This document shows positions 1 through 64,000 of a stretch of DNA of 64,000 nt, piece by piece. Under the pieces are notes generated by a model, which saw only the letters and a program-made list of their open reading frames with translations, was not told where the DNA came from and ran no database searches. This DNA is from Cyclobacteriaceae bacterium. GTDB taxonomy: Bacteria; Bacteroidota; Bacteroidia; Cytophagales; Cyclobacteriaceae. Each line of letters begins with the position of its first letter. The first letter of the stretch is position 1. The position numbers and the translations under genes are program-made. The stretch is from the NCBI GenBank assembly GCA_026129485.1, contig JAHCHY010000013.1, positions 62,001 to 126,000 on the forward strand, in the 5' to 3' direction.

Positions 1-1
1 T

Positions 2-328
2 GCCAACCTGAACCAGGCCATGCTGAAGGGAGCGTACGCCAGCGGTGCAAACTTTAAAGATGCATTTCTGATTAAAGCCCAGTTCGAGAACTCATTCCTG
101 ATCAAGACCAACTTTAAAAATGCATTTCTGATGGAGGCCAATCTTACCGGCAGTTACCTGATGGGTGCTGATTTTGAGAATGCCAGCTTATATAAAGCCG
201 ACCTGAGAGGTGTAAAAGGACTAACCATTGAGCAGCTTACCAAAGCCAAAACGCTGTACCTGGCCAGGTTTGATGATGAGCTCCTGGAGCAGATTAAGCT
301 TACCTTGCCTGAGCTGGTGGGAGCCTGA
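2..328 (+). CDS. Pentapeptide-repeat protein, C-terminal part (cut by window edge)
   Basis: The reading frame is open from the window edge and consists of A(N/D)LxxA-type five-residue repeats (ANLNQ, AMLKG, AYASG, ANFKD, AFLIK and so on) up to about codon 70. A non-repetitive tail of about 35 residues follows, ending ELVGA. Such repeats fold into a right-handed quadrilateral beta-helix and often mediate protein-protein contacts; no enzymatic residue is expected. An ATG at position 20 is inside the repeat array, so it is an internal Met, not a real start. The N-terminus, and any signal peptide or fused domain, lies outside the window. Function is unknown. Confidence 0.85.
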   Translation, partial: ANLNQAMLKGAYASGANFKDAFLIKAQFENSFLIKTNFKNAFLMEANLTGSYLMGADFENASLYKADLRGVKGLTIEQLTKAKTLYLARFDDELLEQIKLTLPELVGA

Positions 329-329
329 T

Positions 330-360
330 TTTGTTTTCGTGAATTAAAAGAATACTTTTG
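330..360 (+). promoter_or_regulatory. Candidate greA promoter, Bacteroidota sigma-A type
   Basis: TTTG at 330-333 is followed after 19 nt by TACTTTTG at 353-360, matching the Bacteroidota consensus TTTG / TAnnTTTG. Transcription would start near 366, upstream of the hairpin at 374-412 and of greA. The TTTG begins 2 nt after the stop codon of the pentapeptide gene. Confidence 0.55.
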
Positions 361-373
361 AGCTATAATTACG

Positions 374-412
374 ACAACGGCTTTCCCTGTGCAAAGCCGT
401 TGTTCTTTTTTT
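374..412 (+). terminator. Rho-independent terminator or leader attenuator before greA
   Basis: A perfect 11-bp stem, ACAACGGCTTT (374-384) with AAAGCCGTTGT (393-403), has an 8-nt loop and a T-rich tract (TTCTTTTTTT). It can terminate the pentapeptide-repeat gene. It also sits between the candidate greA promoter (330-360) and the greA start, so it may attenuate greA transcription. Confidence 0.8.
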
Positions 413-455
413 GTCGGGTTCAGAATGAATTCCGAAAAGATTAAAACAGAAGGTT

Positions 456-932
456 ATGAGTAAAAAGATTTCGTATTACACCAAGGAGGGATTGGACAAG
501 CTTACGCAGGAGCTGAGCACGCTTAAGACAAAAGGCCGTGCAGATATTGCCAGGCAGATTGCAGAAGCACGCGATAAGGGCGACCTGAGTGAAAATGCTG
601 AATACGATGCTGCCAAGGATGCACAAGGACACCTGGAAGCCAAGATTGCACAATTGGAAGAGCTGCTGGGTAATGCCCGCTTGCTGGATGAAACCAAAAT
701 TGACACCAGCATAGTATCTATCCTTTCGAAGGTTACGATCAAGAATAAAAAGAATGGTGCTTCTATGACGTATATGCTGGTTTCGGAAGAAGAGGCAGAT
801 TTGAAAGTAGGGAAAATTTCTACACAATCGCCTATCGGGAAAGGTTTGCTGGGTAAGAAAAAAGGCGAAACTGCCCTGATCAAAACCCCGGCAGGCGAAA
901 TGGAATTTGAAGTGGTAAATATTGGCGCCTGA
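456..932 (+). CDS. greA: Transcription elongation factor GreA
   Basis: The 158-residue protein has the size and layout of GreA. An N-terminal antiparallel coiled coil (about 1-75) carries the conserved GDLSENAEYDAAKDAQ segment, whose acidic residues reach the RNA polymerase active site. A C-terminal FKBP-like domain contains SPIGKGLLGKKKGE. GreA stimulates cleavage of the 3' end of backtracked transcripts so that stalled RNA polymerase can resume. The ATG at 456 starts the canonical MSKKISYYTKEGL N-terminus. The HIT gene follows after 6 bp, so the two are probably co-transcribed. Confidence 0.97.
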   Translation: MSKKISYYTKEGLDKLTQELSTLKTKGRADIARQIAEARDKGDLSENAEYDAAKDAQGHLEAKIAQLEELLGNARLLDETKIDTSIVSILSKVTIKNKKNGASMTYMLVSEEEADLKVGKISTQSPIGKGLLGKKKGETALIKTPAGEMEFEVVNIGA

Positions 933-938
933 TTTTTT

Positions 939-1334
939 ATGGCTTCGATCTTCACAAAAATTATAAATCGTGAAATCCCGGCTTACATCGTGGCCGAAGA
1001 TGAAAGCTTTATTGCCTTCCTGGATGTGATGCCGTTGGTGGAGGGGCATACCCTGGTGGTGCCCAAGGTTGAAGTGGATTATATCTTTGATCTGGACACG
1101 GCTACGTTAGCCAACCTGATGGTTTTTGCGCAGCGCGTAGCGAAAGCTGTTGAAAAATCGATTTCGTGCAAACGGGTAGGTGTGGCGGTTATCGGTCTTG
1201 AAGTTCCGCATACGCATGTGCACCTGGTGCCGCTGAACACCATGAACGACATTAACTTCACGATGCCCAAGATTAAGCTGCCGGCCGAAACCATGCAGGC
1301 TATTGCAGACCGCATCAGGGCAAACCTGGCATAA
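939..1334 (+). CDS. HIT family nucleotide-binding protein
   Basis: The 131-residue protein carries the histidine-triad motif HTHVHLVPL near residues 87-95, where the central His is the nucleophile for nucleoside phosphoramidate or dinucleotide hydrolysis. The N-terminal ASIFTKIINREIPAYIVAEDE segment is typical of HinT/HIT proteins. It starts 6 bp after greA, a neighbour pair often seen in Bacteroidota. It converges with gpsA, whose stop lies directly beside its own. The physiological substrate cannot be told from sequence. Confidence 0.92.
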   Translation: MASIFTKIINREIPAYIVAEDESFIAFLDVMPLVEGHTLVVPKVEVDYIFDLDTATLANLMVFAQRVAKAVEKSISCKRVGVAVIGLEVPHTHVHLVPLNTMNDINFTMPKIKLPAETMQAIADRIRANLA

Positions 1335-2390
1335 TCAGATAAAATCGATATCTACGTTAAGGGGATAACGCATGAGAAATTCAAGCGCTTCTTCCACGGT
1401 CATTCCTTCAAACAAAACTTTGTATAACCGGTCTGTAATTAATGCGCGAACCTTGTAATGGTCTGCGCACTTTTTGGCAATGCGCACGGTGTTAACACCT
1501 TCGGCCACTTCGGTCATATCGGCCAGTATGTCGCTTAGCGTTTCACCTTTTGCCAGCCGGTAGCCAACAGTAAAGTTCCGGCTCATAGGGCTGTTACACG
1601 TGGTTACCAGGTCGCCAATGCCGGCAACGCCTAAAAATGCTTTCAGGTCGCCACCCAATGCACGGCCCAGGTAAACCATTTCAACCGCACCGCGGCTGAT
1701 CAGCAACCCTTTTGCGTTTTCGCCATAGCCCAACCCGCTTAATGCACCCGATGCGATAGCAATAATGTTTTTCAATACACCGGCAATCTCCACGCCTACA
1801 ATATCGCTGTTCTCGTAAACCTGGAAGCGATCGTTGCGCAGCATGCGCTTACCGATCTGGATAACTTCATTAAAGTGGCTGGCCACCACAGTAGCCCCGG
1901 GTTGACGTTGTGCCAGCTCTTTTGCGAGGTTAGGGCCGGCCAGGCAGCCTACGCGCACCACCACGCTTTCTTCCTGTATTACCTCGCTCATGGTTTTAAC
2001 CTGTTGCCGTGTAAGCCTGGTTACATTTTCCAGCGACTGACCCGGTGGCAAAGTAATGTCAAATCCTTTTGTACCGTGTATGAGAATGTGATAGGGTTGC
2101 AGGTAAGGCGACAGTTGCCGCATCATCGCACGAAAGTGCAATGAAGGAACCATTGGAAAAAGCACATCGCACTGCCTGGCCAATTGCTCCAGATCATGAA
2201 CAGGCTCCACATTGCTGTGCAAGGCATACCCCCGGTTCTGATTTTCGGATTTTATGCGGGCTGCGGTTTGTTCATCGCGTGTGTAGAGCAGCACCCTGCG
2301 GTTAAGCGCCAGTATGTTGGCTATAACCGTTCCGAAATTGCCGGCACCAATTACCCCAACAGGTTTCTCAGATATACTGTTCAAGATCAT
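1335..2390 (-). CDS. gpsA: NAD(P)-dependent glycerol-3-phosphate dehydrogenase
   Basis: It reduces dihydroxyacetone phosphate to sn-glycerol 3-phosphate, the backbone of phospholipids. The 351-residue protein has the N-terminal Rossmann motif GVIGAGNFGTV (residues about 12-22), a GPNLAKE segment, the catalytic-lysine region GVEIAGVLKNIIAIASG (about 197-213) and GENAKGLLISRG in the C-terminal helical domain. Its start overlaps the last 23 bp of the upstream acyltransferase in another frame, implying translational coupling. The pair would make glycerol 3-phosphate and then acylate it. Confidence 0.95.
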   Translation of the reverse strand: MILNSISEKPVGVIGAGNFGTVIANILALNRRVLLYTRDEQTAARIKSENQNRGYALHSNVEPVHDLEQLARQCDVLFPMVPSLHFRAMMRQLSPYLQPYHILIHGTKGFDITLPPGQSLENVTRLTRQQVKTMSEVIQEESVVVRVGCLAGPNLAKELAQRQPGATVVASHFNEVIQIGKRMLRNDRFQVYENSDIVGVEIAGVLKNIIAIASGALSGLGYGENAKGLLISRGAVEMVYLGRALGGDLKAFLGVAGIGDLVTTCNSPMSRNFTVGYRLAKGETLSDILADMTEVAEGVNTVRIAKKCADHYKVRALITDRLYKVLFEGMTVEEALEFLMRYPLNVDIDFI

Positions 2391-4062
2391 AGCCTGCCAG
2401 GCGATTATGGTAATAGTACAATACGGTGAGGTCTTTGGTAATGATGTTGCCTTTTTTGTTTTTGAGCAGCGGACGTTTCAGGTGGAAGATGCCCACGTTT
2501 TCAATGCCGAGCTTAATTACCTGGTCTACCTTGCCTTTCAGGTGCGTGGCGTAGTGCATCCTGCCTTCATCCTTCATCTCATAGATTTTCTTTCGCACCC
2601 GTTTAAACGTGGCGCGGAATTCGGCATAGTCCAGCTCCAGGTCTTCTTCCGGTAAGCGCAGCAAGCTGAATAAATCCAGCTTGGGGTGCTTCTTTTGCCA
2701 CATTTCAAATGCTATAAACGCAGCCAGGTGGCTGGCAAACACACGGTTGATGCGGTGGTACTCGGTAACAATCCGGTTGCTGAGCATGCGGGTGTATTCA
2801 TCTTCGCGTTGCTTATCGTCTGTAATGCTGCCATTGGATATGAAGTAACCGCGGGTATCGATCACACGGCCTTGCGGATCAAGGCTGTTTCCGTCATCAT
2901 CCAGGTAATTACCCATCACATCTAAACCCGGGCCTATCGAAACCGAAATGTTGGAACCTTTTGTAAAGAACTTGAATAAGAACCGAAGCAATTCAATGCT
3001 TCCGTATTTGTCCTGCTCCTGAAAATATTTGTCCTGGCCTTTTACCTGCAGGTAATCTTCAACCAGGTCGGGAGCCTCAAGCACAAAATTGTAGTTAAGC
3101 GTTACGGGCACTACAAAAATTTTCCGTACCTCTCCGGCAGGTGTTTCCTGGTAAAGATTGCGCTGGGCTTCAATGGCTGTGCTGAGCAAGCCTAATTTGA
3201 GCTGCTTTTCAATTAAGCCGGAACGGGATCGGGTGCCGCCCGGGAAGAACAGGCTATGGGCGCCTTTCTGAATCGCCAGGCTGGAGTACATCTTTAAAGT
3301 TTCGAGGTAGGGCAGATTCTTTTTTCTGCGGTCTACTTTATAAGCGCCAAGGCTGTTCATAAAGTAGGCGAAGATTTTAATGTTGAACAGGTTTAGCCCT
3401 GCACCATAAATAAATGCCGGTAGCCCCAATGCGTGAATTACCCAGCCTATAAGAATGGAATCCAGGTTGCTGAAGTGCGTGGGCACCATTACTACGGTTC
3501 CTTTCCGGGCAAGGCTGCGCAGCATCTTTACTTTGCCTACCACGTGAATTTTGTCGCGTAAGGTGTATTGGTTGCGGAAGAAGGCACCAAACTTTTTTAC
3601 GCGGGCGCCATTCAGCAATCGCTGAAACCAGAACTTGACCACTTCGCGAGTAAACCGGTAGGAGTTGGGCTTAAAGTTACCGGCAATTTCGTTGGCATAC
3701 CGGCTTACAATTTTTTCCAGCAACACATCTTCTACCGGGCCGGCTGTTTCAGGGGCTTTGGAGCTGAGGTCTACCAACTGGTTTTTGATATTTGACCAGA
3801 AGCGGCTATCATCTTTCGGATCTACACGCCAGCGGTTACGCTTAATGCGGTTTTGTTCGCGATAAGCGGTGGCTTCCAGCTCATCGATTAGCTGCTTACG
3901 GGTAGGGCGTAGTTCTTTGATGCGCTTGATGGAATGCCGTGTTACCAATTCAATAAACTCCTTCCTGTTTTTACTGAGCTGATACACCGGCCATTCCGGT
4001 ATGCCCTCCAGGATAGGTTCGTATTTTCGGTTTTTATTTTTCTTTTCTTCCAGTAATTCCAT
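2368..4062 (-). CDS. PlsB/PlsC-type glycerophospholipid acyltransferase
   Basis: The 564-residue protein carries the acyltransferase signature block I HFSNLD (HX4D, about residues 190-195) and block III FFPGGTRSRSG (about 270-280), where Gly replaces the usual Glu of FPEGTR. It is longer than PlsC (about 240 aa) and shorter than E. coli PlsB (about 800 aa), with long helical N- and C-terminal extensions. By family it transfers acyl chains to glycerol 3-phosphate or 1-acyl-glycerol 3-phosphate at the inner membrane. It overlaps gpsA, which supplies the acceptor. The acyl donor (CoA or ACP) is not evident. Confidence 0.85.
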   Translation of the reverse strand: MELLEEKKNKNRKYEPILEGIPEWPVYQLSKNRKEFIELVTRHSIKRIKELRPTRKQLIDELEATAYREQNRIKRNRWRVDPKDDSRFWSNIKNQLVDLSSKAPETAGPVEDVLLEKIVSRYANEIAGNFKPNSYRFTREVVKFWFQRLLNGARVKKFGAFFRNQYTLRDKIHVVGKVKMLRSLARKGTVVMVPTHFSNLDSILIGWVIHALGLPAFIYGAGLNLFNIKIFAYFMNSLGAYKVDRRKKNLPYLETLKMYSSLAIQKGAHSLFFPGGTRSRSGLIEKQLKLGLLSTAIEAQRNLYQETPAGEVRKIFVVPVTLNYNFVLEAPDLVEDYLQVKGQDKYFQEQDKYGSIELLRFLFKFFTKGSNISVSIGPGLDVMGNYLDDDGNSLDPQGRVIDTRGYFISNGSITDDKQREDEYTRMLSNRIVTEYHRINRVFASHLAAFIAFEMWQKKHPKLDLFSLLRLPEEDLELDYAEFRATFKRVRKKIYEMKDEGRMHYATHLKGKVDQVIKLGIENVGIFHLKRPLLKNKKGNIITKDLTVLYYYHNRLAGYDLEQYI

Positions 4063-4118
4063 GCTGCAAACTAAAGCGGGGTTTCAAAGTTAATGGCAAA
4101 AGGGTCAATACCAAATGG

Positions 4119-4361
4119 CTACGCCAGGCGCTGCATGGCCCGGCCAAATGCTGTGGCCATCTCGCGGAAGCGGGCTGCTGCCGCGCTTAAAAATTCAGAA
4201 TTCAGAATTTCATCCATGTCAGCCTCACCGGTTACATCCCATTCGTTCACTTTAAAGGTTTGCTCAAACAAATCCCACTCTAATTTAATCAGGTAGCGGT
4301 TGTTCCAGTGAAACAGGGTAACCTTAATATCGTCTTTCAGAAATTCTTTGATAATGCGCAT
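4119..4361 (-). CDS. Small conserved hypothetical protein
   Basis: An 80-residue soluble protein without signal peptide or membrane segment. It starts MRIIKEFLKDDIKVTLFHWN, is rich in aromatic residues in the first half (WNNRYLIKLEWDLFEQ), acidic in the middle and helical Ala/Arg-rich at the end. It has its own start codon 57 bp downstream of an 8-bp inverted repeat-bearing leader and lies upstream of the acyltransferase on the same strand, so it may be first in that operon. No function is recognised. Confidence 0.65.
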   Translation of the reverse strand: MRIIKEFLKDDIKVTLFHWNNRYLIKLEWDLFEQTFKVNEWDVTGEADMDEILNSEFLSAAAARFREMATAFGRAMQRLA

Positions 4362-4566
4362 AAAAGCTTAATTCTTAAATTTAGAGAATTAATTGATAGC
4401 GGGAACAGCCGATTATATTATTGGCTGGTTTGCAAATATTTGCGGAGTTGTTTCGTTCTCCGATTTGTGGAGATAGTGTTTGGTAAGGCTAAGTATTTAT
4501 TGTTACTTGTAACTTAGCGTTGAGAAGTGTTGTTATAGGAAAAGGTAAAAAATCAAGGCATCAGAC
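4362..4566. promoter_or_regulatory. Divergent intergenic region with an AT-rich inverted repeat
   Basis: This region separates the minus-strand small protein from the plus-strand secreted protein, so it should hold promoters in both directions. An inverted repeat, TTAATTCT (4368-4375) and AGAATTAA (4385-4392), lies 6 bp from the minus-strand start codon and could be an operator or a 5' UTR hairpin. No clear TAnnTTTG element was found for either gene. Confidence 0.3.
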
Positions 4567-7443
4567 ATGTTAAGCAGGGCGATCAGGATCTTAGGGTTGG
4601 GGCTTTTTTTAATGAGCTTGCCGGCTTCCGTATGGGCCACACACATCCGGGCGGGTGAAATTACGTTGCGCAGGCTGGATTGTACTTCGCTCACCTATAT
4701 AGTAACCATTAACATGTACACCGACACGGGATCGCCTATTAAGTTTGGCGATGGTGAATTGCGCTTTGGCGATGGTTCCCCGGTTCACATTACGCAAGAA
4801 CGCCCCAATACATTCCCCCCCGAAATGAACCTGCCGCAGGAAGTTGCGTTTGTTACATATTCAATTGAACATACTTTTCCCGGGCCGGGCAAATACACCA
4901 TCAGCTACCTGGAAGCTAACCGCAATGAGGGTGTTCTGAATATTGCCAACTCGGTGAATACCACCTTTTACATTGAGACACAAATTATCATCGACCCGTT
5001 TCTGGGTTGTAGCAATACCCCGTTTTTGTTGATTCCCCCTATTGATAAAGCCTGTACCGGTGTGGCGTTCTTCCACAACCCCGGTGCGGTAGATACCGAT
5101 GGTGATAGCTTATCGTATGAGTTCACGGTTCCCAAAAAAGACAAAAACTCAAATGCAAATGCTTACCTCGACCCTAACCATAAAACATTCTATGACCGCA
5201 TCGGTCTGAATTACGGAACTGCAAACGAGGCTGGCGATGGTCAGCCTTCCTTTGCGATTAACCCGGTAACCGGAACCATTACATGGGATGCGCCCGGGGC
5301 CCCCGGGGAATACAACATTGCATTTAAAATTATTGAGTGGCGCAAGGTGCACGGAACCTGGGTTCAGCAGGGTTATGTAATCCGCGATATGCAGATTATT
5401 GTGGAAGATTGCATGAACCAAAGACCTGAGCTGGAAGTACCCTCCGATTTTTGCGTGGTAGCGGGTGAAACCATCACATTCGATGTTTTTGGCACCGACC
5501 CGGATTATGATAGTGTGAAGATCGAGGCATTCTCACAGATTTTTTCGGTAAACCCTTCCCCGGCAACATTTACACCGCTACCCGTAAAATTTCAATACAC
5601 CGCACCGGGCATCAAGGCAAAGCAAACCTTAAACTGGAACACTAAGTGCGATCACATCAAGGATCAACCCTACCAGGTAAACTTTAAGATAACCGATAAA
5701 GGCAGGCCTGCATTGGTACAGTTTAAAACGGTGAATATCCGTGTGGTAGGTCCACCGCCTGTTTTAGAAGCGCCCGTGCTGAACCTGGCTACCCGATCGG
5801 CACAAATAAGCTGGGAAGACTATGAATGTGAAAACAAAGCGTTGAGTATGCAGGTATGGCGCAGGGTGGACTCATCCATCTTTACCCCGGAATGCGTTAC
5901 CGGAATGCCTGAATTCCTGGGGTTCCAGCTAATCGGAACAGTACCCATTGGCACCACGACATTTAACGATGATAATGGCGGCAGGGGCCTGGCTTCCGGG
6001 GCAAAATACTGTTATCGCTTGGTGGCCTTGTTTCCGCAACCCGGTGGCGGAGAAAGTCTTGTTTCCCAGGAAGTTTGCCTGCCACCGATCCTGGCAGATT
6101 TACCAGCCATCACCCATGTGTCGGTGGAAATTACAGGACGAACTAACGGACAGGTTCTGGTTCGCTGGACAAAACCGTTTGAGGCAGACCCCGGGCAGTT
6201 TCCACCGCCCTACACGTACGAGCTGCACCGGGCCGAAGGCTTTTCGGGTAACATTAATATAGCGCCTGCATTTCCGGGCAGGCGGTCGGATACGGTGTTT
6301 GTAGATACACAGCTTAACACACAGGATTTGATCTATAATTACCGGGTTACCGCGTATGATAATAACAATGTTAAGGTTGGCGAATCCGCTACCGCATCAA
6401 CGGTACGATTGGAGGCTGAATCAAAATTTCAACGGATCGATTTGACATGGAATGCCGATGTTCCCTGGTCAAACAATTCGCAAAGCTTTCCGCGACACCT
6501 GGTCTACCGTGGCCTGGAAGATGTAACGGAGGCTCAGCTTGTTCTGATTGATAGTGTGAATGTAACGCAATATGCATTCAACTATGCTGATTCGGGTCAG
6601 TACAACGGCCAGCCGCTCGTTGAAACACAGGAATATTGCTACCGTGTGCTTACCCGCGGAACGTACGGTAATCCTAAGATTAATGCTCCGCTGGAAAACT
6701 ATTCACAGATTGTCTGTGCCACACCGAACGATGACGTGCCGCCCTGTAAGCCGGAGTTTACCATTGCCGGCCGCGACTGCAAAGATTTTATTGAATCTTC
6801 ATCATGCGGTGTAAACCTGTACAGCAATACGCTATCGTGGCAACGCCCTATTGACCTCGCATGTCGCGATGATATCCGAAACTACCGCATCCTGATGGCT
6901 AACCGTCTTACCGAAGAGTTTACCCAAATAGCAGTAGTATCCGATACTTTTTTTGTGCACTCCAACCTGCCTTCTTTTGCCGCATGCTACAAGATTGTGG
7001 CGGTAGATCGTGCCGGTAACGAAAGTGAAGCAAGCGATGTGTTCTGTTTTGAGAACTGCCCGTACTATGAGCTGCCAAATGTATTTACGCCTAATGGCGA
7101 TCAGTGCAACGATTTATTCAGCGCTTACAGCGACCGGATAGGCGCTGTGATTGGCGAAGGTGGTGAAGGACCTTGCGGGCAGGATCTTTCTGACTTGCGT
7201 AAACGTTGTGCCCGGTTTGTGCTCAAGGTGGATTTTAAGGTGTACAACCGGTGGGGCAAGGAAGTGTACCGGTATGCATCGGGAGGAGAGCGCTCCATTT
7301 ATATTGACTGGGACGGCCGCGATAATGATGGCCGTGAGCTTACCACCGGCTTTTACTTCTACAGTGCGGATGTAACCTTTGATATGATTGATCCGGCCCA
7401 ACAAAATAAAACATTGAAGGGATGGGTACACCTGGTTCGGTAG
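4567..7443 (+). CDS. Secreted multidomain protein with gliding-motility/T9SS type B C-terminal domain
   Basis: The 958-residue protein has a signal peptide (about 1-24, ending SVWA) and beta-rich N-terminal domains with PKD/cadherin-like features (DPDYDSVKIEAF, VDTDGDSLSYEF). Several fibronectin type III-like modules span about 395-800. The C-terminus begins LPNVFTPNGDQCNDLF and continues with VYNRWGKEVYR, DWDGRDNDGREL and TGFYFYSADV, the hallmark of the gliding-motility-associated C-terminal (T9SS type B) sorting domain. It is therefore expected to cross the outer membrane by type IX secretion and be surface-exposed or released. Many paired cysteines suggest disulfides. An adhesin or surface-layer role is likely but not proven. 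Confidence 0.9.
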   Translation: MLSRAIRILGLGLFLMSLPASVWATHIRAGEITLRRLDCTSLTYIVTINMYTDTGSPIKFGDGELRFGDGSPVHITQERPNTFPPEMNLPQEVAFVTYSIEHTFPGPGKYTISYLEANRNEGVLNIANSVNTTFYIETQIIIDPFLGCSNTPFLLIPPIDKACTGVAFFHNPGAVDTDGDSLSYEFTVPKKDKNSNANAYLDPNHKTFYDRIGLNYGTANEAGDGQPSFAINPVTGTITWDAPGAPGEYNIAFKIIEWRKVHGTWVQQGYVIRDMQIIVEDCMNQRPELEVPSDFCVVAGETITFDVFGTDPDYDSVKIEAFSQIFSVNPSPATFTPLPVKFQYTAPGIKAKQTLNWNTKCDHIKDQPYQVNFKITDKGRPALVQFKTVNIRVVGPPPVLEAPVLNLATRSAQISWEDYECENKALSMQVWRRVDSSIFTPECVTGMPEFLGFQLIGTVPIGTTTFNDDNGGRGLASGAKYCYRLVALFPQPGGGESLVSQEVCLPPILADLPAITHVSVEITGRTNGQVLVRWTKPFEADPGQFPPPYTYELHRAEGFSGNINIAPAFPGRRSDTVFVDTQLNTQDLIYNYRVTAYDNNNVKVGESATASTVRLEAESKFQRIDLTWNADVPWSNNSQSFPRHLVYRGLEDVTEAQLVLIDSVNVTQYAFNYADSGQYNGQPLVETQEYCYRVLTRGTYGNPKINAPLENYSQIVCATPNDDVPPCKPEFTIAGRDCKDFIESSSCGVNLYSNTLSWQRPIDLACRDDIRNYRILMANRLTEEFTQIAVVSDTFFVHSNLPSFAACYKIVAVDRAGNESEASDVFCFENCPYYELPNVFTPNGDQCNDLFSAYSDRIGAVIGEGGEGPCGQDLSDLRKRCARFVLKVDFKVYNRWGKEVYRYASGGERSIYIDWDGRDNDGRELTTGFYFYSADVTFDMIDPAQQNKTLKGWVHLVR

Positions 7444-7838
7444 ATCAGCCGGTAATCCTGTTTGATGGGGTGTGCAACCTCTGCAATAGCTCGGTGTTGT
7501 TTGTGATAAAGCGGGACCCCGGAGCAAAATTCCGGTTTGCTTCCCTGCAATCTGATTTTGGTAAAGCCCGGATGCGCACGTTTGGCCTCGATGATTCTGA
7601 GCTGAACAGCGTGCTGCTTATTCAACACGATAAATTGTACCGGAAAAGCCGCGCTGCCTTGGAAATAGCCAGGCAATTAACCGGGGCATGGCCTTTACTT
7701 TATGGGTTCATGATTATTCCTGCTTTTCTGCGCGACTGGGTTTACAATTGGATTGCCCGTAACCGGTATCGGTGGTTTGGTAAGAAAGACGCCTGTATGA
7801 TTCCAACGCCCGGGCTGAAAGCGCGGTTTGTAGCCTAA
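7422..7838 (+). CDS. DCC-family thiol-disulfide oxidoreductase (DUF393)
   Basis: The 138-residue protein carries the family-defining DGVCNLCN motif near residues 13-20, a CxxC-type pair next to Asp, followed by FRFASLQSDFG, typical of DUF393 proteins. By family it is a thioredoxin-fold thiol oxidoreductase. The ATG at 7422 overlaps the last 22 bp of the preceding secreted protein in another frame, so translation may be coupled to that Cys-rich exported protein. That context is suggestive but not evidence of a shared pathway. Confidence 0.85.
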   Translation: MGTPGSVDQPVILFDGVCNLCNSSVLFVIKRDPGAKFRFASLQSDFGKARMRTFGLDDSELNSVLLIQHDKLYRKSRAALEIARQLTGAWPLLYGFMIIPAFLRDWVYNWIARNRYRWFGKKDACMIPTPGLKARFVA

Positions 7839-7893
7839 CTGTTATTTTGATCTTAAGGATGCAACCTGTAAACTGCAACCAAATTTCACACAC

Positions 7894-8766
7894 ATGACCG
7901 CTTTTGTTTTTCCGGGGCAGGGCGCCCAGTTTACCGGAATGGGTAAGGAGCTTTACGAGTCTAATCCTGTTGCGAAAGCACTGTTCGAAAAAGCTAACGG
8001 CATTCTCGGGTTTAACATAACCGAAATCATGTTTACAGGCTCTGCTGAAGAGCTGAAGCAAACCCGTGTAACACAACCTGCTGTATTTATACATTCCGTT
8101 GCTACAGCCCTTGCGCAGGCTGCTGAGCCGCAAATGGTGGCCGGTCATTCGTTGGGTGAGTTCTCCGCCCTGGTGGCCAACAAAACGCTTTCGTTCGAAG
8201 ATGGCCTGAGCCTGGTATACAAGCGGGCAATGGCCATGCAACGCGCATGCGAGATCAATCCTTCCACTATGGCTGCCATACTGGGCCTTGACGATGCCAA
8301 AGTGGAAGAGATTTGCGCCTCCATACAGGAAGAGATTGTTGTGGCGGCCAATTATAATTGCCCGGGCCAGTTGGTAATTTCAGGTTCGATAAAGGGAATT
8401 GATATCGCGTGCGAGAAGCTGAAAGCAGCCGGTGCAAAACGGGCTATGCCGTTGCAGGTAGGTGGTGCATTTCACTCTCCGTTAATGGAGCCTGCCCGCG
8501 AAGAGCTGGCCGCAGCCATTAATACCACCACGTTCAACACGCCTGTTTGCCCCGTGTATCAGAATGTGAATGCCTTGCCCGCTACGGATGTTACGGTTAT
8601 CAAAAAGAACCTGGTCGATCAGCTTACCGCCCCGGTACGGTGGACACAGCTTGTTCAAAATATGGTGAAAGACGGGGCCACCCGGTTTGCCGAGAGCGGA
8701 CCCGGCAAGGTGCTGCAGGGATTGGTTAAAAAAATAGAGCCGCAGGCTGAAACACTAAGCCTCTGA
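7894..8766 (+). CDS. fabD: Malonyl-CoA:ACP transacylase
   Basis: It loads malonyl units onto acyl carrier protein for fatty-acid elongation. The 290-residue protein has the N-terminal FPGQGAQFTGMG motif, the nucleophile elbow GHSLGEFSA (Ser about residue 87) and the catalytic His in GGAFHSPLMEPA (about 193). The C-terminal FAESGPGKVLQGLVKKI is also typical. Length matches the family. Its 3' end overlaps the convergent folK by 12 bp. Confidence 0.97.
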   Translation: MTAFVFPGQGAQFTGMGKELYESNPVAKALFEKANGILGFNITEIMFTGSAEELKQTRVTQPAVFIHSVATALAQAAEPQMVAGHSLGEFSALVANKTLSFEDGLSLVYKRAMAMQRACEINPSTMAAILGLDDAKVEEICASIQEEIVVAANYNCPGQLVISGSIKGIDIACEKLKAAGAKRAMPLQVGGAFHSPLMEPAREELAAAINTTTFNTPVCPVYQNVNALPATDVTVIKKNLVDQLTAPVRWTQLVQNMVKDGATRFAESGPGKVLQGLVKKIEPQAETLSL

Positions 8767-9249
8767 TAGCCTGGTAACTTCGAGGGAGTCGGGACATTCA
8801 TCCAGTAGCTGCTGTTGTGTTTTGAGGAGCACCGGGTGAACAAAATCAGGGGCAATTTCCACTAAAGGAATAAGCGTAAACCGCCTCAGGTGCAGGGCAG
8901 GGTGCGGCAGTGTTAATTCCGGTGTTTTCAATATTGCGTTACCGTGATAGAGTAAGTCAATATCTAAGGTACGGGCGCCCCATTTTTTGATGCGGGTTCG
9001 TCCCATAGAAAGCTCAATCTGAAGCGCGGCTTGGAGTGCGGTTGATGCACGGCCCGAAAAAGATATACTAACCACTTGGTTCAGAAAGTCAGGTTGATTT
9101 GTTTCGCCCCAGGCCCTGGTTCTGTAAAGCGATGATGCCCGTTCAATCTTGCCGAGGCGCTGCCCAAGCTGGGCGCGGGCCTGCTCTAATATTTCCGGGC
9201 TTTGCCCCAGGTTGCTGCCGAGTAACAATATTAATGGAGTTCCGTTCAT
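8755..9249 (-). CDS. folK: 6-hydroxymethyl-7,8-dihydropterin pyrophosphokinase
   Basis: It transfers pyrophosphate from ATP to 6-hydroxymethyl-dihydropterin in folate biosynthesis. The 164-residue protein shows LLLGSNLGQ near the N-terminus, the SSLYRTRAWGETNQPDFLNQV region, the signature KKWGARTLDIDLLYHG (metal-binding Asp pair) and LPHPALHLRRFTLIPLVEI. It is transcribed toward fabD (12-bp convergent overlap) and divergently from sppA, 76 bp away. Confidence 0.96.
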   Translation of the reverse strand: MNGTPLILLLGSNLGQSPEILEQARAQLGQRLGKIERASSLYRTRAWGETNQPDFLNQVVSISFSGRASTALQAALQIELSMGRTRIKKWGARTLDIDLLYHGNAILKTPELTLPHPALHLRRFTLIPLVEIAPDFVHPVLLKTQQQLLDECPDSLEVTRLSEA

Positions 9250-9325
9250 CCTGGTGCGAAAGATAGAAGGCTGTTTTAAATCCCGTTCTTCTTTCTGTAA
9301 TTTTCGAGCCTTTAATATTCAATCC

Positions 9326-11089
9326 ATGAACTTTTTCAAGACTTTATTAGCCTCATGCCTGGGGTCGCTCATTGCCTTTATTGTACTGTGTGTAGTGGGC
9401 TTCTTCATATTGATCGGCATGATCGCCAGCATTTCGGATAGCAACCAGCAGGTTATTGTAAAAGATCAGTCGATACTGCACCTGAAGCTGGACGGCCCCA
9501 TTACTGAAAACGAGGCGGAAGATCCGTTTGAAGATCTGCCGATACCGGGAGCCGTTTCGTCTACGGGGCTGCTTCCGTTAAAGCGCGCCATCAGCCATGC
9601 AAAGAATGATCCGAAGATAAAAGGGATATACCTGGAGTTAAATACACTGATGGGCGGATACGGAGTGGCACGTGAATTACGCCAGGCTGTTCTTGATTTT
9701 AAAGAGTCGGGCAAGTGGGTGGTGGCTTATAGCGAGTATTATGGAGAGTCTGCTTACTATGTCGCTTCGGTGGCCGATAAAGTTTACTTGAACCCGGAAG
9801 GTGAGCTGGAATTCAATGGACTTTCGGCTGAGGTTTCGTTCTTTAAAAAGCTCTTTGATAAGCTGGACATAAAGCCGCAGATATTCCGGGTTGGAGATTT
9901 TAAAAGCGCGGTAGAACCTTTTATGCTTGATCACCTGAGCGCTGAAAACAAGCTCCAGCTTACGGAAATGATAGCGGATATGCACCAGACCATGATCGGT
10001 GATATGGCTGCTTCCCGCAATTTGGAAACTAACCGTCTGAAGGAGATTGCCGATAAAATGCTGGTGGTGAATACAAAGTCGGCTGTTCAGCATGGATTGG
10101 TGGATTCACTCATGTACTTTGACCAGGTACAGGCTGAAATACGAAACAGGCTGGGCTTATCCGGAAATGCAAAGATCAACCTGGTAAAGTATAATAAATA
10201 CAAGCGCAGCTTTACAACTACCGGTACGTCTAAAAATGAAATTGCAGTAATTGTTGCCGATGGTGATATACTTCCCGGTAAAGCGCACGAAGGCATAATT
10301 GGTTCCGATACATTTGCCGAGGAATTGCGCAAGGCCCGCACGAACGATCGCGTCAAGGCAATTGTGATCCGGGTAAACTCCCCGGGCGGGAGCGCGCTGG
10401 CTTCTGATGTGATGTGGCGCGAGATTAAACTGGCGACAGAAGCTAAACCGGTAATCGCCTCCATGTCGGACTATGCCGCATCGGGTGGATACTACCTCGC
10501 TATGGCCTGTGATACTATTGTGGCGCAACCCACAACCATTACCGGTTCGATTGGCGTATTTAGTGTGTTGTTTGATATGAGCACATTCCTCGACAACAAG
10601 CTGGGGATAACGTTTGAGGAAGTTAAGACAGGTGAAATAGGAGAGCTGATTACCGTTACCCGCCCGCTTACAGCCGTGGAGAAGAACATCTGGCAGAAGA
10701 AGACAGATGAAATATATGAAAGCTTTACATCCAAAGCTGCTGACGGACGCAGTATGGCCGTGGAGGAGCTAAGGAAGGTTGCATCAGGCAGGGTGTGGAC
10801 CGGAACACAGGCCAAGGCAAGGGGTCTTGTAGATGTGCTGGGCAACTTTGAAGATGCAGTAACCATTGCCGCCCGGGCTGCCCGCGTGGGTGATGACTAC
10901 AAGCTGAAATACTACCCGGTTCCGAAGAATTTCTTTCAGGCCTGGCTGGGGGGGATTGAAGAAAGCGCCCGGGTACGCATGATGAAACGGGAGTTGGGTA
11001 CGCACTATGACACCTATCAATACCTTAAAAAATTGAAAAATTACCAGGGCAGCCAGGCCAGGATGCCCTTTGAGTTGGTGATAGAGTGA
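9326..11089 (+). CDS. sppA: Signal peptide peptidase SppA, 67K type
   Basis: A membrane-anchored serine protease that digests cleaved signal peptides. I choose ATG 9326 because it gives MNFFKTLLASCLGS followed by one strong N-terminal membrane segment; the upstream extension overlaps folK and is Arg/Cys-rich. The 587 residues contain two S49 repeats. The catalytic Lys is in GDFKSAVEPFM (about 192) and the nucleophile Ser in SDYAASGGYYLAMACD (about 386), followed by TITGSIGVF. Length and Lys/Ser arrangement fit the tandem-domain 67K form. A weak hairpin with T-run follows the stop. Confidence 0.95.
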   Translation: MNFFKTLLASCLGSLIAFIVLCVVGFFILIGMIASISDSNQQVIVKDQSILHLKLDGPITENEAEDPFEDLPIPGAVSSTGLLPLKRAISHAKNDPKIKGIYLELNTLMGGYGVARELRQAVLDFKESGKWVVAYSEYYGESAYYVASVADKVYLNPEGELEFNGLSAEVSFFKKLFDKLDIKPQIFRVGDFKSAVEPFMLDHLSAENKLQLTEMIADMHQTMIGDMAASRNLETNRLKEIADKMLVVNTKSAVQHGLVDSLMYFDQVQAEIRNRLGLSGNAKINLVKYNKYKRSFTTTGTSKNEIAVIVADGDILPGKAHEGIIGSDTFAEELRKARTNDRVKAIVIRVNSPGGSALASDVMWREIKLATEAKPVIASMSDYAASGGYYLAMACDTIVAQPTTITGSIGVFSVLFDMSTFLDNKLGITFEEVKTGEIGELITVTRPLTAVEKNIWQKKTDEIYESFTSKAADGRSMAVEELRKVASGRVWTGTQAKARGLVDVLGNFEDAVTIAARAARVGDDYKLKYYPVPKNFFQAWLGGIEESARVRMMKRELGTHYDTYQYLKKLKNYQGSQARMPFELVIE

Positions 11090-11111
11090 GCGGATGGGTA
11101 ATGTAAGGTTG

Positions 11112-11145
11112 CACCCCGGAAATGTTAAAATCAGGGTGTTTTTTG
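11112..11145 (+). terminator. Weak candidate terminator after sppA
   Basis: GCACCC pairs with GGGTG across a 17-nt loop, followed directly by TTTTTT. The stem is short, so the call is tentative. Confidence 0.35.
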
Positions 11146-11159
11146 AATAAATCAAGACA

Positions 11160-11340
11160 CATCCCACGCAGACCTGGGAGGTCCGCTTAGGTCGATTTGG
11201 TGGCTCGTTGCCTATGTAAGCCTTCTGAAAGGCTATCCCGGTAAGAGCCGATAGCGTTCGTAAAGCCTTCTTCCCTCACATGAAGAGAAGATTGCTGAAA
11301 TTGATACCTGTAAACAGGTTACCTTAGTAACCGGATTACC
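11160..11340. other. Hairpin-rich non-coding stretch
   Basis: No plausible gene is present. Four or five perfect short inverted repeats are packed here: GACCT/AGGTC (11171-11183), AGCCTT/AAGGCT (11219-11234), GCTATC/GATAGC (11232-11255), ACCTGT/ACAGGT (11306-11319) and GGTTAC/GTAACC (11317-11332, overlapping the previous one). It could be a structured RNA on either strand, the shared 3' region of the minus-strand mini-peptide genes, or a decayed repeat. Confidence 0.3.
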
Positions 11341-11366
11341 TTCGTTCTTTGAATATTTTGAATAGC

Positions 11367-11513
11367 TTAATCCTTTAAAGCAAAGCCTCCGCTGTGTGGA
11401 GTAGCGATAACTTCTTTTTGAGCTGCCGGCTTGGTATTAGCTGATCTGAAGGCTACTAAAGATGATACAGTTATCACGGCTGCAGCCAATACGATGATTG
11501 ATTTTGTTTTCAT
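11367..11513 (-). CDS. Tiny exported peptide, 48 aa
   Basis: This short gene starts MKTKSIIVLAAAVITVSSL and ends ATPHSGGFALKD. The first 22 residues are a clear signal or membrane segment with two Lys at the N-terminus. The mature part would be about 25 residues. It lacks the Cys lipobox of its two upstream neighbours but shares their layout: a short hydrophobic leader and a Gly-containing polar tail with a Lys near the end. It is third in a same-strand run of three mini-genes with gaps of about 40 bp. Function is unknown. Confidence 0.6.
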   Translation of the reverse strand: MKTKSIIVLAAAVITVSSLVAFRSANTKPAAQKEVIATPHSGGFALKD

Positions 11514-11552
11514 GTTGATTATTATTTGGGTGTAGAATTTTTTTATGATTGT

Positions 11553-11684
11553 TTATCCTTCTTTGATTGGTGAACCGCCCTGATTGTTTGATTCGATTTT
11601 TGGAGCTACCTCCTCGTCAGTACAGGAAGTGAAAGCGATGGCGGAGAAAGCAGCAAAAAGAATGATAGCGAATAATTTTTTCAT
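11553..11684 (-). CDS. Mini-lipoprotein, 43 aa, paralog of the next gene
   Basis: Starts MKKLFAIILFAAFSAIAFTSC, a signal peptide with a lipobox-like AFTSC (Cys 21). The predicted mature part is only about 23 residues (CTDEEVAPKIES then NNQGGSPIKEG). Its C-terminal ESNNQGGSPIKEG is identical to that of the 44-residue neighbour at 11732-11866, as are the leader SFSAIAFTSCT features. The pair is a tandem duplication conserved at both ends and variable in the middle. Conservation of reading frame and tail argues that it is expressed. Confidence 0.7.
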   Translation of the reverse strand: MKKLFAIILFAAFSAIAFTSCTDEEVAPKIESNNQGGSPIKEG

Positions 11685-11731
11685 GTGGAGTTTTGTTTAA
11701 AGATTAAGTGAATAATATTAATAAGTTGACT

Positions 11732-11866
11732 TTATCCTTCCTTAATTGGAGAGCCACCTTGGTTGTTGGATTCCCAGCCGTCAGGAGCTACCGCTTCTTC
11801 AGTACATGAAGTGAAGGCAATAGCAGAGAAAGAAACCAGGAGGAGAATGGCGAAAAATTTTTTCAT
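11732..11866 (-). CDS. Mini-lipoprotein, 44 aa, paralog of the previous gene
   Basis: Starts MKKFFAILLLVSFSAIAFTSC with a lipobox-like Cys at residue 21, then TEEAVAPDGW and the shared tail ESNNQGGSPIKEG. It is the first gene of the minus-strand run and faces the TPR histidine kinase across an AT-rich gap of about 130 bp. A lipid-anchored or processed peptide of about 24 residues is predicted. It could be a signalling peptide or a small envelope component; nothing in the sequence decides this. Confidence 0.7.
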   Translation of the reverse strand: MKKFFAILLLVSFSAIAFTSCTEEAVAPDGWESNNQGGSPIKEG

Positions 11867-11997
11867 AAGTTGTAGGGTTAAAGATTGGTTATAACTTTTT
11901 TGGTTCATTTAAATTTTCTTACTGTCTTGTCTTTGATGATGCAAAGGTGGTAGCTATGCAGAACTTAATTTTTTTATTTTGTCAGGTCAACTTACAT

Positions 11998-14259
11998 ATG
12001 TGCCGGAACATCTTTAAGTATTTTAAATTACTATCCCTCACCTGGATTTTGATATCTACTGCTGCTGCAGAACTGTTTTCTCAAAGTGTAAATCAGCGAA
12101 GAGATTCGTTGGAACGGCTTCTTCCAAAAGCCCGCGACACATCCCGGTATTCAATTCTGGTTCAGCTGCATTATGCGTACCGCCCGGAATATCAGAAAGC
12201 GCTCGACTATGCTACCTTAGCCTATAATCAGGCCGAAGCTTTAGGCGACAGTGTGAGGATTGTGGAAAGCGGAAGAATGATGGCCTACTCGCTGGATGAC
12301 CTCGGAAGGAACGATGAAGTTATCGTTATGCTGAACCGGGTTTTGGCTATTGCGCGGAGAAACGTTGGCCGCTATCCTGCACTAAAGCCCCAGTTTAAGC
12401 TGATCCTGAACAATGCCGGAATCGCCTATATGTACAAGGGAAATTATGATTCTGCATTGAGCTATCATTTCAAGTCGCTGGTATTGCGCGAAGAAGAAGG
12501 GGACAAACGCGCAATAGGTAATTCACATAACAATATAGGCTTGGTTTACTTTAAGCTTAGAAATTACCAGCGGGCGCTTGATCATTATTTACAAGCATTA
12601 TCAATCAAAGATGAATTAAATGATGTTACAGATATTGAGCGAATACTAACGAATATCGGCCTGTGTTACAATCAACTTAAAATGCCGGATGCCGCAATTA
12701 ATTCGGTGAAACGGGCTTTGAACTCTTGCGGAAACAATTGCTCCAAGAGTGTGTTGAAGGAAGCAAATTTTGTATTTGGAATAAGCTACCTTGATAACAG
12801 GAATTTGGAAAATGCCACTAAACACTTGAATATATCTTTGGAAATAGCCAAGGAACAAAACGACCAAAGATATTGGATCGAAAATCTTATTGGACTTTCT
12901 AAAGTCGAGAATAGGAGTGGTAATTATGAGGCCGGCCTTACTTATTTGAGTGAAGCAAATTCACTTGCTCAAGGCTCAGGTTTTGCCGAATTGTTGCTGG
13001 ATATTTATAAAGAGTCATTTAAAAACTATAGACAAATTAATGATTTTAGAAATGAAGCATTATTTCAAACCCGGTATATTGACTTGAAGGATAGTGTTTA
13101 CGGTGAAAACCTGCTTAAAAACCTCGCCACGATTCAAACTAATTATGAGCAGCGTGAGAATTTAAAAACCATTCGACTGATTAATGAAAACATCAGGCTG
13201 AAAGATGAGCAAATTCAGCGGCAGCGTATTCAATATGTATTTGTCGTGCTGGTTACAATACTGGTTGCTTCTTTGGCCGGGGTATTGGTATGGGCGAACA
13301 GGCGCCAGCAAAGGCACAACACGGCCCTGAGCGAAGCCAAAAGCATTATTGAGCAACAAAATAAAGAGCTTACCAAAACAAATGAGGAGCTTGATAAGCG
13401 CGTGCGTGAAAAAACAATTGACCTGGTAAACACCAATACCATGCTTCAGGATGTGAATGAAGAGCTGGATAATTATATCTATCGGACAGCGCACGATATA
13501 CGCGGACCGCTTGTAACCTTAAAGGGTGTTTGTAATGTAGCCCAGATGGATGTGAAAGACGTGCTGGCGCTTGATTACCTGAGGCGTCTTGATCTGACTG
13601 CCGAAAGACTGAATTTAATTCTTACCAGGCTATTGATAGTAAGCCAGATTAACCATGCCATGTTGTCTGTGAGGCAGGTTGATTTTAATAGTATCATGCA
13701 GGAGGTGCTGGAGAAATTTAAGGAGCTTCCGGCACGAATGAAGATTGAGTACCGGGTTGCGGAAGGAGTGGTTTTAAGATCAGATCCGGATCTGGTGTCC
13801 ATTGTTTTAGAGAACCTGATTGGTAACGCTATCAAGTTTTACAATACCTCGGATCGTATTGAGCCGTTTGTAAAAGTGGAGATCGGCAATTACGATGCTG
13901 ACCATGTTATAATTTCCGTAGAAGATAATGGCATCGGGATTAGCCAGAAGGATCGGAATGAGGTTTTTCACCTGTTTGTGCGGGCCTCTGAACGGTCGGA
14001 AACGGGGGGTATCGGGTTATACCTGACCAAGCTGTCCGCCCACAAGCTGGGTGGCGAAATCTTTTTGATGGATACGTCTGATAAGGGGAGCAAATTTCTG
14101 GTTCTTTTCCCGATCGATCTGCAGCCCATTCTGGACAAACGCGAAGAAGAAGAACGTGAACGCATGAGGGAAAAAGAAATACGCGATAAGGCATCGACTG
14201 AGTCGGGCGGAGCCGATGCGCTGGAACGCTACTATTCGTCAAGACGGAGGAGTAAATAA
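11998..14259 (+). CDS. TPR-containing membrane sensor histidine kinase
   Basis: With start ATG 11998 the protein has 753 residues. It begins with a signal/anchor (FKYFKLLSLTWILISTAAA), followed by periplasmic tetratricopeptide repeats (about 30-385, for example GNAGIAYMYKGNYDSALSYH-like units). One membrane helix (about 410-433) and a coiled coil (about 440-490) follow. The HisKA H-box is IYRTAHDIRGPL (His about 498). The ATPase domain has the N-box ENLIGNAIKFYN, the G1 box VEDNGIGI and the G2 box GGIGLYLTKL. There is no receiver domain and no adjacent response regulator. In-frame starts at 11947 (GTG) and 11956 (ATG) would add 17 or 14 residues. It is divergent from the mini-lipoprotein cluster, which may belong with it. 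Confidence 0.9.
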   Translation: MCRNIFKYFKLLSLTWILISTAAAELFSQSVNQRRDSLERLLPKARDTSRYSILVQLHYAYRPEYQKALDYATLAYNQAEALGDSVRIVESGRMMAYSLDDLGRNDEVIVMLNRVLAIARRNVGRYPALKPQFKLILNNAGIAYMYKGNYDSALSYHFKSLVLREEEGDKRAIGNSHNNIGLVYFKLRNYQRALDHYLQALSIKDELNDVTDIERILTNIGLCYNQLKMPDAAINSVKRALNSCGNNCSKSVLKEANFVFGISYLDNRNLENATKHLNISLEIAKEQNDQRYWIENLIGLSKVENRSGNYEAGLTYLSEANSLAQGSGFAELLLDIYKESFKNYRQINDFRNEALFQTRYIDLKDSVYGENLLKNLATIQTNYEQRENLKTIRLINENIRLKDEQIQRQRIQYVFVVLVTILVASLAGVLVWANRRQQRHNTALSEAKSIIEQQNKELTKTNEELDKRVREKTIDLVNTNTMLQDVNEELDNYIYRTAHDIRGPLVTLKGVCNVAQMDVKDVLALDYLRRLDLTAERLNLILTRLLIVSQINHAMLSVRQVDFNSIMQEVLEKFKELPARMKIEYRVAEGVVLRSDPDLVSIVLENLIGNAIKFYNTSDRIEPFVKVEIGNYDADHVIISVEDNGIGISQKDRNEVFHLFVRASERSETGGIGLYLTKLSAHKLGGEIFLMDTSDKGSKFLVLFPIDLQPILDKREEEERERMREKEIRDKASTESGGADALERYYSSRRRSK

Positions 14260-14316
14260 TCTCTTTTTCGCTGCCAATTTTGCATCTTTGTGCCCTGTTT
14301 TTTACAACAGGTTTTC

Positions 14317-16425
14317 ATGAGCGCAACTACTTATAATCGCTATACGGTAACTGCGGCATTACCGTATGCCAACGGCCCTAAGCATATTGGCCACCTGGCG
14401 GGGGCTTACATTCCTGCCGATGTGTACGTGCGCTACCTGCGGCTTACCGGTAAAGACGTGATTTTTGTTTGCGGAAGCGATGAGCACGGTACGGCTATCC
14501 CCAACCAGGCGTTGAAGGAGAATACAACCCCGAAGGCAATTATTGACAAGTATGATGGGTTGATCCGCGATTGCTTTACTAAGTTGGGTATGTCGTTTGA
14601 TGTCTATCACCGCACAAGCGAAATTCTTCATCACCAGACATCTCAGGAGATTTTTCTAACGCTCTACAACAAAGGCCTGCTTACCGAAGAGGTTTCGGAG
14701 CAATATTTTGATGATGAAGCAAAAGTATTCCTGGCAGACCGGTACATTGTGGGTACCTGCCCGAAATGCGGACATACCAATGCCTATGGCGACCAGTGCG
14801 AAAAGTGCGGTTCAACCTTGAGCCCGCGCGAACTGATTAACCCCCGGTCTACCTTAAGCGGTAAGCCCCCGGTTTTGCGGGAAACAAAACACTGGTACCT
14901 GCCGCTGGAGAAATATGAACCCTGGTTGCGCGATTGGATTCTGAAGTCGCACCAGCAGGACTGGAAGCCAAACGTGTATGGCCAGTGTAAATCATGGATT
15001 GAGGCCGGGCTTCAACCCCGCGCCATGACCCGTGATCTCGATTGGGGAATCAGGGTACCATTGCCCGATGCAGCGGGAAAAGTTTTATACGTCTGGTTTG
15101 ATGCGCCTATTGGCTATATCTCGGCAACCCGTGCGCTGTTTGATGAAGTAACCTCCGGAAAATTAAAATATGCCACGCCCCGCAGGGATTTTTCAACTGC
15201 CGGGAAAGACGACTGGAAAAAATACTGGCAGGCTGAAGACACCCGGTTAATTCATTTTATCGGTAAAGACAATATCGTTTTTCATTGCATCATTTTCCCG
15301 GTAATGCTTCATGCTACAGGCGAGTTTATTGTGCCCGATAATGTTCCGGCCAATGAATTTATGAACCTGGAAGGCGATAAGATGTCAACCAGCAGGGGCT
15401 GGTCAATTGAAATGCACGAGTACCTGGAGGACTTTCCGGATAAGCCCGATGTATTGCGTTATGCGTTACTCACCAATTTGCCGGAAGCAAAAGACAGTGA
15501 GTTTACGTGGAAAGACTTTCAGTCCAAGAACAACAATGAGCTGGTAGCTATACTGGGTAACTTTGTTAACCGGGCGGTAGTGCTCACGCAAAAGTATTTT
15601 GCCAGCAAGGTTCCGGCCCGTACGTCCTTAACCGGTATCGACCGGAAAGCATTGGAAGAGCTTGGTACGTATCCATCGATCATCGCTGCTTCTATCGAAG
15701 CATTCAGATTCAGGGAGGCAACGGCAAACCTGATGGACCTGGCGCGGGTGGGGAATAAATACCTTGCGGAAACCGAACCCTGGAAGCTGGCCAAGACCGA
15801 CCTCGATCGGGTTGGTACAATATTGAACGTTGCCCTGCAGATTGCAGCTTCGCTGGCGGTTGTAACCGAACCTTTTCTGCCGTTTACATCGCGCAAGCTG
15901 AAAAGCATGCTGGGCGTGGGTGATCTTTCCTGGGCGGATGCCGGCAGCCCGGATTTGCTTAAAGCAGGAGCTGAGCTGCATGAAGCACCTTTGTTGTTTG
16001 AAAAAATTGAAGATAGTGTAATTGAATTTCAGATCAGGAAGCTGATGGATACCAAAAAAGCTGTTGAGCTGGCGCAACAACCGGCCATACCGGCCAAAGC
16101 AGAAATTACATTCGATGATTTTTCGAAAATGGATATACGTATTGGCAGGATTATAAAAGCTGAGCGTGTAGAAAAATCAAAGAAATTATTGAAGCTTCAG
16201 GTTGATACCGGCATAGATGTACGCACGGTTATGAGCGGAATAGCTGAACATTTTTCACCGGAAGAGGTAACCGGAAAGCAGGTTACGATCTTGGTTAACC
16301 TCGCGCCCCGCAAAATTATGGGTGTAGAGTCACAGGGGATGATCCTGATGGCATCCGATAAGGACGGGTCGCTGAAGCTATTATCGCCATCGGGCGAGGT
16401 GGCACCGGGTGCGCAGGTAAGCTGA
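14317..16425 (+). CDS. metG: Methionyl-tRNA synthetase
   Basis: It charges tRNA-Met with methionine. I choose ATG 14317 ([20 protein letters not shown]) over 14290, whose extra residues are not family-like. The 702 residues include the HIGH motif in [10 protein letters not shown] (about 21-26), a zinc knuckle CPKCG...CEKCG (about 148-168), the KMSKS loop GDKMSTSRG (about 354) and a C-terminal EMAP/tRNA-binding domain from about 600 ([20 protein letters not shown]), used for dimerisation. It follows the kinase after 57 bp, and its own promoter is likely. Confidence 0.97.
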
Positions 16426-16434
16426 ATAACCAGG

Positions 16435-16737
16435 TCAGAGCGAGCTGATTATTTTTTCCCACTTACGTTTTTGACGGTTATGGAAAGTGTCTAAGATAAG
16501 CTCCTGGCGTGTGTGCAGGTATTCCCGGAGCTGTTCAAGATTTGGGCGGTCCTTCAGATGCTCATAAAAATCGGCATTAATGGCCTGAATACGATTGCGC
16601 TGCTCGGCATCTAATTTTAATTCACTGGCCCAAAAGGAGGGGTCATAGGAAAACGTACCGGTGCTCTGTGTCTCTTGCCCGAATAAAGCAGGTGAGCTAA
16701 CCACCAGAATCGCCCAAAATGCTATTTGTCTGATCAT
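16435..16737 (-). CDS. Small exported protein, Spy/CpxP-like helical
   Basis: A 100-residue protein with a signal peptide (MIRQIAFWAILVVSSPALFGQ). The mature part is helical and charged: WASELKLDAEQRNRIQAINADFYEHL, then LREYLHTRQELILDTFHNRQKRKWEKI. The LxxEQxxxIxxI pattern resembles the LTxxQ helices of Spy/CpxP periplasmic chaperones or metal-sensor-associated proteins. That similarity is by pattern only. It converges with metG (gap 9 bp). No partner sensor is nearby. Confidence 0.65.
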   Translation of the reverse strand: MIRQIAFWAILVVSSPALFGQETQSTGTFSYDPSFWASELKLDAEQRNRIQAINADFYEHLKDRPNLEQLREYLHTRQELILDTFHNRQKRKWEKIISSL

Positions 16738-17133
16738 GGATGCAAATTTACGACAGGCAAGCCTGATCCTGTTGCTTTAGTTGAACTTATTAGATCAACA
16801 CCTGAAATGTATCGACAAAACGAATAGCAACTCAAAAAAGTGTGTGATCGGAAAGAAAGCACTTGCAAACTTGTTGTTTGCTCTTACCAATCGTTTGCGT
16901 TCAAGGGTTCGTGAAGAATATATTGCTCCAGCGAAAGGACAAGTGATTGAGATACACTGTTTACAGCATGATGTTTTTAAACCCGCACATCACGGCTATT
17001 TTTAAGATCCCGATTAACCTTGGAAGCCGGATTGTAAAAGTGGCTCAAGATAAATTGCATGATGAGCAACTCGCACCGGGTTGATGCCTTGAGCTGCCCG
17101 GCTTGAATAAGGATGTTTTTAGAAGTAATATAA
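16738..17133. other. Intergenic stretch with fragmentary coding-like sequence
   Basis: No confident gene. A TTG-initiated frame (16781-17005, plus, 74 codons) contains KKALANLLFALTNRLRSRV. A second frame overlapping its end (16971-17084, plus) reads ITAIFKIPINLGSRIVKVAQD. Both look protein-like and together could be a frameshifted remnant of one gene. I do not recognise a family. It lies next to a tRNA gene, a common integration site, but no att repeat or integrase is visible. Confidence 0.3.
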
Positions 17134-17169
17134 AAAAGCCCTTTAATTCAGGAGAATTAAAGGGCTTTT
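17134..17169 (-). terminator. Strong terminator downstream of tRNA-Glu
   Basis: A perfect 16-bp stem, AAAAGCCCTTTAATTC with GAATTAAAGGGCTTTT, has the tetraloop AGGA. A-rich and T-rich flanks on the two sides make it possibly bidirectional. It sits 10 bp beyond the 3' end of the minus-strand tRNA. Confidence 0.88.
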
Positions 17170-17179
17170 GGTTTAGAAG

Positions 17180-17251
17180 TAGTCCGTACGGGAATCGAAC
17201 CCGTGTTACCAGAATGAAAATCTGGTGTCCTAACCCCTAGACGAACGGACC
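17180..17251 (-). tRNA. tRNA-Glu (anticodon TTC)
   Basis: The minus strand reads GGTCCGTTCGTCTAGGGGTT at the 5' end, then an anticodon arm CCAGA-TTTTCAT-TCTGG with TTC at positions 34-36. A T-arm with GGTTCGATTCC follows, and a 3' acceptor strand ACGGACT pairs with GGTCCGT (one G-U at the end). No CCA is encoded. The D-loop and T-loop match bacterial tRNA-Glu. Confidence 0.96.
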
Positions 17252-17312
17252 GTTTTGGAAATGGAGCCGCAAAGATAAATGCCAGTTCTGCATTCGCAAA
17301 CGTAACCGTTAA

Positions 17313-18398
<1,086 letters not shown>

Positions 18399-18420
18399 TC
18401 GTACTTCTATACTTTAGAAG

Positions 18421-18453
18421 GAAGGGTTGATCGGATCGATCAACCCTTTTTTA
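18421..18453 (+). terminator. gapA terminator
   Basis: An 11-bp perfect stem, AAGGGTTGATC with GATCAACCCTT, has the loop GGATC and is followed by a T-run (TTTTTT). It starts 22 bp after the gapA stop. Confidence 0.92.
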
Positions 18454-18467
18454 TTTCAGGGTTTCTG

Positions 18468-18596
18468 TAACTGATGTTACGCAAAACACAACCTTTAATG
18501 TCAGCCTGAGCCTGTCGAAGGCTATTCCTGTACGGAGAATCGGTTTCGACAGGCTCAACCTGACACCTTGTTATTAGCTTTACGTAACATCAGTTA
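18468..18596. repeat. Palindromic element with terminal inverted repeats, copy 1
   Basis: A 129-bp element. The terminal inverted repeats are TAACTGATGTTACGCAAA (18468-18485) and its complement with one mismatch (18579-18596). Inside, GTCAG-cc-TGAGCCTGTCGAA pairs with TTCGACAGGCTCA-ac-CTGAC, so most of the element can fold into one hairpin. The termini and left internal arm recur at 42033-42174, but the right inner arm does not. It lies between the gapA terminator and the end of the convergent permease gene. No coding potential; it resembles a MITE or REP-type dispersed repeat. Confidence 0.85.
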
Positions 18597-18605
18597 TGTA
18601 AAGAT

Positions 18606-21227
18606 TTATTCATTTCGTAGTGTTTCAGCCGGGCTGGTACGAATGGTTTTGAAACCCTGAATCGCAATCATGGTTAAGGTGATCAGGGTTATTCCTGCCA
18701 GCGCAACGCCAAAAATCCACCAGGGCATCTGGATGCGATAAGCATAGCCCGACAGCCATTGGGTTGTGCTATACCAGGCGAGCGGCAGGCCCGCGAGGGC
18801 TGCTACAGCTATTAATAAGATAAACTCGGTGCTGAGCATGCGCAGGATTTGAAATGAGGTAGCCCCTAACACGCGCTTAATACTAATTTCCTTTCTGCGT
18901 TTCAGCACATTATAGGTAACCAGCCCCACAACACCTATGGTGGTAATTACTAATGAGAGAAGGGTAAAGAACACCAGCATGATGGAAGCGGTTCGCTCGG
19001 TTTTATACATTTTGTCGAAAGCCTCGTCTATAAAATGATACTTCATGGTAAATGCGGGCTCATACTTTTTATAAACTGATTCGATCAGGGCAAACGCTTC
19101 GGCTGTAGTGCCGGGAGCATACTTTACATATAACCTGGAGCATTGCAATAGGTCGTGGGGATACAGGATAACCGGCAGTTGCTCCTGCTTCAGGTTGGCG
19201 GTATGAAAATCTTTTATCACACCAATAATGGTGCACTCTGGATTACCAATGCGAATGGGAGCGCCAATGGGTTCCTCGAGGTTCATCCGCTTTACAGCGG
19301 ATTCTGAAACCACTACTTCAATACGCAGCGTATCTTTTGGCTGTGAGCCAAACATACGGCCCTCCAGCAGGGTAAGCCCGAATGTTTCGGCCATTTCAAA
19401 GTTTCCGCCCAGCAGCTTGAACGGAGCATTCATACCATCGGGCATACCCGGCCAGCTTACGCCAGTGGTTTGTATGGCCAAATTAACCGGATCGGCATTG
19501 GTTGCTGTAACCTGCTTTATCTGCGGGTGTGCGAGCAATTCATTTTTAAAGGCATCATATTGCAGAAGCAGCTTATGCGTGGGTTCAATGTGCAGGATGT
19601 TTTCACTATCCAGGCCCAGGTTTTTTTTCTGAATAAATGATAATTGCTGAAACAGAACACCTGTAAAGATGACAATGCCAAGCGATACCGCTACCTGCAC
19701 AACCAGCAAAACCTTACGCAACTGCTGTGCTCCTGAATGCCGTGTAGTTATTGTGCCTTTTAATACCTGTGCGGGCTGGAAGGCAGACATGATAACGGCC
19801 GGGTATAACCCTGCTGCAATTGTAACCAATACTAAGAAAACCCAGATCCAACTTATCACCGAAATATTTAACAGGCCAATACTGAGCGGCTCATTCGTTA
19901 ACAGGCTGAAATAAGGCAGCAGCAACTGCGCACTGATTACTGATAGCACCAGGGCAACCGCTACGATCATGAACGACTCACCCATAAACTGCATGACAAT
20001 GCTCAGGCGTTGTGCGCCTGTTACTTTCCTGATGCCTATTTCTTTCGACCGGTTTGCTGCCCGTGCCGTGCTCAGGTTAACGAAATTAATTACCGCCATA
20101 GCCACTACCATAATGGCTACTATCCTAAACAGGTTAACATACTGAATCCGGCCCCCGGAGCTGATGCCATTTACAAACTCGCCATGTAACCTCGATTTTA
20201 TAAACGGGAACGCACTGTAGCTCACTTTATCTTTTTTCAGATCGTCTGTAAGAATGGATGGTTCGTTAAGCTTTTCGGTAAGCGCTCCGGGAGTAATGGA
20301 GGTGTTGGTTTTAAAATAAACCGGCAGAAAATCCCTGCTGAAAAAATCAGGAGGAAGTCCGCGCATGCGGGCAAACACTTCTGTGGGAAGCACAAAATCA
20401 AACTGTAAGGAAGAATTAACCGGAACATCCTGAAAAATGGAAGCAATTGTTACCGGAAAGTGGTCATCAATCTTAATGGTTTTGCCGAGCGGATCTTCAT
20501 TGCCATAAAGCTTATAAGCCATGCTTTCGGAGATAGCGATATTACCCGGACTGGCAAGCGGATTTTTATCTCCTTTCAGAACAGGAAAGCTGAACATGGA
20601 GAAAAAGGTTTTCTCCGAGAAAATCCCAAACAGGTAAATACATTCATGGGGCTTGTCTTCCGGCCGGAAACATAATTCATTTGGCCATCGGCTTCCGGTA
20701 ATCACTACAGCTTTTTCCGTAATCTCAGGAATGGCTTCCAGGTTTATATTGGCCCGTGCTGATCCATATGTTTCAAGAGTTCCGTTGGCGTTTACATGGC
20801 TCATTACTTTAAATATCTGATCAGGCTTATGGTGAAACGTATCGAACGAAGTTTCATGCATAATCCACAACCCGATGATAACAGCAGCAGTAAAGCTTAC
20901 CGCTAAGCCGGCTATGTTTAGTAACGAATGCCCCGGCTGCCGAAAGAAATTTCTTACTGCAACTTTAAAGATGTTTTGAAGCATGCCTGTAGAATTAAAA
21001 TATTTTTGTTGTTTACGTTTTCTGATATTTTTCCACCGGCAAAACCGGATTACGTTCCAGATAAATTTCCAATCTGCTTTGCGTTTGCTTACAGCAGCTT
21101 CGCGGTAATAAAGCTCAAGCACATCGCCTTGTATTTCGTCCAGCAGCTCCGGGTTGCAATACCATTCTAAAAAACGGTTGGCCCAGGCTGGGGGAGATGG
21201 TGTTGGTTTACGGCCTGCTGATTTCAT
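18606..21227 (-). CDS. ABC transporter permease with N-terminal permease-prefix domain (MacB/FtsX type)
   Basis: The 873-residue protein begins with a soluble prefix (about 1-75: WANRFLEWYCNPELLDEIQGDVLELYYRE). This is typical of PadR-associated permeases in Bacteroidota. A first membrane helix, a large periplasmic MacB-type domain and two sets of FtsX membrane segments follow, with the motifs STARAANRSKEIGIRKVTGA and LKRRKEISIKRVLGA. It ends PAETLRNE, the family tail. The family couples to a separate ATPase to drive export or mechanotransmission; none is adjacent. It starts 5 bp after the PadR gene, so the two form an operon. Confidence 0.9.
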   Translation of the reverse strand: MKSAGRKPTPSPPAWANRFLEWYCNPELLDEIQGDVLELYYREAAVSKRKADWKFIWNVIRFCRWKNIRKRKQQKYFNSTGMLQNIFKVAVRNFFRQPGHSLLNIAGLAVSFTAAVIIGLWIMHETSFDTFHHKPDQIFKVMSHVNANGTLETYGSARANINLEAIPEITEKAVVITGSRWPNELCFRPEDKPHECIYLFGIFSEKTFFSMFSFPVLKGDKNPLASPGNIAISESMAYKLYGNEDPLGKTIKIDDHFPVTIASIFQDVPVNSSLQFDFVLPTEVFARMRGLPPDFFSRDFLPVYFKTNTSITPGALTEKLNEPSILTDDLKKDKVSYSAFPFIKSRLHGEFVNGISSGGRIQYVNLFRIVAIMVVAMAVINFVNLSTARAANRSKEIGIRKVTGAQRLSIVMQFMGESFMIVAVALVLSVISAQLLLPYFSLLTNEPLSIGLLNISVISWIWVFLVLVTIAAGLYPAVIMSAFQPAQVLKGTITTRHSGAQQLRKVLLVVQVAVSLGIVIFTGVLFQQLSFIQKKNLGLDSENILHIEPTHKLLLQYDAFKNELLAHPQIKQVTATNADPVNLAIQTTGVSWPGMPDGMNAPFKLLGGNFEMAETFGLTLLEGRMFGSQPKDTLRIEVVVSESAVKRMNLEEPIGAPIRIGNPECTIIGVIKDFHTANLKQEQLPVILYPHDLLQCSRLYVKYAPGTTAEAFALIESVYKKYEPAFTMKYHFIDEAFDKMYKTERTASIMLVFFTLLSLVITTIGVVGLVTYNVLKRRKEISIKRVLGATSFQILRMLSTEFILLIAVAALAGLPLAWYSTTQWLSGYAYRIQMPWWIFGVALAGITLITLTMIAIQGFKTIRTSPAETLRNE

Positions 21228-21232
21228 GCTGC

Positions 21233-21574
21233 TTAACCTACAATCTTGAATTGAAAGGCTACTTTAGGAATCTGGTTGAACATTTGTGCCCGCAGGGCTT
21301 GTGCTTCTTCTATGGCACGCTTGCCTGCAGCCGTAAGGGTAAAAATGCGTTTACGCCTTCCGCCCCGTTCCTCGGTAGGTTCGCTCATGGAGCTTTTCAG
21401 CATACCTTTTTCTTCCAGCCGGGTAAGCACAGCATGTATGGCGCTGATATTTAGTCTGCGATCGGCCTGTCTTTCCAGTTCATCCATTACCGCTACACCA
21501 TAGGCATCCGGGTATAAAATGCCAACCGTTAACAAAACCAGCTCTTCCAGCTCGCCTATATAGCTTCCTTTCAT
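21233..21574 (-). CDS. PadR family transcriptional regulator
   Basis: The 113-residue protein is a winged-helix PadR: MKGSYIGELEELVLLTVGIL, then the recognition helix region NISAIHAVLTRLEEKGML and the wing RGGRRKRIFTLTAAGKRAIEE. PadR proteins are usually ligand-responsive repressors of adjacent transporters. It precedes the prefix-domain permease by 5 bp and very likely controls its own operon. A GTGAAA-N12-TTTCAC inverted repeat lies 26 bp upstream of its start. Confidence 0.93.
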   Translation of the reverse strand: MKGSYIGELEELVLLTVGILYPDAYGVAVMDELERQADRRLNISAIHAVLTRLEEKGMLKSSMSEPTEERGGRRKRIFTLTAAGKRAIEEAQALRAQMFNQIPKVAFQFKIVG

Positions 21575-21599
21575 TTTTGTCAGAATTAAATTTACAAAC

Positions 21600-21623
21600 G
21601 TGAAAGTAATACTAATGTTTCAC
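21600..21623 (-). promoter_or_regulatory. Candidate PadR operator
   Basis: Perfect inverted repeat GTGAAA (21600-21605) and TTTCAC (21618-21623) spaced by 12 bp, 25 bp upstream of the padR-like start codon. The position fits autoregulation; no binding consensus is available to confirm it. Confidence 0.4.
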
Positions 21624-21673
21624 TTTTGTAGAATTATTGGAAGATACTGAAATCAATATGTACCCTGCCAAAA

Positions 21674-24600
21674 CTATTTTGTAATGCGGGGCGGGATAAG
21701 CTTATACACTACGGGAGTAACCACCCGCGAAAGCAAGGTTGAGCTGATCAGTCCGCCAATAAGCACAATAGCTAATGGCGATATTAACGGGTTGGATGAA
21801 AGCGCTATAGGCAATAACCCGCCAATGGCCGTCATGGAGGTAAGAATGATGGGCAGGAAGCGCACTTCACCGGCTTCTCGTATAGCTTCGTCTAACGATT
21901 TTCCCTGCTCGCGCAGTTGATTGGTAAAGTCAACTAACAAAATGGTGTTCTTTACTTCAATCCCCGCAAGGGCAATCAGCCCGACTATAGCTACAAACGA
22001 TAATGAGTTGCCTGTAAATAAAAGCGCTAACACCGCGCCTACAATACCAAGCGGAATTACCGAGAGCACGATCAGCGTGCTTTTAAATGTGCCGAACTCC
22101 AGGATGAGCACGGCAATGAACAGGAAGATGGTAACAATAATCACGCTCTCAAAGCCTCCAAAAGATTCCTCGCGGCTTTCGATCTCTCCGCCCATGCCAT
22201 AGCTGTAGCCCGTTGGCAGATTCAGGTTATCCATTTGTTTGATCACATCATTCAGTACAGTGCTCACTAAAAAATTCTTGTCAACAAATGCCGTTACGGT
22301 AACCATCCGCACCTTATCAAAGTGATTGATGTTAAGCGGTGAGGCTTCCAGCTTAAGATCGGCTAACTGCGTGAGCGGTACGGCATGCCCGGCATGATTG
22401 TTTACATAGATGTTTTGCAAGGCATCGAGCGTAGGTGTGCCGATGTTGTTTTTGGTAACGAGGATGTTAATGTCATCACCGTTATCATCAGAATATTTCC
22501 CCACGTTCAATCCGGCTATTGCCAAACGAACGGTTCGGTCGATGGCTAATGTGGATACGCCCAGCATCTGCGCCTTCTCTTTGTTGATATCCACCTTGAT
22601 GTCGGACTTAAGGTGGGTAACCGGGTTGGCGATATAAATAGTGCCCGGAGTTTTTTCGAGCAGGCTTTCTACCCGTGCCGCCAGTGTGCGAAGCGTATCG
22701 AGGTTATCGCCAAACAGCCTTACTTCCACGGGAGCATTGATCGGTGGCCCCTGCTCAAAATTCTTGACTTCTACTTTGGCCCCGGGGTAAGGCGTCCATT
22801 GCTTGCGTAAGGCTTCAATTAATTCCAGCTTTTCATCAGTAGAGGTATTGTCCTGCAACTGAACAAAAATCTGGGTATAATCGGTGCGTTCATTTTCAGG
22901 AATAATATTATAGTAGATGCGCGGGTTGCCTTTGCCTACGTTGCTGGCGTAGTATTTTACCTGCTCATGCCGGGCAAGCTCCTGTTCTACTTTTCGGGTT
23001 ATGCTATCGGTATAAGCGAGGTTGGATTGCAGGGGAGTAGTTATCTCTACGAGGAACTGCGGCTTTTCGCTGGCCGGGAACAGGCTGAATCCGATAACCG
23101 GGAACAACTGCAACGACCCGATAAAAATGATAACAGCTATGGCTACCGTCCACCAGGGTTTGGCTAATGCTTTTTCAAGGAGTACCGAATAGCTTCCATG
23201 AATCAGTTTTTTCAGGCCGCGCATAAAGATGTTACCATCCGGGTGGCCGTGCTTTTCTTTCAGCAACCGGCTGGAGAGAAAAGGTATAATGGTAAGCGAT
23301 ACCAGCATGGATGCCAGCACGGACATAATTACACCCATAGGCAGGCTGCGGATAAATTCACCTGCTGCTTCGGGTAAAAACACCAAGGGTAAAAATGCAA
23401 TAATGAGCGTGGCTGTGCATCCCACTACGGCAAGACCAATTTGCTGCGTGGCTTTCAGGGCTGCTTCCAAACGCGAGTGCCCCTCCAATATCCAGCGTTC
23501 AATGTTCTCTACCACCACAATGCTGTCATCCACCAATAACCCCAGCGCCACAACCAGCCCGACTATGCTAAGCTGGTTCAGGGTGTAGCCTAACATATTC
23601 ATTAATACAATCCCGATAGCCAGCGAAAGCGGAATGGAGATCATAACAATGATAGCCGCACGCTGACCAAGCGGCAACAGGGTAATGGCAACCAGCAGGA
23701 TAGCCAGCATAAAATCAAAGCCAAGCCCGCTAAGCCGTTTGTTTACATTATCGGCCTGATCGAAGTGATGCACCAGGTCGATGTTGGCGGGAAGCTGGCT
23801 TTTGAAATCGGCAATTACACCTGCATAAATTTTTTGTGTTTTGGAAATATTCTCACCCGGCTTTTGTGCAGCCGTTACAAATATGCTTCGGTAGCCGTTC
23901 AGGCGGGTAATGTGTGTTTCATTTTCAAATGCGGGATATACTTCTGCTACATCGCCTAACAAAATGTTTTTGTTGTTGGCCGAGTAAACTATCGTGTTTT
24001 TGATTTCCTCGTAGCTGGTATAATTACCGCTGGTTTTTACATTGAATGATTTGGTACCCGCATTCACATTCCCTCCCGGTATGTTGGCAATTTCGCTTTG
24101 CAATGTTCCGATAATCACATCAACCGGTATGTGCATCTGCGCAAGCTTTTCCAGCTTCAGGTCAACCCGTACAATTTTCTCAGGCAGGCCATGAATCTCT
24201 ACTTTCTTAAGCTGCTTGACCTGCTCTAATTTTTTCTGCAGATATTCAGCCTGCTTTTTCAGGCTTTCACGCGAAGCGTTTTCCGATACCAGCGCGATCT
24301 GGATTACGTTTACATCGGAAGGTGTAACTTTTCGTACCTCCATGCTGGCAATGTTCTGGGGCAGCTCTCCGCGCAAAGCATTTACTTCCCGCACAAGCTC
24401 GGAATATTTTTCGTCCACATCGCTTTCGTATTTGTATTCCACAAGCAACACGGCAACACCATCGTTTATCGTGGTTTTGATTCGCTTGATGTCTTCCAGC
24501 CCGGAGATTACGCGCTCTAATGGCTCCACTACCAGCTCCTCCATGTCTTTCGGGCTTGTGCCCGGATAGACTACTACGATCGGGTATTGGGGTGCGTTAA

Positions 24601-24718
24601 GCTCAGGGTCTTCCGAACGCGGCATATTGAGGATGGTGGTAACCCCAAGCGCAATTATCATTAAGAATATCACCAGCGTAAACTGGTAATTCTTCACGGC
24701 ATAGTCTGATATTTTCAT
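21674..24718 (-). CDS. RND efflux transporter, inner-membrane pump subunit
   Basis: The 1014-residue proton-driven pump has the AcrB/MdtB-type plan: 12 membrane helices in two halves, with two large periplasmic loops. The N-terminus is MKISDYAVKNYQFTLVIF, and the porter domain includes PQYPIVVVYPGTSP. The proton-relay Asp pair is in ALGLLVDDSIVVVENIERW in helix 4, and the second half has GIEVKNTILLVDFTNQLRE. It exports drugs, metals or other toxic compounds through the TolC-like channel encoded upstream. It is the last gene of the tolC, adaptor, RND operon. Confidence 0.95.
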   Translation of the reverse strand: MKISDYAVKNYQFTLVIFLMIIALGVTTILNMPRSEDPELNAPQYPIVVVYPGTSPKDMEELVVEPLERVISGLEDIKRIKTTINDGVAVLLVEYKYESDVDEKYSELVREVNALRGELPQNIASMEVRKVTPSDVNVIQIALVSENASRESLKKQAEYLQKKLEQVKQLKKVEIHGLPEKIVRVDLKLEKLAQMHIPVDVIIGTLQSEIANIPGGNVNAGTKSFNVKTSGNYTSYEEIKNTIVYSANNKNILLGDVAEVYPAFENETHITRLNGYRSIFVTAAQKPGENISKTQKIYAGVIADFKSQLPANIDLVHHFDQADNVNKRLSGLGFDFMLAILLVAITLLPLGQRAAIIVMISIPLSLAIGIVLMNMLGYTLNQLSIVGLVVALGLLVDDSIVVVENIERWILEGHSRLEAALKATQQIGLAVVGCTATLIIAFLPLVFLPEAAGEFIRSLPMGVIMSVLASMLVSLTIIPFLSSRLLKEKHGHPDGNIFMRGLKKLIHGSYSVLLEKALAKPWWTVAIAVIIFIGSLQLFPVIGFSLFPASEKPQFLVEITTPLQSNLAYTDSITRKVEQELARHEQVKYYASNVGKGNPRIYYNIIPENERTDYTQIFVQLQDNTSTDEKLELIEALRKQWTPYPGAKVEVKNFEQGPPINAPVEVRLFGDNLDTLRTLAARVESLLEKTPGTIYIANPVTHLKSDIKVDINKEKAQMLGVSTLAIDRTVRLAIAGLNVGKYSDDNGDDINILVTKNNIGTPTLDALQNIYVNNHAGHAVPLTQLADLKLEASPLNINHFDKVRMVTVTAFVDKNFLVSTVLNDVIKQMDNLNLPTGYSYGMGGEIESREESFGGFESVIIVTIFLFIAVLILEFGTFKSTLIVLSVIPLGIVGAVLALLFTGNSLSFVAIVGLIALAGIEVKNTILLVDFTNQLREQGKSLDEAIREAGEVRFLPIILTSMTAIGGLLPIALSSNPLISPLAIVLIGGLISSTLLSRVVTPVVYKLIPPRITK

Positions 24719-24733
24719 GGTATTCCGCAGCGA

Positions 24734-25777
24734 TTAATGTTTTACTACCTGGAGCACGGTGCCTTCTTTCAGGTATGCGCTTCCGCTGACGATAAGCTGC
24801 TGCCCGTCCTGCAAGCCGCCTGAAATCAATACCGTTTTTTTATCGATGCCCGCCACCGTTACCGGCACTTTATGGGCCTGACCGGCATTTGCTATAAATA
24901 CATAGCCCGTATTGGCATCGCCATCCAGCAAAGCCTCATAAGGAATTTTCCATACCTGCTGTTTCTGTGTGGCCGTAATGCTTGCTTTCCCGAACAGCCC
25001 GGCAGCAAGACCGGCTTCGTTGCTGCTTAAAGTGATCTCTACCTGCAAGGCGCCATTGTAGGCATCAACGGTTGCTGATTTTTTGGTAACCGACCCTTCG
25101 AGGGTTTTGCCGGTTAATGCATCGCTGGTAATGATTGCCTTATCGCCTGTTTGAATGACAGACCATTCCCGGTCGCTAACCCCCGCTTTTAAAATCCATT
25201 TGCCTGAGCCGGCTCCGTTGGTTTGAACTACCGGGTTACCCGGTGCAATTACCTGGCCTTCGTTTGCGAGCTTGCGAAGCACCATGCCATTACGGGTAGC
25301 TCTTATTTCGGAGTATGCCCGGTTGAACTTCGCGCTTTCCAACTGCTGGCCGGCTACTTCTAAACCCGTGCGTGCATTTTGAAATTGCTCAAGCGTGGCT
25401 ACGCTGTCTTTATACAGGTTTTGAACGCGGTTAAAATCTCGGGTAGCTTTTTCAAAAGCAAGCTCGGCCTGTGCAACCTGCGCATTTATTTCGGTGGGGT
25501 TTAGTGTAGCGAGAACCTGACCGCTATGCACCGGGTCGCCTTCCTTTACAAAAATCTTTTCGATAATGCCGCCTGTCTTAAATGACAGAAAGGTTTCATC
25601 ATCGGTAGTAAATACACCGGCTGTTTGAATTACCGGTTGCAGATAATCGGACTGAAGCGCTGTAACCTGAACGGGCACAACATCTTTAGGTGTTGATGCT
25701 GATTGCTCAGCACTATTGTCGGTGCTGCATGCGTAAAGCAAGAAGATGAGCGGTATTAATACAATTCCTGGTTTCAT
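24734..25777 (-). CDS. RND efflux periplasmic adaptor (membrane fusion protein)
   Basis: I choose the start at 25777, which gives MKPGIVLIPLIFLLYAC, a lipoprotein signal with Cys 17; the longer frame overlaps the upstream gene without a signal. The 347-residue protein has the biotinyl-lipoyl-like halves (GDPVHSGQVLATLNPTEINA and NGMVLRKLANEGQVIAPG) flanking a short alpha-hairpin (about 90-150), then beta-barrel and membrane-proximal domains. It bridges the RND pump and the outer-membrane channel. The gap to the pump gene is 15 bp. Confidence 0.94.
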   Translation of the reverse strand: MKPGIVLIPLIFLLYACSTDNSAEQSASTPKDVVPVQVTALQSDYLQPVIQTAGVFTTDDETFLSFKTGGIIEKIFVKEGDPVHSGQVLATLNPTEINAQVAQAELAFEKATRDFNRVQNLYKDSVATLEQFQNARTGLEVAGQQLESAKFNRAYSEIRATRNGMVLRKLANEGQVIAPGNPVVQTNGAGSGKWILKAGVSDREWSVIQTGDKAIITSDALTGKTLEGSVTKKSATVDAYNGALQVEITLSSNEAGLAAGLFGKASITATQKQQVWKIPYEALLDGDANTGYVFIANAGQAHKVPVTVAGIDKKTVLISGGLQDGQQLIVSGSAYLKEGTVLQVVKH

Positions 25778-25805
25778 ATTGCGAATGGGTTGATTGGTGA
25801 TCGGG

Positions 25806-27164
25806 TTAGTTTTTAAAAGTGTAAGAAGCGGTTTCCCGCTCCAGGCTGGCAAAAGCGATCAGCGCCCGGTATTGGGTAAGAGTAAGCTGCAACTGCGCGG
25901 CCGTAAGCTGGGTGCGGGCATCAATAGCTTCTATAAATGTGTTGGCGCCTTCCTTATATCCTTTGTCAATCAGGCGCTGGTAGCTCTGTGCAGCCTCTAA
26001 TTGCTTTTGTGCCGACCGGTAGTTCTGCTGTGCAGTAAGCCATGCATGGTGCGAAGTGCTTACGCTGAGATTCAACTGGCTGGTAACCTGCCGGGTGTTG
26101 AGCTCGGCATGCTTTACTTCCAGTCTTGATTGCGCAACCCTGTTCCGGTTGGTAAAGCCTGCAAAGAGGGGCATTTCCAGTTGTACGCCAATCAGGTAGT
26201 AGTTTGCATTGTTGTTGTATTTCATGCGCTCGGCCTGTGCGCCTATATCGGCAAATGCACTTAGCCGGGGAGCCCAGAAAAGCTTGGTCATATCCAGCAC
26301 GTTTTGTTGAATGAGTGTGGCGGTTTCTAATTGAAGCAGCTCTTCGCGTTTTTGCGAAGCAGGCTCTGTTAAATCCTGCTGTAATAATTCTGCCTGGGCC
26401 GGGTAGCTGTTGTCAATAGCAGCTTGCGGCTCACGATTCAATAAAAAGTTGAAATAAAGCTGCGCGTTGATTACCTGGCGTTCAGCATCGGCAAGCTGCG
26501 CCTTTATACTTTCCAGCTCGCTTTGCGAACGCAGGATATAGGCAGGTAAGCCTTTGCCGTTTTCAAGCAGCGATTCATTCACGCGCTTTCCTTCTTCGGC
26601 ACGGGCAAGGGCGCTTTCGTAAATCTTTACGCCTTGCTGCGCAGCGAGGTAGTTGTAATAGGCTACCTTAATGTTCCTGACCAGCTCGCGTTTATATGCC
26701 GTTACTTCAAACTCCTGCAATAGCGTTTGCTGTGCCTTTATTTTTTTATTGTAGATCAGGTCGGTATTTATCAGGGGCATGGCGGCACGTGCGCGTACAT
26801 CATAGAAATCGCGCGGAAAAAAATTCTGGTTCACATTTTCAATCGTGGGAAAATTGTCGGTGCCGGTTAACTGATTAAGCGTGGCGTAAACCGGGTTCAG
26901 CATATCACCAACCGGTATGCTGATGCTTCGGCCGCCATCGCCTGTGGTATAGTTTCCCAATAAGGTAAGCGAAGGAGCGAACATGCCATTGGCTACTTTA
27001 AGGGCAAGCAAGGCCTTGTCAAGCGCTATGTTCTTTTGCTGGAGTACAAGGTTGTGCTTCAATCCTTCCGCGATATAAAAATCAAGCGGCTCCTGTGCCC
27101 GGAGCGCAAAAGGCATGAGCAGGAAAACCCCGGCCGCCAGGCTCTTAATGAATAGTGTTTTCAT
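25806..27164 (-). CDS. TolC family outer-membrane efflux channel
   Basis: The 452-residue protein has a signal peptide (MKTLFIKSLAAGVFLLMPFALRA) and the repeated long-helix/beta-strand architecture of outer-membrane factors, with LQLTLTQYRALIAFASLERE near the C-terminus. It provides the exit duct for the RND pump encoded downstream. It is first in a three-gene operon, directly downstream of the tetR-type gene on the same strand. A 13-bp inverted-repeat site touches its start codon. Confidence 0.93.
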   Translation of the reverse strand: MKTLFIKSLAAGVFLLMPFALRAQEPLDFYIAEGLKHNLVLQQKNIALDKALLALKVANGMFAPSLTLLGNYTTGDGGRSISIPVGDMLNPVYATLNQLTGTDNFPTIENVNQNFFPRDFYDVRARAAMPLINTDLIYNKKIKAQQTLLQEFEVTAYKRELVRNIKVAYYNYLAAQQGVKIYESALARAEEGKRVNESLLENGKGLPAYILRSQSELESIKAQLADAERQVINAQLYFNFLLNREPQAAIDNSYPAQAELLQQDLTEPASQKREELLQLETATLIQQNVLDMTKLFWAPRLSAFADIGAQAERMKYNNNANYYLIGVQLEMPLFAGFTNRNRVAQSRLEVKHAELNTRQVTSQLNLSVSTSHHAWLTAQQNYRSAQKQLEAAQSYQRLIDKGYKEGANTFIEAIDARTQLTAAQLQLTLTQYRALIAFASLERETASYTFKN

Positions 27165-27166
27165 AA

Positions 27167-27179
27167 TAAACAGTGTTCA
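27167..27179 (-). promoter_or_regulatory. Candidate TetR operator before the efflux operon
   Basis: TAAACAGTGTTCA, 2 bp upstream of the tolC-like start codon. On the minus strand it reads TGAACACTGTTTA. It differs only at the central base from TGAACAGTGTTTA at 27861-27873 before the tetR-type gene. Confidence 0.55.
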
Positions 27180-27197
27180 ATTTTTGGGTAAATTTTT

Positions 27198-27839
27198 TTA
27201 TCTTTTCAGTTTTTCGGCAAACGATACAAAAGTTTCAAAAGTGGAGCTCATCAGTTGATCGAGATCCATCAGGTTGGCTTTGGCAGCGCCCACGTGCGCC
27301 AGGTGGCCGGTTATGCGCAGCATACACAGCCCGTGCATCATGCTCCAGATCATGAACGACATCTGCTCGGTAGCAAAGCCGGGAAAATACCCGATGGACT
27401 GACACTCTTTAACCGTCTGTAGCAAAATATCAAAAGCCCGGTCGCCTTCATCCCATTCCTCAAAGCAATTGGCTACATGCTCAAGCGGCTCTTCCATGTT
27501 GAACAGAAGCTTGTAGGTATCAGGATTTTGCAAGGCAAACTGTATATAGGCGCGCCCCATTCCCTTTAATCTTTCAAAAGGATGCGAGATGTGATTCAGC
27601 ACCTGGAAGTAATCCACCAGCAGCTTGAAGCCCTCGCGGTGCAGGGCGTGCACAATCTCATTTTTGTCTTTATAATACAGGTAGATAGTAGCGGGCGAGT
27701 ACTCGATTTTCTCGGCAATGGCCCTTATCGATGTTGCCTCCAGTCCTTTTTCGGCAAACAGCACTTTGGCTGCATCCAGGATTTCCCGTTTCAGGTCTTC
27801 TTTGTGGCGCTCTTTTCTTTCGGCAACTCCCATATCCAT
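27198..27839 (-). CDS. TetR/AcrR family transcriptional regulator
   Basis: The 213-residue protein has an N-terminal TetR helix-turn-helix: REILDAAKVLFAEKGLEATSIRAIAEKIEYSPATIYLYYKDKNE (quoted in part: IRAIAEKIEYSPATIYLYY). The C-terminal half is a helical ligand-binding domain (RLKGMGRAYIQFALQNPDTYKLLFNMEE). It lies upstream of the tolC/adaptor/RND operon on the same strand with a 33-bp gap. It is presumably the repressor of the pump and of itself, supported by nearly identical 13-bp palindromic sites before both. Confidence 0.94.
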   Translation of the reverse strand: MDMGVAERKERHKEDLKREILDAAKVLFAEKGLEATSIRAIAEKIEYSPATIYLYYKDKNEIVHALHREGFKLLVDYFQVLNHISHPFERLKGMGRAYIQFALQNPDTYKLLFNMEEPLEHVANCFEEWDEGDRAFDILLQTVKECQSIGYFPGFATEQMSFMIWSMMHGLCMLRITGHLAHVGAAKANLMDLDQLMSSTFETFVSFAEKLKR

Positions 27840-27860
27840 GGCAAAGTAAACGAGAAATTG

Positions 27861-27873
27861 TGAACAGTGTTTA
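27861..27873 (-). promoter_or_regulatory. Candidate TetR operator before tetR-type gene
   Basis: TGAACAGTGTTTA, 21 bp upstream of the regulator start, is the near-twin of the site before tolC. A second imperfect palindrome (TTCGGGAAAATTTTTTCCGAA, split here as TTCGGGAAAA and TTTTTCCGAA arms) lies at 27879-27899 and may belong to the divergent receptor gene. Confidence 0.55.
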
Positions 27874-27928
27874 GTAAATTCGGGAAAATTTTTTCCGAAC
27901 TTTAAACTGGTTTTAAAGCGCGTGTGCC

Positions 27929-29833
27929 GTGAAGCGATTTTTTTTCCTGATTAGTGCCAGTTTCATTTTTAGCTGTGTGCAGGCACAGCACCCGGCTACT
28001 TACGATGGTACCGATGAGCGGGTATTCCTGTTAAACGACCTCGAATTCCTGATCGATGCTACCAATAGCCTGGGATTTGATGAGGTTACCTCACCCTCGT
28101 TCGCCAGCCAGTTTAAACGAAGAAGCGCCTACCAGAATAAAGATTACCGCTCGGGCGAATCGTACTGGATACGGTTTACGGTGGAGCATATCTCCTCGGA
28201 GAAGGTGTGGCTGATCGAGTTTTACGATCAGACAATTGATCACATCGAAGCTTACGTGCCCCGGCCGGACGGCACTTATGAAAAGAAGGTGATGGGCGAT
28301 GCCTACCCGTTTCATAACCGGAAGTTTGCGCATAAGAACTTCGAGGTGCAGCTCTACCCGCACGATCCGTCCGTGCAGCATTATTATTTCCGGGTGCAAT
28401 CGCACGAGTTTGCCGATATCCGCATCGCCTTCAGGTCGGTTGACCGCTTCATCTACTATGCCCTGAACGAATACTTTCTGTTCGGCACTTTCTATGGCAT
28501 GATCATGATCATAGCCCTGTATAACTTCCTCGTGTTCATAGCCATTCGCGAGATAAAGAATGTGTATTACATCTTTTATATTATAAGCGTAGCCCTGTAT
28601 GCCATGAGCTTAGATGGTGTCGGGTTTCAGTACCTCTGGCCCAACTGGCCTCAATGGAATGACTATGCCTCCGGTATCTGCCTGTATTCTGTAATCCTGT
28701 GGGCGCTGGTGTTTACGCGCAGGTTTTTAAGCACCCGTACCAAGGCGCCCCGGCTTGACCTTGCCCTTAAGGTAATGATAGTGGTGCGCACCCTTGTTTT
28801 TCTTTTTGAGCTGTTCTTTTATCCTGAATTCTTTGCCTTCCGGTTTATCGAGATCATACCGCTTTCGCTGATCTATTACTCCGGGGTATATGTGCTGATG
28901 CGCGGCTACCGGCCTGCCCGGTATTTTGTTATTGCCTACGGCCTGCTGCTGATCGGGTTTTTCATTCGCACATTAGTGTTCTTTAATATCATTGCGCTTA
29001 CAACGGTTTCGCATTACAGCCTGCATTTCAGCTTTGTGGTAGAGATGCTGTTCCTCACATTCGCGCTGGGCGACCGCATTACGATCTTAAAAGACAATCG
29101 CGACCGGGCCTTGCGCAGAATTATTCACCAGCATGAAGTAAACATGGCTTTGAAAGACAAGGTTACGCGAGAGCTGGAGCAGAAAGTAGCCGAACGTACA
29201 ATTGAGCTGAACAGCAAGAATGCCGAGCTGGAGGAGAGCAACGAAAGGCTGGTAAAGCAAACCCATGAGATCAACCAGATCAATTCCGTACTGGACTTAG
29301 ACAACTGGAAGCTGAAGAACAGGATTAAGGTAGTGCTGGAAGAACGGCTGCTGGAAAAAACGATGGACTATGAAGAGTTCAGAACCTTGTATCCCGATTC
29401 GCTGGCCTGTTACCGGTTCCTGGAAGAATTAAAATGGAGCGGTGAGTTTTCATGCCGCAAGTGTGGTAACTCCAAACATTTTGCGGGCGCCCAGAAATTT
29501 GCCCGCAGGTGCACCCGCTGTGGCTACAATGAGTCTATCACGGCCTTCACCATTTTTCATGGAATTAAGTTCCCGATTGAAAAGGCTTTCTACATAGCCT
29601 ACTTAGCCGTTACCGGCAAAAAGGCGGCTACGCTTGAGGTGCTTTCAACCCAGTTGGAAGTTGGCGTTAACGCGATCTGGGGATTCAGGAAAAAAGTGCT
29701 GGAGCGGATGGCTGAGCTAAGCGAGCTGGGTAACGCGGTAACAGTAACCAAATGGCAGGACATTATACTGGATGTAGAGCACAAAGCCTATAAGCATAAG
29801 CCAAGATCAGCCCAACCAGAAAACGTTTCCTGA
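27929..29833 (+). CDS. 7TM-DISM receptor fused to an IS1595-transposase-like zinc-ribbon domain
   Basis: The 634-residue protein starts at GTG (MKRFFFLISASFIFSC, signal peptide). The extracellular 7TMR-DISMED2-like beta domain (about 25-180) contains YWIRFTVEHISSEKVWLIEF. Seven membrane helices follow (about 185-395, beginning EYFLFGTFYGMIMIIALYNF), then a coiled coil (about 400-470). The C-terminal output region (about 485-605) holds CRKCG...CTRCG (zinc ribbon, Cys about 509/512 and 527/530), then ITAFTIFHGIKFPIEKAFY and a helix-turn-helix-like stretch. The zinc-ribbon block matches the pattern of IS1595-type transposase N-termini. No DDE catalytic domain, kinase or cyclase is present. It lies upstream of, and co-oriented with, the SusCD locus. 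Confidence 0.85.
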   Translation: MKRFFFLISASFIFSCVQAQHPATYDGTDERVFLLNDLEFLIDATNSLGFDEVTSPSFASQFKRRSAYQNKDYRSGESYWIRFTVEHISSEKVWLIEFYDQTIDHIEAYVPRPDGTYEKKVMGDAYPFHNRKFAHKNFEVQLYPHDPSVQHYYFRVQSHEFADIRIAFRSVDRFIYYALNEYFLFGTFYGMIMIIALYNFLVFIAIREIKNVYYIFYIISVALYAMSLDGVGFQYLWPNWPQWNDYASGICLYSVILWALVFTRRFLSTRTKAPRLDLALKVMIVVRTLVFLFELFFYPEFFAFRFIEIIPLSLIYYSGVYVLMRGYRPARYFVIAYGLLLIGFFIRTLVFFNIIALTTVSHYSLHFSFVVEMLFLTFALGDRITILKDNRDRALRRIIHQHEVNMALKDKVTRELEQKVAERTIELNSKNAELEESNERLVKQTHEINQINSVLDLDNWKLKNRIKVVLEERLLEKTMDYEEFRTLYPDSLACYRFLEELKWSGEFSCRKCGNSKHFAGAQKFARRCTRCGYNESITAFTIFHGIKFPIEKAFYIAYLAVTGKKAATLEVLSTQLEVGVNAIWGFRKKVLERMAELSELGNAVTVTKWQDIILDVEHKAYKHKPRSAQPENVS

Positions 29834-30068
29834 AATCCTGTTGCCGTCATGCTTTGCGTACGATTGTTTTTTTAAATGGAAATGATCTGCGATAATGTCC
29901 CGAAATGTTGCTGAAAACGTTTGAAATCAATGTTTTTATTGGATAAAAACAAGATTTTTGCAACTCCCAGTTTGCGGAACTGATTTTTTACTTTTCTGAA
30001 AAAAAATTGGCTATAAATATTGTATATGTCAAAATTGACTATGCGAATAAATCAAATCGCTTAAGTCT
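29834..30068 (+). promoter_or_regulatory. PUL upstream region with two inverted repeats
   Basis: An AT-rich region between the 7TM gene and susC. GTTTTTAT-TGG-ATAAAAAC (29932-29950) is a perfect 8-bp inverted repeat without a T-run, so it looks more like an operator than a terminator. GTCAA-AA-TTGAC (30028-30039) lies 30 bp upstream of the susC ATG. No clean TAnnTTTG was seen. Confidence 0.4.
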
Positions 30069-33000
30069 ATGATGAGAAAACTACTACTAACTGCTTTATT
30101 TTCAGCGTTTTTGCTGGGTACTGCAATGGCCCAGGACCGTGTGGTGTCCGGGAAAGTAACCTCTGCGGATGATGGGACCGGCCTCCCCGGGGTAAGTGTG
30201 CTGGTGCAGGGTACTACTAAAGGAACTGCCACCGATGCCAATGGTTCTTTTTCACTTACGTTGGCACAAGGTGAAAATACGCTGGTCTTCAGCTTTATCG
30301 GGTACAGGACCCAGACTGTGGATGTAGGCGCCCAAACTTCCTTAAACATAGTTTTGGAAGCGGACATCACCTCTTTAGACGAGGTTATTGTGGTAGGCTA
30401 TGGTGTGCAAAAGGAAAAAGACCTGACATCAGCCATAAGCACTATCAGGGCTGACGAGCTGATCAAGACACCGCAGGGTCAGGCCATGCAGGCGTTGCAG
30501 GGTAAAGTAACAGGGGTTCAGATTGTGAACACGGGCGCCCCGGGAAGCTCGCCTACAGTCAGGATTCGCGGAATCGGCTCCTATCCCGGAATCGGGAACA
30601 CAGACCCGCTTTACGTGGTAGACGGAATGTTTTTTGACAATATCGATTTTCTTAACCCGACTGATATCGCAAGCATTTCTGTATTGAAAGATGCTTCGGC
30701 CGCAGCCATTTACGGTGTTCGGGCTGCTAATGGTGTAGTATTGATTTCTACCAAATCAGGTAATTATAACCGGAAGTCGGAAATTACTTATGATGGATAT
30801 GTAGGTACGCAGGTTGCCCAGAACGTGCTGAAGATGGCGAATGCCGAGCAGTTCACTAACATGGCGCTTGAATCCGGGTCAGCGGCTGACATCTCGTACA
30901 TTGATGCAGCCATGCAGCGCTATGGCAGAAGCCGCATAAATCCTAACGTGCCCGATGTAAATACAGACTGGTACAAGGAAATTCTGCGCCCGGCAACTAT
31001 ACAAAACCACAGCATTGGTATATCGGGAGGCGACAAGAATACCTCGTACTCTGTCGGAACCAGCTATTTCAAGCAAGGCGGTATTTTGGATATGAAAAAC
31101 AGCTATGAACGTTTTAATATTCGCCTGAAGCTGGATTATGCCGCCAATGAATGGTTAACTGTGGGCGGAAGCGCGTTGCTGAGCAATGGTATGACCTACG
31201 CACAGTCCCCTTCGGCTTGGAACGTAGCCTACTTTGCCGTTCCGGTTATGCCCGTTATTGATGAGCAGAATACAGATGCTTGGCCGGTACGGTATGCCAG
31301 CGCGCAAACGCTGGGTTACCGCGATGGAAAAAATCCATTCCCTTACATGGATTACAGCAATAACCAGATCAGGACCAGGAAATTGTTAACCAATTTCTAT
31401 GCTAAGCTGAATCTCTTCGAAGACAAACTGACTTTCCAGACTACGTATAACGTGGGTGGCTCGTTCCAGAATGAACGCTATGTAGGGTTGCCCTATTATG
31501 TTTCAAATGCGTTGCAAAGAAACTTGTCATCCATCACTAAAGCCTCCCACAACACCTTCAACCAGATCTGGGATAATGTGCTTAACTATCGCGAGAGCTT
31601 CGGAAATCACAACATAGAAGGCATGCTGGGTATGTCCTATCGTGATGAAGCCTGGGAAAGGTTGTCCGGTTCAGGTAATGAGTTACAATCGATAGACCGG
31701 GAAGATACCTGGTTCTTAGGCCAAACCCCGGTAGAATCAAGAACCGTAACAGATGGAGGTAATCGTATTTATGGCCTTTCATATTTCGGAAGAGCTGCCT
31801 ATAACTATAACGAGAAATACTTCATTTATGCAACCCTGAGAAGGGACGGTACCATGCAGTACCAGGAGAAGTGGGGAACATTCCCCGCGTTTGGAGCAGG
31901 TTGGGTAATTTCGGAAGAAGCCTTTATGAGCAGCTCGCCTGTTAACTTCTTAAAGCTTAGGGCAGGATGGGGAAGACTGGGGAACAGCAGCGTGCCCTCG
32001 AGCAGTGGCGCCAATACATCGGCTGTGGTAACAACAGCTATAAACGGAACCCTTCAGTCAGGCGTGGTTCCTACCAACAACTTCTCGTATTTGTTTTGGG
32101 AAAAGGTGGAAGGCTCTAACATAGGTATTGATATGGAGGTGTTGGGCAACCGGTTACATGTAACCGCTGACTATTACCTGAGAGATACCAAGGATGCAGC
32201 CATCCCGGTTGTTACGCCTATTACCGGGCAAACCGTTTCACGTTCAGTAGGAGTGATCCGGAACTCCGGTATTGAAGTGGCTTTAAACTGGAGCGATGAA
32301 ATAGCCAACGGTTTAAGGTATAACATTGGTGTGAACTTCACCACGGTTAAAAACGTAACGCGCGAAATATACGGCCAGCCTTATATTGATGGCGGCCAGG
32401 CAGAATTCCGCCAGCGTACCATAGTAGGCCAGCCATTGGCGGCATTTTTTGGATATGAAGTGCTGGGCGTGTATCAAACTGCTGAGCAGGTTGCGGCCGA
32501 TCCTACTGCCGTAGCCCAGGGAGGTATTGTACCGGGCGACTTTATTTATAAAGACCAGAACAATGATGGCATCATTGACGAAAAGGATCGCGTAGTGTTA
32601 GGCTCCTATTTACCAAAGCTGACGTATGGCGCCAACCTCGGGCTGAGCTACAAAAACTTCGACCTCGGTGTTAATATTTATGGTCAGAGCGGAAACAAAA
32701 TCCTGAACCGCAAGCGGGGCGAGATCATCTGGACAAACGATGGTAACATGGATGCCGACCTGGCCATAAACAGGTGGCATGGTGAAGGCACCTCTAACAA
32801 GTATCCTTCATCAGCAGGTTTGCGGAAGGCATGGAACCAGAAAATGAGCAACTACTTTGTTGAAGACGGTTCGTTCTTCCGGATTCAGAACATCAACCTG
32901 TCGTACAATATAAAGCAGAAAAATGTAGGCGGGGTTAAGCTGCCGGATATGCGGTTTACCTTAACCGCAGAGCGTCCGCTGACCACATTCAGCTACAATG

Positions 33001-33089
33001 GCTTTAACCCGGAAATTGTGGATGGTATTGATACGCAAACCTACCCGATACCGGCAGTTTATACAGCAGGTGTAAGCGTTAAATTTTAA
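30069..33089 (+). CDS. SusC/RagA-type TonB-dependent outer-membrane transporter
   Basis: The 1006-residue protein has a signal peptide (LLLTALFSAFLLGTAMA) and a CarboxypepD_reg-like domain (VSGKVTSADDGTGLPGVSVLVQG). The SusC signature SLDEVIVVGYGVQKEKDLTSA, a plug domain (GVQIVNTGAPGSSPTVRIRG, PLYVVDGM, ISVLKDASAAAIYGVRAANG) and a C-terminal 22-strand barrel ending AGVSVKF follow. With the SusD gene 9 bp downstream it forms the pedal-bin glycan importer of the outer membrane. The enzymes downstream suggest it imports a beta-glucan oligosaccharide. Confidence 0.97.
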   Translation: MMRKLLLTALFSAFLLGTAMAQDRVVSGKVTSADDGTGLPGVSVLVQGTTKGTATDANGSFSLTLAQGENTLVFSFIGYRTQTVDVGAQTSLNIVLEADITSLDEVIVVGYGVQKEKDLTSAISTIRADELIKTPQGQAMQALQGKVTGVQIVNTGAPGSSPTVRIRGIGSYPGIGNTDPLYVVDGMFFDNIDFLNPTDIASISVLKDASAAAIYGVRAANGVVLISTKSGNYNRKSEITYDGYVGTQVAQNVLKMANAEQFTNMALESGSAADISYIDAAMQRYGRSRINPNVPDVNTDWYKEILRPATIQNHSIGISGGDKNTSYSVGTSYFKQGGILDMKNSYERFNIRLKLDYAANEWLTVGGSALLSNGMTYAQSPSAWNVAYFAVPVMPVIDEQNTDAWPVRYASAQTLGYRDGKNPFPYMDYSNNQIRTRKLLTNFYAKLNLFEDKLTFQTTYNVGGSFQNERYVGLPYYVSNALQRNLSSITKASHNTFNQIWDNVLNYRESFGNHNIEGMLGMSYRDEAWERLSGSGNELQSIDREDTWFLGQTPVESRTVTDGGNRIYGLSYFGRAAYNYNEKYFIYATLRRDGTMQYQEKWGTFPAFGAGWVISEEAFMSSSPVNFLKLRAGWGRLGNSSVPSSSGANTSAVVTTAINGTLQSGVVPTNNFSYLFWEKVEGSNIGIDMEVLGNRLHVTADYYLRDTKDAAIPVVTPITGQTVSRSVGVIRNSGIEVALNWSDEIANGLRYNIGVNFTTVKNVTREIYGQPYIDGGQAEFRQRTIVGQPLAAFFGYEVLGVYQTAEQVAADPTAVAQGGIVPGDFIYKDQNNDGIIDEKDRVVLGSYLPKLTYGANLGLSYKNFDLGVNIYGQSGNKILNRKRGEIIWTNDGNMDADLAINRWHGEGTSNKYPSSAGLRKAWNQKMSNYFVEDGSFFRIQNINLSYNIKQKNVGGVKLPDMRFTLTAERPLTTFSYNGFNPEIVDGIDTQTYPIPAVYTAGVSVKF

Positions 33090-33098
33090 TTCATAAAG

Positions 33099-34649
33099 AT
33101 GATATCTATGAAATCAAAAAATAAAATATTCAAAATCGCAGCATTTAGCCTGGTCATGTTCGGTGCCGCCTCGTGCGATGTGCTGGATAAGTCGCAGCAA
33201 AACCTTGTGTTTGTAGGCGATACGGATTATACGCTTACCGAAAACATGATACAGCCCTTGATTGGTGCGTATGCAGAATTCCAAAGCAGGGGGTGGGAAC
33301 AGTATCCGCTTATTGCTGTACGCGGTGATGATGTGAATGCAGGAGGACTGGGCGACCAGCCACAATTTGCTGATACAGACATATTTATCTACACCGTAGA
33401 TTACTGGATGTATAATTCAGTCTGGCAGGGGATTTATGGAGATGTATTGAACATGCATTCTGCCATGGAAGAAATTGCCAAGTATCGGGAGTTTGCTCCC
33501 AATCCTGCTTTGGCGGATCAATACATTGCAGAAATTAAAGTGCTGCGCGGTTTCTTAATGTTGCAGTTGTCCCGTGTGTGGGGTAATATTTTTATCCCGG
33601 AAGCCTCCGATCCTTCCAATTTCCTGGTGATGTCGCTTTCTACAAAGGATGAGGTCATGCAGCACATTTCCGACCAGATGGATGAAGCTATACCGTTGCT
33701 GGCCAACCAGCGGCCTAACCAGCGGGTTGATGTTACCGGGGGGGTTACCCGGCACACCGCTTTGGCGGTAAAGGCTTTGGCCAACCTGGAGCTGAAAAAC
33801 TACCAGCAGGTAGCGGATGCCACTTCGCAGATCATCAGCTCTAACCTGTTTACCCTGGAGCCAGACTATTACGAACTTTTCAAAATTCCGGGAAAGCTCA
33901 ACAATGAAAATTTATTAGAATTACAGTACACCGATCTTGGGCAGGGATCAGGCCCCTCAACAGGTTATTTGTTTGATTTTTTTGGCCCGCAGGCCTGGGT
34001 ACCCGCAGTAGCCGGGTCAGGTGGTGGCTGGGGCTTCTGGGAACCAAGCATGAAGTACATCAAGTTCATGCTCGATCGTGGTGAGCAGGAACGCCTGCTG
34101 ACCAGTGTAATTTTTACCAACAGGGGCATTAATGCCATTAAAGCAGATCCAAACTATGCTACCCTTCCGGCCTGGATCAGTAACACGACACCCGATGGTG
34201 ATGTATTTTCTGATTATCCCCGTGCCATGTTTGCGAGCGGAAAGCACTATTTACCTTCCAACCAGCTAACACCTGGCCGCACCGGATACGGAACAAACAA
34301 AAACTTTATTTGCATTCGGTATGCCGAGGTTTTATTAATGCATGCCGAGGCTTTAACGCGCGGGGCAAGCAGCTCGGCCATGACAGCCGATGCAGCCGTT
34401 AACTTAGTTAGAGACCGGGTAGGAATGGGGCCGCTATCCGGTGTTACTGCGCAGCAGGTAATGGATGAGAAATATGCGGAGCTGGCAATGGAGTGGGGTA
34501 CCCGCTATTATGATTTAATTCGCCTTGGTGAATATGCTCCCCTGAGCTATGATGGCAGAACATTCGACCCCGGTAAAATCTTTTTGCCATACCCGCAGGC
34601 CCAGCGCGATCAGCTGGCCGTGTTACGTGAAGCGGGAAGCAGCAATTAA
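33099..34649 (+). CDS. SusD/RagB-type surface glycan-binding lipoprotein
   Basis: The 516-residue protein (an alternative start at 33108 gives MKSKNKIFKIAAFSLVMFGA) has a lipobox with Cys in GAASCD. The TPR-like SusD fold is shown by VLRGFLMLQLSRVWGNIF in the N-terminal half and by the C-terminal FICIRYAEVLLMHAEALTRG and DEKYAELAMEWGTRYYDLIRLG. It forms the lid of the SusC transporter and binds the polysaccharide. It is co-transcribed with susC and the LamG lipoprotein gene 21 bp downstream. Confidence 0.96.
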   Translation: MISMKSKNKIFKIAAFSLVMFGAASCDVLDKSQQNLVFVGDTDYTLTENMIQPLIGAYAEFQSRGWEQYPLIAVRGDDVNAGGLGDQPQFADTDIFIYTVDYWMYNSVWQGIYGDVLNMHSAMEEIAKYREFAPNPALADQYIAEIKVLRGFLMLQLSRVWGNIFIPEASDPSNFLVMSLSTKDEVMQHISDQMDEAIPLLANQRPNQRVDVTGGVTRHTALAVKALANLELKNYQQVADATSQIISSNLFTLEPDYYELFKIPGKLNNENLLELQYTDLGQGSGPSTGYLFDFFGPQAWVPAVAGSGGGWGFWEPSMKYIKFMLDRGEQERLLTSVIFTNRGINAIKADPNYATLPAWISNTTPDGDVFSDYPRAMFASGKHYLPSNQLTPGRTGYGTNKNFICIRYAEVLLMHAEALTRGASSSAMTADAAVNLVRDRVGMGPLSGVTAQQVMDEKYAELAMEWGTRYYDLIRLGEYAPLSYDGRTFDPGKIFLPYPQAQRDQLAVLREAGSSN

Positions 34650-34670
34650 ATCAAGCTCAATTAAAACTAT

Positions 34671-36413
34671 ATGAGAATGAAATCATTAACATTAAATAGA
34701 ATTGCAGGAATAGCCTTGATAGGCATTATGGGCGCATGTAACGATGGGATAGACCCGATAACGGCTGTTGCTCCCGGACCGGATGAAACAGCACCGGTGA
34801 TTAATGTTACCTACCCGGCTGAAGGCACTGAAATAAAAGTGGCCGAAGTGCTGACATCCATAAACATCAAGTTTGAAGTAACCGATGACATTGAGATCAA
34901 AAGCATCAATGTTAAAATGGATGGTACCGATGTGGCCACATTTAACGAGTTCCTGGATTACCGGAGGTCTGTTAAGGATATTTTATATGAAGGGTTAAGC
35001 ACCGGTGAGCACGTGTTAACGATTGTTGCCACGGATATTGATAACAAGGTAACCACCAAGAATGTCAACTTTGAAAAAACTCCGCCTTATACACCCGTTT
35101 TTGCAGGCGAAGTTTTCTATATGCCATTCGATGGTATCAATACAGAGCTGATCAGCATTACTAACCCTACGGTGGTAGGCATCCCATCTTTTGCCGGTGA
35201 GGGTAAGAAAGGCGGTAATGCCTATAAAGGCGCAGGAAATGCCTACCTCACATTCCCCGCTACTAACCTGACCAAGACCAATGAATTCAGCGCGTCCTTC
35301 TGGATGAAGGTCAATGACGCTCCCAACCGTGCAGGCGTACTGGTTATCAATTCGCCTGATCCTAATTCGACAAACCCCGCTGATCCCAACCTCACGAAAG
35401 GTTTCCGGTTCTTCCGCGAGACTGGCGATGGGGGCAAGCAACGCTTTAAGCTGAATGTCGGCAGGGGAACGGCCAACTCCTGGTTCGATGGCGGGATTAA
35501 CGCTGATGTTGCAGCCAATACCGGTGAGTGGGTTCACTTTGCCTTCTCCATCTCAGCAACCAATGCAGCAGTTTATATCAATGGCCAGGTGGCTTCGCAG
35601 GGAGCCCTTCCCGGCCCGATTGACTGGACGGGTTGCGATCTTCTTTCCATTATGTCAGGTGAGCCACGATTCACACAATGGAACCACAAGTCAGACGAGA
35701 GCCAGATGGACGAATTGAGACTTTTCGATAAAGCCCTTACACAAGCTGAAGTTTTGGCCATTATCGATAGCGATTACACACCGAAATACGCTGGCGAAGT
35801 GTTTTATATGCCATTCGATGCTGACTATGGAGATCTGGTAGGCGGTTCAAATGCAACTGTGGTGGGTTCACCATCTTTGCAAACCGGTAAAGTCGGAAAG
35901 GCTTACGCTGGTGCAGCGGATTCGTATCTTACTTACCCGCTGTCTAATTTAGGATTAGGAAATGCCTTTAGCATTTCATTCTGGTACAAGGCGAATATCA
36001 CCCCTGACCGGGCCGGTGTTATTACGGTAGGCCCCCCGGGTATTAATACCCGCACCAGCGGTTTCCGCCTGTTCCGCGAAAATGGGGCCAACACTTTTAA
36101 AAGTAACCTGGGTATTGGTACCGGAGATTCCTGGAACGATGGTGGCGCTATTTCAGCAACAGACTGGGTATTTGTTACGATGGTAGCAGGAGGCGGATCG
36201 CATGGCATCTATGTAAACGGAACCCTGTTAAGAGCTGAATCAACTTACACCGGAGGCATCAGTTGGGCCGACTGCGAGACTATTTCGATCGGATCAGGAG
36301 CTCCCGTTTTTACAGAATGGGGCCACCTTTCTGATAACAGCCTGATTGATGAGATAAGGATATTTAATCGTAAGCTTTCTGAAGCTGAGATTCAGGAAAT
36401 GATGAATGATTAA
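34671..36413 (+). CDS. Surface lipoprotein with two LamG/concanavalin-like domains
   Basis: The 580-residue protein has a lipoprotein signal (RIAGIALIGIMGAC), an Ig-like module (about 40-140) and two tandem LamG-type jelly-roll domains (about 145-355 and 360-575). Each starts FAGEVFYMPFDG or YAGEVFYMPFDA and ends with DELRLFDKALTQAEV or DEIRIFNRKLSEAEI. Internal repetition shows a duplication. By position after SusD it is probably a surface glycan-binding protein (SGBP) of the PUL; LamG domains bind glycans. No catalytic residues are recognised. Confidence 0.88.
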   Translation: MRMKSLTLNRIAGIALIGIMGACNDGIDPITAVAPGPDETAPVINVTYPAEGTEIKVAEVLTSINIKFEVTDDIEIKSINVKMDGTDVATFNEFLDYRRSVKDILYEGLSTGEHVLTIVATDIDNKVTTKNVNFEKTPPYTPVFAGEVFYMPFDGINTELISITNPTVVGIPSFAGEGKKGGNAYKGAGNAYLTFPATNLTKTNEFSASFWMKVNDAPNRAGVLVINSPDPNSTNPADPNLTKGFRFFRETGDGGKQRFKLNVGRGTANSWFDGGINADVAANTGEWVHFAFSISATNAAVYINGQVASQGALPGPIDWTGCDLLSIMSGEPRFTQWNHKSDESQMDELRLFDKALTQAEVLAIIDSDYTPKYAGEVFYMPFDADYGDLVGGSNATVVGSPSLQTGKVGKAYAGAADSYLTYPLSNLGLGNAFSISFWYKANITPDRAGVITVGPPGINTRTSGFRLFRENGANTFKSNLGIGTGDSWNDGGAISATDWVFVTMVAGGGSHGIYVNGTLLRAESTYTGGISWADCETISIGSGAPVFTEWGHLSDNSLIDEIRIFNRKLSEAEIQEMMND

Positions 36414-36490
36414 TTAATTCGTTCTTAAGATACTGGTGAGTGAACCTCATCCGTTTTATGGTTTAATTTGTTTGTTAGGAGTTGTTTAGG

Positions 36491-36519
36491 AGAGGATACC
36501 GATCCCGGTATCCTCTTTA
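36491..36519 (+). terminator. Hairpin between the SusCD-LamG genes and the glucanase gene
   Basis: An 11-bp perfect stem, AGAGGATACCG (36491-36501) with CGGTATCCTCT (36506-36516), has loop ATCC and is followed by only TTT. It lies 78 bp after the LamG stop and 11 bp before the glucanase ATG. It may be a partial terminator setting lower expression of the downstream enzymes, and it argues against the longer N-terminus. Confidence 0.6.
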
Positions 36520-36529
36520 CTTATCGGCT

Positions 36530-38503
36530 ATGTGGAAGAGATTCTTTGTATTTTTTTTGGGAGTGGTAACGCTTCTCTTTTCGGGTTGTAAGGAAGATGA
36601 AAATATTGCCGCCCTTGAGCTGATTGATGTGTTTGCGGGCTCCGGCAGGCTTGATCTTTTGGGCGCAGTAACTTCCGGCATTCCTGCCGATGTAACGCTC
36701 ACCCTCTCGTTTTCCGTACCGGTTAATCCAGCTTCGGCCAGCGCTTCCATACTGCTGACTACAGAAGCTGGAGCGGTTGAGGTAACGTACAGCTTCTTAG
36801 ATCAGAATAAGCTGGTATTGCTACAACCCGTGGGGGTATTATCAGCCGGTACTATTTATAAGCTTACCCTGACCGATCAGCTTCAGGGGGCAAACGGTGC
36901 CAGCTTTGCTACCCGCGAAGTGAGCTTTAAAACTTTACCGGCCAACCTGCAATTAACGGCAGTGCGCATTAACGGTAATCCGGTTACGGCCGCGCGTGTT
37001 ACAGGCGTGCCGGTTACGGCCCTCCAGGTTGAATACGATTTTTCGGTTGCGCTAAACCCGGCCACGGTTAATAATGCTGTGTTCAGGGTATCAGGCCCGA
37101 CTACCGTATCCGTATCTGCCGAATTGCTGAACGAAAACAAAACGGTCAGGCTTACTTCAGTATCAACGCTTCAGTACCTGGGCCGGTATGTGGCATCGGT
37201 TTCAAATGCTTTAAAAGGAGCCGATGACCAGGCGTATGCCGGATTGCAGCGCGAATTCTACACAGCTTTTGATGTTACCCCCAAGTTCCCGATCATTCCC
37301 GATGAAGAGCTTCTTACATTGGTTCAGCAGCAAACCTTTAAATACTTCTGGGACTTTGCTCATCCTGCCAGTGGTATGGCACGCGAGCGAAATACATCCG
37401 GAGATCTGGTAACCAGCGGTGGCTCAGGCTTTGGGTTGATGGCAATAATAGTGGGTATTGAGCGCGGATTTATCTCGCGTGCGCAGGGCATTGAACGATT
37501 AGATAAAATTCTTGATTTCCTCGAAACAGCCGATCGCTTTCATGGCGCATGGTCGCACTGGATAAACGGTAACACCGGAAAAGTGATTGCTTTTAGCGCC
37601 AACGATAACGGGGGCGATCTTGTAGAAACGGCATTCTTAGTGCAGGGACTGATTACATTCAGGCAATACCTCAATGCCGGCAATGCAACCGAAAGCCTGC
37701 TGATTGCAAGAATCAATGCACTATACCAGGCCGTAGAGTGGGATTGGTACCGGCAGAATAACCAGAACGTGCTGTACTGGCATTGGTCGCCCGACAAAGG
37801 CTGGACTATGAACTTACAGATCAGGGGCTGGAACGAAGCGCTGATGGTTTACCTGTTAGCGGCTTCATCGCCTACCCACACCATTCCCAAAATTGTTTAT
37901 GATAATGGCTGGACAAGAAACGGAGGCATGCAGAACGGAAGCAGCTATGAGGGTATTACACTGCCATTGGGTTATGAGTATGGCGGGCCGCTGTTCTTAT
38001 CACAGTACACTTTTCTCGCGTTAGACCCGCGCAACCTGGCCGATGCGTATTGCTCGGATTACTTTAACCAGAACAGGAATCACTCGCTGATCAATTATAA
38101 ATACTGTATTCGCAACCCGCGCGATTATGTAGGTTACAGCAGCGCTAACTGGGGCTTAACGGCAAGCGATAACCACCAGGGCTATAATGCGCATTCGCCC
38201 ACTAACGATTTAGGTGTGATCACGCCAACGGCTGCCTTGTCTGCATTTCCTTATACGCCTGAAGAGTCAATGGAAGCTTTGAAGTTTTTCTATTATACGA
38301 TGGGAGATAAGCTTTGGGGGCAATACGGCTTTTACGATGCGTTTAATATTACCGAAAGCTGGTATGCAAGCTCATACCTGGCAATAGACCAGGGGCCGAT
38401 TATTGTGATGATCGAGAATCATCGCACCGGGTTGTTATGGAATTTATTTATGTCGGCACCGGAGATACAATCGGGGCTGACCAAACTGGGTTTTACTTAT
38501 TGA
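36530..38503 (+). CDS. GH144-like glucanase lipoprotein with Ig-like domains
   Basis: I choose ATG 36530, giving a lipoprotein signal MWKRFFVFFLGVVTLLFSGC; the longer form would run through the hairpin at 36491. The 657-residue protein has two Big_5-type Ig-like modules (about 30-240) and a C-terminal Glycoamylase/GH144-type (alpha/alpha)6 domain from about 255. Motifs include TFKYFWDFAHPASGMARER, FGLMAIIVGIERG, GAWSHWIN, GYNAHSPTNDLGVITPTAAL and DAFNITESWYASSYLAIDQG. GH144 enzymes are endo-beta-1,2-glucanases, so the substrate is inferred to be beta-1,2-glucan. It is probably on the outer surface or facing the periplasm. Confidence 0.88.
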   Translation: MWKRFFVFFLGVVTLLFSGCKEDENIAALELIDVFAGSGRLDLLGAVTSGIPADVTLTLSFSVPVNPASASASILLTTEAGAVEVTYSFLDQNKLVLLQPVGVLSAGTIYKLTLTDQLQGANGASFATREVSFKTLPANLQLTAVRINGNPVTAARVTGVPVTALQVEYDFSVALNPATVNNAVFRVSGPTTVSVSAELLNENKTVRLTSVSTLQYLGRYVASVSNALKGADDQAYAGLQREFYTAFDVTPKFPIIPDEELLTLVQQQTFKYFWDFAHPASGMARERNTSGDLVTSGGSGFGLMAIIVGIERGFISRAQGIERLDKILDFLETADRFHGAWSHWINGNTGKVIAFSANDNGGDLVETAFLVQGLITFRQYLNAGNATESLLIARINALYQAVEWDWYRQNNQNVLYWHWSPDKGWTMNLQIRGWNEALMVYLLAASSPTHTIPKIVYDNGWTRNGGMQNGSSYEGITLPLGYEYGGPLFLSQYTFLALDPRNLADAYCSDYFNQNRNHSLINYKYCIRNPRDYVGYSSANWGLTASDNHQGYNAHSPTNDLGVITPTAALSAFPYTPEESMEALKFFYYTMGDKLWGQYGFYDAFNITESWYASSYLAIDQGPIIVMIENHRTGLLWNLFMSAPEIQSGLTKLGFTY

Positions 38504-38524
38504 TTTTTGGAAACGAATACTATT

Positions 38525-40798
38525 ATGAAATCACTTTATCCGCTTTTATGTGTGGTCGTGCTTGCCTCATGCGGTGGCCCGGCACAAAAACAATACGGCA
38601 TTGACGCCCGTGTGGATTCCGTGTTAAATTTAATGACACTGGAAGAAAAGATCGGGCAGTTGAACTTACCATCGGCAGGACAGTTTACGACAGGCGCAGC
38701 AGAAAATTCAGATATAGCGAAGAAGATTGAGAACGGGCAGGTAGGAGGATTGTTTAACATCAAGCGTGTGGCTGCTATCCGCGAGATGCAGCAGATAGCA
38801 GTTGAAAAAAGCAGGTTAAAAATCCCGTTGATCTTCGGAATGGATGTAATTCACGGTTATGAAAGCGTGTTTCCCATTCCGTTGGGCTTAAGCTGCAGTT
38901 GGGATATGGAGCTGGTGGAACGCAGCGCCCGTATTGCCGCTACGGAAGCCAGTGCCGATGGTATCAACTGGACTTTCTCGCCCATGCTGGATCTGTCGCG
39001 CGACCCGCGCTGGGGCCGCATTTCAGAAGGTAACGGTGAGGATACTTACTTAAGCTCGCAGATCGCGAAAGCAATGGTAAAAGGTTACCAGGGCGATGAT
39101 CTTTCGGCTAATAATACGATCATGTCGTGTGTGAAGCACTTTGCCCTGTATGGCGCGGCCGAAGCAGGCCGTGATTATAATACTACCGACATGAGCCGTC
39201 AAAGAATGTATAACGAGTACTTTCCGCCTTACAAGGCAGCAGTAGATGCCGGGGCCGGTAGCTTTATGGCTTCGTTTAACGAGATAGATGGTATTCCGGC
39301 AACAGCCAACAAATGGCTGCTTACCGATGTATTGCGGAAGGAGTGGGGCTTTAACGGTTTCGTGGTTTCCGATTATACGGGTGTAAGCGAAATGATTGCG
39401 CATGGTATTGGCGATTTGCAAACCGTATCGGCCCGTGCAGTAGATGCCGGCCTCGATATGGATATGGTAAGCGAAGGCTTGCTGAATACGCTAAAGAAAT
39501 CTGTTGAAGAAGGAAAAATTACAGAGAAGCAGATCACAGAGGCCTGCCGCAGGGTACTGAAAGCCAAGTTTCAATTAGGGTTGTTTGATGACCCCTATCG
39601 CTATTGCAATGAAGAACGCGCTAAAGCCGAAGTGTTTACAGCAGCCAACCGGGCAGAAGCGCGTAAAGCCGCTACTGAAAGCTTTGTATTGCTGAAAAAT
39701 GAAGGCAACATTTTGCCATTGAAAAAAGCAGGCACTATTGCCGTAATCGGCCCGCTGGCTAACAATCGTGAAAACATGACGGGCACGTGGAGCGTAGCGG
39801 CCCGCTTTTCAGAATCTGTTTCTGTAATGGAAGGCTTGACCAAAGCGGTTGGCAATTCGGCTAAGCTGGTGTATGCGCGTGGCTCAAACCTGCACGAAGA
39901 TGCAGCTATTGAAGAACGGGCCACCATGTTTGGAAAATCATTGAACCGCGATAAGCGTTCGGCAGAGGAGATGCGCAGTGAAGCCGTGCGTGTTGCGCGT
40001 TCGGCTGATGTAATTGTGGCTGTAATAGGAGAGGGTGCCGAGATGAGCGGTGAAGCCAGCAGCGTAACCAATCTTGAGCTTCCGCAAACGCAACGCGAGC
40101 TGTTGAAAGCATTGTTGCAAACAGGTAAGCCTGTGGTAGTGGTTCTGTTCACCGGCAGACCATTGGTTTTGAAGTGGGAAAATGAGAACCTGCCTGCTAT
40201 GCTTAACGTATGGTTTGGCGGAAGCGAAGCAGGCGATGCCATTGCTGATGTATTGTTTGGAGATGTAAACCCTTCCGGTAAGCTGAGCACTACATTCCCG
40301 CAGAATGTAGGGCAGGTACCGTTGTATTATGCGCATAAAAATACCGGCCGTCCGCTCAGGGGCCCCTGGTTCCAGAAGTTTCAATCCAATTATATCGATG
40401 TTTCAAACGACCCGGTTTACCCGTTTGGCTATGGCTTGAGCTATACTTCGTTTATATATGGCGATGTGAAGCTGGATAAATCATCCATCACGCCTGCAGA
40501 AACACTTACGGTTTCGGTTGATGTAACCAACACCGGTAAATATGACGGGGCAGAAGTGGTGCAGCTTTATGTGCGCGATTGGGTGGGTTCCGTTACCCGG
40601 CCGGTTAAGGAATTGAAAGGATTTAAGAAGGTGATGATTAAGGCAGGTGAAACCAAAACCGTAACATTTCAATTAACCAAAGAAGACCTTTCTTTTTACA
40701 ATTATGATTTGAAATGGGTTGCCGAACCGGGTGAGTTCAGTGTGCTTGTGGGTGGTAATTCAAGCGATGTGAAGGAAGCGAAGTTTACGCTGGAGTAA
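38525..40798 (+). CDS. bglX: Glycoside hydrolase family 3 beta-glucosidase
   Basis: I choose ATG 38525 (MKSLYPLLCVVVLASC, lipoprotein signal) over 38507. The 757-residue protein has the GH3 N-terminal barrel (LMTLEEKIGQLN, GMDVIHGYESVFPIPLGLSC, DPRWGRISEGNGED), the catalytic nucleophile Asp in GFNGFVVSDYTGV, the GH3 C-terminal domain (VIGEGAEMSGEASSVTNLEL) and a fibronectin-like tail (PFGYGLSYTSF). It cleaves terminal glucose from short beta-glucosides. Next to a GH144-like enzyme it would take sophoro-oligosaccharides to glucose. The gap from the glucanase stop is 21 bp, so the two share a transcript. Confidence 0.93.
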   Translation: MKSLYPLLCVVVLASCGGPAQKQYGIDARVDSVLNLMTLEEKIGQLNLPSAGQFTTGAAENSDIAKKIENGQVGGLFNIKRVAAIREMQQIAVEKSRLKIPLIFGMDVIHGYESVFPIPLGLSCSWDMELVERSARIAATEASADGINWTFSPMLDLSRDPRWGRISEGNGEDTYLSSQIAKAMVKGYQGDDLSANNTIMSCVKHFALYGAAEAGRDYNTTDMSRQRMYNEYFPPYKAAVDAGAGSFMASFNEIDGIPATANKWLLTDVLRKEWGFNGFVVSDYTGVSEMIAHGIGDLQTVSARAVDAGLDMDMVSEGLLNTLKKSVEEGKITEKQITEACRRVLKAKFQLGLFDDPYRYCNEERAKAEVFTAANRAEARKAATESFVLLKNEGNILPLKKAGTIAVIGPLANNRENMTGTWSVAARFSESVSVMEGLTKAVGNSAKLVYARGSNLHEDAAIEERATMFGKSLNRDKRSAEEMRSEAVRVARSADVIVAVIGEGAEMSGEASSVTNLELPQTQRELLKALLQTGKPVVVVLFTGRPLVLKWENENLPAMLNVWFGGSEAGDAIADVLFGDVNPSGKLSTTFPQNVGQVPLYYAHKNTGRPLRGPWFQKFQSNYIDVSNDPVYPFGYGLSYTSFIYGDVKLDKSSITPAETLTVSVDVTNTGKYDGAEVVQLYVRDWVGSVTRPVKELKGFKKVMIKAGETKTVTFQLTKEDLSFYNYDLKWVAEPGEFSVLVGGNSSDVKEAKFTLE

Positions 40799-40806
40799 GT
40801 TTTATT

Positions 40807-40907
40807 AACCGCAGAGGCGCAAAGGGAATAAATAAATCTCTGGATACTTTACGACTCAGCGCCTTCGCGGTTTAAATTTTTCACGCAAAGCCGCTAAGTC
40901 GGCAAAG
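40807..40907. repeat. Imperfect palindromic intergenic repeat
   Basis: AACCGCAGAGGCGC (40807-40820) and GCGCCTTCGCGGTT (40859-40872) are near-perfect inverted arms (12 of 14). They are followed by TTCACGCAAAGCCGC and TCGGCAAAG motifs. The composition is unlike neighbouring AT-rich spacers. It lies between the 3' ends of convergent genes, where it could act as a bidirectional transcript end. It looks like a dispersed extragenic palindrome. Confidence 0.55.
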
Positions 40908-40922
40908 AATACATTTGAAGAA

Positions 40923-41870
40923 TTATTTTTTCTTACCCTTCTTACCGCCCTTCTGCTTGCTCATTCCACCATGCACACCACTGGTTGAACGGGGGGGCTT
41001 ATTGGCAGCCTTAAAGCTCTCGGCATGGGTAGTAACCTTGGGCTTATAGGCGTGCTTGATTTGCATAATGCGCGAAATGCCAAATGAAACCGAAAGAAAA
41101 ATTTCCCTTCGCTGGCCATAAATATCCGGTGCACCGGGATTGCCATGCACATCGTCAGGGCCGGCAGGATTTTTTAGCTCATTGATGTAATCCGGCTTGC
41201 GGGTATCGAAAATCCCGAAGTTGGCCCGGCCGTCAAAGTTAATGCTCCAGTCATCATTCAGATCGAAATCACTTCGCAGGCCTACTGATCCGAACAGCTG
41301 GAACGCATTGAACTTACTTTTCGGAACATATACCTGCTTATCCAAGCTGGGCACATATACGCCATCATACACAACTTCATAGCCCGGATCGGTAGAAACA
41401 CTTACTCCGCCCGGGTAGCGTAGCTTGGTCAGGCCGGAAGGTGAATTAATAGTAAAAGTTTCCTGCCCGGCAATCAGCACGCTGGGTGCAACGGCAGCTA
41501 CCAGGCTCATCCTGAAAAACGACATGTCGTTTACATGAAGTTTGAGCGCCACCGGTACGCTCAGGTAGTTCATCTGCACATCGCGAGTGCCAACATCGCC
41601 ACCGGTCGTGTTTCGGATGATAAACTTCTGGCCGATCTGGGTAAAGTTCGGGGTAAGCAGGATTCCGTGGCCTACACGGTCATACCCGTAAGAAAACCCT
41701 ACCGGGGTAGCCCGGATAGTGAATTTACCATAAAAACGAGCATCTTTCTGCAGCCCCTGATCCACGGTAAAAGGAAAGTTAAAGCCTCCGAATATCCCGT
41801 AAGCCTCTACGTCCTGGGCTGAAGCCGGTAAAATCAGTAGGAAGAGCAAGCCCGTAAAAATGGCTTTCAT
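40923..41870 (-). CDS. Exported beta-barrel-like protein with lysine-rich tail
   Basis: A 315-residue protein with a signal peptide (MKAIFTGLLFLLILPASAQ). Alternating hydrophobic/aromatic beta-strand stretches (YGIFGGFNFPF, ARFYGKFTIRATPVGFSYGY, VALKLHVNDMSFFRMSLV) resemble the PorT/outer-membrane beta-barrel type. After the last strand (EIFLSVSFGISRIM) it has an unusual basic tail ending GGMSKQKGGKKGKKK instead of a terminal aromatic residue. The next gene upstream on this strand has a similar fold class. Function is unknown; membrane location is inferred. Confidence 0.65.
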   Translation of the reverse strand: MKAIFTGLLFLLILPASAQDVEAYGIFGGFNFPFTVDQGLQKDARFYGKFTIRATPVGFSYGYDRVGHGILLTPNFTQIGQKFIIRNTTGGDVGTRDVQMNYLSVPVALKLHVNDMSFFRMSLVAAVAPSVLIAGQETFTINSPSGLTKLRYPGGVSVSTDPGYEVVYDGVYVPSLDKQVYVPKSKFNAFQLFGSVGLRSDFDLNDDWSINFDGRANFGIFDTRKPDYINELKNPAGPDDVHGNPGAPDIYGQRREIFLSVSFGISRIMQIKHAYKPKVTTHAESFKAANKPPRSTSGVHGGMSKQKGGKKGKKK

Positions 41871-42032
41871 TCGGGTGTCCAGGTTGGGTTTAAATTCGTC
41901 TTAAAAACGACAAAAAATCCATTTTCTGCTTTGGCAGAATTACAAAACTAAGATAATTGAGGGAATAAACATGCCGGTTTTTGAACCGTTTACCGGATTT
42001 TAGCCTCAAACCAACTGTTTTTCTTAGGTTAA

Positions 42033-42174
42033 TAACTGATGTTACGCAAAATATTGAAAACCATGTCAGCCTGAGCCTGTCGAAGGCTATTTCAGCATGA
42101 GAAATCGGTTTTCGTCCCGATAGAGCGATCGGGACAACCTGACACCTCGTTACTGATTTGCGTAACATCAGTTA
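42033..42174. repeat. Palindromic element with terminal inverted repeats, copy 2
   Basis: A 142-bp element with perfect 18-bp terminal repeats TAACTGATGTTACGCAAA (42033-42050) and its complement (42157-42174). It shares with copy 1 (18468-18596) the internal blocks TGTCAGCCTGAGCCTGTCG and AACCTGACACC. The right inner arm is instead a different palindrome, GTCCCGATAGAGCGATCGGGAC-like (42114-42135, in two halves GTCCCGAT and ATCGGGAC). Its last three bases supply the TAA stop of the adjacent minus-strand gene. Confidence 0.85.
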
Positions 42175-42909
42175 ATAAGAGCCTACTAAGGTTTTAAGGG
42201 CCAGGGCTGTGAAATTGAGCTGCACAATTACCATAGTGGTGTTGGCCCGGTCGGTTTGATAGGTAACAAAACCATTATTGTCCATTTTGACGGAGTTACG
42301 TACCACATACTTAACTTCATCGCCCCACAGGTATAACACCCGCAGTTGGAAGCCCGGATGAGTGGTTTTCTTCGGGTTGGTATAAAAGCCCAGTCCCAAT
42401 CCGTAGTTCAGACCCGTATCTTTTACATTATTGATTACCTCGCGCTGATCGGTATTGAAGATAATATCCGTAACGTCTTTATCGATTTTGGTTTTGGAGT
42501 TGAAGAGCTTCAGGCCCAACAAGCCATCGGCAAACGGAATAACACGCCCCTTATCGTGTTTCGGCTTAAGGCGTGCCATGCCATTCCAGGTAAATACGTT
42601 ATGGGTTGTTTTTAAAGGTGGCGTGCCGGAGTTGCCTTTTTGCTTCTCGTTACCATAGGTAAAAAAGCCAAAGTCTGCACCAAGCAGAACAGGCGAGGGT
42701 TTCTTTTCGCCTAACGGACTCAGCACCAACCCGAAATTCAATCCATACCCCAGGTTGCCAAACGAGTTATTGATCACCTCGCGGAACTCGCGTGAAGGCA
42801 CGGCCACCTGTGCGCCTCCAAAAAAATGAATGGTTGAAAAACGAACCGAATCCTGGCTATTGGCAGCTAAACCTATATGCATCAATATCAGGAATGCTGC
42901 GTATTTCAT
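42172..42909 (-). CDS. Exported outer-membrane beta-barrel-like protein
   Basis: A 245-residue protein with a signal peptide (MKYAAFLILMHIGLAANS). Strands typical of small Bacteroidota barrels include FSTIHFFGGAQVAVPSREF, NLGYGLNFGLVLSPLG, GADFGFFTYG, GLNYGLGLGFYTNP and FQLRVLYLWGDEVKYVV. It ends VQLNFTALALKTLVGSY. The stop codon falls in the terminal repeat of the palindromic element, so insertion may have replaced the original 3' end. It starts 2 bp after the yebC-type gene, so the two are probably co-transcribed. Confidence 0.7.
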   Translation of the reverse strand: MKYAAFLILMHIGLAANSQDSVRFSTIHFFGGAQVAVPSREFREVINNSFGNLGYGLNFGLVLSPLGEKKPSPVLLGADFGFFTYGNEKQKGNSGTPPLKTTHNVFTWNGMARLKPKHDKGRVIPFADGLLGLKLFNSKTKIDKDVTDIIFNTDQREVINNVKDTGLNYGLGLGFYTNPKKTTHPGFQLRVLYLWGDEVKYVVRNSVKMDNNGFVTYQTDRANTTMVIVQLNFTALALKTLVGSY

Positions 42910-42911
42910 TG

Positions 42912-43619
42912 TCAGGCTAAGTTATGATATACGTTTTGCACATCATCATCAGCTTCCAGCGCGCTTACGCACTCCATTACTTCATCCTGTTCGGCTTCGC
43001 TTAGCTCTTTGGTGGTAGTGGGAATGTATTGCAGCTCCGAGCTTTTTGGTTCCCACCCTTTCGATTCGAGAAATTTCTGCATCTGCCCGAAGTCTGCAAA
43101 CTTGGTATAGACTACAATCTCTTCTTCATCGCGCTGAATGTCTTCCGCACCTGCATCTATTAGATCCAGCTCAACTTCATCAAGATTGAGCCTGGCCGGA
43201 TCGAATTTGAAAACACCCCTGTGCTCGAACATAAACATGACCGAACCGGAGTTACCCATGTTGCCACCGTTCTTTGAAAAGTGTAGCCGTACATTCGCTA
43301 CCGTGCGTGTAGGGTTATCGGTAGCGCATTCTACAATTACCGGTACACCGTGCGGGGCATAACCCTCGTAAACAGTTTCCTGGAAGTCCTTCTCTTCTTT
43401 GCTGGATGCCCGTTTGATGGCCGCTTCAACGCGATCCTTCGGCATATTTACACCTTTCGCGTTCTGTATGGCCATGCGCAGGCGTGGATTGTTGTCGGGG
43501 TTAGGCCCGGCCTGCTTTACGGCAATGGCTATATCCTTACCGATTCTTGTAAACGCTTTGGCCATCTTGTCAAAGCGGGCGAACATCTTGTGCTTTCTCT
43601 TTTCAAAAATACGACCCAT
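42912..43619 (-). CDS. YebC/PmpR-TACO1 family protein
   Basis: I choose the start at 43619 (MGRIFEKRKHKMFARFDKMA); the longer frame adds 32 non-family residues. The 235-residue protein shows the family blocks KAFTRIGKDIAIAVKQAGPNPDNN, AIQNAKGVNMPKDRVEAAIKRA, YEGYAPHGVPVIVECATDNPTRT and NGGNMGNSGSVMFMFEHRG, with a C-terminal acidic segment. The family includes DNA-binding regulators and ribosome-associated factors that relieve stalling at polyproline. Which role applies here is not evident. Confidence 0.93.
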   Translation of the reverse strand: MGRIFEKRKHKMFARFDKMAKAFTRIGKDIAIAVKQAGPNPDNNPRLRMAIQNAKGVNMPKDRVEAAIKRASSKEEKDFQETVYEGYAPHGVPVIVECATDNPTRTVANVRLHFSKNGGNMGNSGSVMFMFEHRGVFKFDPARLNLDEVELDLIDAGAEDIQRDEEEIVVYTKFADFGQMQKFLESKGWEPKSSELQYIPTTTKELSEAEQDEVMECVSALEADDDVQNVYHNLA

Positions 43620-43805
43620 GTCAAGGAAAATTTGGGTTGTAAAAATAGAAAATTGAAGCAAGGATGCCACGTTTAAACTGCCCGCCTGCGGACAATTTTG
43701 TACGATCAAGGACATGGCGAGTAGTCATACCCCTTATTTGCGTTACAAAAACTGCATTTTCTAATGGCATACCGATTGTAACGGTGGCTGTTCAAACCTA
43801 CAACC

Positions 43806-46217
43806 ATGTTAAAAAATTACCTGATTACAACCTTACGCTCCATTGCAAAGCGTAAGGCATTTACCCTTCTGAATGTATTTGGGCTATCTATCGGTCTTGC
43901 TGCGAGCCTGCTCATCCTGCAATATGTAAAGGATGAATTGAGCTTTGATGATTTCCATGCCAAACACGAAAATATTTATCGTGTGGAGTTTGATGCCTAT
44001 CGCGATGGCAAGCAAATTTTCAGGTGCGCCACCGCTTTCCCGAAAGTAGCGCCCATGCTGAAAGCTGATTTTCCTGAAGTGGAAGATGCCACACGCTTGT
44101 ATTTGCGCTACGGGGGCGGGGTAATCCGGTACAATGAAACAGCGATAAAAGAAGATAATCTTTTCCAGGCTGAACAGAATTTCTTCTCGATTTTTTCATA
44201 CCCGTTACTGAGCGGTGTTGCGAAATTAGATCAGCCCAACACGGCCATTGTAGAGAAAGAAACTGCCCGCAAATATTTTGGCGATGCCGACCCGGTAGGG
44301 AAACGGATCAGGTTTGGCGATAACGAAGAATACGAGATCACCGGTGTGATGGAATCGCCCGTGAACTCGCATTTGAAATTTTCATTTTTGTTTTCGTACC
44401 CGACACTCGTTACACTATGGGGCGAACAATTTGAAAATGCCTGGGGCTGGTATGATTTTTACAACTATGTGTTGTTAAAGCCGGGTAGCAGCCCCGAAGC
44501 ATTGGAAGCAAAATTTCCTGCCTTCGTTGACAAATATGGAACGAACAACAATTCAGGGATTAAGGAAAGTGAACGCACAAAATTTGTGCTTCAACCTTTA
44601 AAAGAAATTCATCTTTATTCTGATCTCATCCAGGAGGCCGGTGTGAATGGCAACGGAACGGCAGTTTATTTTTTGATGATTATAGCATTGTTCATCCTGG
44701 TGATTGCCTGGGTCAATTATATTAATCTTTCAACGGCACGCGCTGTTGAACGCGCCAAGGAAGTCGGTATCCGTAAATCAATCGGTGCGCACAGAGCACA
44801 GTTGATTTACCAGTTTATTTCAGAAGCCTTTGTGATTAACCTGGCGGCAGCGCTGTTTGGTTTGTTGCTGGTGTATCTTGCCATTCCGGCATTTAATGAA
44901 ATGGCCGATAAGCATTTAACCTTTAGCGTGTTTGCCGATAAAAACCTTTGGTTTTCTTTGGCAGCGCTGTTCATGACCGGATCGTTATTCTCCGGCCTTT
45001 ACCCTGCATTTATTTTATCATCCTATCAGCCTGCCAAAGTTTTGAAGGGTTCTATGAAAGGTTCGCGCGATGGATTGTTCCTGCGCAAAGGTTTAGTGGT
45101 AGGGCAATTCATTTTTTCGGTGGCACTTATAGCAGGTACTCTTATTGTGTACCGGCAGTTACAATTCATGCAGAACCGCGACCTGGGAATCAACATTGAT
45201 CAAACAGTTGTAATCAATGGCCCCGGATTTCTTGCGCAGGATTCGTTGTATGGAAATTACCTGCAGGTTTACAAAAATTCTCTTGCTGCACATCCTGCAG
45301 TGAAAAATTTTACAGCCGCTACGGAAGTTCCCGGTAACCTGATTTACTGGACTAACGGAGCCCAGCGAATAGGAGATGAAGTATCCCAACGCAACCAGAT
45401 GTATATTATGGGTATTGATCACGATTTCTTTAAAACATTTGGAAATACATTGTTATCCGGAAGGGGATATGCCTTTGAATTTACAGCCGATAGTTCCAGC
45501 GTGATTTTAAATCGCAAAGCTGTTGAGATATTCAATATGGAAACGCCTGAAAACGCGATCGGGCAGAGGATCAGGATTGGCGGTGATACACTGAATGTTG
45601 TGGGCGTGGTGGAGAATTACCACCAGGAAGGTTTGAAACAGGATTTTCGCCCAACTGCTTTCCGGTTAGTACAGAACGCACGCAGCTATTTTTGCGTGAA
45701 GGTTGATACAGACAAGCTCGGTCAGACGATGGCATTTCTGAAAGAGAAATATGCAGAGGTGTTTCCGAACAATCCGTTCGATTATTTCTTTCTCGACACT
45801 TTCTTCAACCGGCAGTACAAGAATGAACGTCAGTTTGGAAGTGTGTTTGGATTCTTTGCCGGTCTTGCCATTTTTGTAGCGTGTCTCGGCTTGTTCGGAT
45901 TGGCTTCTTTCACGGCAGCACAACGAACAAAAGAGATCGGAATCCGGAAAGTGCTGGGCTCATCGGTTTCAGCAGTATTTATTTTGTTATCCAAAGATTT
46001 TCTGAGGCTGGTTGCCATCGCGAATGTTATTGCAATTCCCGTTGTATGGTATATTATGAATCAATGGCTGGATAGCTTTGCTTTCAGGGTGAGTATTGAT
46101 GTTTGGATTTTTATTGTGGCGGCTGTTCTAACAACACTCATCGCTTTAATAACAGTCAGCTATCAATCTATTTCGGCAGCTACCACAAACCCGGTAAAAT
46201 CGCTTCGTTACGAATAA
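43806..46217 (+). CDS. MacB/FtsX-type ABC transporter permease, tandem copy 1
   Basis: The 803-residue protein has an N-terminal helix (AFTLLNVFGLSIGLAASLLI), a periplasmic MacB_PCD domain (about 45-250), three FtsX-type helices around 280-420 with STARAVERAKEVGIRKSIGA, and a second half ending in FTAAQRTKEIGIRKVLGSS and the tail NPVKSLRYE. This duplicated architecture is common in Bacteroidota. It is first of three tandem paralogs; the next starts 19 bp downstream. No ATP-binding gene is in the cluster, so the ATPase must be encoded elsewhere. The substrate is unknown. Confidence 0.9.
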   Translation: MLKNYLITTLRSIAKRKAFTLLNVFGLSIGLAASLLILQYVKDELSFDDFHAKHENIYRVEFDAYRDGKQIFRCATAFPKVAPMLKADFPEVEDATRLYLRYGGGVIRYNETAIKEDNLFQAEQNFFSIFSYPLLSGVAKLDQPNTAIVEKETARKYFGDADPVGKRIRFGDNEEYEITGVMESPVNSHLKFSFLFSYPTLVTLWGEQFENAWGWYDFYNYVLLKPGSSPEALEAKFPAFVDKYGTNNNSGIKESERTKFVLQPLKEIHLYSDLIQEAGVNGNGTAVYFLMIIALFILVIAWVNYINLSTARAVERAKEVGIRKSIGAHRAQLIYQFISEAFVINLAAALFGLLLVYLAIPAFNEMADKHLTFSVFADKNLWFSLAALFMTGSLFSGLYPAFILSSYQPAKVLKGSMKGSRDGLFLRKGLVVGQFIFSVALIAGTLIVYRQLQFMQNRDLGINIDQTVVINGPGFLAQDSLYGNYLQVYKNSLAAHPAVKNFTAATEVPGNLIYWTNGAQRIGDEVSQRNQMYIMGIDHDFFKTFGNTLLSGRGYAFEFTADSSSVILNRKAVEIFNMETPENAIGQRIRIGGDTLNVVGVVENYHQEGLKQDFRPTAFRLVQNARSYFCVKVDTDKLGQTMAFLKEKYAEVFPNNPFDYFFLDTFFNRQYKNERQFGSVFGFFAGLAIFVACLGLFGLASFTAAQRTKEIGIRKVLGSSVSAVFILLSKDFLRLVAIANVIAIPVVWYIMNQWLDSFAFRVSIDVWIFIVAAVLTTLIALITVSYQSISAATTNPVKSLRYE

Positions 46218-46236
46218 AAAACAAAAATTCATTTTT

Positions 46237-48705
46237 ATGCTAAAGAATTACATACTCATCGCCTGGAGAAATTTTGCAAGACAAAAAGGATATTCATTGC
46301 TGAATATTTCAGGTTTGTCTGTCGGCCTCGCCTGTTGCATCGTGATTTTGCTTTATGTAAGCAGGGAGCTATCCTATGATTCATTTCATGAAAAAGGCGA
46401 CCGGGTATTCCGCGCTTACCAGCATCTTGAAAATGACAACGACTGGGCGTGGACGGGCGGAGTAACCCCGAGCATTTTGCGTTCTGAATTTAAGGAGATT
46501 GAGCTTGCCGTTTCCCTTCACCGCATGGCAACGTACATCAGCTATGAACGCCCCGATGGGGAGGTCATTACCTCTCCGGAAAATCATTTTGTTTTTGCCG
46601 ACAGCGGTTTTTTTGAAATGTTCAATTTCCCGCTTGTGAAGGGAAGCATAGGGAACACGCTAAAAGAGCCTTATGGAATTCTTATCACCGAATCAATCGC
46701 TGAAAAATATTTTGGTGAAGCTGACCCCGTAGGAAAGGAACTGCGCACTACGGGCAATTTTGCTTTCGTGGTGAATGGCGTATTAAAAGACGTGCCCGAT
46801 AATTCGCATATAAAGTTTGATTTCATTACAGGCATGGTTTCTTTTAAGGCTAGAAATAATTACCCGCTTACGGCAGAGTTTAGCAGCCATTGGTGGCCTC
46901 GGGTCTGGACGTATGTTTTATTGGATAAGCCGGAATCTGCCGATATAATCAACGCTGTCCTGCCCGAAATCATGCCTAAGCACAGAGAGGCAACGGAAGT
47001 AAAACGTTTTGCATTGCAGCTTCAACCCATGAAGGACATACACCTGCATTCCCAAATGGGCAATGAAATACAACCAAACGGAAGCATAGGAGTGGTTTAT
47101 ATTTTCTTAGGCATAGCCGTGTTTACGCTTGTTCTTGCCTGCATCAATTTTATAAACTTAGCCACAGCGAGAGCCATAAAGAAAGCGCAGGAAATAGGCG
47201 TGCGAAAAACAATCGGTGCAAAACGAAGCCAGTTGATCCTCCAGTTCTTTACGGAATCTGTTTTAATGAATGTAATAGCTTTTGTTTTTGCGCTGGTTTT
47301 GGTGGAGCTGGCTTTACCAATTTTTAATACGTTGTTCGGGCAAACTATTTCGTTCGGCCTGTACAGTAATATTAATATTTGGATTTTTATTATCGCTATC
47401 CTGATTGTTTCCGGTTTCCTGTCGGGGTTTTACCCGGCCCTGTATCTTTCACGTTTCAGGCCGGTGCAGGTTTTAAAAGGTAAAGCATTCAGGCCGGGAG
47501 GCGGAGATATAAGAAAGGGGCTTGTTGTTTTCCAGTTTGCGCTTTCCATCGCCCTGATTTTCTGCACGTCTGTAATCTGGCTTCAGGTTCAGCATTTCCG
47601 CGATGCCGGTTTGGGTTTTGACAAGGAGCATGTGCTGTTGCTTAAATCGGGGCAGGTGGTGCGAAGCCGGTACGATGTACTGCTGGAAAAAATGAAATCA
47701 TTAACCGTAGTCAATGACGCAACCGGTATGAACAGCCGCCCGGGTATGGATTCAGGTTGGGGGCCTCAGGTCGAGTTTGAAGGCTCTGACCCCGAAACAC
47801 ACCGTTATGTTCATCAGCAATCTGTTGACCATAATTTTTTTGATATGATGGGTGTACCTGTTTTGGAAGGAAGGGGATTTTCCAAAGATATTAAAGACGA
47901 AGGCACAGGCACTTTGATGCGCAACCAGTTCCCGGCCTTTGAGAACAGGAACTTTATTGTAAACGAGGAATTTGTACGCTTCGCAGGCAAGACAAATGAA
48001 ACAGTAATCGGTATGTCCTTGCGCTTATATACCGAGGAAGGAGGCTTGCTGTTCAGCGAAACAAAAGGAGCGGTTATCGGTGTGGTGAAGGATTTTAATA
48101 CGTCAGATCTCCGTGAAGCTGTCCGGCCTACTGTATTTTCTCCTGTCAGGTCTGATTTTGGAAATGAAGTGAACTTTATTGCGCTGAAGCTGAAAGCCGG
48201 TAAATTTTCTGAATCGCTGGAAATGATTGCTTCGGTATGGAAAGAAACCGTCCCGGAAATACCGATGGAGTATTCCTTCCTCGACCAGGATATTGACAAC
48301 CAATATATAAAAGAGAAGAGCTTGGGCAACATTGTCGGTTTGTTTGCCATTGTAGCCATGCTTATTTCCTGCCTCGGTTTGTTCGGGCTTTCTGCATACA
48401 CAGCCGAAACATGCACCAAGGAAATAGGCATACGCAAGGTGCTGGGTGCATCGGCAGTAAAAATTGTGAAGTTATTGTCTAAAGACTATTTGATGCTGGT
48501 GATGTTAGCTAATGTCATTGCCATGCCTTTGGGCTGGTGGCTAATGAGTAAATGGCTTACACAGTTTGCCCATCGCGTTCCATTAGACTTTACCATTTTT
48601 ATCACGGTAGGCTTTACGGCAATACTTATTTCCTTTTTGACAGTGAGCTTTCAGGCGTTTCGGGCGGCTACGGCCAACCCGGTGAAGTCGTTGCGGTATG
48701 AGTAG
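46237..48705 (+). CDS. MacB/FtsX-type ABC transporter permease, tandem copy 2
   Basis: The 822-residue paralog has the same layout: YSLLNISGLSVGLACCIVIL first helix, ESIAEKYFGEADPVGKEL in the periplasmic domain, NLATARAIKKAQEIGVRKTIGA, GDIRKGLVVFQFALSIALIF, and YTAETCTKEIGIRKVLGAS, ending NPVKSLRYE. It differs from its neighbours by a longer second periplasmic loop with an insertion (about 560-590, containing GTGTLMRNQFPAFENRNF). It is 19 bp from copy 1, so co-transcribed; a large palindrome follows its stop. Confidence 0.9.
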   Translation: MLKNYILIAWRNFARQKGYSLLNISGLSVGLACCIVILLYVSRELSYDSFHEKGDRVFRAYQHLENDNDWAWTGGVTPSILRSEFKEIELAVSLHRMATYISYERPDGEVITSPENHFVFADSGFFEMFNFPLVKGSIGNTLKEPYGILITESIAEKYFGEADPVGKELRTTGNFAFVVNGVLKDVPDNSHIKFDFITGMVSFKARNNYPLTAEFSSHWWPRVWTYVLLDKPESADIINAVLPEIMPKHREATEVKRFALQLQPMKDIHLHSQMGNEIQPNGSIGVVYIFLGIAVFTLVLACINFINLATARAIKKAQEIGVRKTIGAKRSQLILQFFTESVLMNVIAFVFALVLVELALPIFNTLFGQTISFGLYSNINIWIFIIAILIVSGFLSGFYPALYLSRFRPVQVLKGKAFRPGGGDIRKGLVVFQFALSIALIFCTSVIWLQVQHFRDAGLGFDKEHVLLLKSGQVVRSRYDVLLEKMKSLTVVNDATGMNSRPGMDSGWGPQVEFEGSDPETHRYVHQQSVDHNFFDMMGVPVLEGRGFSKDIKDEGTGTLMRNQFPAFENRNFIVNEEFVRFAGKTNETVIGMSLRLYTEEGGLLFSETKGAVIGVVKDFNTSDLREAVRPTVFSPVRSDFGNEVNFIALKLKAGKFSESLEMIASVWKETVPEIPMEYSFLDQDIDNQYIKEKSLGNIVGLFAIVAMLISCLGLFGLSAYTAETCTKEIGIRKVLGASAVKIVKLLSKDYLMLVMLANVIAMPLGWWLMSKWLTQFAHRVPLDFTIFITVGFTAILISFLTVSFQAFRAATANPVKSLRYE

Positions 48706-48713
48706 AAGCATTT

Positions 48714-48757
48714 AATCGTTAATGGTTAGCCGGCTCACGGATTAACCATTAACGATT
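48714..48757. terminator. 15-bp perfect inverted repeat between permease copies 2 and 3
   Basis: AATCGTTAATGGTTA (48714-48728) pairs exactly with TAACCATTAACGATT (48743-48757) around a 14-nt loop, followed by TTC. It starts 8 bp after the stop of copy 2. It is likely a transcription terminator or mRNA 3' stabiliser, separating copy 3 from the first two. Confidence 0.6.
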
Positions 48758-48828
48758 TTCGATTAATAAGCTATTAGCCTGTAACCTTCGTCCTGAACAG
48801 GAGTATTCCTTTAAAAATCGGGCTGCTT

Positions 48829-51243
48829 ATGCTAAAAAACTATCTCATTTCCGTTTGGCGCTATGTTTCGCGCAACAAAACATTTACCGCTATTAATTTA
48901 TCCGGCTTAATTATCGGGATGACGGCCTTTCTCCTCATCATCCAGTTTGTGATACACGAATTGAGCTACGATAAATTCTGGACAGGCAGCGAAAAAATCT
49001 TCCGGGTTCAGCTTGACCGTTACAACAAGGGAGAAATTAGCACACGGTGGGCTTCCGGCTGTGCCGGTATAGGCCCTGACCTGAAAGCTAACTTTCCTGA
49101 AGTTCAATACTATGTGCGGATGAGAAGTAGCAATGCCTTGCTCTCGTATGGCGATACATTTTTCAAGGAAGAGAATGTGTATTACGCCAGCCAGGATTTC
49201 TTTAAAGTTTTTGGTTATACGTTGCTGGCTGGCGCTGACTCCAACGCATTGAAAGGCCCCAATAAAATAATCCTTTCACGTTCCATGGCTAAAAAATATT
49301 TTGGTGAAGACGACCCGTTGGGAAAAACCATGCGCAACAACGGCCAGGTGGAATACTTGGTAACAGGAATATTTGAAGACCTGCCCGAAAGCTCGCACAT
49401 GAAAATTGATGCGTTGCTTTCTTTTGCTACCTATACAAAATTAATTGGCCGCAACGATGAGTCGGAGCTTACGCAATGGCAATGGGATGGTTTTTATACC
49501 TACATCCGTTTAAACCAATATGCCGATGCAAAAGCCCTCGAAGCCAAGCTTCCCGATTACGTTGAAAAGCGCGAAGGAGAAGAATTGAAACGTTGGGAAG
49601 CCGGAATGGTCTTTCACCTGCAACCCGTTTCCGACATACACCTTGATTCCGATTTTATTGGCGAGTTTAAGCCTAACGGAAGCCGCGATACAACGTATTT
49701 CCTGCTAATAGTGGCCGTGTTAACGATCATCATTGCGTGGATCAATTACATTAATTTGTCAACAGCCAAATCCATTGAACGCGCCCGCGAAGTAGGCGTA
49801 AGAAAAGTGATGGGAAGTTTTCGTACGCAATTGGTTCATCAGTTTTTGATGGAATCGCTGCTTTTCAATACGCTGGCCGTAGCGGCAGCCATCGGTGCGG
49901 TAGTTATGCTTACACCCTGGTTCAGTGAATTGACCGGCCGCGTTTTGGATTTTGCGTTATTCAAGCAAGCTGCCTTCTGGCTCTGGACTATTGTGCTGAT
50001 CGTTGCCGGTGCATTGCTATCGGGGCTTTACCCTGCATTGATTCTTTCGGGCTACAAGCCGGTTGAAGTTCTTAAAGGAAGGTTTAAGAATACAGGCCAG
50101 GGTGTGCTGTTCCGCAAGGGCATGGTGGTTGCGCAGTTTGTTGCATCCATTGCGCTGATCGTGGGCACGTTCACGGTTTATCAGCAAATTAATTTTATGC
50201 GAAGCCAGAAGCTGGGCGTGAACATTGACCAGACCGTGGTGATGCGGTCGCCCAACATTGTTGACTCAACCTACACACATAAGTTTGAAGCCTTCAAGCA
50301 CCGGATTACACAATTCCCGGAAGTGTCGTTTGTCAGCGCTTCTTCGTCCGTGCCCGGTGAGCAGCCCGGCTGGAATGCGGGAGGCATCCGCAGGCTCAGC
50401 CAGCGCGAAGATGAGGCCAATCAATACCGGGTGGTTATGATGGATCATGATTTTATTCCTTCTTACGGGTTGGAAGTCTTGGCAGGCCGCGCCTTTTCAG
50501 GTGAGATGCCTAACGAAACTAAATCTGTTCTGCTGAATGAATCGGCAGTAAAAGTTATGGGTTTTGAAAAAATGGAAGATGCGCTGAATGACCAGATTCA
50601 TTTCTGGGGGGATACTTTCAAAATTGTAGGCGTATTAAAAGATTACCGGCAGGAGTCATTGAAAAAATCTTTCGACCAATTGGTATTCCGGTACAACTCC
50701 GCCCCAAGCGGATTTTATTCCATCCGGTTCAATGCATCCAATGTAAAAGAATCCATGGCAAAATTTGAGCAGGACTGGAAGGCGCTATTCCCAGGAAATC
50801 CTTTTAATTATTTCTTTCTGGACGAGCATTACAACAAGCAATACAAGGCCGATCAGCAGTTCGGAACGGTGTTCGGGATATTCTCTGCATTGGCCATTTT
50901 TATTGCCTGCCTGGGATTATTTGGATTGTCTTCACTCACGGCTATTCAACGTACCAAAGAGATTGGTGTGCGCAAAGTGCTGGGCGCATCAGTGCAAAGC
51001 ATTCTCACATTAGTAAGCCGCGATTACCTTGTACTGATGGGAGTTGCTATTTTGCTGGCTACACCGCTTACCTGGTGGATTATGAATAGCTGGCTTCAGG
51101 AGTTTGCCAACCGCATTCCCCTGGCATGGTGGATTTTTGCTTTACCCAGCCTGCTGGTAATTTTAGTAGCCTTGCTTACGGTAAGCATTCACACGCTTCG
51201 TGCTGCACGCACCAACCCGGTCGCAGCCTTGCGGTATGAATAA
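48829..51243 (+). CDS. MacB/FtsX-type ABC transporter permease, tandem copy 3
   Basis: The 804-residue paralog is closest in length and motifs to copy 1: TFTAINLSGLIIGMTAFLLI, RSMAKKYFGEDDPLGKTM, WINYINLSTAKSIERAREVG, VRKVMGSFRTQLVHQFLMES, GVLFRKGMVVAQFVASIALI and LTAIQRTKEIGVRKVLGAS. It ends NPVAALRYE. It has its own 124-bp upstream spacer after a palindrome, so it may have a separate promoter. No ATPase is near. Confidence 0.9.
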   Translation: MLKNYLISVWRYVSRNKTFTAINLSGLIIGMTAFLLIIQFVIHELSYDKFWTGSEKIFRVQLDRYNKGEISTRWASGCAGIGPDLKANFPEVQYYVRMRSSNALLSYGDTFFKEENVYYASQDFFKVFGYTLLAGADSNALKGPNKIILSRSMAKKYFGEDDPLGKTMRNNGQVEYLVTGIFEDLPESSHMKIDALLSFATYTKLIGRNDESELTQWQWDGFYTYIRLNQYADAKALEAKLPDYVEKREGEELKRWEAGMVFHLQPVSDIHLDSDFIGEFKPNGSRDTTYFLLIVAVLTIIIAWINYINLSTAKSIERAREVGVRKVMGSFRTQLVHQFLMESLLFNTLAVAAAIGAVVMLTPWFSELTGRVLDFALFKQAAFWLWTIVLIVAGALLSGLYPALILSGYKPVEVLKGRFKNTGQGVLFRKGMVVAQFVASIALIVGTFTVYQQINFMRSQKLGVNIDQTVVMRSPNIVDSTYTHKFEAFKHRITQFPEVSFVSASSSVPGEQPGWNAGGIRRLSQREDEANQYRVVMMDHDFIPSYGLEVLAGRAFSGEMPNETKSVLLNESAVKVMGFEKMEDALNDQIHFWGDTFKIVGVLKDYRQESLKKSFDQLVFRYNSAPSGFYSIRFNASNVKESMAKFEQDWKALFPGNPFNYFFLDEHYNKQYKADQQFGTVFGIFSALAIFIACLGLFGLSSLTAIQRTKEIGVRKVLGASVQSILTLVSRDYLVLMGVAILLATPLTWWIMNSWLQEFANRIPLAWWIFALPSLLVILVALLTVSIHTLRAARTNPVAALRYE

Positions 51244-51310
51244 AATTCAAGATTAAAAATTTGCAATTCAAAATTGATAGTGTTCCGATCAATTTCAAAT
51301 CTTGAATTTT
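51242..51310. repeat. AT-rich hairpin after the permease cluster
   Basis: AAAATTCAAGATT (51242-51254) pairs exactly with AATCTTGAATTTT (51298-51310), and an inner pair AAATTGAT/ATCAATTT extends it. It begins within the stop codon region of copy 3. It probably ends the transcript, though it lacks a classic GC stem. Confidence 0.5.
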
Positions 51311-51438
51311 AGATTTTATAAATAGCCGGCCCGGCATCATTGACCGCTACATTCCATTCGTTCATCGCAAAACCCGGAATAAATAGATTTTAAGGATGCA
51401 GGTTGCGTTTTTAAAGCGATCAACCTGTCAAAAAAATT

Positions 51439-53436
51439 ATGAAAAAAATTCGGTTAGTTTTAATGATGCTTATGCTCTGGCCCGGTGCTTACCTTTTGCA
51501 ATCCTGCGAAGAAGAGGAAATAATCAAAGAAGATGAAACGGTAGTGGACGGAAGTGATCTGGACTTTACGACCAATTCAAAAGACACCACGGTTGCCAAT
51601 GCTGTACTGATCGTGTTTTCCGAAAGTGCGGTTACGGTTACCAACCCGTTTGAAAGTACAGGCGTGGCTATTGCCGTTTCCGGCAGTGATGTGGTCATCA
51701 CCGCTACCACAACCAGCACAGAAGTGGGTTACATGCTTTCGGGCATTACATCAAACGGTTCGCTGAAGATAAACAGCGACTACAAGTACAACCTCGTTTT
51801 GAACGGGGTTGGAATTTTAAACCCCGATGGCCCCGCCATCAATATACAATCGGGAAAGAAGGCAACTGTTACAGTGGTAGGCGGCACATTGAACAAGCTG
51901 GTTGATGGAGCCGCCTATTCATCTTCTGAGACGGACAGTAAAGGCGCATTTTTCAGCGAAGGACAGTTGATATTCAAAGGAACAGGCGCCTTATATGTTA
52001 CCGGAAATTACAAGCATGCCATTTGCAGCGATGATTACATCTCCATTGAGCAGGGAGATATTCACGCCATCTCGAACGTGTCGGATGCAATTCATGTGAA
52101 TGATTATTTCAAAATGTCAGGCGGTAACCTGGAGATTGCTTCTGCGGGCGATGGTATTGAAGCAGAAGAAGGATATATCGAGATTAGCGGAGGCACATTG
52201 AATGTAACCACAGCAGATGAGGGAATCACCACTTCCTACGATGGTACGGATACCGGCATAGCGCCTTATCTGAAGATTACGGGCGGAATTATTACGGTTA
52301 CCACCACAGGCGATAAAGGCCATGCGTTAGAGAGCGCGGGTGATCTCGCCATTCAAAATGCGGCTGCAATATCGCTATATGTATCCGGTAAAGGCTCCAA
52401 GGGTATTAAGGCGCTTCATGCATCGCTTACCGGGGGCAATGTGGAGATCAAGACGAGCGGTGCCGCGTTTTATGATACCGATGATTCCGATGTTTCATCA
52501 CCGGCCGGTATAAATTGTTCCGATACCTTCCTGCTGGATGGCGGAACACTTACCATAACGAGCACAGGCGCTGGCGGTAAAGGGATAAAAACCGATGGGG
52601 TTCTAACCATTAACAAAGGAACGCTGTCAGTTACGGTATCGGGAAGTGCGTTTACCTACAACCGGAATACATACGAAGCCAAAGCCATTACCAGCGATGG
52701 GGCCGTAGTAATCAATGATGGCGTAATCAATATTTCCGCAACGGATGATGGAATAAAATCAGAAGTTTCAGTTATTGTAAATGGCGGTACCATTAATATT
52801 ACCAAATCAACGGAAGGAATAGAGGCACCTGTAATTACATTGAATAACGGAAATATAAATGTTATCTCCAGCGATGATTGCCTGAATGCTACAAAAGGTA
52901 ACGGGGGAGAATCCAATGATGGCAGCCTGCTGACCTTTGCCGGGGGAACAGTATCTCTAAGTTCAACAGGTGGCGACCCGGTGGATAGTAACGGTAACGT
53001 GGTAATGACGGGCGGTACCGTGATTGTGCAGGGCCCGTCTTCGCAGCCGGAGGTGGCATTGGATTACAACGGTACGTTTAAAATTTCAGGCGGACTGCTG
53101 ATCGCATCCGGCCCATCGGGTAATATGGCCCAGGGTATCAGCAATTCATCTACACAATACGGAGCATTTATCCGGACAAGCGTTTCGGCTGGTACCCTGT
53201 TCAATATCCAGGATGCCGGTGGTAGCTCGCTGGTTACCTATAAACCCGCCCGCAATGCCAGCTACTTTGTTTTCTCTTCACCTGATCTGAAAACCGGATC
53301 GTATAAAGTGTTGACAGGTGGCAGTGTGAGCGGGGGAACTACAACCAACGGGTTGACCGTAAACGGAACCTATACGGGCGGTACGCAAAAAGGTACGTTT
53401 ACCATAAGCAACATTGTTACAAGCGTTGTGTTTTAG
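51439..53436 (+). CDS. Lipoprotein with beta-helix carbohydrate-binding domain (Cthe_2159/DUF4353-like)
   Basis: The 665-residue protein has a lipoprotein signal (MLMLWPGAYLLQSC) followed by EEEE. The rest is a series of right-handed beta-helix turns of the form GGTLNVTTADEGI, GDGIEAEEGYIEISGG and KGIKTDGVLTINKGTLSVT, the repeating pattern of the Cthe_2159 carbohydrate-binding family that binds pectic or cellulosic material. Asp/Gly-rich turns suggest calcium sites. Monocistronic: a GNRA-loop terminator follows. Role in glycan adhesion is inferred. Confidence 0.85.
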   Translation: MKKIRLVLMMLMLWPGAYLLQSCEEEEIIKEDETVVDGSDLDFTTNSKDTTVANAVLIVFSESAVTVTNPFESTGVAIAVSGSDVVITATTTSTEVGYMLSGITSNGSLKINSDYKYNLVLNGVGILNPDGPAINIQSGKKATVTVVGGTLNKLVDGAAYSSSETDSKGAFFSEGQLIFKGTGALYVTGNYKHAICSDDYISIEQGDIHAISNVSDAIHVNDYFKMSGGNLEIASAGDGIEAEEGYIEISGGTLNVTTADEGITTSYDGTDTGIAPYLKITGGIITVTTTGDKGHALESAGDLAIQNAAAISLYVSGKGSKGIKALHASLTGGNVEIKTSGAAFYDTDDSDVSSPAGINCSDTFLLDGGTLTITSTGAGGKGIKTDGVLTINKGTLSVTVSGSAFTYNRNTYEAKAITSDGAVVINDGVINISATDDGIKSEVSVIVNGGTINITKSTEGIEAPVITLNNGNINVISSDDCLNATKGNGGESNDGSLLTFAGGTVSLSSTGGDPVDSNGNVVMTGGTVIVQGPSSQPEVALDYNGTFKISGGLLIASGPSGNMAQGISNSSTQYGAFIRTSVSAGTLFNIQDAGGSSLVTYKPARNASYFVFSSPDLKTGSYKVLTGGSVSGGTTTNGLTVNGTYTGGTQKGTFTISNIVTSVVF

Positions 53437-53481
53437 GGTTGAAAGCAGGAGCTTGCTCCTCGCGTGTTTGATCGTTTGTAA

Positions 53482-53518
53482 CGAGAAAGGTTGGCGAAAG
53501 CCAGCCTTTCGTTTTTTA
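53482..53518 (+). terminator. Terminator after the beta-helix lipoprotein gene
   Basis: Stem AAAGGTTGGC (53486-53495) with GCCAGCCTTT (53500-53509), one G-U pair, GAAA tetraloop, followed after CG by TTTTTT. A second small hairpin, AGGAGC-TT-GCTCCT, lies just upstream at 53447-53460. Confidence 0.85.
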
Positions 53519-53629
53519 TTGACTAAGTGTTGATTTCAGACACCAGTTTTACACCCTCATAACCACTCGCCACTATTTGATTCTGTTTTTCGGGGCAAAG
53601 CGTTAGCTTTCATTAAAAATCCATGTAAT

Positions 53630-54988
53630 ATGAAAAGGTTGCTTGTATTCCTGCTGTTGGTTTCCGCATCAGGCTATAGCCAGAAGCTGGTAGACTCGCG
53701 TCAGCGCGAGATCGTATTTACTTCGGTGAATGTGGTGCCGATGGATACCGAAACAATTCTCACCGATCAGACCGTGATCATTAAAGACGGTAAGGTACAA
53801 GCCATCGGTAAAAATCTTAAATACAGCAAAAATGCTTTGGTGATTAATGCCAAAGACAAGTACCTGATACCCGGCCTTGCCGAAATGCATGCGCACGTGC
53901 CGCCTAACGATAACCTTGAATCGCACAAAGAAGTGCTCTTCCTTTTTGCGGCCAATGGCATTACCACTATCCGGGGAATGTTAGGCCATCCGAGCCACAT
54001 TACATTGCGGTCAAAGATCAATTCGGGCGAAGTATTGGGGCCGCGATTTTATACTACAGGCCCGTCATTTAACGGGTTGAGCGTAAAAACTGCCGAACGG
54101 GGCGCTGAGATGGTGCGCGAGCAGAAAGCAGCAGGTTATGATTTTCTGAAATTGCATCCCGGCCTGACAAAAGAAACGTTTGCCGCCATCAGCTCAACAG
54201 CAAATGAATTGAAGATTCCGTTTGCCGGTCATGTTTCGTTTGGGGTAGGCGTGTGGCGCGCTATTGATGCCGGTTATTCCTCTATCGATCACCTCGATGG
54301 CTTTATAGAAGGATTGGTAGAAGGTGTTCACAAGGGTAATGTAAGTGAGCAGGAGGCAGGATTATTTGGAATGTACCTGGTTGATAAAGTCGATAATCAA
54401 TTGATTGACTTGTTAATGTATGGATTGAAAGAAAAGAATATCTGGGTGGTGCCCACACAATCGCTGGCCGACCGTTGGTTTGCAGCCAACTTTACCGGTG
54501 ATGATTTCCTGAAAGACCCGGACAGCAAATACATGAGCAGGCAAACCGTAACGCAGTGGATCGATTCCAAAAAGAACCTGATGGCCGATGCCCGGTACAA
54601 TGCTCAAAAGATTGAAGACTTTATCAAGCTCAGGCGGAAGCTTATCCTGGAATGCCAGAAAAATGGGATCGGGTTATTGTTAGGTTGCGATGCTCCGCAG
54701 GTCTTTAACGTACCCGGTTTTTCCACGCACAACGAATTAAAATATCTGGTGGATGCCGGGCTTACACCATATCAGGCTTTACGCACCGGTACGGTAAATG
54801 TAGCCGCTTATCTCAACCTGCCGGATGCCGGGATCATTAAACCCGGTGCTGTGGCCGACCTGATATTGATTGACGGAAACCCATTGGCGGATGTAACCAA
54901 CACCAAAAAAGTTTCGGGGGTGGTGCTGCGCGGGCAATGGTTATCAAAAACTGAAATTGAAGCCGGACTAAAGAGATTAGAGAAGTAG
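53630..54988 (+). CDS. Exported amidohydrolase family protein
   Basis: The 452-residue protein has a signal peptide (MKRLLVFLLLVSASGYSQ) and the metal-dependent amidohydrolase fold: a first metal motif HAH in LAEMHAHVPPN (about 86-88), a Lys in YDFLKLHPGLT, His in FAGHVSFGVG and SSIDHLDG, and the Asp in GLLLGCDAPQ. The C-terminal YLNLPDAGIIKPGAVADLILIDGNPL is typical of imidazolonepropionase-like and dipeptidase-like members. The substrate cannot be assigned. The TauE gene follows after 22 bp. Confidence 0.88.
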   Translation: MKRLLVFLLLVSASGYSQKLVDSRQREIVFTSVNVVPMDTETILTDQTVIIKDGKVQAIGKNLKYSKNALVINAKDKYLIPGLAEMHAHVPPNDNLESHKEVLFLFAANGITTIRGMLGHPSHITLRSKINSGEVLGPRFYTTGPSFNGLSVKTAERGAEMVREQKAAGYDFLKLHPGLTKETFAAISSTANELKIPFAGHVSFGVGVWRAIDAGYSSIDHLDGFIEGLVEGVHKGNVSEQEAGLFGMYLVDKVDNQLIDLLMYGLKEKNIWVVPTQSLADRWFAANFTGDDFLKDPDSKYMSRQTVTQWIDSKKNLMADARYNAQKIEDFIKLRRKLILECQKNGIGLLLGCDAPQVFNVPGFSTHNELKYLVDAGLTPYQALRTGTVNVAAYLNLPDAGIIKPGAVADLILIDGNPLADVTNTKKVSGVVLRGQWLSKTEIEAGLKRLEK

Positions 54989-55010
54989 CGAGCCGCCAGC
55001 AACTATTTTA

Positions 55011-55760
55011 ATGTATATCTTCTCCTTCAACCTCAACTACACCGAAATCATAATCATTCTTAGTGTGGCTTTGCTCACCGGCATGTCTAAAACAGGCGTG
55101 CAGGGTGCAGGCATGTTATCGGTGCCTTTACTGGCTATGGTGTTTGGCGGGCAGCTTTCCAGCGGGGTAATCTTACCCATGCTGGTTATAGCCGATGTCT
55201 TCGGGGTGTGGTATTACCATCGCCATGCATCGTGGCGCCACCTGAAAATTCTTTTTCCCTGGGCAGCCTTAGGGGTGGTGGCCGGAACAGTGCTCGGTAA
55301 GTTTATTGATGATGCGGTCTTTAAGCTGATAATGGCCAGCACCATTATTGCAAGCGTGGTGATTATGCTCTGGCTTGAGCATACTAATCCCGACAAGGTT
55401 CCAAAACAAAAGTCTTTTGCCGTGGCTACCGGAATTGCCGGTGGGTTTACCTCTATGGTGGGTAACCTGGCCGGTTCGGTTATGAGTGTTTATTTGCTTG
55501 CGATACGCCTGCCCAAGAATGTTTATATCGGAACAACAGCCTGGTTTTTCCTGGTGGTGAACTGGTTTAAGGTGCCGTTTCACGTTTTTGCCTGGCATAC
55601 CATTACATGGAATACGGTGCTGCTGGACGTATTGGTGTTGCCCGTTATTTTATTGGGTGCTTGGCTGGGAATTTTTATTGTACGGCAACTGACGGACAAG
55701 ATGTACCGCTGGTTCATTATTGTAATGACGTTAATAGCTGCGGCAGGGATGTTGATTTAG
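55011..55760 (+). CDS. TauE/SafE family membrane transporter
   Basis: The 249-residue protein has about eight membrane helices and the duplicated TauE/SafE motifs: ALLTGMSKTGVQGAGMLSVPLLA in the first half and ATGIAGGFTSMVGNLAGSVMSVYLLA in the second. The family exports sulfite, sulfoacetate or other organosulfur anions. It follows the amidohydrolase closely, but a shared pathway is not evident. Confidence 0.9.
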   Translation: MYIFSFNLNYTEIIIILSVALLTGMSKTGVQGAGMLSVPLLAMVFGGQLSSGVILPMLVIADVFGVWYYHRHASWRHLKILFPWAALGVVAGTVLGKFIDDAVFKLIMASTIIASVVIMLWLEHTNPDKVPKQKSFAVATGIAGGFTSMVGNLAGSVMSVYLLAIRLPKNVYIGTTAWFFLVVNWFKVPFHVFAWHTITWNTVLLDVLVLPVILLGAWLGIFIVRQLTDKMYRWFIIVMTLIAAAGMLI

Positions 55761-55821
55761 CAGGATAAAATAGGCCCATGAATGAGATTATTTAATATCT
55801 TGGAAGATATAACGCAAGGAT

Positions 55822-56184
55822 ATGACTTCTATTGACATTCGCGAAAAATTCAATCTCTTTTCTGAAACATGGACGCCCAAAATAATAAGCGAGCTCAACG
55901 GCCAGTATGTTAAGCTGGCTAAAGTAAAAGACCAGTTTGTATGGCACAGTCATGAAAATGAAGACGAGCTGTTTATGGTTTTTAAAGGAACACTCTACAT
56001 GGATTTTCATGACCGCACCGAAATCATTCGCGAAGGCGAGATGATCGTGGTACCTAAGGGAGTGGAGCATAATCCCCGAACCAATGGCGAAGAAGTTTGG
56101 GTATTATTGTTTGAGCCTAAAGAAACAGCGCATACCGGGAATGTGGATCATGAACGCACGGTGCGCGATCTTAAATGGATATGA
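55822..56184 (+). CDS. Cupin-domain protein
   Basis: The 120-residue protein is a single cupin barrel with motif 1 FVWHSHENEDELFMVFKG (metal-binding His, His, Glu at about 38-45) and motif 2 EGEMIVVPKGVEHNPRTN (His). It binds a metal and could be an isomerase or dioxygenase-like enzyme; small cupins in Bacteroidota are often of unknown substrate. It overlaps the next gene by 10 bp, so they are translationally coupled. Confidence 0.88.
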   Translation: MTSIDIREKFNLFSETWTPKIISELNGQYVKLAKVKDQFVWHSHENEDELFMVFKGTLYMDFHDRTEIIREGEMIVVPKGVEHNPRTNGEEVWVLLFEPKETAHTGNVDHERTVRDLKWI

Positions 56185-57047
56185 TAAGCGCAGGCGGGTC
56201 ATTTACAGGAAAGCTGATGCTGCTGTTGCTGTTGTGCATAGCAGGAGCTAAGCTTTGCGCACAACCTCAAATTGGCATTACGGCCCGGTTGAGCGAAGAC
56301 AGCACACTTGCCCGGTGCGGATATGCGTTTATTGTGGAAACGGTTGGGAATACGGTTTCACCTGAAATTCCGGATGCGCAGTTTGAAGAAAAGCTAACGC
56401 TTATGAAAGACCTGCAAACACCGGTGTATGCCCTGAATGTATTTATACCGGCTGAGCTAAAGCTGGTTGGCCCCGATGTAAGTGAAACTGCGCTGCTGGC
56501 TTATACCCGGAAAGTGCTGGAACGTTGCCAGCTTGCCGGAATAAGATTAATAGTATGGGGAAGCGGTGGCGCCCGCAGAATCCCGGAAGGCTATCCGGTA
56601 AAGAAAGCAAAACGTGAGTTTATACAACTGGCGCGAAAAGTTGCGGCACAGGCTGCGCAATATGATGTTACGCTTGCGCTCGAAAACCTGAACACACAGG
56701 AAACCAATTTCATCAACACGGTTGCTGAAGCCTTGCAGGTTGTAAAGCAGGTAAACCATAGTAACTTCCGGTTATGTGCCGATATTTACCACATGCTTCG
56801 AGAAAACGAACCTGCCGCGGTGCTGTTGAAAACCAAAGGCTATCTTGTGCATTGCGATATTGCCGAAAAGGAAAACCGTACCCCACCCGGTGTTGCACAA
56901 GATGATTTTACGGATTATTTGCAGGCCTTAAAGCAAACCGGCTATTCCGGTAAAATAGTTTTGGAATGCCGTTGGAATAACCTGGTTGAACAGGCCGGCC
57001 CGGCACAGGTATATTTGCAGCAACAGATTAAACAGGTATGGAAATGA
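56175..57047 (+). CDS. Exported sugar phosphate isomerase/epimerase-like TIM barrel
   Basis: The 290-residue protein (an alternative ATG at 56181 is equally possible) has an N-terminal hydrophobic signal (KLMLLLLLCIAGAKLCA). The AP-endonuclease-2-type barrel has catalytic-like Glu in LALENLNTQET, Asp/His in RLCADIYHMLRE, HCDIAEKENR and the final Glu in IVLECRWN. These are the metal ligands of xylose-isomerase-like enzymes. An exported location is unusual for a sugar-phosphate enzyme and points to a periplasmic sugar or inosose-like substrate. It overlaps its neighbours on both sides. Confidence 0.82.
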   Translation: MDMISAGGSFTGKLMLLLLLCIAGAKLCAQPQIGITARLSEDSTLARCGYAFIVETVGNTVSPEIPDAQFEEKLTLMKDLQTPVYALNVFIPAELKLVGPDVSETALLAYTRKVLERCQLAGIRLIVWGSGGARRIPEGYPVKKAKREFIQLARKVAAQAAQYDVTLALENLNTQETNFINTVAEALQVVKQVNHSNFRLCADIYHMLRENEPAAVLLKTKGYLVHCDIAEKENRTPPGVAQDDFTDYLQALKQTGYSGKIVLECRWNNLVEQAGPAQVYLQQQIKQVWK

Positions 57048-57688
57048 TTCGCAGCGTACTTACACCGGTATTTATATTTCTTTCCCTTGCCCTGGCGGGG
57101 CAGGATCCCCTTCGCTTTGAGAAAGAAGTTAACGACCTGATTGTTGCCGATTCGGCAGTAAATCAAAAGCGATTGATTTTATTTACGGGAAGCTCAAGCG
57201 TAAGGTTGTGGCATAACCTGGAAGAGAGCTTTCCGCAGCATAATGTGTTGAATCGCGGCTTTGGCGGATCGGAAATGAGCGATTTGGTGTATTATGCCAG
57301 CCAGTTAATCCTGAAGCACAAGCCCGGGCTGATCTTTATTTATGAAGGTGATAATGACATCAATGCCGGCCGCAGCACGGAACAGATCCTGGCTAATGCC
57401 GATTTGTTGGTGAAGCGGATCAGGGCAAAAATGCCTAAAGCTAAAATTGTATTTATATCGCCCAAGCCGAGCGGATCGCGCTGGCACCTGAAAGCACAGT
57501 ATGAAGACTTTAATGCACAGCTGAAGCAATGGACAAAATCGCAAAAGCGTATTTACTTTGCCGATGTATGGTCGCCCATGCTGGATGCAAGCGGTAACCT
57601 GTTACCGGGTTTGTTCCTGGAAGACGACCTGCACATGAATGAAAAGGGTTATGCCATCTGGACTAAAGTGTTAAATCAATTTTTTTAA
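57038..57688 (+). CDS. Exported SGNH/GDSL hydrolase
   Basis: The 216-residue protein has a signal peptide (VLTPVFIFLSLALAG) and the SGNH blocks: block I LFTGSSSVRLW (Ser nucleophile), block II Gly in NRGFGGSEMSD, block III Asn in YEGDNDINAG and block V Asp/His in EDDLHMNEKGY. It is probably a periplasmic or secreted esterase acting on acylated glycans or lipids. Its start overlaps the previous gene by 10 bp. Confidence 0.92.
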   Translation: MEMIRSVLTPVFIFLSLALAGQDPLRFEKEVNDLIVADSAVNQKRLILFTGSSSVRLWHNLEESFPQHNVLNRGFGGSEMSDLVYYASQLILKHKPGLIFIYEGDNDINAGRSTEQILANADLLVKRIRAKMPKAKIVFISPKPSGSRWHLKAQYEDFNAQLKQWTKSQKRIYFADVWSPMLDASGNLLPGLFLEDDLHMNEKGYAIWTKVLNQFF

Positions 57689-57701
57689 CGGGTAAAAGCA
57701 C

Positions 57702-58433
57702 GTGCGTAAAGTTTTCATAGCCGTATTGTGTTGCATGGGCTTTGTGTTTTCGCCCCGGGCAAATGCGCAGGATAATATCGAGGTGCGTGTGCCGGGTGCA
57801 GTTACGCATCTTACGGCATCCAATAAGCTTATATTAAGAACCACACACGCACCCAGGCATAATATTTTCAAAAAAATACTTTGCTTTAATGAAGGTTGCA
57901 GGCGTGCGGCAGGCTGGAGACGCGGGCAAACAGCCCGCAGGTTCAACGACTATAAAAAAATGCCGCAGGTAAAAGGTCTCAAACGCGATACGATACACGC
58001 TGTGGTGCATACTACAGAACCGCCCGCGCCCAAACCCGATACAGCCGACATCCGGAAAAAGGTTACGCCACCCAAACCGGTTGAACGCAAATTTATCCTG
58101 AGCGATGTGCTGTTTGATGTGAACAGTCCCAACATCAAAAAAGAAGTTACCACACAGCTCGATACGCTGGTCAGGCTGCTCAAGGCCAATGAAAAAATTA
58201 CGGTATTGATTATCGGCCATACGGATAATACCGGGCGCGAGTCGTATAACCAGCGGTTGTCGACCAGCCGTGCCGAAGCTGTGGGCTTGTACCTGATGGA
58301 TAAAGGCATAGCCATAGGCCGCATCAATTTTGAGGGCCGGGGCAGCAGCGAACCGATTGCCGATAATACTTTCGAAGAGGGGCGCAGGAAAAACAGGCGC
58401 GTGGAGATTATTCTGAAAGAAGGAAGCGATTAG
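57702..58433 (+). CDS. OmpA-family peptidoglycan-binding protein
   Basis: The 243-residue protein, starting at GTG, has a signal peptide (MRKVFIAVLCCMGFVF). A basic, Cys-containing linker (about 45-85: NIFKKILCFNEGCRRAAGWR) and a proline-rich stretch (EPPAPKPD, TPPKPVE) follow. The C-terminal OmpA-like domain (about 125-243) has FILSDVLFDVNSP, IIGHTDNTGRESYNQRLSTS RA and RKNRRVEIILKE, binding peptidoglycan. There is no N-terminal barrel. It is the last gene of the cupin, isomerase, SGNH run. Confidence 0.9.
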   Translation: MRKVFIAVLCCMGFVFSPRANAQDNIEVRVPGAVTHLTASNKLILRTTHAPRHNIFKKILCFNEGCRRAAGWRRGQTARRFNDYKKMPQVKGLKRDTIHAVVHTTEPPAPKPDTADIRKKVTPPKPVERKFILSDVLFDVNSPNIKKEVTTQLDTLVRLLKANEKITVLIIGHTDNTGRESYNQRLSTSRAEAVGLYLMDKGIAIGRINFEGRGSSEPIADNTFEEGRRKNRRVEIILKEGSD

Positions 58434-58492
58434 CGCTGATTTTGTTAACAGAACTTACCGTTTCATTTAGAACATACTGGTTTGCTAATCAT

Positions 58493-58500
58493 TAAATTTG
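58493..58500 (+). promoter_or_regulatory. Candidate -7 element just before the CotH-like gene
   Basis: TAAATTTG fits TAnnTTTG and lies only 7 bp from the ATG at 58508, which would give an almost leaderless transcript. The -33 element is poor (TTTAG at 58466-58470), so this is tentative. Confidence 0.3.
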
Positions 58501-58507
58501 TGCGGTG

Positions 58508-59878
58508 ATGCGGATTACCCCGGTAACATATTTTCTTTGGATGACTGCGCTGATTTTTTCGTGCAGCGATCCGTTAATTGTTCCGCCAGGTGCAACCGAT
58601 GAGAATTTTATTCCTGTTGATTGGACAGACCGCACGCACAGTAATAAAGCTGAACCGGATTATGAAACAGTATTTGCGCAAAACCAGGTAAGCACGCTTG
58701 AAATCGAGCTGGGAAGCACGAACTGGAAAAGTATCCAGTCCGATATGAAGAGCCTTTTCGGGTACGACTTTGGTATCGGTAACCAGCCCGGTGGATTCCC
58801 TGTTACCGACCCGGTTTATGTACCGGTTTCAGTAAAGTTTAATGGTAAGGAATGGTATAAGGTTGGCTTTCGCCTGAAGGGTAATTCAACATTAGGCACA
58901 AGCTGGCGCAACGGCATTTATAAGCTTCCGTTTCGTTTAAACTTTGATCGGTTTGAAGACCAGTATCCGCAGATCAACAATCAGCGTTTCTTCGGCTTTA
59001 AGGAATTATCCATGTCGCCCGGGGCTATTGATCCTTCCCTTATTCGTGAAAAAGTGGGAGCCGATATTTTTCGCATGGCGGGTATTCCCAGCGCGCGTAC
59101 GACTTACTATAAAGTGTATATCAACTTTGGCGATGGCCTGCAATATTGCGGGGTGTATACTATGGTAGAAGTTGTGGATGATACCATGATTAAAGATCAG
59201 TTTGGCAATGATTCCGGGAACATCTACAAGCCGGAGAGCAACTTCACCGGTTTTGTAATGACAAAGTTCGAGAAGAAAAATAACAAGGCCGCAGCCGATT
59301 ACAGTGATGTGGTGAGGCTGATCAATATTCTGCACAGTGACCTCCGGCTGGATAACCCGGTACAATGGCGTGCCGAGCTGGAAGAAGTATTTGATGCCGA
59401 TCATTTTATGAAATGGCTGGCGGTTAATACAACCATGCAAAACTGGGATACGTATGGCCGTATGCCGCATAATTATTACCTGTACAACACTCCGGGCAAG
59501 GGCCTTACCTGGATTCCCTGGGATAATAATGAATCCTTGTCTAACCGGGGCAGCTCCCCGGTAACCATTGGCCTGGAAACCGTAGATAACAGTTGGCCGC
59601 TGATCCGTTACCTGATGGATGACCCCGTATATGCAGCTCGTTACCGCATACACATGCAAGCCTTTTTAGCCGATGTATTTACCGAATCAAAAATGAATGC
59701 CTTGTTTGAAAGCAATTATAACCTGATTGCACCTTATGTGCTTGGTCCGCAAGCAACCGAGCGCAACAAGTATTCGCACCTGCTCAACCTCGAAGCGTTT
59801 ATACAGGCGCAAACAACGCTGAAGCAACACGTGATCAACCGTATTCAGACAGTCAATAGTTATCTTCAGAAAGATTAA
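58508..59878 (+). CDS. CotH-family secreted protein kinase-like lipoprotein
   Basis: The 456-residue protein has a lipoprotein signal (TYFLWMTALIFSC) and the CotH core: VSVKFNGKEWYKVGFRLKGNST, SPGAIDPSLIREKVGADIFR, YCGVYTMVEVVDDTMIKDQF, GNIYKPESNFTGFV, FMKWLAVNTTMQNWDTYG and WIPWDNNESL. The CotH family includes spore-coat protein kinases and cellulosome-associated proteins; in Bacteroidota it is exported. I use ATG 58508 over the GTG at 58505. The substrate is unknown. Confidence 0.9.
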   Translation: MRITPVTYFLWMTALIFSCSDPLIVPPGATDENFIPVDWTDRTHSNKAEPDYETVFAQNQVSTLEIELGSTNWKSIQSDMKSLFGYDFGIGNQPGGFPVTDPVYVPVSVKFNGKEWYKVGFRLKGNSTLGTSWRNGIYKLPFRLNFDRFEDQYPQINNQRFFGFKELSMSPGAIDPSLIREKVGADIFRMAGIPSARTTYYKVYINFGDGLQYCGVYTMVEVVDDTMIKDQFGNDSGNIYKPESNFTGFVMTKFEKKNNKAAADYSDVVRLINILHSDLRLDNPVQWRAELEEVFDADHFMKWLAVNTTMQNWDTYGRMPHNYYLYNTPGKGLTWIPWDNNESLSNRGSSPVTIGLETVDNSWPLIRYLMDDPVYAARYRIHMQAFLADVFTESKMNALFESNYNLIAPYVLGPQATERNKYSHLLNLEAFIQAQTTLKQHVINRIQTVNSYLQKD

Positions 59879-59960
59879 CTGAAACCTGATAATAATCATT
59901 TCAGCACATTCCTTTTTCAATTAAATTGAAGCTGTATCACTATAACCGGTATTGATAATT

Positions 59961-60437
59961 ATGAAAACAAATGCAATCGGGTTGGATACCCAAAAAGCCG
60001 AAAATCTGGCCATGCGCCTGAACGAATTATTAGCCAATTACTCTGTGTTTTACCAGAATACACGGGGCTACCACTGGAATATTAAGGGTGAAAAATTTTT
60101 TGAGCTGCACCTGAAGTTTGAAGAGCTCTACAATGACCTGTTGTTAAAGATTGACGAGGTGGCTGAACGCATTTTAACGCTTGGTTATTCGCCTAACCAT
60201 CGCTATAGCGATTACCATGCGGTATCGCAAATCAAGGAAAGCCCGAAGGAATCTGACGGATTAAAGGCTGTGGCTGAAATCCTGGAATCGTTTAAAGTTA
60301 TTATTTCTGTTCAGCGTGAGTTGCTCGCGCTTTCCGCAGATGCCGGGGATGAAGGTACCAATGCCCTGATGAGCGATTACATCCGCGCACAGGAAAAGCT
60401 GGTTTGGATGTACTCCGCTTTTCTGAATAAGCAGTAA
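59961..60437 (+). CDS. dps: Dps-type ferritin-like DNA-protection protein
   Basis: The 158-residue protein binds and oxidises iron to protect DNA. I choose ATG 59961 (MKTNAIGLDTQKAENLAMRL) over a TTG at 59952. The ferroxidase segment YHWNIKGEKFFELHLKFEELYNDLLLKIDEVAERI contains the His, Asp and Glu ligands in the order typical of Dps (YHWN, FEELY, DEVAER). It is monocistronic by its spacers of about 80-95 bp on both sides. Confidence 0.94.
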   Translation: MKTNAIGLDTQKAENLAMRLNELLANYSVFYQNTRGYHWNIKGEKFFELHLKFEELYNDLLLKIDEVAERILTLGYSPNHRYSDYHAVSQIKESPKESDGLKAVAEILESFKVIISVQRELLALSADAGDEGTNALMSDYIRAQEKLVWMYSAFLNKQ

Positions 60438-60532
60438 CAAGCCTTTCCGCTTTTAAGCTAAAACTTTTTTAATGCTCAATTAGGGGTAACTCTGCCCGGG
60501 GTTGTCATACTGGTATAAAATCAAAATACCGT

Positions 60533-61207
60533 ATGAAAATCCGATTTATACTTGTTCTTACTGTCCTGGCCAGCCATGCAGCGTGGGCGCAGGAAATTCA
60601 AACATTGTTTGGTAAAGGCAGCAGCACCGGGGGATATGGCGCTATCTCCAATAAATTCACTACGATCAATGGCGACTTTGCCAACCTGAACGAGGTTTAT
60701 GGCGGGGTTTTTATTAACCGCAGGTGGATGGTTGGGCTGGGGTTTGCAGGCTCTACGAATGATATCCGCGTGCCGCAGCAATACAGCGTTAACCCATGGC
60801 AACCCATGACGTACCAGTACGGTCAGGGCGGCTTAATGCTGGAGCGTGTGCTGGGCTCCAGCCGGTCGATACACGTGGTGCTGAATATGTTTAGCGGGGT
60901 AGGTTTTACAGCGCAATACCACCGGCCCCAGTGGGGTGATTGGGATGACTGGCGTGATTTTGATGATTTCAGATCGCATGATGAAAACTGGTTTTACGTA
61001 CTGGAGCCGGGCGCTCAGTTAGAAATGAACTTGTTTCGCTGGCTGCGGCTTAGCCCGGGTATTTCCTACCGCAAAACCTATGGCAGCAATGGCATCGGGC
61101 TTTCCGATAATGACCTGAGCAACTGGTCGTACAACATTACCCTGAAGATTGGTGCATTCGGAAAAAGAAACCGTACACATTACAGCAGCGACACAATTTC
61201 GAACTAA
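60533..61207 (+). CDS. Exported beta-barrel-like hypothetical protein
   Basis: A 224-residue protein with a signal peptide (MKIRFILVLTVLASHAAWA). Glycine- and aromatic-rich beta strands (STGGYGAISNKFTTING, YGGVFINRRWMVGLGFAG, GQGGLMLERVLG, LNMFSGVGFTAQYH, LRLSPGISYRKTYG) end with YNITLKIGAFGKRNRTHY. It looks like a small outer-membrane barrel. A Trp/Asp-rich loop (WGDWDDWRDFDDF, about 144-156) is distinctive. Function is unknown. Confidence 0.7.
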   Translation: MKIRFILVLTVLASHAAWAQEIQTLFGKGSSTGGYGAISNKFTTINGDFANLNEVYGGVFINRRWMVGLGFAGSTNDIRVPQQYSVNPWQPMTYQYGQGGLMLERVLGSSRSIHVVLNMFSGVGFTAQYHRPQWGDWDDWRDFDDFRSHDENWFYVLEPGAQLEMNLFRWLRLSPGISYRKTYGSNGIGLSDNDLSNWSYNITLKIGAFGKRNRTHYSSDTISN

Positions 61208-61218
61208 TCTCGTAAAAT

Positions 61219-61242
61219 GTGGTTTATTTGAGAGTAAACCAC
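61219..61242 (+). promoter_or_regulatory. Hairpin directly upstream of msrB start
   Basis: GTGGTTTA (61219-61226) pairs with TAAACCAC (61235-61242) over an 8-nt loop, 4 nt before the ATG. It could be an operator or an mRNA hairpin covering the initiation region. Confidence 0.4.
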
Positions 61243-61246
61243 GTGT

Positions 61247-61687
61247 ATGAAATGGCTTGATGTGCTGCAATATGCAGGCAAAGGAAATTTAACGCCACCC
61301 CGCAGGGTTGAAAAAACCGATGCGGAGTGGCGTTCGCTTTTAACCGAAGAGGAATTTTACATTACCCGCAAGAAGGGCACCGAGCGCGCCTTTACTGGCG
61401 AATATTGTGAAGCCCACGAACCCGGGCTTTATGCCTGCCGGTGCTGCGGTACCGTGTTGTTCGACTCGCGTACCAAGTTTGAATCGGGCACCGGCTGGCC
61501 AAGCTTTACTGTTCCGGTTGAACAAAACGTAATTAAATACACCAAAGACACGAGCTATGGCATGACGCGCGTTGAAGTGGAATGCAACGTATGCGATGGT
61601 CATTTGGGGCACGTGTTTCCCGATGGTCCGCCACCGACCGGCCTAAGATTTTGCATTAACTCCGCTTCGGTGAGGCTGATGAAGTAG
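61247..61687 (+). CDS. msrB: Peptide-methionine (R)-S-oxide reductase
   Basis: It repairs R-methionine sulfoxide in proteins. The 146-residue protein shows zinc-binding Cys pairs (CRCC and CNVCDG), the substrate region FDSRTKFESGTGWPSF and the catalytic Cys in LRFCINSASVRL. There is no signal peptide, so it acts in the cytoplasm. Spacers are short on both sides, and a small hairpin lies right before the ATG. Confidence 0.97.
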   Translation: MKWLDVLQYAGKGNLTPPRRVEKTDAEWRSLLTEEEFYITRKKGTERAFTGEYCEAHEPGLYACRCCGTVLFDSRTKFESGTGWPSFTVPVEQNVIKYTKDTSYGMTRVEVECNVCDGHLGHVFPDGPPPTGLRFCINSASVRLMK

Positions 61688-61705
61688 AAAGTACTTGGAT
61701 GGGAT

Positions 61706-61751
61706 GCGGTGAAAAAATGAATTATTCACCGCAAATTTGCGGTGAATAATT
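61706..61751. promoter_or_regulatory. Operator-like region: three GCGGTGAA half-sites including a 32-bp perfect palindrome
   Basis: GCGGTGAA occurs at 61706-61713 (+), 61725-61732 (as TTCACCGC) and 61739-61746 (+). The last two are centred in a perfect palindrome, 61720-61751, with 16-bp arms (AATTATTCACCGCAAA and its complement). It lies 31 bp upstream of the Fic ATG and just upstream of a near-consensus CATATTTG (61754-61761). There is no T-run, so it is not a terminator. Confidence 0.7.
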
Positions 61752-61782
61752 TGCATATTTGCCGTTACAACAGGTTCAGGTA

Positions 61783-62880
61783 ATGGCAAAATACATTTAC
61801 GAGCATAAAAACTGGACACAATTTTCGTGGCAGGACAAAGCCATCAATGGCATGTTTGGCGAGGTGCGCCTGATGCAAGGCAAAATCATCGGGCAAATGA
61901 ACGCTTTGGGCTTTTCCGCCAAAGAAGAAGCCACGCTTACCGCCTTAACCTTAGATGTAGTAAAGTCATCTGAAATAGAAGGTGAATTGCTCAATTATGA
62001 CCAGGTGCGTTCGTCCATTGCAAGGCGTTTGGGTATCAACACCGCAGGATTGGTGCCGAGCAGCCGCCATATAGAAGGCGTAGTAGAAATGATGCTCGAT
62101 GCCACCCAACGCTACACCTTGCCTTTAACCGAAAAACGTTTATTTGGGTGGCACGCAGCGCTTTTTCCCACAGGATACAGCGGACCTTACGAAATAAAAG
62201 TGGGCAGGTACCGCACAGGTGAAATGCAGATAGTTTCAGGGGCGTTGGGAAAAGAAAAAGTGCATTACGAGGCCGTAAAACCCAGGCTCGTAAAAGCGGA
62301 AATGGATAAGTTTTTGAATTGGTTCAACAACGACAACAGCCTTGACCCCGTGTTGAAAGCTGCCATAGCACACTTTTGGTTTATCATCATTCATCCTTTT
62401 GATGACGGAAACGGGAGAATTGGAAGGGCGATAACCGATATGTTGCTTGCCCGTGCAGAAGGTAGCGGAGAACGGTTTTACAGTATGTCGAGCCAGATTT
62501 TAACAGAACGCAAGCAGTATTACGAAGTATTGCAAAAAGTGCAGCACAGCAAAGGCGACATTACCGGGTGGCTTGAATGGTTTTTACGTTGCCTGAAAAA
62601 CGCCATGCTTGCCACCGAAAGCACTACGCAAAAAATATTGCGTAAAGCCGAATTTTGGAAACTGCATGAACACACACCCATCAATGAACGGCAACGATTA
62701 ATGCTTAACAAACTCTTTGAGGATTTTGAAGGTAAACTGCAAACCTCAAAATGGGCAAAAATTGCCAAAACCTCTACCGATACCGCCTTACGGGATATAA
62801 AAGACCTGGTAGAAAAAGGCATCTTGCAGCAAACAGACGAAGGAGGGCGAAACGCGAACTACGAATTAGTTAGATTTTAA
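61783..62880 (+). CDS. Fic-domain AMP-transferase-like protein with C-terminal winged helix
   Basis: I choose ATG 61783 (MAKYIYEHKNWTQFSWQDKA). The 365-residue protein has an N-terminal DUF4172-like domain with an inhibitory-helix-type motif (about 55-80, SSEIEGELL; the SxxxEG class). The Fic core has the active-site HPFDDGNGRIGR (His about 204), and the C-terminal winged helix (about 290-365) has SKWAKIAKTSTDTALRDIKDLVEKGIL. Fic domains transfer AMP or related groups to target hydroxyls. The C-terminal HTH next to an upstream palindrome suggests autoregulation. No antitoxin gene is adjacent. Confidence 0.93.
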   Translation: MAKYIYEHKNWTQFSWQDKAINGMFGEVRLMQGKIIGQMNALGFSAKEEATLTALTLDVVKSSEIEGELLNYDQVRSSIARRLGINTAGLVPSSRHIEGVVEMMLDATQRYTLPLTEKRLFGWHAALFPTGYSGPYEIKVGRYRTGEMQIVSGALGKEKVHYEAVKPRLVKAEMDKFLNWFNNDNSLDPVLKAAIAHFWFIIIHPFDDGNGRIGRAITDMLLARAEGSGERFYSMSSQILTERKQYYEVLQKVQHSKGDITGWLEWFLRCLKNAMLATESTTQKILRKAEFWKLHEHTPINERQRLMLNKLFEDFEGKLQTSKWAKIAKTSTDTALRDIKDLVEKGILQQTDEGGRNANYELVRF

Positions 62881-62984
62881 ACCAGGTAATCATTGACTTT
62901 TAAATACGGGTTTGTGCCAGGTGCAAACTTTGAACTTAGTGTAACTTTTTACTTTTCCATCAGTCTTTGGCTTTAAAGCTTATC

Positions 62985-64000
62985 ATGTTCAGAAGAATCA
63001 TACAATCCTTTTTGCTGGCCTTTCAGAACATCCGCGCCAATTTCTTTCATACGTTTCTTTCTGTTCTCGGAATCGTGATAGGCGTGGGTGCGCTCGTTTC
63101 CATTCTTTCGCTTATTGATGGCATGGAAGAATATGCACGTGAGGAAATTGCTACCACAACAAGCCTGAACAGCATGAGCGTAAATTCTGATCACTATATC
63201 CGTAAGGATGGAATTACCATTCGGAAAGATTCTGTAACATTCCTTACTTATGACAATTACCAGGAAATAAAATCGTCATTAACGTATCCTGCCACCTGCT
63301 ATATCTTCCAGCGACTGGCGAAAGAGGTTACCGTACAGGGCGATTCTGCTAAAACGGCAGCGTATGTTACAGGCGTGGCTGGTTTGAAACCTGATTCGGT
63401 ACTGGCCGGGCGCGCCTTTACAGCAGATGATTTTTCAAGCCAGGCTCAAAGCGCCACTCTAACCGAAGCGCTGGCAAAAGCTGTTATGAAGAATGGAAAG
63501 ATGAATGACTTAATCGGAAAAGAGATCCGGTTTTCAAACAGGAAATTGAAAGTTGTTGGTATTGTTTATCTCAGGCAATCACAGGGCCCGGAGCTTTTCT
63601 TTCCGTTTACACTGCTTACAAAAGCTGATCTAAAAGGCAACGCTCCCCAGTTAGTAGTAGAAGCGAAAAGCGTTGAAGATGTTACAGGTCTGAAAAAAGA
63701 AATCAATTCATATTTAGCACAACACTTTGGTGAAGCGCATGATTTCAAAGTGAATACAAACGACTTCCGGTTAGAGCAGGCCGAAAAGGGTTTCTTTTTG
63801 TTTCGCGTGATTATGGGCTTGATCGTTGGAATTTCCGTTGTAGTAGGGGGGATTGGTGTGATGAACGTATTGCTTATCTCGGTAACGGAACGAACGGCTG
63901 AAATCGGGATTCGGAAAGCAGTAGGCGCGAACAGGCGCGATATTGTCTTGCTGTTCCTTTCGGAGTCAATCACGGTTTCCGCTTTTGGCAGCTTCTTCGG
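62985..64000 (+). CDS. MacB-type ABC transporter permease, N-terminal part (cut by window edge)
   Basis: The reading frame from ATG 62985 (MFRRIIQSFLLAFQNIRANF) stays open to the window end, giving 338 codons. It has the first membrane helix (TFLSVLGIVIGVGALVSILS), a MacB_PCD periplasmic domain (about 45-265) and the FtsX start: IMGLIVGISVVVGGIGVMNVLLISVTERTAEIGIRKAVGA. This is the classic MacB type, closer to E. coli MacB than the longer duplicated permeases at 43806-51243. The C-terminus and probably an ATPase gene lie outside. Confidence 0.92.
   Translation, partial: MFRRIIQSFLLAFQNIRANFFHTFLSVLGIVIGVGALVSILSLIDGMEEYAREEIATTTSLNSMSVNSDHYIRKDGITIRKDSVTFLTYDNYQEIKSSLTYPATCYIFQRLAKEVTVQGDSAKTAAYVTGVAGLKPDSVLAGRAFTADDFSSQAQSATLTEALAKAVMKNGKMNDLIGKEIRFSNRKLKVVGIVYLRQSQGPELFFPFTLLTKADLKGNAPQLVVEAKSVEDVTGLKKEINSYLAQHFGEAHDFKVNTNDFRLEQAEKGFFLFRVIMGLIVGISVVVGGIGVMNVLLISVTERTAEIGIRKAVGANRRDIVLLFLSESITVSAFGSFF

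Follow-up and report, generated by a model that had tools for sequence, protein, structure and literature searches.

The window, the whole stretch of 64,000 nucleotides that was analysed, derives from a Cyclobacteriaceae bacterium and contains a gene for a 7TMR-DISM receptor fused to an IS1595-type zinc ribbon and helix-turn-helix (HTH), followed by a PUL which codes for SusC, SusD, a LamG protein, a PF10091 enzyme and a GH3 β-glucosidase (Table 1). We take PF10091 to be family GH144, an endo-β-1,2-glucanase. The receptor gene had been noted to lie just upstream of the SusCD pair and co-oriented with it, and susC indeed begins 235 bp beyond its end in the same orientation. The upstream side is occupied by a divergent TetR gene and RND efflux system, neighbours which are missing from most of the relatives examined. 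The window also codes for four MacB_PCD/FtsX ABC-permease-like genes (18606-21227, 43806-46217, 46237-48705 and 48829-51243), three of them in tandem, and for a protein with a Cthe_2159-type carbohydrate-binding domain (PF14262; 51439-53436), about 10.6 kb downstream of the PUL.

Table 1. Features of the fusion gene, the adjoining gap and the PUL, in window coordinates
Feature	Position	Strand	Basis
7TMR-DISM / IS1595 zinc ribbon-HTH fusion gene	27929..29833	+	ORF, GTG start, 634 aa
7TMR-DISMED2, residues 37-166, predicted periplasmic sensor domain	28037..28426	+	Pfam, E 1.8e-26
7TMR-DISM_7TM membrane domain, residues 181-383	28469..29077	+	Pfam, E 4.7e-45
Continuous predicted helix from last TM segment into cytoplasm, residues 359-474	29003..29350	+	AlphaFold
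IS1595-type zinc ribbon, CxxC-x15-CxxC, residues 492-533	29402..29527	+	Pfam PF12760
Helix-turn-helix of transposase N-terminal module, residues 550-599	29576..29725	+	NF033547 match, AlphaFold, transposase alignment
Possible second operator copy, weak and degenerate, 64 bp upstream of main site	29866..29885	+	-0.8 bits
Candidate operator AACGTTTGAAATCAATGTTTTTATTGGATAAAAAC, core 29918-29937	29916..29950	+	Conservation, motif search
susC (OMP_RagA_SusC, TIGR04056)	30069..33089	+	NCBIfam, E 6.9e-233
susD (PF07980)	33099..34649	+	Pfam
Laminin_G_3 / Big_7 (LamG) protein, putative surface glycan-binding	34671..36413	+	Pfam
PF10091 'Glycoamylase' enzyme	36482..38503	+	Pfam, E 4.1e-78
GH3 β-glucosidase, BglX-like	38507..40798	+	Pfam, NCBIfam

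The fusion protein begins with a signal peptide, followed by the DISMED2 domain (93.2 bits; Pfam cut-off 22) and the 7TM domain (PF07695; 154.5 bits, cut-off 29). Its zinc ribbon (Zn_ribbon_IS1595, PF12760) scores 28.9 bits against a curated cut-off of 25.4, such that the profile search recovers both the receptor and the ribbon in one protein above curated cut-offs. The original prediction of a 7TM receptor with a zinc ribbon and helices as its tail is thus confirmed by Pfam, NCBIfam and AlphaFold alike; its pair of CxxC motifs is present, with an actual spacing of 15 residues in place of the 14 first given. The NCBIfam model of the IS1595 transposases (NF033547) matches residues 547-596 with its positions 3-53 of 215 (E 8.4e-5), and the score of 22.5 bits, far under the cut-off of 75, fits the presence of the N-terminal end of the model alone. 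The remainder of this model has no counterpart, and the NCBIfam search detected no DDE or ISXO2-like nuclease in the protein, as had been foreseen. With this partial match and no nuclease, the fusion protein is not a transposase. Kinase, receiver, AraC, sigma and anti-sigma domains were likewise not found in it above threshold (Pfam and NCBIfam); a sensor-kinase model (NF011874) matches the linker helix weakly, with 11.6 bits against 852. By Pfam, NCBIfam and AlphaFold, the cytoplasmic output is the ribbon-HTH, and neither a kinase nor a cyclase.

In the AlphaFold model, computed with a 26-row alignment (mean pLDDT 80.6, pTM 0.59), about 115 residues of helix exit the membrane and are followed by the ribbon and a unit of three helices (550-562, 569-576 and 580-599). 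Residues 462-477 have a pLDDT below 50, and residues 475-610, when modelled alone, reach 88.8. Foldseek returned no PDB match for the ribbon-HTH module at an E-value of 0.001 or less. Cysteines 509, 512, 528 and 531 are invariant in the 26-row alignment, as are L408, L416, E417, T424 and L462 of the linker helix, which, as modelled, is likely the coiled coil, or signalling helix, of a putative dimer. The model thereby combines a sensor, a membrane anchor and a predicted DNA-binding domain in one chain. Regulated proteolysis might instead free the ribbon-HTH as a soluble factor, as the long helix and the low-confidence residues ahead of the module would allow, and a stand-alone ribbon-HTH relative of 151 aa does exist (L242/L274); the invariant residues of the linker helix, however, better fit signal transfer via an intact dimer, and such cleavage is considered rather unlikely.

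The output module has close counterparts among transposases. In an alignment with L062-L064, full-length IS1595-type proteins of related genomes, the ribbon and the helices that follow it stay in register, and the fusion proteins stop before the catalytic part. A quick tree, midpoint-rooted and of limited resolution, was computed from 141 columns of 81 ribbon-HTH modules, including 41 of the 97 fusions. These 41 and one stand-alone protein of 151 aa form one group (support 98); the enclosing group (support 99) adds three IS1595 transposases and one family of relatives that seem to be catalytically dead. The resemblance of the C-terminal region to IS1595 zinc ribbons, on which the original prediction was staked, is upheld by PF12760, NF033547, the alignment and the tree. 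Domain content and tree support the view that the module is the DNA-binding end of an IS1595 transposase, which would have been captured with the nuclease left behind.

The gene for the stand-alone protein (L274:1197-1649, identical to L242), which groups with the fusion modules, is surrounded by ORFs that look PUL-unrelated by eye. A single genome (G237) codes for thirteen diverged IS1595-like proteins of 306-339 aa (L262-L273; L241 = L262), which are close to the fusion module (150-162 bits). At what we presume to be the catalytic motif positions, the first two acidic residues look lost by eye in the eight proteins inspected, and a script found a DE-type motif in none of the 12 examined. No SusC, SusD, PF10091 or GH3 gene was found within 2.5-3.7 kb around twelve of these genes, whose products are possibly another lineage of domesticated transposases.

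Relatives of the fusion were searched for in one genome per species (84,980 species), yielding at least 522 among at least 592 candidate stretches. The fusion is present in all 80 of the best relatives out of these 522 or more, picked by similarity to the window protein, including one truncated by the contig end (L090). They are assigned mainly to Cyclobacteriaceae and other Cytophagales, Pedobacter and Chitinophaga, and a few metagenome-derived loci (L074, L081, L126) to other groups; the fusion is more widespread in Cytophagales, Pedobacter and Chitinophaga than the window alone reveals. In viral contigs, two stretches matched the search patterns, and neither encodes a relative. Relatives with as little as 27-40% identity retain the architecture, which is hence not a product of chance.

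Two of the 80 loci (L086, L090) end at the fusion gene. Among the 78 with downstream sequence, a purpose-built profile identifies SusC as the next gene in 72 when ORFs count from 120 aa upwards, and in 70 when this limit is lowered to 80 aa; L074, counted as SusC-adjacent, is a weak SusC match. The median gap between the fusion gene and susC is 253 bp (65 loci counted). In the six remaining loci the fusion gene adjoins a radical SAM gene (L097), a 7TMR-DISM histidine kinase (L101), an esterase, a PF10091 gene and one further gene before SusC (L102), a divergent SusC (L116), an esterase followed by SusC (L117) or a GH30 gene (L120). At L101 (7817-11830) the fusion and the kinase genes are divergent, and two related receptors are thereby adjoining. 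The linkage to PULs persists where SusC identity drops to 31-35% and upstream genes differ, and a paralogue elsewhere in the window's own genome (L053) is also PUL-linked, in this case to a GH30 PUL. Remoter members without SusC (L055, L056, L058, L059, L061) adjoin GH9, sulfatase, GH3, GH64/GH5 and GH64 genes; L052 is preceded by a subtilase and one gene without a family, and L060 is followed by a PKD-domain protein.

A further sample of 296 genomes, drawn evenly from the phylum, was matched by the module profile in 44. Nine of the 296 carry fusion-length frames (10 genes), and a survey of their neighbours found SusC, on the same strand, as the first to third gene downstream in 10/10, and directly next in six. 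Conversely, SusC or SusD was absent from the next up to four ORFs in all of 20 control 7TMR-DISM genes devoid of the ribbon, hand-picked from a longer list. The expected association between such fusions and PULs is borne out by these figures, together with the 72/78 given above. Were the fusion the dead remnant of a transposase that had inserted into a receptor gene, it would equally carry a transposase-derived module, yet this explanation is extremely improbable in view of the four invariant cysteines (26 rows), the strict PUL linkage across several bacterial groups and the CxxC-x(12-20)-CxxC pattern, which is present in 96 of 97 fusion proteins and wanting solely in the truncated L090.

The gap between the regulator and susC (29834-30068), which had been named as the region that the C-terminal domain might bind, contains the candidate operator, a conserved element recognised in a comparison of gaps that set aside two for their length (L097, L102). 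The pattern CGWTTGWAATCAATGTTTTT has a single site with 0-1 mismatches in the window's genome, at window positions 29918-29937; in a scan of 40 genomes of the genus, 10/10 such sites among the matches listed lie between fusion and susC. The 13-mer core AATCAATGTTTTT, which was selected after inspecting 18 of the 84 non-identical gaps, is exact in 18 of the 84 and matched with up to two mismatches in 38, for which Markov resampling predicts 0.02 and about 3.9, respectively. Motif searches by clade yielded AACGtTTgaAATCaATGTTTTT...Gt.AAA in near relatives, TGtTaTTaAAGCGt.A in other Cytophagales ('mid') and GGTAyt.AAGCGTATCA in Pedobacter and Chitinophaga ('ped'), whose log-likelihoods amounted to about 2 to 5 times the values from resampled controls. 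The fair comparison is with the non-coding flank upstream of the same genes, where motif strength per sequence is far lower (3.5-6.4 log units, versus 8.1-15.4 in the gap), so that relatedness alone does not explain the gap motif. A coding-region control gave 13.5-16.3 log units, equal to or above the gap, as expected of conserved coding sequence. Autoregulation was considered and discarded, the regulator's upstream flank having no motif of comparable strength.

The clade motifs were compared by transfer of their scoring matrices. The mid matrix recognises the near clade (z 14; 16/44 above the 99th percentile), and 5/17 of the ped gaps, hardly in a strand-specific manner. The other transfers are weak, with 0/23 (near to mid), 0/17 (near to ped), 4/44 (ped to near) and 1/23 (ped to mid). 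By this comparison, the near and mid motifs are likely one site, and the ped motif is only suggested to be that site too. A mid scoring matrix from 19 of the 23 middle-clade sites (L098, L109, L110 and L115 were omitted by hand), which also served for the second copies described below, exceeds 10 bits among ten exceptional or remote loci (11 regions) in L102 (14.3) and L060 (12.9, other strand) only. Exact sites of patterns built from the loci fall at fusion loci in 14 of 16 cases in eight Pedobacter and Chitinophaga genomes, and in all six cases in seven other genomes, of which one has no site. Two exact GGTANYNAAGCGTATCA sites lie outside the fusion locus in two genomes (L180, L189) and may represent further targets; the flank of L180 contains a weak SusC-like match. 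Transposon ends were also examined as a possible source of the operator. A script found no inverted repeats around three IS1595-type genes; in a search of 23 more loci, those of the multi-copy elements L278-L280 and L281-L283 and of L276 are unlike the motif by eye, although common descent may be masked, as terminal repeats of transposons diverge fast.

A second copy of the site often occurs on the same strand at a constant distance, 64-66 bp away in the mid and near clades and 91-93 bp in ped. Copies scoring above 0 occur in 14 of 18 testable mid regions, 14 of 34 near and 8 of 13 ped, versus 0.27, 0.82 and 0.28 expected from other offsets; strong copies (above 8 bits) number 11/18, 3/34 and 1/13, respectively. 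An RNA leader or a core promoter element would be compatible with the orientation of the element, which is fixed relative to the downstream gene in the near and mid clades. Nevertheless, no Rfam family reaches the gathering threshold in 27800-30200, TAnnTTTG promoter boxes have no consistent placement in the gap regions, and the element forms direct repeats whose spacing is fixed. Its distance to the start codon is in most cases about 100-230 bp, with a maximum of about 480 bp, and it is also present ahead of first genes other than susC, namely the esterase gene of L117 and the GH30 gene of L120. An operator is accordingly the preferred reading of the element, and a leader or promoter element is very unlikely.

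The type of candidate operator follows the type of HTH recognition helix in the regulator. The motif GCGTATCA is present in the gap of 17 of the 19 regulators with an RQSTCW-type helix and of 1 of the 65 others (0.04 and 0.10 expected), and TGTTTTT in the gap of 52 of the 65 non-RQSTCW regulators (12 expected). Two Cytophagales paralogues are among the 19, namely L053, from the genome of the window itself, and L054; each has a pair of GCGTAT(C/T)A sites, separated by 78 and 80 bp and not by 91-93. In the tree, these paralogues cluster with proteins of Pedobacter and Chitinophaga (support 95). The enzymes differ in parallel. GH30 occurs in all five RQSTCW loci scanned for enzymes (L053, L127, L129, L131, L135), and, according to a purpose-built profile, 53 of the 63 other loci, versus none of 17 RQSTCW loci, have a PF10091-like gene no more than 11 kb away. 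The loci thus fall into at least two lineages of receptor, operator and PUL, with one found mostly at PF10091/GH3 PULs and another at GH30 PULs, and each of the two paralogues in the window's genome appears to have its own combination of helix type, operator type and enzyme set. Since lineage, helix and operator are inherited together, the association between helix and operator amounts to few independent events.

The CGTTTG within the candidate operator is loosely like LacI-type half-sites, and the site could belong to another factor. This would be the case if the ribbon-HTH contacted a partner protein, such as RNA polymerase, a sigma factor or another regulator, rather than DNA. Such a role is quite unlikely: upstream genes vary among the loci, and those examined share no neighbouring regulator, although most neighbours are unannotated; the motif type follows the recognition-helix type; and the same module forms the N-terminal part of the transposase in its source family. 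In IS1595-type transposases, the N-terminal ribbon-HTH binds DNA.

Taken together, the fusion very probably acts from the membrane as a one-component regulator of the glucan PUL next to it. The periplasmic DISMED2 domain would bind an oligosaccharide released by the PUL enzymes and imported by SusCD, and the signal would run through the seven transmembrane segments and the long helix, probably as a dimeric coiled coil. The cytoplasmic ribbon-HTH, presumably still tethered to the membrane, would then bind one or two copies of the operator of about 20 bp between its own gene and susC and thereby control the susCD-enzyme operon, most likely as an activator. Least secure in this scheme is the sign of control, as the promoter could not be placed. 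Architecture, PUL linkage, a conserved gap site, the association of site and helix, and kinship with transposases are the features established by the comparison of sequences; the sensing of a gluco-oligosaccharide in the periplasm, signal transfer along the long helix, direct contact of the tethered ribbon-HTH with the site and control of the operon are predicted roles. It is probable, with somewhat less assurance, that a class of PUL regulators widespread in Bacteroidota couples a 7TM receptor to a domesticated IS1595 module acting on tandem operators, and that helix, operator and glucan specificity diversified together within it.

If this is true, a regulator type would be added to the list of HTCS, ECF and SusR in Bacteroidota glycan foraging, and a membrane receptor would have acquired the DNA-binding module of a transposase as its output. 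In genomes of Cyclobacteriaceae, Pedobacter and Chitinophaga, the sequence would then suffice to assign receptor, operator and target glucan, and the predicted operator makes the idea of DNA binding readily testable.

Compared to known 7TMR-DISM receptors (PF07695/PF07696), the fusion has the signal peptide, DISMED2 sensor and 7TM domain in common and differs in its output, the IS1595 ribbon-HTH. The usual outputs are kinases, cyclases, phosphodiesterases and phosphatases; those met in this work were the histidine kinase beside L101 and, by eye, a PP2C-like C-terminus in L030. The 7TMR-DISM family was reportedly defined in a paper of 2003, which could mention such a fusion. The accessible portions of the literature searched, including PMC8092284, PMC5342196, PMC1592074, PMC5481569 and PMC10766802, do not describe it. 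DNA-binding domains of the ChiS type in proteobacteria do occur with 7TMR-DISM among their architectures, according to the available part of PMC8092284, and a DNA-binding output on such a receptor is hence not categorically new. Like the fusion, proteins of this type are described there as having a membrane sensor, 7TMR-DISM in some, and a C-terminal sequence-specific DNA-binding domain; the ChiS domain, however, is a different, proteobacterial HTH variant, for which that part of the paper describes neither a zinc ribbon nor a PUL setting. The ChiS domain is of the helix-sheet-helix kind, and the fusion model has a zinc ribbon and a plain three-helix unit.

With the IS1595-family transposases (NF033547, PF12760) the fusion shares the N-terminal module of zinc ribbon and HTH, yet it has no DDE catalytic domain, is joined to a receptor and resides at a PUL locus conserved between species. 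Among Bacteroidota, the portion of PMC5481569 at hand describes in B. thetaiotaomicron a β-1,6-glucan locus in which the SusR-type BT3309 accompanies SusCD, GH30_3 and GH3; the same broad families, GH30 and GH3, stand behind the 7TM-ribbon protein of a Pedobacter locus (L127). In this single comparison, the fusion may fill the place of the SusR-type regulator, as had been proposed for SusR, HTCS and ECF/anti-sigma pairs alike. Canonical control of hemicellulase genes is attributed to HTCS, ECF sigma/anti-sigma pairs and catabolite repression in the available part of a review (PMC10766802). SusR, the hybrid two-component systems and the ECF sigma/anti-sigma pairs resemble the fusion in being encoded by a regulatory gene at a SusCD-enzyme locus, whereas the fusion, with no kinase, receiver, AraC HTH or sigma domain, employs another sensor fold and another DNA-binding domain.
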